NCBI GenBank assembly: GCA_023392205.1
Contig: JAEVZN010000279.1
Span: 1 to 23,112, forward strand
From: Pseudomonadota bacterium
GTDB taxonomy: Bacteria; Pseudomonadota; Alphaproteobacteria; Rhizobiales; Xanthobacteraceae
Direction: 5' to 3'
Length of the DNA stretch: 23,112 nt
The number at the start of each line of letters is the position of its first letter. The first letter of the stretch is position 1. Made by a program: the position numbers and the translations under genes. The notes below the pieces were generated by a model that saw nothing but the letters and a program-made list of their open reading frames with translations, was not told where the DNA came from and did not search any database. Positions 1 to 23,112 of the stretch are shown here, piece after piece.

Positions 1-804
1 GTTCTCGACCGTGATCGACCGGACCGGTGACAGGCAGCGAACAACGCCACCTTGCGAAGCGATCAGCCGCACCATCCCCTGCACCAGCGCGCCCGTTCCG
101 CCCATGGCGAAATGCACACCCCAGCGCCGTTCCAGATGCGCGATCAGGCAATAGATCGAGGTCACGCTGAACGGATTGCCGCCGATCAGCAGCGGATGAA
201 AGCTCAGCACCTGCCGCAGACGTTCGCTGCCGATGTGGCGCGATACTTCGCCATAGACCGTGCGATAGCATTGCAGCTTCACGAGGTCCGGCGCGATGCG
301 CAGCATGTCGAAGAAGGACAGGAACGGGACATGGCCGAGTTCCTCGAAGCCCTTGCGGCAGGTGGCTTCGCTCATCGCCATGAAGCGCCGGTAGCCCTCC
401 AGATCGCCGGGCGACAATTGCGCCACCGCCCGCTCCATCTCATCGGCATTGCCGGAATAGTCGAAGATCTCGCCGTCATGAAAGCGGATGCGGTAGAAGG
501 GCGAGACCGGCCGCAGATCGATGTCGTCGGAGAATTTGCGTCCGCACAGGGACCACAGATCTTCGAACAGGTAGGGTGCGGTGACGATGGTCGGCCCGGC
601 ATCGAAAGTGAACCCATCCTGCCGGTAGACATAGGCGCGGCCGCCCGGCGCATCGAGCGCCTCGAAGACGGTGACGCGGTAGCCGCGTGCTCCGAGCCGG
701 ATGGCCGCCGCCAGTCCGCCGAACCCGCTGCCGATCACAACCGCATGTGGCCGGTCGTCGGGCTTGAGGTCTGTCGGTCCGCGATAGGAGGTGACATCCA
801 GCAT
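1..804 (-). CDS. crtI: Phytoene desaturase CrtI, N-terminal part (cut by window edge)
   Basis: CrtI is an FAD-dependent membrane-associated desaturase that converts phytoene to neurosporene or lycopene in carotenoid synthesis. The frame is open from the ATG at 804 to the window edge, giving 268 visible codons of a family usually about 500 aa long. I read the frame directly. Near the N-terminus is the dinucleotide-binding fold VVIGSGFGGLAAAIRL, followed by an acidic strand end (VTVFE) and the CrtI-typical FTFDAGPTIVT segment. The start lies 4 nt after the bchO stop, so it is the visible last gene of the minus-strand run dxs-cbbF-cbbP-bchO-crtI and is probably translationally coupled. The related desaturase CrtD is the main alternative. 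The DAGPTIVT context and the position in a photosynthesis cluster favour CrtI. The C-terminal half lies outside the window. Confidence 0.88.
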   Translation of the reverse strand, partial: MLDVTSYRGPTDLKPDDRPHAVVIGSGFGGLAAAIRLGARGYRVTVFEALDAPGGRAYVYRQDGFTFDAGPTIVTAPYLFEDLWSLCGRKFSDDIDLRPVSPFYRIRFHDGEIFDYSGNADEMERAVAQLSPGDLEGYRRFMAMSEATCRKGFEELGHVPFLSFFDMLRIAPDLVKLQCYRTVYGEVSRHIGSERLRQVLSFHPLLIGGNPFSVTSIYCLIAHLERRWGVHFAMGGTGALVQGMVRLIASQGGVVRCLSPVRSITVEN

Positions 805-808
805 GGCG

Positions 809-1705
809 CTAATCCGTCGCCGCGGGATGCAGGCCCGCGTCCTGTGCGGCCTTACGGATCAGCACGGCTACCTCCTCCGGGCGCTCCTCATGCGCCAGAT
901 GTCCGAGGCCACGCAGCGTGACGATCTCCGCATGCGGCAATATGCGCTTCACGCGTTGCGCGTCGGACGGACGGATCGTTTTGTCGTTCGATCCGACCAC
1001 CAGCATGAGCGGTGTTTTCAGTCTCGGCAGGATTTCGGAGAAGCGCCGCAGATCCCAGTTGGCCATCATGCCGAGCGCGGCCTCGACATGCGACGGCGTG
1101 CCGGCGAGCCTGCGGTAATAATCGACACCCTTGCGATCGAGCGTCGATCCGGTGCCGTCGACAAGTCGCTGGATCGCCTGCGGATCGCGTGCACGGCGGG
1201 CGAACAGGCCGGGGACAAAGGGAATCTGCACCATCAGTTTGGCAAGCGGCGCAAAGACCGCGCCGGCGGCCCCGCCGAGCGGCAATAACGCACCGTTCAG
1301 GCTGATGATCGCGCGCGGAGCGATGAGTTTCGACAGTGTCATCTGGATGGCCACGGCCGCCCCCGCAGAATGCCCGACGGCGATGTCCGGCGTGAGCGAC
1401 AATTCGCGCAGCAAGGACGCGATCGCGCGCGCCATTCCGGGCAGCGAGAGGAATTCGTGCGGCGGCTTTTGCGTGAAGCCGTGACCGGGAAGGTCCGGGT
1501 TGACGATGGTGAAATCACGCGCGAGCCGCGGCAGCAGGTCTCCATAGGAATGCGAGCTGGCGCCGGTGCCGTGAAGGAAGAGAATAACCGGGCCGCGTCC
1601 CATGACCTGGACATGCCAGTCCATCCCGGCCGCGCGCACGAAGCGGCTCGCCGCCCGGTTCGGCCAGTCGCGGCCATCACGCTCGAAGTCCAGACGGCCG
1701 TACAT
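809..1705 (-). CDS. bchO: BchO, magnesium-chelatase accessory alpha/beta-hydrolase
   Basis: 298 aa. BchO is an alpha/beta-hydrolase-fold protein found with the Mg-chelatase subunits in purple bacteria; its biochemical role is not firmly established. The N-terminus reads RDGRDWPNRAASRFV, then the oxyanion-type HGTGASSHS, then PDLPGHGFT, all characteristic of BchO. The nucleophile elbow is GHSAG, and a C-terminal GLGHLAHEE supplies the expected His. It lies 34 nt after cbbP and 4 nt before crtI, so it belongs to the cbb/dxs run. This position is unusual, because bchO normally follows bchI-bchD. Here bchID lie 8 kb away and are followed by a different hydrolase. Confidence 0.87.
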   Translation of the reverse strand: MYGRLDFERDGRDWPNRAASRFVRAAGMDWHVQVMGRGPVILFLHGTGASSHSYGDLLPRLARDFTIVNPDLPGHGFTQKPPHEFLSLPGMARAIASLLRELSLTPDIAVGHSAGAAVAIQMTLSKLIAPRAIISLNGALLPLGGAAGAVFAPLAKLMVQIPFVPGLFARRARDPQAIQRLVDGTGSTLDRKGVDYYRRLAGTPSHVEAALGMMANWDLRRFSEILPRLKTPLMLVVGSNDKTIRPSDAQRVKRILPHAEIVTLRGLGHLAHEERPEEVAVLIRKAAQDAGLHPAATD

Positions 1706-1739
1706 GCCTCGTTCCGTCGCGTTGCGTTTCCCACAGCGC

Positions 1740-2618
1740 TCATGACGTGAGCGCCTGCTTCTGCCGCTCGATCAGCCGCCAGATCATCGGTGTGAATATC
1801 AGTTGCATGGCCAGATCCATCTTGCCGCCGGAACAGACGATGGTGTTGGGCCGCGACATGAAGGAATCGCGCAGCATCGACAGCAGATAGGGAAAATCGA
1901 TGCCGCGCGGATCGGCGAAGCGGATGACCAGCATGCTCTCGTCGGGCGTCGGCACATGCCTTGCGATAAACGGGTTCGACGTATCGACCACCGGCACGCG
2001 CTGGAAGTTGATATGCGTGCGCGAGAATTGCGGGACGATGTAATGCACATAATCGTACATGCGCCGCAGGATCGTATCCGTGGTGGCTTCGGTGGAATAG
2101 CCGCGCGACGCACGGTCGCGATGCAGCTTCTGGATCCATTCAAGATTGACGACCGGGACGACGCCGATGCGCAGATCGGCATGGCGCCCGACATCCGTAT
2201 CGCCGTCGACGACCGCGCCATGCAGCCCTTCATAGAAAAGCAGGTCCGTGCCGGCCGGCAATTCCTCCCATGCGGTGAAGTTGCCGGGCTCCAGGCCATA
2301 GGGCGCGGCTTCCGCCTCATTGTGCAGATAATGCCGGATCCGGCCCGTGCCGTTTTCCGAATATTGCCGGAACAGATCGGCGAGTTCGGCAAAAAGGTTC
2401 GCTTCCGGCCCGAAATGGCTGAACAGCCGTCCGTCGCCCACAGGCGCTGCGAGCCGGGCGCGCATTTCCGTTCGGTTGTAGCGATGGAAACTGTCACCCT
2501 CGATAAAGGCGGCCTTGATCTTTTCCCGGCGAAAAATCTGCTCGAAGGTGCGCATGACAGATGTGGTGCCCGCACCAGAAGAGCCGGTAATCGCAATGAT
2601 CGGATGACGGACGGACAT
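1740..2618 (-). CDS. cbbP: Phosphoribulokinase (proteobacterial type)
   Basis: 292 aa. It phosphorylates ribulose 5-phosphate with ATP to ribulose 1,5-bisphosphate, the substrate of Rubisco, in the cytoplasm. The N-terminal P-loop is GSSGAGTTS at residues 12-20. It is followed by IEGDSFHRYNR (substrate and Mg region), a Walker-B-like LLFYEGLHG and the conserved VVPVVNLEWIQK. The length fits the bacterial octameric class (about 290 aa), not the longer cyanobacterial/plant class. Its ATG is 4 nt beyond the cbbF stop, so the two genes are almost certainly co-transcribed and coupled. This bacterial class is typically NADH-activated; that is family knowledge and is not visible here. Confidence 0.96.
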   Translation of the reverse strand: MSVRHPIIAITGSSGAGTTSVMRTFEQIFRREKIKAAFIEGDSFHRYNRTEMRARLAAPVGDGRLFSHFGPEANLFAELADLFRQYSENGTGRIRHYLHNEAEAAPYGLEPGNFTAWEELPAGTDLLFYEGLHGAVVDGDTDVGRHADLRIGVVPVVNLEWIQKLHRDRASRGYSTEATTDTILRRMYDYVHYIVPQFSRTHINFQRVPVVDTSNPFIARHVPTPDESMLVIRFADPRGIDFPYLLSMLRDSFMSRPNTIVCSGGKMDLAMQLIFTPMIWRLIERQKQALTS

Positions 2619-2622
2619 TGCA

Positions 2623-3699
2623 TCAGTTCACGTTACGGAATAGCCCGCGCGCGCCGAATAGCGGGGCATTGTAGGTCTCCTCGGGATCGCGGCAATAACG
2701 CTCGATGCGCTCCACCTCATCGGAGGCGCCGAATATCAGCGGCACGCGCTGATGCAGACTTGTCGGCACCATATCGAGAATGCGCTCGCGGCCGGTCCCG
2801 GCACGGCCGGATGCCTGCTCGAACAGCATGGCGATCGGGCTCGCCTCGTAGAGCAGGCGCAGCCGCCCGTTGCGTGTCCGGTCACGGGTGTCGCGCGGAT
2901 ACAGAAAGACACCGCCACGCATCAGGATCCGGTGCGCCTCCACCACCAGCGAGCCGACCCAGCGCATGTTGAAATCCTTTTCCCGCACGCCGATCTTGCC
3001 GGCCAGGCATTCGTCGATATAGCGGCGGATGGCAGGCTCCCAGAACCGGCTGTTGGAGGCGTTGATGGCAAATTCGGACGTACAGGAATCGATCCGGATA
3101 TCCTCGTGGGTGAGCACGAACTCGCCGCGGTCCGGCTCAAGCGTGAAGCCGTGTACCCCCGCACCGAAACTCAGCACCAGCATGACCGCAGGGCCGTACA
3201 GCGCATAACCGGCGGCTGCCTGATGCAGACCCGATTGCAGATAGTCCTCAGCCTCGGCGTCGTAACCCGGACGCGCCGCAGCCAGGATGGAGAAAATGCT
3301 GCCGACAGGTACATTCACGTCGATATTCGATGAGCCGTCGAGGGGATCGAAGACCAGAAGATAGGATCCCCTGCGATAATCCTTCGCAATGCGACAGGGT
3401 TCATCCATCTCTTCCGACAGCAATCCCGACAGCGTGCCATGTGCCTGTGTCGCACGGATGAAGATGTCGTTCGCCACGACATCGAGCTTATGTTGTATAT
3501 CGCCGTCCAGATTGACGTGCCCGCTATGGCCGTGAAAGCCGTCGATCGCACCCTGCGCCAGCAACCGGGCGATCGCCCGGCAGGCCACCGCGATATCGAG
3601 AACGAGCGTTTGCAACTCCGACGCAATCGCGCGATTAGGACCGGACGCATCCGCGAGGAATTGCTCGAGCGTGACACGGTCGGCGCGCTTCGACAGCAA
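2623..3699 (-). CDS. cbbF: Fructose-1,6-bisphosphatase, class I (Calvin cycle)
   Basis: 358 aa with the start chosen here. It hydrolyses fructose 1,6-bisphosphate, and possibly sedoheptulose 1,7-bisphosphate, in the Calvin cycle. Metal- and phosphate-binding motifs are SEE (95-97) and FDPLDGSS (117-124); FNMRWVGSLVVE and a C-terminal RVPLIFGA segment are also present. I place the start at a TTG (3699-3697). It has a strong AGGGGAG 8 nt upstream, and the coding frame upstream of it contains no ATG that is not buried inside dxs. The open frame runs upstream to 4275, but that stretch overlaps dxs in another frame and does not look like the family. The stop is 4 nt before cbbP. The gene lies 68 nt downstream of dxs. 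Confidence 0.93.
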   Translation of the reverse strand: MLSKRADRVTLEQFLADASGPNRAIASELQTLVLDIAVACRAIARLLAQGAIDGFHGHSGHVNLDGDIQHKLDVVANDIFIRATQAHGTLSGLLSEEMDEPCRIAKDYRRGSYLLVFDPLDGSSNIDVNVPVGSIFSILAAARPGYDAEAEDYLQSGLHQAAAGYALYGPAVMLVLSFGAGVHGFTLEPDRGEFVLTHEDIRIDSCTSEFAINASNSRFWEPAIRRYIDECLAGKIGVREKDFNMRWVGSLVVEAHRILMRGGVFLYPRDTRDRTRNGRLRLLYEASPIAMLFEQASGRAGTGRERILDMVPTSLHQRVPLIFGASDEVERIERYCRDPEETYNAPLFGARGLFRNVN

Positions 3700-3767
3700 G
3701 TGCCACTCTCCCCTTTCGCTCTCGCCCGCAACGCGTGAGCACTGAGTTTGCAGCAGACCCGGCACCT

Positions 3768-5693
3768 TCAGGCACGCAATTTCGACGCGGCGTCCAGGTC
3801 CAGCCCGAGTGCGTCGAAAACCGTTGTTACGATACCATGCGCATCCAGTCCGGCCCTGGCATACATGGCGACAGGTGAATCCTGATCGATGAATGCATCC
3901 GGCAACACCATGCAGCGTATCTTCAGACCGCGGTCGAGCATACCGCGCTGCGCCAGAAATTGCAGGACTTGCGATCCAAATCCGCCGATCGATCCTTCCT
4001 CCACGGTTATCAGCACTTCGTGTTCTCGTGCCAGCCGCTTCACAAGCTCGGTGTCCAGCGGCTTTGCGAAACGTGAATCTGCAATCGTTGTTGTCAGTCC
4101 GAGGCGCGCCAGTTGCTCGGCCGCTGTCCTGCAATCGGCAAGCCGCGTCCCCAGCGACAGGAGCGCCACACTGGTTCCCTCGCGAATGATGCGGCCGCGT
4201 CCGCTTTCCAGTGGCATTCCGGCCTCCGGCATCTCCACCCCTTCGCCGTCGCCCCGCGGATAGCGGAACGCGCACGGTCCGTCATCGAGAGCGGCGGCGG
4301 TCGCAACCATGTGGACAAGTTCGGCTTCGTCGGCTGCGGCCATCAGCACGAAACCCGGAAGGCAGCCCAGATAGGCCAGATCGAACGAGCCCGCATGTGT
4401 CGGCCCGTCGGCACCCACAAGGCCCGCACGGTCGATGGCGAAGCGAACCGGCAATTTCTGGATCGCGACATCGTGCACGATCTGGTCATAGGCACGCTGC
4501 AGGAAGGTCGAATAGATCGCCGCGAAGGGCTTCATGCCGTCCGCCGCCAGCCCGGCGGCGAAGGTGACGGCATGCTGCTCGGCAATCCCGACATCGAATG
4601 TCCGCTCCGGAAATTGCTTCTGGAAAATATCGATCCCGGTGCCGCCGGGCATCGCCGCAGTGATTCCGACGATGCGCGAATCCTTCTGCGCCTCTTTCAC
4701 AAGGCTTTCGCCGAACACTTTCGTGTAGGACGGCGCGTTGGCTTTGGCCTTGACCTGCTTGCCGGTTGCCACGTCGAACTTGACCACGCCGTGATATCTG
4801 TCCACGGCAGCTTCCGCGGGCGCATAGCCCTTGCCCTTCTCCGTCACGACGTGAACGAGTATCGGACCGTTCGGCGCATCGCGCACATTGCGCAGCACCG
4901 GCAGCAGATGATCGAAATCGTGCCCGTCTATCGGCCCAACATAATAGAAGCCCAGTTCCTCGAACAGCGTGCCGCCGGTCCAGAAATTGCGCGCAAAAGC
5001 TTCCGTGCGCGCCGCCTGCCCGGCGAAATATTTCGGCAACATCTTCGAGATCTGCTTGAGGATCTCCCGCACCGACAGATAGGTCCGCCCGGAAATGGCG
5101 CGCGCCAGATAGGACGACATCGCGCCGACAGGGGGTGCGATCGACATATCGTTGTCATTGAGAATCACGATGAGCCGCTGATCCATGGCGCCGGCATTGT
5201 TCATCGCCTCATAGGCCATACCGGCCGACATTGCGCCGTCGCCGATCACACACACGACATTATTCGTTTCGCCCTTCAGGTCGCGCGCGACGGCCATGCC
5301 GAGACCGGCGGAAATCGAGGTCGACGAATGCGCGGCGCCGAACGGATCGTAGGCGCTCTCGCTGCGCTTGGTGAATCCCGAAAGACCACCGCCTTGCCGT
5401 AACGTGCGGATACGGTCGCGGCGGCCGGTCAGAATCTTGTGCGGATAGGCCTGATGCCCGACATCCCAGATCAGGCGGTCGTCCGGTGTGTTGAAAACGT
5501 AATGCAGCGCCACGGTGAGTTCGACCACCCCGAGACCTGCGCCGAGATGCCCGCCGGTGACAGCGACTGCATCGATGGTCTCTTTACGCAATTCGTCCGC
5601 GACCCGAAGGAGATCGCTTTCGGAGATCTGCCGCAGATCGTTGGGCTCGCGAATGCTGTCCAGCAGGCGTCCCGCGTCACGTGTCTGTGCCAT
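3768..5693 (-). CDS. dxs: 1-deoxy-D-xylulose-5-phosphate synthase
   Basis: 641 aa. This thiamine-diphosphate enzyme condenses pyruvate with glyceraldehyde 3-phosphate in the first step of the MEP isoprenoid pathway, which supplies carotenoids, the bacteriochlorophyll tail and quinones. Visible motifs are GGHLGAGLG with His49, the TPP/Mg motif GDGAMSAG...NDNDMS, the catalytic-Glu motif [10 protein letters not shown], and a C-terminal transketolase-like domain. The ATG at 5693 puts the key His at residue 49, as in E. coli Dxs. The open frame extends to an ATG at 5882, but that lies at the predicted transcription start and encodes nothing family-like. The Shine-Dalgarno is poor. The leader is about 180 nt. 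Calvin-cycle neighbours follow on the same strand. Phototrophs often keep more than one dxs, so this may be the photosynthesis-dedicated copy. Confidence 0.95.
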
Positions 5694-5881
5694 GAAAGCC
5701 AATCGCGTGCGGCCAAGGAGGCCGCGATTACGACCCTCCTGGTTCGGGCAGCCGCCGGTTCTCGTGTTGCCTCCGTGGGATATCCCGGAGCAGGTTGCCG
5801 CTCCGGCCCGGAAGCACAGCGAGACAGGGGCGCCCTGCCGCTTCTGCACCGCGTCTGACGAAAGTAACGTCCATACTGCCA

Positions 5882-5911
5882 ATCATACACGATTGACAGT
5901 CGATGTGTCAT
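5882..5911 (-). promoter_or_regulatory. Predicted sigma-70-type promoter of the dxs-cbbF-cbbP-bchO-crtI run
   Basis: On the minus strand a -35 hexamer ATGACA (5911-5906) is separated by 18 nt from a -10 hexamer TATGAT (5887-5882). Each matches consensus at five of six positions. Transcription would start near 5875, giving a leader of about 180 nt before the dxs ATG. The -35 element lies inside the TGT-N12-ACA palindrome, a geometry expected for repression by steric exclusion. The promoter is read from sequence only. Confidence 0.55.
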
Positions 5912-5923
5912 TTTAAATTGACA
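5906..5923. promoter_or_regulatory. PpsR/CrtJ-type box TGT-N12-ACA upstream of dxs
   Basis: TGTCATTTTAAATTGACA is a near-perfect palindrome that fits the TGT-N12-ACA consensus of PpsR/CrtJ, the redox- and light-responsive repressor of bch, crt and puc genes in purple bacteria. Symmetry extends two bases further on each side. It overlaps the predicted -35 hexamer of dxs and the stop codon of the upstream cbbY2. The ppsR gene itself is not in the window. A second imperfect inverted repeat (TGTCAATC, 6 nt, GATTGGCA; minus strand) lies just downstream, across the -10. Confidence 0.75.
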
Positions 5924-6729
5924 CATTTTTCCGCTTGATTGTGCAACGCAGCAGGTCCCCGCGCCTCGTTCAATCGCCCTAGAACGCGCTCGACCTCAGC
6001 CAGGCCGAGCATGGGCGCGCCGCCAATGCGCGCTGATTCTGCGGGTGTAAGCGGCTGATCGGGCGCTCCTAGGCTGCCGAGAACCAGATCGGCGCGCGAG
6101 AAGTCCTGACCCCGGGTCCATCGGCTCGGCGTGGCGATGGCCGCAAGGCCGGCGGATTTGGCGGCGGCGACACCGTTGCAGGAATCCTCGAATGCGACGC
6201 TATGCTCCGGGCTGACGCCGAGCATCGAGACTACCAGAAGATAGAGGTCCGGGGCCGGCTTCTTGCGCGCCACCAGATCAGCTGAGACCACGGCATCGAA
6301 GGCCGCTCCGGCCTCGCGACCGAAGGCGGATGCGATCAGGGGCTGCACATTCGCGGATTGGGAGGTGGCGGCAAAACCGATCTTCACGCCCGCCTGTCGC
6401 GCTTCATCGATCAGCCGCGCCACGCCGGGCCGCAGCCGCACCATGTTGCCCCCGATCAGGTCGCCATAGATGCGGGTTTTCTCGCGATGGATGGCCGGCA
6501 ACAGCCTGCGCCAGCGCAATTTCTGCAACTCGGAAACGGGACGTGAATCGATGTAATGCTCGATGCGCGCCGCGCCGCCGGAAATATTCAGAAGCTCGGA
6601 ATACAGATCCGCGGGCCATTCCCAGCCCAGTTCGAATTCCAGAAACGCCTGATTGAAGGCGCGCCGGTGCAGTTCTTCCGTATCGACCAGCGTGCCGTCA
6701 ACATCGAAAACCAGTGCTTCGAGTGCCAT
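5908..6729 (-). CDS. CbbY-like HAD phosphatase, second copy
   Basis: 273 aa, haloacid-dehalogenase superfamily, related to CbbY, which dephosphorylates xylulose 1,5-bisphosphate, a misfire inhibitor of Rubisco. The N-terminus has DVDGT with nucleophile Asp9 and acid/base Asp11. Motif II Ser/Thr (AATSQS), motif III KKPAPD and motif IV FEDSCNG are intact, so it is probably active. Compared with the neighbouring copy, the substrate-loop GGKER is replaced by GGAAR (Lys53 and Glu54 lost), and the C-terminus is about 25 aa longer, so specificity may differ. Its ATG overlaps the upstream copy's stop (TGATG). Its last codons run into the PpsR-type box, and its stop lies inside that box. Confidence 0.85.
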   Translation of the reverse strand: MALEALVFDVDGTLVDTEELHRRAFNQAFLEFELGWEWPADLYSELLNISGGAARIEHYIDSRPVSELQKLRWRRLLPAIHREKTRIYGDLIGGNMVRLRPGVARLIDEARQAGVKIGFAATSQSANVQPLIASAFGREAGAAFDAVVSADLVARKKPAPDLYLLVVSMLGVSPEHSVAFEDSCNGVAAAKSAGLAAIATPSRWTRGQDFSRADLVLGSLGAPDQPLTPAESARIGGAPMLGLAEVERVLGRLNEARGPAALHNQAEKCVNLK

Positions 6730-7463
6730 CAGGCAGCCTCCGGATGTTGCATCGGCCAATGGGCATGTTCGTTTCTGACAAGCTGAAGGAGATGCATCTC
6801 GTCGAACCCCGGAATCAGCATGTCGGCCGCCGACAAGTCGTCGCGCAGCGTCCATTGCGTTGGCGAGACCACGGTGAAAATCCCGGCGGCCTTGGCAGCA
6901 TTCACGCCATTCGCGGAATCCTCGAATGCCGCGCAATGCGCGGGGCGCGTTTGCAGGCGTGTCAGCGCCAGTTCGTAGATGTCGGGCGCGGGCTTCTTCG
7001 CCTCGACCTGATCGCCGCATGCGATCACATCGAACCATCCGCATGATTCGATACCAAAGCTGCCGGCCAGCAATGCATCGATATTGCTGCGGGTTGTGGT
7101 CGAGGCGATGGCAAGCCGCAATCCGCTCTCGCGCGCCTCGCGCAACAGCCGCGCAATGCCGGGCCGCACGCTCAGGCCGCCACTCGCAATCCGCGCCGTA
7201 TAATGCCGCGTCTTGCTGGCATGAATGGCGGGGATGAGTTCCAGCGTGGCCGCTGTCTTCTCCTCGGGCCAGCCGAGGCTGCGGATATAATAGACGAGAC
7301 GCTCCTTCCCGCCGGCAATCCTCAGCAGGTCCATATAGAGCCGCCGGGTCCAGTTCCAGTGCAGGTCGTGGTCGGCAAAGGCGAGATTGAAAGCCTGGCG
7401 GTGCCCCTCCTCGGTATCGGCGAGGGTGCCGTCCACATCGAAGATCAGCGCGCGGAGAGTCAT
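6729..7463 (-). CDS. cbbY: CbbY, xylulose-1,5-bisphosphate phosphatase (first copy)
   Basis: 244 aa with the ATG at 7463, which begins MTLRALIFDVDGTLADTEE as the family does. An in-frame ATG at 7532 would add a basic tail unlike CbbY and reach into the divergent promoter region. HAD motifs are DVDGT (Asp9, Asp11), ASTTTRSN, KKPAPDIY and FEDSANG. The CbbY-typical loop GGKER is present at 51-55. Family role: removal of xylulose 1,5-bisphosphate, which blocks Rubisco. It is the first gene of the minus-strand run, divergent from the LysR regulator 175 nt away, and it overlaps cbbY2 by one base. Confidence 0.87.
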   Translation of the reverse strand: MTLRALIFDVDGTLADTEEGHRQAFNLAFADHDLHWNWTRRLYMDLLRIAGGKERLVYYIRSLGWPEEKTAATLELIPAIHASKTRHYTARIASGGLSVRPGIARLLREARESGLRLAIASTTTRSNIDALLAGSFGIESCGWFDVIACGDQVEAKKPAPDIYELALTRLQTRPAHCAAFEDSANGVNAAKAAGIFTVVSPTQWTLRDDLSAADMLIPGFDEMHLLQLVRNEHAHWPMQHPEAA

Positions 7464-7590
7464 GGCATCACTTGGATGACGTTCGGACCGGCGCAAGACC
7501 GTGCGTCTTCGGGTCGTTTGCAGATTTGGCAATATCCAGCATGCGCCCGCGTCCTGTCCCGGCGGGTAGAATTAGACGCGGCCACTTCCA

Positions 7591-7625
7591 TAAACTCTAT
7601 TAAATAGATATTATGCTTTGCATAA
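7591..7625. promoter_or_regulatory. LysR-type operator candidates between cbbY and cbbR
   Basis: Within the 175-nt divergent region are an AT-rich palindrome CTATTAAATAG (7597-7607) and TTATGCTTTGCATAA (7611-7625), with six-base arms around three bases, which satisfies the LysR T-N11-A rule. TAA-N7-TAA at 7591-7603 also fits the TNA-N7-TNA pattern described for CbbR. A possible -10 TATTAT (7609-7614) for cbbR overlaps, consistent with autoregulation. This is sequence inference only. Confidence 0.5.
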
Positions 7626-7638
7626 GGAATGACTATCG

Positions 7639-8559
7639 ATGCTCGCGCGCGCCACCCTGCACCAGATGCGGATCTTCGAGGCGGCCGCGCGCCTTCTGCA
7701 TTTCGGCCGCGCAGCGCAGGAGCTGCACCTCAGTCAGCCCGCCGTCTCGATCCAGTTGCAGCAATTCGAGTTGCATGTCGGCCTGCCCCTGTTCGAACAG
7801 ATCGGCCGCAAGATGCATCTGACACATGCCGGGACCGACCTGCTGGGCCATGTGCGCGCCGTGTTACAGCGCGTGCGCGAGGCCGACGACAGCGTGCAGC
7901 GGCTGAAGGGCTCCGGTGGCGGGGAATTGCATATCGCCGCCACGACCACTGCGGAATATTTCGTGCCGCGGCTCATTGCCGAATTCCGCAAATCCCATCC
8001 TGCGACCCGTATCCGCCTGACCGTCGACAATCGCGATCAGGTCGTCGCGGTGCTGGCCGGCAATCTGGTCGATGTCGCCATCATGGGCCGCGCCCCGGCC
8101 AGTCTCGATGTCGAGGCCGCGCCATTCGCGCAGCATCCGCTCGCGGTAATCGCGGCCCCCGGTCATGTCCTTGCGCGGCGCAGGAGCCTGCGTCTCCCGC
8201 AGCTTGCCGGCGAAACCTTCCTCATCCGCGAGCGCGGATCGGGCACGCGCAGCGCCATGGAGCGCGCCTTTGCCGCGGCCGATTTTCAGCCCGCCGAGAC
8301 CATCGAGTTCGGTTCGAACGAGGCCATCAAGCAGGCGGTGATGGCGGGTATCGGTGTCGGGTTCATATCGCTACACACCACCGGGCTTGAAATGACCACG
8401 GGTCGGCTCGCGGTCCTGAAAGCCGCCGGCATGCCGGTAATGCGCGACTGGTACGCCGTGCACCTCACGGGCAAGCGCCTGTCGGCGGTCGCAGCCGCCT
8501 TCAAGGCGCATCTGATCGCCGATGGCGCCAGATTGATCGAAAAGGTCCTGCGCGCGTAA
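7639..8559 (+). CDS. cbbR: LysR-family regulator, CbbR-like
   Basis: 306 aa. It has an N-terminal winged helix-turn-helix (about residues 20-40, HFGRAAQELHLSQPAVSIQLQQFE) followed by a two-lobed periplasmic-binding-like effector domain. CbbR activates Calvin-cycle operons in response to metabolites such as RuBP. Assignment rests on the LysR fold and on the divergent position next to cbbY; cbbFP lie farther along the same minus run. AAGGA lies 10 nt upstream of the ATG. Its stop is only 7 nt from the stop of the convergent hydrolase, leaving no room for an ordinary bidirectional terminator. Another LysR specificity cannot be excluded from sequence alone. Confidence 0.82.
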   Translation: MLARATLHQMRIFEAAARLLHFGRAAQELHLSQPAVSIQLQQFELHVGLPLFEQIGRKMHLTHAGTDLLGHVRAVLQRVREADDSVQRLKGSGGGELHIAATTTAEYFVPRLIAEFRKSHPATRIRLTVDNRDQVVAVLAGNLVDVAIMGRAPASLDVEAAPFAQHPLAVIAAPGHVLARRRSLRLPQLAGETFLIRERGSGTRSAMERAFAAADFQPAETIEFGSNEAIKQAVMAGIGVGFISLHTTGLEMTTGRLAVLKAAGMPVMRDWYAVHLTGKRLSAVAAAFKAHLIADGARLIEKVLRA

Positions 8560-8566
8560 ACAGCGT

Positions 8567-9457
8567 TTAGTGGGGCCGCGTTGTCAGGAAATCCTCGTAC
8601 AGGCGCATGAATTCGCCGGGCAATTCGAATTGCGGCAGGGCGCCGGTGGACATCGTGTGCGTCGTCCAGTTCGGCAGAGATTTGTACTTATCCAGATGTT
8701 TGTAATCGACGAAATCGCCGCGCACACCATGCGCAACAAAGACCGGCATCTTCAGATCGTCGTAGACACGTGTGATATCCTTGCTGAACAGATAGCCCGA
8801 AACGAAACGGTAAGGCGCATGGCGCGCGCCGGGCTGGTGCGTGGTGATATAGGCGTATTCGAACAGACCTTCGTCGATCTTGTCGCTACCGAAGGTCTTT
8901 TTCAGGAAATACCGGATGCTGATCCGCGACGAGAGCATCCGGAAGAAGCCCTTCGTCCATAATGGATTGCGGAACATCGCATAGAGAACGGCATTACCGC
9001 GGTCGGAGCCGGGCGGTCCGTCATAGGGCGCGCGGCTGTCCATTCCTGTCGGGCTGATCAGACCCACTGTCCTGTAATGCGTGGGCTCCTCGCTGGCCGC
9101 GCGCGCCAGAAATTCCGAACCCAGCGACAGCGCCAGCGCATCGATGGGCGCGTCGCCATGTTCCTTGCGGATCTCGGCTGTTATCGCGTGGACGGCATCG
9201 GTCATCATGCGCGGGTCATAGGGACGATCGGAACGGTCCGAAAATCCGAAACCCGGTAGATCGATCGCATAGACGATACGGCGTGTCACCGCGCGGTCGT
9301 AGACCGGTTTCATTTCATAGGCGGAGCCGGCGGCATTGATGCTGTGGATCAGAAGCAGCGGTGGCCCCTCCCCCTCGCCGCCGCGGTAATAACTGAGCTT
9401 GCCTGCAGGTGAGGATATTTCCACGCGCTGGCCGGCAACGGCCTCCGGCATATCCAT
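8567..9457 (-). CDS. Alpha/beta-hydrolase-fold protein of the bchID operon (not BchO)
   Basis: 296 aa. It starts 17 nt after bchD with a GAGGA ribosome site 7 nt before the ATG. An HSINAAGSAYE oxyanion region, DLPGFGFSDRSDR and a nucleophile elbow ALSLG with Ser111 are visible, as is an acidic site near HGVRGDFVD. Where this fold normally has the catalytic His before the last helix (G-H-x-P-x-x-E), this protein reads GALPQFELP, with no His. It may therefore use another residue or be non-catalytic. It occupies the position where bchO often sits, but the real BchO-like gene is at 809-1705. Function is unknown; the operon suggests a link to bacteriochlorophyll synthesis or photosynthetic membrane lipids. 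Confidence 0.8.
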   Translation of the reverse strand: MDMPEAVAGQRVEISSPAGKLSYYRGGEGEGPPLLLIHSINAAGSAYEMKPVYDRAVTRRIVYAIDLPGFGFSDRSDRPYDPRMMTDAVHAITAEIRKEHGDAPIDALALSLGSEFLARAASEEPTHYRTVGLISPTGMDSRAPYDGPPGSDRGNAVLYAMFRNPLWTKGFFRMLSSRISIRYFLKKTFGSDKIDEGLFEYAYITTHQPGARHAPYRFVSGYLFSKDITRVYDDLKMPVFVAHGVRGDFVDYKHLDKYKSLPNWTTHTMSTGALPQFELPGEFMRLYEDFLTTRPH

Positions 9458-9474
9458 TGAAAAATCCTCGACGA

Positions 9475-11214
9475 TCAGAGGGCCGCGCGCACGGCGTTCG
9501 ATAAGGTTAGCGCATCCGCGCGGGGAAGCGGCAGATATTGCGCGCCCATGCTGTCCGCAAGCCGCCGCGCCGCGGCATGTGGCGAGGGAGATGTGTCGAC
9601 CATCAGACAGGTGAGGCCAAGCGTGCGGATGGCGCGCGCGGCCAACCCGGCATCGGCTTCCGCATTCTCCCGGCCCTGTGTTCCATCGCGCGCGATATTG
9701 GCGCGGCCATCGGTCATCAGCACGACAACCGGCGTCTGCCCCTTGCGGCGCGCCTGATCCGCCAGGTCGCGGGCGGCGTCGAGCGCGGCGGCAAGCGGCG
9801 TGCCGCCACCGCCCGGCAATGCCGCAAGGCTGCGCTTGGCGCGCGGCAGCGACCGCGTCGGCGGCAGCAGCAGTTCCGCGCTCTGGCCGCGAAACGCGAT
9901 CAGCGCGACCTGATCGCGGCGCACATAACAATCCGCCAGCAGCAATTCGACGGCCCCCTTGGCTTCCGCCAGCCGGTGCACCGCAGACGAACCGGAGGCA
10001 TCCACGACAAAGACCGTCACCGTTTCGCTGTGATGGGTGTAATGCGTGATGCGAAAGTCCTCGCGGCGCACGGCGATGCGCCGGACATCGGTTTCGTCAC
10101 CGCCCTGCTGCCTTCTGCGCAACGCCTGCCACGGCGCCGCCGCACGCAAGGTATCGACCACATTCAGCCGCGCACCTGCCGTCAATTCGCCCTGCCGCGA
10201 GCCCAGCGGCCGGCCGCGTTTCGCGCGCATCTTGTTCCCTGCGGTTCCGGTGGCCGCGCGCCGCATGGCCGGCGCCTGACCTGTCCGTATCCGATCGAGC
10301 AAACCCTTCGGGATCGAGGCTTTCGCCGCAGCAAGCACGACATCGGTCAGATCCTGCTCGGTCTTTTGCTGCGCTTCGCCGTCATCGCCCTGCTCGGGCG
10401 GCGGCGGTGTGTCCTCGCTGTCGTCCTGTTGTTCCTCAACTGGGACGACAGTGGCGCGAAAACCATAGACCAGGCGCGCGGCGACGCTCGCATCGTCGGC
10501 CATCACACAGGAGCGGCCGCATAAGGCTGCGTGAATGCGCGCAACCTGCAACGCCATCGCGGGCGCGCGTCCCGATTGCACACCGAGCATCAACGCGCTT
10601 TCGCACAAAGCGCGCAGCATGTCGTCGCCTGCTGTCACGTTGTGAAGCGCATTGCGTGCGGCAGCGATCCGGTAGGGCGCGAACGGCGCATCGAGTGTCG
10701 CGCGATCCGGAAGCAGGACTTGCAAGGCGAGACGCTCCAGGAGAATCGAAGGCGGCCGCTCGTCGGGTTCGAGCCCTTCATCGAGCGCGATCACCGCAAT
10801 GCGGCCGGGATCGCGCTTTGCAAAGCCTTCGCGCTCCACCGCAACCTCGTGCGTATCGAGAACCGCGGCGAGCCGCGCCGCAAGCGACCCCGACATGCGT
10901 TCGGCCGTCGGGGCGACCACGATCCCGCCGTCGCAATCGGCGAGCAATCCGCGCTCGCTGACCGGGCGCCCGCTTGTCAGCGTCGCGCCGAGATCGAGCC
11001 CGCCCAGCAGGCGGCTATCGGGAATGGTCAGCGGCAATCTGCGCACCGGACGATCCGCGCAGGTGATCTTCAGTTGCGCCATCAACGCATCGCGTAGCGG
11101 CCCGCTCCGCGCCCGCAGATGCAAACCGCCAAGCGATGCCGGATCGACTGCAAGGATGCACAAGGCAAGCGCGGCCTCCCGACCCGGCTCGTCGTCGCGG
11201 CCGCGTTCCGTCAT
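9475..11214 (-). CDS. bchD: Magnesium-chelatase subunit D
   Basis: 579 aa. With BchI it forms the ATP-driven AAA+ motor of Mg-chelatase, which with BchH inserts Mg into protoporphyrin IX, the first committed step of bacteriochlorophyll synthesis. The layout is an N-terminal degenerate AAA+-like region, an acidic/proline-rich linker (EEQQDDSEDTPPPPEQGDDGE) and a C-terminal von Willebrand A domain with MIDAS DASGS and a MTDGRAN motif. The ATG at 11214 overlaps the bchI stop by four bases (ATGA). The frame is open to 11535, but that stretch overlaps bchI and is not family-like. The length matches the usual 550-600 aa. Confidence 0.95.
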   Translation of the reverse strand: MTERGRDDEPGREAALALCILAVDPASLGGLHLRARSGPLRDALMAQLKITCADRPVRRLPLTIPDSRLLGGLDLGATLTSGRPVSERGLLADCDGGIVVAPTAERMSGSLAARLAAVLDTHEVAVEREGFAKRDPGRIAVIALDEGLEPDERPPSILLERLALQVLLPDRATLDAPFAPYRIAAARNALHNVTAGDDMLRALCESALMLGVQSGRAPAMALQVARIHAALCGRSCVMADDASVAARLVYGFRATVVPVEEQQDDSEDTPPPPEQGDDGEAQQKTEQDLTDVVLAAAKASIPKGLLDRIRTGQAPAMRRAATGTAGNKMRAKRGRPLGSRQGELTAGARLNVVDTLRAAAPWQALRRRQQGGDETDVRRIAVRREDFRITHYTHHSETVTVFVVDASGSSAVHRLAEAKGAVELLLADCYVRRDQVALIAFRGQSAELLLPPTRSLPRAKRSLAALPGGGGTPLAAALDAARDLADQARRKGQTPVVVLMTDGRANIARDGTQGRENAEADAGLAARAIRTLGLTCLMVDTSPSPHAAARRLADSMGAQYLPLPRADALTLSNAVRAAL

Positions 11215-12236
11215 GGTCCGAGCAATTCGGAGACCGCGCGCTCGATCCGCACACCCGATCCCGCTTCGTCGAGCGGATCGCGCCGCAGGCGATGCCGCAA
11301 TGCAGACGCCGCCATGCTGCGCACATGCGCGTCGGAGACTTCCGCAGCCTTGTCGAGTGCGGCAAGCGCGCGCGCCGCCCGGATCAGCGTCAGTTCGCCG
11401 CGCAAGCCATCGGTGCCGAGACCCATGCAAAGCCTTGCGGCGCTTTCCCGCACCTTGTCCGGCACGATGACCTTCGGCAGCGCAAGCTTCGCCGAGGCCA
11501 GCATGCGCCGCACAGCATCGTCCTTGCGCTTCCACGCCTGCATGAAAGCGGCAGGGTCGCGCTCGAAATCGTCACGGCGGCGCACCACATCCATGCGCGT
11601 GGCGATGTCGGTCGGTGTGCGCACCTCCACCGACAGGCCGAAGCGATCGAGCAATTGCGGACGCAATTCGCCCTCTTCCGGATTGCCGGTACCGATCAAC
11701 ACGAAGCGCGCGGGGTGGCGGATACTCAGTCCTTCGCGTTCGACGACATTCTCACCGGACGCGGCGACGTCGAGCAGCAGATCGACGATATGATCCTCGA
11801 GCAGATTGACTTCGTCGATATAGAGAAAGCCGCGATGCGCCCGCGCCAGCAATCCCGGCTCGAAGGCCTTGATACCCTGGCTGAGCGCCAATTCCAGATC
11901 GGGCGCACCGACGACACGATCCTCGGTCACGCCAAGCGGCAGATCGACCACCGGCACATCGACCAGATGACTTTTCAGATTGCCTTTGCGGTTACGCTCC
12001 TGACATTCTGAGCAGCCGGACCCGTTCGCACCCGGATCGCAGCGATAACGGCATCCCTCGACCGCGCGCATTTTCGGAAGCAAGCCCGCGAGTGCGCGAA
12101 CCGCGGTTGATTTCCCGGTCCCGCGATCGCCGAACACGAGCACCCCGCCGATGGACGGATCGATGGCCGAAATGAGCAGCGCCCGCTTCATCTCGTCCTG
12201 ACCGACAATGGCGGAGAATGGGAAGGCCGCCTTCAT
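11211..12236 (-). CDS. bchI: Magnesium-chelatase ATPase subunit I
   Basis: 341 aa AAA+ ATPase. Walker A is GDRGTGKST (residues 36-44), Walker B is FLYIDEVNLL, the sensor-like region is VLIGTGNPEEGELRPQLLDRFG, and the cysteine-bearing insert (CRYRCDPG...CSECQ) is typical of BchI/ChlI. It powers Mg insertion with BchD and BchH. It is the first gene of bchI-bchD-hydrolase on the minus strand. A PpsR-type box lies about 130 nt upstream. Confidence 0.97.
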   Translation of the reverse strand: MKAAFPFSAIVGQDEMKRALLISAIDPSIGGVLVFGDRGTGKSTAVRALAGLLPKMRAVEGCRYRCDPGANGSGCSECQERNRKGNLKSHLVDVPVVDLPLGVTEDRVVGAPDLELALSQGIKAFEPGLLARAHRGFLYIDEVNLLEDHIVDLLLDVAASGENVVEREGLSIRHPARFVLIGTGNPEEGELRPQLLDRFGLSVEVRTPTDIATRMDVVRRRDDFERDPAAFMQAWKRKDDAVRRMLASAKLALPKVIVPDKVRESAARLCMGLGTDGLRGELTLIRAARALAALDKAAEVSDAHVRSMAASALRHRLRRDPLDEAGSGVRIERAVSELLGP

Positions 12237-12364
12237 CGGGCCACCCGCTCGCGGAACGCAGGCGCCACAACGTCAAAGTCCGGCCGTTCGGGCCGGATGA
12301 TCCGCCAGGGAGGTCTGCAAAAGGCCGACACCATGGCGGCAGTCTAATATGCTTACGGGACAAG

Positions 12365-12382
12365 TGTCATCACAAATTGACA
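12365..12382. promoter_or_regulatory. PpsR/CrtJ-type box TGT-N12-ACA upstream of bchI
   Basis: TGTCATCACAAATTGACA matches TGT-N12-ACA exactly and shares both half-sites (TGTCA and AATTGACA) with the box upstream of dxs. It sits 129 nt before the bchI start in a 213-nt gap that follows the small membrane-protein gene. No -10/-35 pair for bchI is convincing enough to place, so the repression geometry is not defined. Confidence 0.72.
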
Positions 12383-12413
12383 CTTTTTCATGTGTGGCCT
12401 ATCGCGGCACGCG

Positions 12414-12440
12414 AACCCGGCGGCGGTGGGCCGCCGGGCT
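12414..12440 (-). terminator. GC-rich stem-loop after the 108-aa gene
   Basis: A 10-bp stem (12414-12423 with 12431-12440; one G-T wobble) closes a 7-nt loop 10 nt beyond the stop of the 12450-12776 gene. There is no U-run, so it may be a Rho-assisted terminator or a 3' stabiliser. It separates that gene from the bchI promoter region. Confidence 0.45.
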
Positions 12441-12449
12441 CATAATCAG

Positions 12450-12776
12450 TTATTGGGCTGGGGCGCGCTGTTCGCCTTCCGATGCACCTTGGCCAGCCGT
12501 CGTTGTGGTGGGCGGCTCCGTCTGATCTGTCGGCGCGACGTAATCAGTCTGATCGGGCTGCTGCGCCTGGATCGAAAGGTCGCCGCCGCCCGCCGCCGTC
12601 TGAGTGGCGCTTTCGCGCGTGTTATAGCCGAAAGCCAGCAGCGCCATCGCCACCAATGCAATCGCCGCAATACCCAGAATCTGTACTAACGCGCCGCCGG
12701 TTCCGCCCGAACGCGTGACCCGGTCGGAGTCGGTTGCCAACGGACGCGTCGTCTTGCGGTCGGTCTCATATGTCAT
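12450..12776 (-). CDS. Small single-span membrane protein, function unknown
   Basis: 108 aa, not recognised. The N-terminal 27 residues are basic and polar (cytoplasmic by the positive-inside rule). They are followed by one hydrophobic helix (about residues 28-50, ALVQILGIAAIALVAMALLAF), then a Gln/Thr/Pro-rich tail likely outside the inner membrane. GAGGA stands 9 nt before the ATG. It is divergent from the 85-aa gene and upstream of bchI on the same strand, separated from it by a stem-loop and a PpsR-type box. Composition is low-complexity at the C-terminus, so homology will be hard to trace. Confidence 0.72.
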   Translation of the reverse strand: MTYETDRKTTRPLATDSDRVTRSGGTGGALVQILGIAAIALVAMALLAFGYNTRESATQTAAGGGDLSIQAQQPDQTDYVAPTDQTEPPTTTTAGQGASEGEQRAPAQ

Positions 12777-12902
12777 GTTTGTTTGTCCTCACGGTCAGAA
12801 GATGTGTTCCACCGACTTAAGGCGCGCACGCCTCGATCGTTCCGCAACAGGCGCAAACGCCGCGTTTTTCGCTGACAAATCAGTGCATTGGACACAAGTC
12901 TG

Positions 12903-12920
12903 CGTCAGATTTTTCTGACA
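12903..12920. promoter_or_regulatory. Near-match to the PpsR box in the divergent promoter region
   Basis: CGTCAGATTTTTCTGACA is a strong inverted repeat (GTCAGA/TCTGAC). It matches TGT-N12-ACA except for C in place of the first T. It sits about 70 nt upstream of the 85-aa gene's start, in the 214-nt gap between two divergent small genes. It could be a weak PpsR site or the operator of another regulator. Confidence 0.35.
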
Positions 12921-12990
12921 CGCGGTGATTGCATGTCTGCGGGAACCAGTCGTGTCCTGCTTGGTTGGCCTGCGAGCAAGGAGCAGCCAG

Positions 12991-13248
12991 ATGAGCACGG
13001 AAGAGACCAAACACATCCTCAGCCTGATGGTGAAGCATTGGAAAGAATCGCCTGAATTCGAGCAGCAGGACGAATGGGCCCGACATGCCGCATGGCTTCA
13101 CAACGCCATCGCGCAAGGGCGCCCCCGCCCAGAACTCGACGAATATATGAGCCGCGCCCAGCTCGAACTCGGGATCACCGAATCTGCCGCCTTCCGGGAT
13201 ATTGTGGACGAAGCGACCGCGACGACTGCCGCCACCCCGGCGCGATAA
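12991..13248 (+). CDS. Hypothetical 85-aa soluble protein
   Basis: 85 aa from the ATG at 12991, preceded at 7 nt by AAGGAG, the best ribosome site in the neighbourhood. An in-frame ATG at 12925 would add 22 unlikely residues and has no such site. The protein is charged, predicted mostly helical, with several Trp and Glu (KHWKESPEFEQQDEWARHAAWLH) and no membrane segment or Cys. I do not recognise a family. It lies between the photosynthesis genes and the catabolic island, 113 nt before the TetR gene, and could belong to either. Confidence 0.7.
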   Translation: MSTEETKHILSLMVKHWKESPEFEQQDEWARHAAWLHNAIAQGRPRPELDEYMSRAQLELGITESAAFRDIVDEATATTAATPAR

Positions 13249-13361
13249 ACACCGGTCTGCGCCCTAGCGGGCCCTCTCGCCAGTTGCACGTTATTGCGCT
13301 TGCGAATGCGACGCCGTATGCAGAGTCAGGCCCTCCACCGGGGCGCGGTGACGACAAGGCG

Positions 13362-14027
13362 ATGGCTCAGGTCAAAAAGACGAAGGTGCGCGACGCGATC
13401 ATCGCCAATGCCTACCGGTTGTTTCGCGACCAGACCTATCTGCGCACATCCATCGCCGATATCGGACGGGCGGCAGGGATCGCCCCGTCCAACATCTATG
13501 TGTATTTCAACTCGAAATTCGAGATTTTTTACGCTGCCTACGAGCCCTGGCTGAAAGTGCGGCTGGAGCGGCTTGAAGCCGAACTTCTCGCCATTCCCGA
13601 TCCCACGCAGCGGCTGTCGCGGATCCTTCAGGCGGTGTGGATTGAATTGCCGACCGAGGACAACGGTTTTGCCAACAATCTGATGCAGGCCGTGTCGACG
13701 ACCGACAAGGACGAACCCTTTCGCAGCGACCTGTTGTCCCGTTCGGAAAAAATCCTCGCCGGATTGCTCCAGCAGGCGCTGCCGTCCGGCCGCTTGACCG
13801 AGCCGGAATGCGAGCGTCTGGCGCATATCCTGTTGATGGCGTTCGACGGCTTCATCGTTCGCAGCCATGTCGGAGGAACGCGCGCCGATATGCCGGATAT
13901 CGTGGCGATCATGGGCAAGCTGGTCGGGGGAGAGCCGGGCAAGGCATCCAGGAGCAACGATACGGGCGAACGGCCGGACCCCGTCCCCCGCAAGCCGTCC
14001 AAGTCAAAATTGACGCATGTGGATTAA
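13362..14027 (+). CDS. TetR/AcrR-family transcriptional regulator
   Basis: 221 aa. The N-terminal DNA-binding domain has the TetR helix-turn-helix TSIADIGRAAGIAPSNIYVYFNSKFEIF (about residues 29-56). The C-terminal ligand domain is unassigned and ends in a basic tail (PRKPSKSKL). I start at the ATG at 13362, with an AAGG upstream and the usual KTKVRDAIIANAYRLF entry helix. The open frame continues upstream but overlaps the 85-aa gene. It lies 91 nt before the dioxygenase gene on the same strand, so it is the likely local repressor of the catabolic operon, responding to the substrate or an intermediate. That role is inferred from position. Confidence 0.88.
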   Translation: MAQVKKTKVRDAIIANAYRLFRDQTYLRTSIADIGRAAGIAPSNIYVYFNSKFEIFYAAYEPWLKVRLERLEAELLAIPDPTQRLSRILQAVWIELPTEDNGFANNLMQAVSTTDKDEPFRSDLLSRSEKILAGLLQQALPSGRLTEPECERLAHILLMAFDGFIVRSHVGGTRADMPDIVAIMGKLVGGEPGKASRSNDTGERPDPVPRKPSKSKLTHVD

Positions 14028-14043
14028 TGAACGGCATTCGCTA

Positions 14044-14072
14044 TTGACGCGGCCGCAACGGCGTTGGACTAT
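14044..14072 (+). promoter_or_regulatory. Putative promoter and operator of the NicX-like gene
   Basis: TTGACG (14044-14049) and GACTAT (14067-14072) are 17 nt apart; the -10 is weak. The spacer holds a compact palindrome CAACG-G-CGTTG (14056-14066), a possible site for the adjacent TetR protein. Low confidence, since the motif is short and is not seen again upstream of the tetR gene. Confidence 0.3.
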
Positions 14073-14118
14073 TTCCAGATAACATCCTGCCTGCCACTTC
14101 CGCCTGCTGGAGACGGAC

Positions 14119-15198
14119 ATGATCGCGTCAGCCATTCGATCCACCGAAATCAATCCCGGCAAACTCGGCTTCCTGTTCAAGAAGCAATTCGAGATGTCCA
14201 AGGTGAAAGCGGGCGAGACCATCGCCCTCATCAGCGATCTCGCGACGCGCACGGAATATATCGAGGCGGCCTTTGCCGCCGCCGACGAACTGGGCGCCGA
14301 TGTCTATGACATGCGGGTCAACTCGATCCCATCCTGGACCAAGGTCGGCGTCCCGACCATCGGCAAATGCAAGGGCACCCTTGAAGCCGTGAAGGCCGCC
14401 GACCTGATCGTGATCTTTCATGTGCCCCTGTTCACCAAGTGGTTGAAAGAGGTCATGGACGGCGGCACCCGCGTGCTGATGATCATCGATGCGCCGGACG
14501 ATCTCGAACAGCTCATGTCGCCCCCCGGCCTGAAAGAGGCCCTTAAATATGCCGAGCAGAAATATCAGAAGACGCGGGAAGTCCGCGTCACCTCCGAGGC
14601 CGGCACCGACTTCACCTATTCCTGCGGCGAATATCCGGTCATGACCCAATGGGGCTACGCCGACGAGCCCGGACATTTCGACCATTGGGGCGGCGGACAT
14701 ATCCACACCTTCCCGAATGAAGGTTCGGCACGCGGCAAGGTCGTGATCCAGCCCGGCGACATCATCATTCTCCCCTATTGCCGCTATGTGCAGGATCCCG
14801 TGCATCTCGACATCAAGGACGGGTTCATCACCAAGATCGAAGGCGGTCTCGACGCCAAGCTGATGCGCGACTGGCTGGACGACGGCAAGGCGGACGAGAA
14901 CGACCGCGACCCCTATGCGCTCTCGCATCTCGGCTGGGGCCTCAACCCGCAGGCGCGCTGGTATTCGCTCGCCATGAACGGCGACGATCCCGAACGGCAC
15001 CGCGCCGGCGCACGCGTGTTTGCCGGCAATTTCCTGTTCTCCACCGGCCCGAATTCGCAGGGCGGCGGCAAGCGCACGACGCGCGGCCATTACGACGTAC
15101 CGATGCGCGATTGCACGGTGATGCTCGATAACGAGGTCATCATCGACAAGGGGCGCGTCGTGGATTCCAAGATGCGGGTCGCGCGCATTAGCGTCTGA
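14119..15198 (+). CDS. NicX-like 2,5-dihydroxypyridine 5,6-dioxygenase
   Basis: 359 aa. It resembles NicX of Pseudomonas putida, a non-heme Fe(II) enzyme of nicotinate degradation that opens 2,5-dihydroxypyridine to N-formylmaleamate. Shared blocks as I recall them are AGTDF, YGYADEPG-x-x-DHW, FPNE/WPNE, ALSHLGWGL-x-P-x-A, GNFLFSTGPN and GGKR. The three residues that align with the NicX Fe ligands His265, His318 and Asp320 are here His270, His324 and Asp326. GGAG lies 6 nt upstream of the ATG. Automated annotation often labels this fold as aminopeptidase (M29), but the ligand pattern favours the dioxygenase. The true substrate could be a substituted hydroxypyridine. It is the first structural gene after the TetR gene and is followed by a stem-loop and a formamidase-like hydrolase. 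Confidence 0.82.
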   Translation: MIASAIRSTEINPGKLGFLFKKQFEMSKVKAGETIALISDLATRTEYIEAAFAAADELGADVYDMRVNSIPSWTKVGVPTIGKCKGTLEAVKAADLIVIFHVPLFTKWLKEVMDGGTRVLMIIDAPDDLEQLMSPPGLKEALKYAEQKYQKTREVRVTSEAGTDFTYSCGEYPVMTQWGYADEPGHFDHWGGGHIHTFPNEGSARGKVVIQPGDIIILPYCRYVQDPVHLDIKDGFITKIEGGLDAKLMRDWLDDGKADENDRDPYALSHLGWGLNPQARWYSLAMNGDDPERHRAGARVFAGNFLFSTGPNSQGGGKRTTRGHYDVPMRDCTVMLDNEVIIDKGRVVDSKMRVARISV

Positions 15199-15207
15199 TC
15201 CGGCACT

Positions 15208-15236
15208 GCATCGTCCGGCAACGCGCCGGATGATGC
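15208..15236 (+). terminator. Stem-loop between the NicX-like gene and the hydrolase gene
   Basis: A 12-bp stem (15208-15219 with 15225-15236; one G-T wobble) with a 5-nt loop begins 9 nt after the dioxygenase stop. There is no U-tract, so it may be a weak terminator, an attenuator or a 3'-end stabiliser. It argues against the ATG at 15230 as start of the next gene, because that codon is inside the stem. Confidence 0.5.
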
Positions 15237-15310
15237 CACCGCAAGAACAAAAGGACTTCTGCGCAAAGCGACAAGCGGCCAAAAGGCCGTCAGGGCCACG
15301 AGAGGGTTTC

Positions 15311-16138
15311 GTGCGAGTTGACGAGTATCCGCCGCAGGAGCCGTTCACGGCGATCGGCGCCCGCTATCATGAGGAGGTCTTGCGCCGAGGCGCCGACGTC
15401 CGGGGCATCGATTCTCATTATGGCTACGATCCGTATCAGTCGCTGACAATCGTGCCCGCAAAGAAGCCCAATGGCGATGTGCTCGTCGCGCTTCATGGCG
15501 GCGGCTGGACGAACGGCTACAAGGAATGGATGCTGTTCATGGCGCCGGCCGTGACGGCACAGGGCATCACCTTCGTCAGCGCCGGTTACCGGCTTGCTCC
15601 GCAGCACGTTCATCCGGTGCAATACGACGATGTCTGCGACGCGATCGCATCGTTGCATACCACGATTGCGGATCATGGCGGCGATCCGCGGCGCATTTTT
15701 ATCACCGGACATTCCGCAGGCGGGCATCTCGCGGCTCTGGTGGCGTTGCGCAGGGACTGGCGGGCATCGCGCGGATTGCCGCACGATGTGATCCGCGGCG
15801 CGTTACCGATCTCGGGGACTTACGTTTTCGGCCCGCAATCGGGCCTGTCTATGCGGCCGCGATTTCTCGGACCGGAAAATGGGGGCGCCGAAGGCAATGC
15901 CTCGCCCATGACGCATGTGGCGCAAGGCGCGCCACCCTTCTTCGTGAGCTATGGCACAGACGATTTTCCGCATTTGCGCCGTCAGGCAGAGGACTTCGTT
16001 GCCGCGATGCGCGCGCAGGGCAATGACGTGACGACACTCGAACTGGCCGGCTGCGATCATCTCGGTGCGAGTTACGCCAGCGGCGAGCCGCAGGGCGAGT
16101 GGATCGGCAAGGCCGCTGCCTGGATGCGGGAGCGCTGA
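15311..16138 (+). CDS. Arylformamidase-like alpha/beta-hydrolase, candidate N-formyl-amide deformylase
   Basis: 275 aa from a GTG at 15311 with AGAGGG 4 nt upstream. The open frame reaches an ATG at 15230, but that lies in a hairpin and adds 27 residues unlike the family. An oxyanion motif HGGGW (His62), nucleophile elbow GHSAGGHLA (Ser135), acid YGTDD (Asp217 or Asp218) and CDH (His250) complete a catalytic triad. HGG-x-W plus GHSAG-x-HLA is the pattern of kynurenine formamidase and related esterases. After a NicX-like enzyme, an N-formylmaleamate deformylase is needed, and this protein fits that chemistry, although it is not the NicD sequence I know. Its stop directly abuts the ATPase start (TGA|ATG). 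An esterase role remains possible. Confidence 0.78.
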   Translation: MRVDEYPPQEPFTAIGARYHEEVLRRGADVRGIDSHYGYDPYQSLTIVPAKKPNGDVLVALHGGGWTNGYKEWMLFMAPAVTAQGITFVSAGYRLAPQHVHPVQYDDVCDAIASLHTTIADHGGDPRRIFITGHSAGGHLAALVALRRDWRASRGLPHDVIRGALPISGTYVFGPQSGLSMRPRFLGPENGGAEGNASPMTHVAQGAPPFFVSYGTDDFPHLRRQAEDFVAAMRAQGNDVTTLELAGCDHLGASYASGEPQGEWIGKAAAWMRER

Positions 16139-17647
16139 ATGGCAGATCAGGCGCCCTCCGCTGAGCGACGCGGCAATGCAGTCACCGTCACCGGATTGAC
16201 GAAGGCCTTCGGGGCCACGCTCGCGCTCGACAATGTGGATTTCTCGCTGGAATTTGGCGAGACCCATGCGCTGGTCGGTGAGAACGGTGCCGGCAAATCG
16301 ACGCTGATCCGCATTCTCGGCGGCGTACACCGGGCCGATAGCGGCAGCATCGCCATTGCCGGCGAGCAACGCAGTTTTTCAAGCCCGCGCGATGCCATCA
16401 TGTCGGGCATCGTCACCATCCCGCAGGAATTGCGGATGGTGCCCGCGCTGTCGATTGCGGAAAATATCGCGCTGGGCAGCCTGCCGATGCGCCGGATCCT
16501 CGGCGTGCTGCCGGCCATCGACCGCAAGCGTATGCGCGAGGACGCACGGCATTACCTCGATCAGCTCAATTTCACGGCCGATCTGGATCGCCCGGTCTAT
16601 ACGCTGAGCTTTGCCGAACGGCAGCTTGTCGCCATCGCCAAGGCGTTGCGGCTGAAATGCCGTATCTTCATCCTCGACGAACCGACCGCGGCGCTCGAGG
16701 ACCGCGAGATCGAACGGCTGTTCGCCGTCATCACGCGCATGAAGGAACAGGGCACGGCGATCATCTATATTTCCCACAGGCTCGACGAGATTGTTACGCT
16801 GGCCGACCGCTGCACGGTGCTGCGCGACGGCAAACTGGTCGCGACACGCTCGCGCGACACGTTCACTACGGCCGACCTGATCGAGGACATGACGGGCAAG
16901 ATGGCGCAGGAGGTCACGACCGACCACCTGACGCCGGGCGAGCCGCTCCTTGAAGAACTGGATGAACGCGCCGACCGGATGATGGTGCGCGAGAAGGAAG
17001 CCGTCGGCCTCGCCGGCCTGCTCGGCAGCGGCAGCGACCAGATCGTGCGGCGGCTGTTCGGTCTTGGCAATGAGCGCCCGAAAATACGGCTGGCAGGCGG
17101 ACGCACCACGCATTTTGCGCGCCCTGCGGACGCGATCCGCGCCGATGTCGGTTTCGTTCCGGGCGAGCGGGCGCTGGGTCTCGTGATGAACCTTTCGGTG
17201 CGCGACAACATCCTGCTGCCCTCGCTGACCCGCGACAATTCTCCGTTCTGGGTCAGCCGCCGGGCCGGCGACGTGGTGGTGCGCAAGTTGATGGAGCTTC
17301 TGGATATCCGCCCCCGCCGTCCCGAATTGCGGGTGGGGTCTCTGTCGGGCGGCAATCAGCAGAAGGTCATCATTGCCAAATGGCTGGCGCGGCGCGTGGC
17401 GACATTGCTGCTCGACGAGCCGACGCATGGCATCGACATTGCAGCGAAAATGCATGTGCATGCGCTGATACGACAATTCACCAGAGACGGCGGCGGCGTC
17501 GTCGTCAGTTCGAGCGATCTCGCCGCACTGGCGCGCATCTGCGACACGGTCCTTTCGGTTCGAAACAGGCGGATCACCAGCCGCATCGACCGCAAGGACG
17601 GGATGGACGAAAGCCGGCTGCGTGCATCGATCGGGGGAACCCACTGA
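16139..17647 (+). CDS. ABC importer ATPase, ribose type (tandem nucleotide-binding domains)
   Basis: 502 aa with two ATPase domains in one chain, as in RbsA/MglA/XylG. Domain 1 has Walker A GENGAGKST (47-55), a degenerate signature LSFAERQ and Walker B FILDEPTAAL (about 177-186). Domain 2 has a degenerate P-loop (LLGSGSDQIV), the canonical signature LSGGNQQ (402-408) and LLLDEPTHGID. This intact/degenerate pattern is normal for the family. It energises uptake with the permease and binding protein that follow. The start abuts the hydrolase stop and the permease starts 2 nt after its stop, so the set is one transcription unit. Similarity to sugar importers does not fix the substrate; the context points to an aromatic heterocycle. 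Confidence 0.93.
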   Translation: MADQAPSAERRGNAVTVTGLTKAFGATLALDNVDFSLEFGETHALVGENGAGKSTLIRILGGVHRADSGSIAIAGEQRSFSSPRDAIMSGIVTIPQELRMVPALSIAENIALGSLPMRRILGVLPAIDRKRMREDARHYLDQLNFTADLDRPVYTLSFAERQLVAIAKALRLKCRIFILDEPTAALEDREIERLFAVITRMKEQGTAIIYISHRLDEIVTLADRCTVLRDGKLVATRSRDTFTTADLIEDMTGKMAQEVTTDHLTPGEPLLEELDERADRMMVREKEAVGLAGLLGSGSDQIVRRLFGLGNERPKIRLAGGRTTHFARPADAIRADVGFVPGERALGLVMNLSVRDNILLPSLTRDNSPFWVSRRAGDVVVRKLMELLDIRPRRPELRVGSLSGGNQQKVIIAKWLARRVATLLLDEPTHGIDIAAKMHVHALIRQFTRDGGGVVVSSSDLAALARICDTVLSVRNRRITSRIDRKDGMDESRLRASIGGTH

Positions 17648-17649
17648 CC

Positions 17650-18597
17650 ATGACTTCGAGCGATACCATTTCGACGCGCCTTCTCGGCCAGATTCCGCTG
17701 ATCACGCTGATCGCATTATGCGTTTTCACCACTTTGCTCACCGACCGCTTCCTGTCGCCGATCAACCTGAACAATATTCTCGTTCAGTCCTCGATCATGG
17801 CGGTCATCGCGATGGGCATGACCTTCGTGATTATCGGCGGCGGCTTTGATCTGTCAGTTGGATCGACGGCGGCCTTGTCCGCCTGCGTCTCGGCCATGGT
17901 GATGCTGGAAGCCGGGATCGCCATGGGCGTGCTGGCAGGCGTCGTGGTCGGTGCCGGTGTCGGACTGATCAACGGCATCATCATCGCCTATCTGAAGGTC
18001 AATCCTTTCATCACTACGCTCGGCACCATGGTGCTGTTCCGCGGCGTGGTCTTCCTGATCACAGGCGGCGCGCCGGTCGAGGGCGAATACGGCCTGCCGT
18101 CGAGCTTCGTTGCGTTCGGGTCGACGCGCATCTTCGGGCTGCATGCGCTGGTCTGGGTGCCGATCATCTTGCTGATCGTGCTGTCCTGGGTGATGCATGC
18201 CACGCCCTATGGGCGGCAGATCTACGCCACTGGCGGCGGACGCGAGGCCGCCTTCCTGTCCGGCGTTCCGGTCGCACGCATCACGGCCTCGACCTATGTA
18301 GTCTGCGGCGCCATGGCGGGGATCGCCGGTGTCATGCTGGCGGCGCGCCTGCAATCGGGCCAGCCGACCGCGGGCGAGTTCTACGAACTCACTGCCATCG
18401 CCGCAGTGGTGCTGGGCGGCGCGGCTTTGCATGGCGGCGAAGGCACGCTCTACAAGAGCGTCATCGGCGTATTCATCATGATCATTCTCGGCAACAGCCT
18501 CAATCTGCTGAATGTCGATTCCTATTGGCAGCGCGTTGCCATCGGCGCTGTCATCATTGCCGCTGCGGCGGCAGATTCCATGCGGTCCAAGCGTTGA
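17650..18597 (+). CDS. ABC importer permease, RbsC type
   Basis: 315 aa, hydrophobic throughout, with about 8-10 predicted membrane helices. The family hallmark GMTFVIIGGGFDLSVGS lies near residue 55-72, and the cytoplasmic coupling stretch GGGREAAFLSGVPV follows in the second half. ATG at 17650; an upstream extension of the frame overlaps the ATPase gene and is not used. It forms the inner-membrane channel, probably as a dimer, with the tandem ATPase upstream and the binding protein downstream. Confidence 0.93.
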   Translation: MTSSDTISTRLLGQIPLITLIALCVFTTLLTDRFLSPINLNNILVQSSIMAVIAMGMTFVIIGGGFDLSVGSTAALSACVSAMVMLEAGIAMGVLAGVVVGAGVGLINGIIIAYLKVNPFITTLGTMVLFRGVVFLITGGAPVEGEYGLPSSFVAFGSTRIFGLHALVWVPIILLIVLSWVMHATPYGRQIYATGGGREAAFLSGVPVARITASTYVVCGAMAGIAGVMLAARLQSGQPTAGEFYELTAIAAVVLGGAALHGGEGTLYKSVIGVFIMIILGNSLNLLNVDSYWQRVAIGAVIIAAAAADSMRSKR

Positions 18598-18610
18598 ACG
18601 GAGAGGGATA

Positions 18611-19546
18611 ATGAAAAAGCTCAGTGTGCTGTTAGCGTCTGCTGTTGCCATTGCCGGCCTGGTCCTGGCTCCGGCCGAAACGGTCCGCGCGCAGGACAAG
18701 ACCACCATCGGCGTGGCCTTCCCGCAGGATGACAACCCCTTCTATATCGCCATGCTGCGCGGCGTGCGGGAACGCGCCAAGGAACTCGGCTGGGAAGTGG
18801 CCGCGGTGTCCTCCAACGAAGACAAGCTGCGTCAGATCAACGGCGTGCAGGATCTGGTCGCGCGCGGTGTCAAGGGCATCCTCATTTCGCCGATCGATGC
18901 CACCGGCGTGAATGCCGCCTATGACGCCGCGGCCGCCGGCAAGGTGCCGATCGTATCGATCGCGCGCGGTTCGACCTCGCCCAACCAGACCCTGCATGTC
19001 GCGATGGACGAAAAGCAGATCGGCCGCGACATCGCCGAATGGACCGCCAAGCAGATCGGCGGCAAGGGCAAGGTCGCCATGCTGCTCGGACCGTCGGGCG
19101 CGCCAACCTTCCGCAACCTCGCCGAAGGCTATACCGAAGTGATGGACAAATATCCCGACATCACCGTCGCCTTCCGCACCGACGGTCCGCTCACCCGCGA
19201 GCGTGGCCTCAAGAACAGCGAGGACGCACTGGTCGCGCATCCGGATCTCGCCGCCATCTATACTGCCAATGACGACGTCGCTCTCGGCGCGACCCAGGCG
19301 GTGCTGGCTGCCAACCGCAAGGGCAAGACGATTGTGACCGGCATGAATGGCGTGCCGCCGGCCCTGCGCGCGCTGAAGGACGGCAATCTCGCCATGACCA
19401 TCGAGCTCAACCCCGTCCTGTGGGGCCGGCTCGGTGTGGATGTGCTCGCCCAATATCTGAAGGGCGACAAGGTGGAGCCGCGTGTCTTCATCGAGCATGT
19501 CATCATCGACAGCAAGAACATCGACCAGAAGATGCCGAAGAGCTGA
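18611..19546 (+). CDS. ABC importer substrate-binding protein, RbsB-like
   Basis: 311 aa, periplasmic. An N-terminal Sec signal peptide (MKKLSVLLAS, hydrophobic core, then TVRA) is likely cut after Ala27. The mature part begins TTIGVAFPQDDNPFY and has the two-lobed type I binding-protein fold; ISPIDATGV and TANDDVALG are family landmarks. GGAGAGGG precedes the ATG at 18611. The long open frame from 18512 overlaps the permease and is spurious. Ligand residues cannot be read from sequence. It is followed by a strong stem-loop that could raise its mRNA level relative to downstream genes. Confidence 0.94.
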   Translation: MKKLSVLLASAVAIAGLVLAPAETVRAQDKTTIGVAFPQDDNPFYIAMLRGVRERAKELGWEVAAVSSNEDKLRQINGVQDLVARGVKGILISPIDATGVNAAYDAAAAGKVPIVSIARGSTSPNQTLHVAMDEKQIGRDIAEWTAKQIGGKGKVAMLLGPSGAPTFRNLAEGYTEVMDKYPDITVAFRTDGPLTRERGLKNSEDALVAHPDLAAIYTANDDVALGATQAVLAANRKGKTIVTGMNGVPPALRALKDGNLAMTIELNPVLWGRLGVDVLAQYLKGDKVEPRVFIEHVIIDSKNIDQKMPKS

Positions 19547-19558
19547 TAGACGCGAAAG

Positions 19559-19586
19559 CCGTGGCGGGCCGGTATTCCCGCCACGG
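19559..19586 (+). terminator. Perfect 10-bp stem-loop after the binding-protein gene
   Basis: CCGTGGCGGG (19559-19568) pairs perfectly with CCCGCCACGG (19577-19586) around an 8-nt loop, starting 13 nt after the stop codon. No U-run follows. Such hairpins after binding-protein genes commonly protect the upstream mRNA or cause partial termination, so the cupin and molybdenum-enzyme genes would be made at lower levels. Confidence 0.55.
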
Positions 19587-19628
19587 TCCAACCGATCACG
19601 ACAAGACTGGCAATACGGAGATCGTCCC

Positions 19629-20660
19629 ATGGCGCATGCAGCCGCCGAAATCGGCGCCGGCACACCTTACGTGCGTGAGGTTGAACAGGCGCATCTGCAT
19701 CCGCTCTGGGACCGCTACAAGCGCATCACCCCGATGCAGCCGAAACCGGCGGACACGCCGTTTCACTGGCCGTGGCGCATCACGTCGGAGCTATTGCACC
19801 GCGCCGTCGCGGAAGTGCCGATCGAGGAGATCGAACGGCGCGCCCTGATCATGTCGCATCCGGCCTTCGGCGACGAGACCGCGACCACCGGCACCCTGCT
19901 CGGCGCCTTCACCGTGCTCGATCCAGGCGAGCAGGCCCGCCCGCATCGCCATACCGGTGCGGCGATCCGCTTCGCAACCCAGGCCGATGGCGCCGCCACC
20001 ATCGTCAATGGACGCTGGTGCGAGATGAAATCCGGCGACCTGATCCTGACGCCGCCAATGGCCTGGCACGGACATATCAATCGCAGCCAGAACCGCATCA
20101 TCTGGTTCGATGCGGCGAACATGCCGCTGCTGCGCGGCCTGAATGCGCATTTCTTCGAGCCCGGCGATCCCAAGGATGAGGATTTCTGGAAGGTCGACGA
20201 AGGCGACGAACGGCGCTGGCGCGCGGCGGGACTGGCCGTCGCCAATGCCCGTACCGGCGAGCCAAGTTCGCCGAAATATCATTTTCCGGGCGATGTCACG
20301 CGCCGGATGCTGGGTGAGATGCCATCCGCACCCGACGGTTCGAAGCTCCTACGATATATCAATCCGGAGACCGGCGGCGCGGTCATGTCCACGCTCGACT
20401 GTTATGCCATGCGGCTGAAGGACGGCATGGAGACACGGCCCAAGCGCGGCGCCTATAACATGATCTGCCTCGTGGTGTCGGGACAGGGCCGCTCGCAGAT
20501 CGGCGACCGGACCTTCGAATGGTCGCAGCACGACGTGTTCACGATCCCCTCCTGGTCATGGGCCACGCACCGCGCATTGTCGGGCGATGCCGATCTGTTC
20601 ATCGTTTCGGACAAGGTGGTGTTCGAGAAGCTCGACGTCCTGCGCGAAGAAGTCCAGTAG
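19629..20660 (+). CDS. Gentisate 1,2-dioxygenase-like bicupin
   Basis: 343 aa, matching the length of gentisate dioxygenases, Fe(II) enzymes that cleave gentisate between C1 and C2. The N-terminal cupin has PHRHTGAAIRF with His106 and His108 and TPPMAWHGH with His147, the expected Fe ligands. The C-terminal cupin is degenerate: RPKRGAY stands where His residues are usually found, which is common since Fe is bound in the first domain. GGAG lies 8 nt before the ATG at 19629; the frame runs upstream to 19482 over the binding-protein gene. Usual gentisate partners (maleylpyruvate isomerase, fumarylpyruvate hydrolase) are not here, so the substrate may be another ortho- or para-hydroxy aromatic acid or an aza-analogue. 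The stop is 6 nt before the Mo-enzyme gene. Confidence 0.85.
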   Translation: MAHAAAEIGAGTPYVREVEQAHLHPLWDRYKRITPMQPKPADTPFHWPWRITSELLHRAVAEVPIEEIERRALIMSHPAFGDETATTGTLLGAFTVLDPGEQARPHRHTGAAIRFATQADGAATIVNGRWCEMKSGDLILTPPMAWHGHINRSQNRIIWFDAANMPLLRGLNAHFFEPGDPKDEDFWKVDEGDERRWRAAGLAVANARTGEPSSPKYHFPGDVTRRMLGEMPSAPDGSKLLRYINPETGGAVMSTLDCYAMRLKDGMETRPKRGAYNMICLVVSGQGRSQIGDRTFEWSQHDVFTIPSWSWATHRALSGDADLFIVSDKVVFEKLDVLREEVQ

Positions 20661-20666
20661 CGCCCG

Positions 20667-23081
20667 ATGGGCGACGATCATACCGGCAACATTGATCTCG
20701 TCGATCCGGCGCAAGCCATCGGCGCGCCGCTGCGCCGCGTGGAGGATCGCCGCTTCCTGACCGGCGAAGGACGCTATGTCGGCGACATCGACCTGCCCGG
20801 CATGCTGCATGCGGTGTTCGTGCGCGCGGTGCATGCGCATGCGAAATTGCGCGGTATCGATACCAAGGCTGCGAAAGAAAGCCCCGGTGTGGTCGCGATC
20901 CTGACCGGCGAGGACATGCGCGCCGACAATGTCGGTCCGATGCGGGCGATGTGGGCGATCAAAGGCCCCGGCGGCACGCCGATGGCGGAGCCTCCCCGCT
21001 ATGCGCTGGCGCGTGACGCGGTTCGCCATGTCGGCGAGCCTGTGGCGCTGGTCGTGGGCGAAACGCTGCCGGCCGCACTCGATGCCGCCGAAAAGATCGA
21101 GATCGACTACGATCCCCTGCCCGCTGAAACGTCTGCACCCGCCGCGCTTGCGCCCGGCGCGCAGCGCATCCATGAGGACGCGCCCGATAATGTCTGCTTC
21201 CGCTGGGCGCGTGGCGATGCCCCCGCGGTGGACGCGGCCTTCGACACGGCCGCGCATATCGTCAGCATCGATCTGGTCAACCAGCGCATCGGCGGCGCGG
21301 CCATCGAGCCGCGGGCCTTGATTGCCGTGCCGCCGAAAGGCGGCAGCAAGCTCACGCTCTATTCGTCGACGCAGGTGCCGCATCACATCCGCAGGCTCGT
21401 GACCGAGCAACTCGGCATGAGTGAATCGCGCATGCGCGTCATCGCGCCGGATGTCGGGGGCGGCTTCGGTTACAAGGGCAAACTCTATCCGGAAGAATCG
21501 GTGCTGGCCTGGGCGGCCATGCGCGTCGGCAAGCCATTGCGCTGGACCGCCACCCGCTCCGAAAGCTTCCTCTCCGACTATCAGGCGCGCGATCACACCA
21601 CGCACGCCGAAATGGCGCTCGACCGCGAGGGGCATTTCCTGGCCTTGCGGGTGAAAACCATCGCCAATGTCGGCGCCTATGTTTCAACCTTTGGCGCCGC
21701 GATCCCGAGCGCGATCTACACCGCGTTGCTGGCCGGCGTGTATCGCACCCCGGCCATCAGTGTGGACTGTACCGGCGTGTTCACGAACACCGTGCCGACC
21801 GATGCCTATCGCGGCGCCGGGCGGCCGGAGGCCTGTTACGTGCTGGAAAGGCTGGCCGACGAGGCCGCCGCCGCCTTGAAGCTCGACGGCGCGGAGATCC
21901 GCCGCCGCAATCTCATTCCGGCAATCGCCATGCCCTATCAGACGCCGATCGGGCCAAGCTACGACAGCGGCGATTTTCCGCGCCTGTTCGCGCGCGCATT
22001 GTCGATTGCCGATCATGACGGTTTTGCAGCGCGGCGGCGTGTTTCGGAAAAGCGCGGAAGGCAACGCGGCCTCGGCATTGCCTGCTTTGTCGAATCCTCC
22101 GGCGTCGCCCCGTCGCGCTTTGCCGGCATGCTCGGCGCGCGCGCGGGCTTCTACGAATCCGCCTCGCTCACCATGGAGCCGGACGGATCGCTGCGGGCGC
22201 GGCTTGGCACCCACAATCACGGTCAGGGCCACGAGACCAGCATGGCGCAGATCCTGTCCGCGCGGCTCGGCTTGCCGGTCGGCGGCATCGAAATCGCCGA
22301 GGGCGACACCGAGCTTGTGCCGTATGGCACCGGCACCTTCGGGTCGCGCAGCATCGCCGTCGGCGGTTCGGCGCTGGCGCTGGCCGCCGACAAGATCATC
22401 GAGAAGGGCCGGACGATTGCCGCGCATCTGCTGGAAGCGGATGCCGCCGATATCGCCTTCGCCGATGGACGCTACAGCGTCACCGGTACGGATCGGGCCG
22501 TCACGCTGATCGAGGTGGCGCGCGCCGCCTATATTCCGCACCATTATCCGCTGGAGACGCTGGAGCCGGGCTTGCAGGATATTGCGGTCTACGATCCCAA
22601 GGCCTTCGCCTTCAGCAACGGCGTGCATGTCTGCGAGATCGAGGTCGATCCGGAGACCGGGATCGTTCGGCTCGACCGCTATGCCGCTGTCGACGATGTC
22701 GGCACAGTGATCAATCCGATGATTGCAACAGGCCAGGTGCATGGCGGCGTCGCGCAGGGCTTCGGGCAGGCGGTGCTGGAGCACATCGCCTATGAGCCGG
22801 AATCCGGACAGGCGTTGACCGGGTCGTTCATGGATTATGGAATCGCACGGGCGCGCGACCTGCCGCATTTCCTGTCCGAATTCGACCAGAGCCAGCCCTG
22901 CACCCACAATCCGCTGGGGGCCAAGGGTTGCGGAGAAGCCGGCACCATCGCCGCCCCGGCCGCAATTACCGGCGCGCTTCTGGACGCACTGCGCCCGCTT
23001 GGCGTGACGGATTTCACGATGCCGGCCACCCCGTTCCGGGTCTGGGATGCAATTCGCGCCGCCAATTCCGAGCGCCGCTGA
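20667..23081 (+). CDS. Molybdopterin-binding large subunit, xanthine-dehydrogenase/CoxL family (form II type)
   Basis: 804 aa. Large catalytic subunit of a molybdenum hydroxylase, which adds water-derived oxygen to an electron-poor ring carbon. The N-terminus GAPLRRVEDRRFLTGEGRYV is typical. The Mo-cofactor motif GGGFGYKG is at 264-271. The active-site loop AYRGAGR is at 380-386, the form II signature, unlike the CO-oxidising form I loop AYxCSFR. The C-terminal KGCGEAG carries the catalytic Glu757. The enzyme should need a 2Fe-2S subunit and usually a FAD subunit, neither of which is in the window. No clear Shine-Dalgarno is seen, so translation is probably coupled to the cupin gene 6 nt upstream. 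Suggested job: hydroxylation of the pyridine-type substrate. Confidence 0.9.
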   Translation: MGDDHTGNIDLVDPAQAIGAPLRRVEDRRFLTGEGRYVGDIDLPGMLHAVFVRAVHAHAKLRGIDTKAAKESPGVVAILTGEDMRADNVGPMRAMWAIKGPGGTPMAEPPRYALARDAVRHVGEPVALVVGETLPAALDAAEKIEIDYDPLPAETSAPAALAPGAQRIHEDAPDNVCFRWARGDAPAVDAAFDTAAHIVSIDLVNQRIGGAAIEPRALIAVPPKGGSKLTLYSSTQVPHHIRRLVTEQLGMSESRMRVIAPDVGGGFGYKGKLYPEESVLAWAAMRVGKPLRWTATRSESFLSDYQARDHTTHAEMALDREGHFLALRVKTIANVGAYVSTFGAAIPSAIYTALLAGVYRTPAISVDCTGVFTNTVPTDAYRGAGRPEACYVLERLADEAAAALKLDGAEIRRRNLIPAIAMPYQTPIGPSYDSGDFPRLFARALSIADHDGFAARRRVSEKRGRQRGLGIACFVESSGVAPSRFAGMLGARAGFYESASLTMEPDGSLRARLGTHNHGQGHETSMAQILSARLGLPVGGIEIAEGDTELVPYGTGTFGSRSIAVGGSALALAADKIIEKGRTIAAHLLEADAADIAFADGRYSVTGTDRAVTLIEVARAAYIPHHYPLETLEPGLQDIAVYDPKAFAFSNGVHVCEIEVDPETGIVRLDRYAAVDDVGTVINPMIATGQVHGGVAQGFGQAVLEHIAYEPESGQALTGSFMDYGIARARDLPHFLSEFDQSQPCTHNPLGAKGCGEAGTIAAPAAITGALLDALRPLGVTDFTMPATPFRVWDAIRAANSERR

Positions 23082-23112
23082 TTTCCGGGAAAGATTGCGC
23101 CTCCCTCTGTGA

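Follow-up and report, generated by a model that had tools for sequence, protein, structure and literature searches.

A recurrent operon joining a NicX-type dioxygenase, a bicupin and a CUT2-type importer suggests a distinct route for the breakdown of N-heteroaromatic compounds

Results

Eight genes on one strand

The window analysed here is the whole stretch of 23,112 nt that makes up positions 1 to 23,112 of contig JAEVZN010000279.1 (assembly GCA_023392205.1; Xanthobacteraceae). Eight genes lie between 13362 and 23081, all on the + strand, in the order TetR, NicX-like dioxygenase, alpha/beta hydrolase, RbsA, RbsC, RbsB, bicupin and CoxL. The gaps between them are, in order, 91, 31, 0, 2, 13, 82 and 6 bases, and the window ends 31 bases past CoxL. 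We found the genes, positions, strand and tight spacing (gaps of 0-91 bases) just as the first-pass annotation had them, and profile searches recovered the families of both the ABC importer and the second ring-cleavage-type enzyme, the bicupin, which it had placed in the cluster. The first gene (13362..14027, ATG at 13362, 221 aa, TetR_N 39.8 bits) encodes a TetR-family regulator, likely the repressor of the operon. No inverted repeat of at least 7 bases with arms within 20 bases was found in 13990-14125. A single 9-base palindrome lies upstream of TetR.

For comparison we used 68 genome loci carrying relatives of the NicX-type protein that are 61-83% identical to it; together with the window these make 69 places.

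A NicX fold with a changed substrate contact

The second gene (14119..15198) encodes a NicX-type Fe(II) ring-cleavage dioxygenase. NicX was the only match in a sequence search of the PDB (7cn3, 233.6 bits), and Pfam gave no family up to E 10. The structure model has 7cn3 as its first Foldseek hit (TM 0.80, 34% identity), against TM 0.50-0.53 and 12-13% identity for M29 enzymes. The M29 peptidase identity, which the first-pass annotation had named among the findings that would overturn its proposal, was therefore dropped. Residues H270, S308, H324 and D326 correspond to the iron ligands His265, Ser302, His318 and Asp320 published for NicX (PMC7910607, in excerpt), and the four are kept in the window and in 73/73 locus copies. 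By sequence, fold and iron ligands the protein thus belongs with NicX.

The residues of functional contact give another picture. H189 is kept, but E177 is Gln and H105 is Phe. In NicX, according to the same excerpted study, Glu177 contacts N1 and O1 of 2,5-dihydroxypyridine and E177A lowers activity to 2.7%, whereas H105F keeps activity (PMC7910607). Since F105 is also seen in Rhizobium and Azospirillum, in NicX proteins from annotated nic clusters, we dropped this position as a mark of specificity and take E177Q as the telling change. Gln177 is found in the best 120 of 2598 homologues at E 0.001, a set that probably takes in other clades, and in 70/73 locus copies; it also occurs outside the clade, in two NicX relatives (Thioclava, Rhodococcus). 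The identity of the substrate is therefore not transferable from NicX. At the position of Cys76 one alignment has C and another V.

In the phylogeny the protein falls within a clade of 71 rows (support 100/99), apart from the NicX of annotated nic clusters. We found no characterised member of this Q177 clade in the open-licence literature. Its genes also occur with other ring hydroxylases: CoxL, CoxM and CoxS together in 24 loci, a Rieske oxygenase in L047, and an FAD monooxygenase immediately upstream in L021 and L026.

A bicupin that departs from gentisate dioxygenases

The bicupin (19629..20660) resembles gentisate and salicylate 1,2-dioxygenases and scores 235 bits to the gentisate model TIGR02272, below its cut-off of 442. 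The iron His triad, R83, R127, H162, W172 and D174, which it has in common with these enzymes, are kept in 17/17 copies. With its three-His iron site and carboxylate-contact residues it is a member of the bicupin ring-cleavage dioxygenases. Yet it differs from the gentisate and salicylate enzymes by Q108T, L176A, G106A and Ile or Leu at 104, again in 17/17, and Gln108 and Leu176 are described as conserved among all gentisate dioxygenases (excerpt of PMC11264262). Together with the low score on the curated model, this sets it outside gentisate 1,2-dioxygenase proper. The best 120 of 1630 homologues at E 1e-20, a set that probably includes true gentisate dioxygenases, keep the His triad, R83, R127 and H162 and carry T108 and A176. 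No characterised member of the group was found in the open-licence literature. The flanking DNA examined around two remoter bicupins (42-43%; L082, L088) holds no NicX.

Where JGI gives names in the homologue lists, these are '2,5-dihydroxypyridine 5,6-dioxygenase' for the NicX-type protein and 'gentisate 1,2-dioxygenase' for the bicupin. The residue evidence makes both doubtful as to substrate.

Hydrolase and importer

The third gene (15230..16138; Abhydrolase_3, 90.4 bits) encodes an HSL/BD-FAE-like alpha/beta hydrolase of the Pfam families Abhydrolase_3/BD-FAE, a candidate deformylase or esterase. Residues S162, D245 and H277 and the HGGGW motif are invariant in all 20 copies aligned, out of 26 in total. 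The protein had been called formamidase-like; the hydrolase part of that call holds, while a formamidase identity was not confirmed and the fold is esterase-like (model pLDDT 89.5, with esterases and lipases as nearest structures). Bicupin and hydrolase occur together in only 2/69 places, the window and L037. They mostly avoid each other, and a single linear pathway using both is therefore not general.

The importer genes encode an RbsA-like ABC ATPase (16139..17647; NCBIfam AraG 388 bits, cut-off 689), an RbsC-like permease (17650..18597; BPD_transp_2, 158 bits) and an RbsB-like binding protein (18611..19546; Peripla_BP_4, 187 bits). All three score under the cut-off of every NCBIfam family listed for them (25 of 192 in the case of RbsA). 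In family and gene set the system is like the RbsABC ribose importer (CUT2). The binding pocket is not. Set against the ribose contacts of E. coli RBP (residue list from an excerpt of PMC2630998), RbsB shows D89A, R141L, F164L, D215N, Q235L and F16Y in 11/11 copies. Six of ten contacts are thus altered, and N13, F15, R90 and N190 are kept. With a pocket so changed the protein probably falls outside the ribose binders, and we judge ribose import unlikely.

A CoxL subunit mostly seen apart from its usual partners

The last gene (20667..23081) encodes a CoxL-like molybdopterin-binding subunit. NCBIfam, Pfam (MoCoBD_1/2) and the motif AYRGAGR agree with its earlier call as a molybdenum hydroxylase; we take the motif to mark the 'form II' type. 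The protein sits in a clade of 14 rows with support 100/100. It scores 434 bits to quinoline 2-oxidoreductase, with CO dehydrogenases higher at 484-551 bits.

CoxSLM hydroxylases belong to the same sequence family, and the closest plasmid-borne relatives looked at (51-55%; Azospirillum, Microvirga) sit in CoxS-L-M clusters. The operon-type L subunit, in contrast, stands without CoxS or CoxM in the flanking DNA examined for 12/13 relatives with the AYRGAGR motif. Counting the window and a truncated locus (L006), neither partner was found in 13/14 places of the clade; L013 has a CoxM, and the search covered only 0.6 kb after CoxL at L068 and 31 bases in the window. A Pseudohalocynthiibacter relative (50%) has CoxS and CoxM types 1-2 kb off on the other strand. 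FAD_binding_5 matches number 2-16 in each of 12/12 carrier genomes.

Recurrence of the neighbourhood

Among the 68 related loci, a bicupin is found in 16/68, RbsB in 10/68 and TetR in 22/68. These counts include the bicupins of L012, L015, L030 and L055, found by direct search, and RbsA was left out of all neighbourhood statistics. Bicupin and RbsB were found in 0/12 control loci, which belong to other NicX clades and have shorter flanks (5-6 kb vs up to 10 kb). Across 297 genomes of one order the base rates are low: a bicupin at E 1e-80 in 1/297, which is the seed itself, and a NicX at E 1e-120 in 3/297, seed included.

The genes also occur in company. Of the 14 places with an AYRGAGR CoxL, 12 also have the bicupin (Fisher p 5e-8, on rows related by descent), and bicupin is present in 9/11 places with RbsB. 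Five of the 17 bicupins (L002, L014, L018, L036, L037) have no AYRGAGR CoxL nearby. The association of Rbs genes and bicupin occurs in three supported NicX clades, with a branch of support 100/100 separating the window's clade from the other two. RbsC is 74-82% identical where NicX is 65-66%, and 60-62% identical where NicX is 72-73%. Because transporter and NicX identities disagree in this way, the operon genes were probably brought, or kept, together on more than one occasion. The conservation of the neighbourhood, which the first-pass annotation had proposed to check by comparing gene neighbourhoods, thus extends to separate NicX lineages. Three Q177-clade loci come from named strains rather than bins, and these three are without bicupin: Bradyrhizobium sp. 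dw_411 and Ramlibacter aurantiacus AW1 have NicX with the hydrolase and Rbs genes, and Roseomonas sp. MO-31 has the arrangement with CoxM and CoxS.

Comparison with nic and pic clusters

NicC, NicE and NicF gave no match in the window at E 1e-5, as first noted, and NicE gave none in the window or in any of the 68 loci. NicF has three weak matches (31-57 bits; L003, L051, L052), all outside the NicX operon, and the weak matches of NicD (23-62 bits) lie elsewhere; the 23-bit one, in L027, comes right behind the Rbs genes. NicD, NicE and NicF do not accompany NicX here as they do in nic and pic clusters.

The nic cluster (NicC, NicX, NicD, NicE, NicF, NicAB), which degrades nicotinate via 2,5-dihydroxypyridine, shares with the operon the NicX fold, its iron ligands and a molybdenum hydroxylase. 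But its NicC, NicD, NicE and NicF are without homologue among the eight genes, its NicX has E177 where the operon has Q177, and the operon has in addition a CUT2-type importer and a bicupin. The claim that this gene content is unlike that of nic clusters is thus upheld. The NicB-type proteins of three control loci score only 42-50 bits against the window CoxL.

PicA is a molybdenum hydroxylase. The pic cluster of Alcaligenes faecalis JQ135, as excerpted from PMC10142695, starts with the dehydrogenase PicA and has PicD at the 2,5-dihydroxypyridine dioxygenase step, both resembling the operon, whereas the lower part of that pathway, with four conserved enzymes among which are maleamate amidase and maleate isomerase, was not found in it. 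Riboflavin catabolism, which in the excerpt of PMC12746152 combines a cupin with a xanthine-oxidase-type enzyme, was rejected since the P450, the amidases and the Rieske enzyme of that pathway do not fit the operon. The open-licence literature gave nothing decisive on picolinate or dipicolinate as substrate, and searches of it turned up no operon of such composition.

Discussion

We suggest, with a probability of roughly 0.58, that this is an inducible operon whose products import an N-heteroaromatic compound and open it oxidatively by a non-nic route. The ring would probably be of the pyridine type and carboxylated. We infer the substrate, the reactions and their order from gene order, families, conservation, iron ligands and residue changes. 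The CUT2-type importer, whose pocket probably no longer fits ribose, would take up the compound. CoxL would hydroxylate the ring beside the nitrogen, its FeS and FAD partners being supplied by genes elsewhere. The NicX-type dioxygenase would then open the hydroxylated ring with O2, and the alpha/beta hydrolase might take off an N-formyl or similar group. The bicupin may open an ortho-hydroxy-carboxylate ring, either of an earlier carboxylated intermediate or of a second ring. TetR would sense the inducer. The first-pass annotation had proposed import and opening of a hydroxypyridine-type ring. Its catabolic side gains from the conserved neighbourhood and the NicX fold, but hydroxypyridine itself is a candidate only, with the NicX contact to N1 and O1 of 2,5-dihydroxypyridine changed in this clade. 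The importer could also carry something else, which we counted against the main reading.

A bolder version is that the bicupin itself opens a carboxylated hydroxypyridine (3,6-dihydroxypicolinate or another aza-gentisate or aza-salicylate), beside a Q177 NicX acting on a ring other than 2,5-dihydroxypyridine, both fed by a CoxL with electron-transfer partners in trans. We hold this only tentatively and find it rather doubtful. If true, this would be a cupin that cleaves a pyridine ring, and bacteria would have a parallel second way to open N-heteroaromatic acids.

Other readings account for part of these data. The bicupin might be the main ring cleaver of a carbocyclic aromatic acid pathway of the salicylate or gentisate kind, with the NicX-like protein acting on a hydroxybenzoate or quinol. 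The retained iron and carboxylate residues of the gentisate and salicylate enzymes fit this, as do a CoA ligase in L014 and the NicX-bicupin pairs adjoining an FAD/FMN protein in L014 (Pfam) and in L018 and L036 (same cluster), of a type known from aryl-CoA hydroxylases. We think it unlikely, given the loss in 17/17 bicupins of Gln108 and Leu176, the two residues reported for all gentisate dioxygenases (PMC11264262, in excerpt). We give poor odds to an ordinary lower pathway of the nicotinate or picolinate type that runs via 2,5-dihydroxypyridine and has its genes for maleamate amidase and maleate isomerase elsewhere. Such a pathway would agree with a fold and iron ligands equal to those of NicX and with the Phe105 of annotated nic clusters, a change that leaves NicX active (PMC7910607, in excerpt); Gln177 could perhaps still pair with a pyridone. 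Among 12 carrier genomes examined, those of L027 and L034 encode NicE homologues (65-77%) and several encode NicF-like proteins (41-57%). But 5/12, of completeness not given, lack any match to NicE at E 0.001, NicE is matched in 0/68 loci, the NicX clade is separate, the best 120 of 2598 homologues carry Gln177, and E177A leaves NicX with 2.7% activity (same excerpt).

Two unrelated ring-cleavage-type dioxygenases lie close together in 17/69 places, which would suit a bicyclic, quinoline-like N-heteroaromatic whose rings are opened one by NicX and the other by the bicupin. The CoxL score to quinoline 2-oxidoreductase (434 bits) points the same way, though the 484-551 bits of CO dehydrogenases exceed it. 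Against this, none of the enzymes was recognised as one acting on a bicyclic intermediate, and NicX is without bicupin in the flanking DNA examined of 52/69 places; we consider this reading very improbable. That a sugar importer merely neighbours unrelated oxidative genes by chance would be consistent with the partly different histories of transporter and enzymes, but hardly credible in view of the recurrence in separate lineages, the low base rates and the altered sugar pocket.

The reading we favour, oxidative opening of an imported N-heteroaromatic compound by a non-nic route, makes the conserved operon a concrete and testable way into a new pathway for nitrogen-ring compounds. The NicX-type and bicupin groups are large, and the doubtful substrate names may reach many of their homologues.

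Organization of the proposed operon

The first-pass annotation had proposed a tightly spaced gene set on one strand, and eight + strand genes indeed fill 13362-23081 in the order TetR, NicX-like dioxygenase, alpha/beta hydrolase, RbsA, RbsC, RbsB (a ribose-type importer), bicupin (a gentisate/salicylate-dioxygenase-like protein) and CoxL (large subunit of a molybdenum hydroxylase). Successive intergenic gaps measure 91, 31, 0, 2, 13, 82 and 6 bases, and CoxL ends 31 bases before the window does. A 9-base palindrome upstream of TetR (13266-13277) might be an operator or a product of chance.

Bacteriochlorophyll and Calvin-cycle genes lie upstream of the operon (1-12236), mainly on the - strand. 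This region holds a crtI family gene truncated by the start of the window, bchO-like, phosphoribulokinase, class 1 fructose-bisphosphatase, dxs, HAD protein, bchD and bchI genes, and a + strand CbbR-like LysR gene scoring under its cut-off. The host is probably phototrophic, or of phototrophic descent. A second alpha/beta hydrolase (8567-9931, - strand) was called as an ORF overlapping bchD; its domain begins at residue 190 and its true start is thus probably later. The BchO match (809-1705) is separate from it.

Conservation of the neighbourhood

Conservation in other genomes, on which the proposal of an operon depended, was borne out by recurrent layouts around NicX relatives at 68 loci. These relatives, 61-83% identical to the window protein, came from one scan of a species-genome collection with two peptide patterns; one spans the H189 stretch, whose conservation among the loci is thus partly built in, and residue 177 lies outside both. 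Layouts were derived from neighbour clustering and direct searches, and many of the 69 places (window and loci) are on short contigs.

The Rbs type, with NicX, RbsA-C-B, bicupin and CoxL, is found in the window, L046, L049, L050, L051, L055, L060 and L068. L002 combines the Rbs and bicupin genes with aconitase-family and PrpF genes instead of CoxL; these come after bicupin (15719-19534 of that locus), where CoxL would be, and hint at a possible tricarboxylate-like downstream product. L024 and L027 carry NicX, hydrolase and Rbs genes, with neither bicupin nor CoxL in the flanks. A second layout has bicupin, CoxL and NicX in that order (L012, L015, L030), and a Peripla_BP_6 gene comes next in L012 and L015; in L009 NicX is oriented divergently from bicupin and CoxL. 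A third, complete in L008, L034 and L038, comprises NicX, CoxG, CoxM, CoxS, CoxL, hydrolase and a Liv-type importer, and a fourth NicX, CoxM, CoxS and CoxL, in bins labelled Gammaproteobacteria (L019, L021, L025, L026, L029). NicX accompanies a Rieske oxygenase in L047, and L037 and L043 have the same two gene clusters. Defluviicoccus loci (L059, L061, L062, L063, L065) have NicX-clade genes near Liv-type importer genes, and no CoxL or hydrolase match was found in the flanks examined. In L014, L018, L036, L056 and L057 the NicX-clade gene adjoins a two-domain FAD/FMN oxidoreductase, assigned by Pfam in L014 and by shared cluster in the others, of a type known from aryl-CoA hydroxylases.

Among the 69 places, bicupin occurs in 17, CoxL with the motif AYRGAGR in 14, other CoxL in 24, hydrolase in 26, RbsB in 11 and TetR in 23. 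Bicupin accompanies AYRGAGR CoxL in 12 of 14 places, the exceptions being L006, where the contig begins within CoxL, and L013, whose CoxL is >8 kb distant and next to a CoxM; no such CoxL accompanies five of the 17 bicupins (L002, L014, L018, L036, L037). The Fisher p of this association (5e-8) overstates independence because the rows are related by descent. With the other CoxL type, bicupin is present in 0/24 places and hydrolase in 17/24; bicupin and hydrolase co-occur only in the window and L037.

Twelve plasmid loci carrying other NicX-family genes, with flanks of 5-6 kb, served as controls. At E 1e-10 none had a bicupin, such a hydrolase, RbsB or RbsC; CoxL was distantly matched in three (42-50 bits), and in three a different ABC ATPase matched RbsA (79-105 bits). 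Across 297 genomes from one order, seed included, bicupin at E 1e-80 was confined to the seed itself (two copies, 61% and 42%), and NicX at E 1e-120 was found in three, counting the seed. The examined DNA around the 42% copy, or around a 43% Paraburkholderia relative, contained no NicX.

In L046, L049, L050, L051 and L060, RbsC shares 74-82% and NicX 65-66% identity with the window protein; in L024 and L027 the values are 60-62% and 72-73%. To judge from these sequences, the parts of the operon have probably been brought together or exchanged on more than one occasion, and this would suggest that they are linked by function and not simply by descent.

A distinct clade of NicX-type enzymes

The window protein matches NicX (PDB 7cn3) with 233.6 bits. 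Structural comparison of its model placed 7cn3 at the top (TM 0.80), with M29 aminopeptidases lower (0.50-0.53); the model has a mean pLDDT of 75 and drops below 50 close to the active site, at residues 103-105, 185-191 and 312-316. The iron ligands reported for NicX (PMC7910607) are conserved in 73/73 locus copies. According to the same study, Glu177 touches substrate N1 and O1, and its alanine form fell to 2.7% activity. This position is Gln in the window, in 70/73 locus copies and in the 120 best homologues, the three remaining copies being a distant second NicX-family member in L014, L018 and L036. That paralog, with Val at 177, lies on the - strand (6463-7509 in L014, where genes for cytochrome c and a CoA ligase are nearby). 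Among 13 reference proteins (NicX and 12 plasmid proteins), ten have Glu177, including the Pseudomonas, Pantoea, Azospirillum and Rhizobium proteins encoded in annotated nic clusters; the others have Gln (Thioclava, Rhodococcus) or Ser (Halocatena). His105 does not discriminate, since Phe occurs there both in the window enzyme and in several Glu177 proteins. In a maximum-likelihood tree, with long outgroup branches flagged, the window protein falls in a 71-row clade (support 100/99), and all annotated nic-cluster copies fall in a separate 11-row clade (100/95). L044 and L048 carry tandem NicX-family genes, the extra copies branching at the clade base; the main L044 copy has Gln where His189 stands.

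Putative functions of the other components

Compared with salicylate/gentisate dioxygenase, all 17 bicupins retain the iron His triad, R83, R127, H162, W172 and D174, but carry T108, A106, A176 and, at position 104, I or L; T108, A106 and A176 are shared by the 120 best of 1630 homologues. Gln108 and Leu176 are among the residues conserved in all gentisate dioxygenases, according to PMC11264262. Since contact residues are kept and these two replaced, the ligand is likely an ortho-hydroxy carboxylate, and gentisate itself a doubtful substrate.

Relative to the ten ribose-contact residues listed for the E. coli ribose-binding protein (PMC2630998), operon RbsB retains N13, F15, R90 and N190 in 11/11 copies but has F16Y, D89A, R141L, F164L, D215N and Q235L in 11/11, making ribose an unlikely ligand. 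In the hydrolase, Ser162, Asp245, His277 and HGGGW show no variation among 20 aligned copies out of 26, and the model of this protein (pLDDT 89.5) resembles esterases and lipases; by analogy with NicD it is a plausible candidate deformylase.

Two CoxL families adjoin NicX. One is encoded with CoxM and CoxS (medium and small subunits), such proteins occurring in 24/24 loci, although some members served as queries. The AYRGAGR group (14 rows, 100/100) has one in a single place (L013, a CoxM); in most of this group the sequence extends about 2-3 kb past CoxL, in L068 0.6 kb. In three plasmid relatives (50-55%), genes of the CoxS and CoxM types are adjacent or lie at a distance of 1-2 kb. CoxM-type FAD domains gave 2-16 matches in each of the 12 carrier genomes tested, so that the partners might be encoded in trans.

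A nic pathway or another route?

Some carriers might instead run an ordinary nic-type pathway with some genes in trans. We searched (E 1e-5) with plasmid-encoded queries, namely NicC, NicD, NicE and NicF of annotated clusters plus related proteins. NicE (maleate isomerase) had no match in the window or the 68 loci, and NicF (maleamate amidase) three weak ones, outside the NicX operons (L003, L051, L052). A gene for a NicC-like FAD monooxygenase immediately precedes NicX in L021 and L026, and is found some 5-8 kb from it in L012, L015, L024, L029, L030 and L060; the FAD/FMN proteins adjoining NicX in L014, L018, L036, L056 and L057 reach 28-35 bits against NicC. The possibility of genes in trans comes from the carrier genomes, where NicF-like proteins were matched in 12/12, several at 41-57%, and strong NicE homologues (65-77%) in two genomes (L027 and L034); NicE was unmatched at E 0.001 in five of the 12.

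The open-licence literature yielded no paper uniting the key components of this operon, nor was it named in the titles or abstract openings found on nicotinate, nicotinamide, picolinate, hydroxypyridine, nicotine or riboflavin. We favour the view that the operon encodes an inducible pathway for an N-heteroaromatic acid, all of whose reactions are conjectural: the acid would be imported, the molybdenum enzyme would hydroxylate it, the NicX-type dioxygenase would open a ring, and the bicupin would open that of an ortho-hydroxy-carboxylate.
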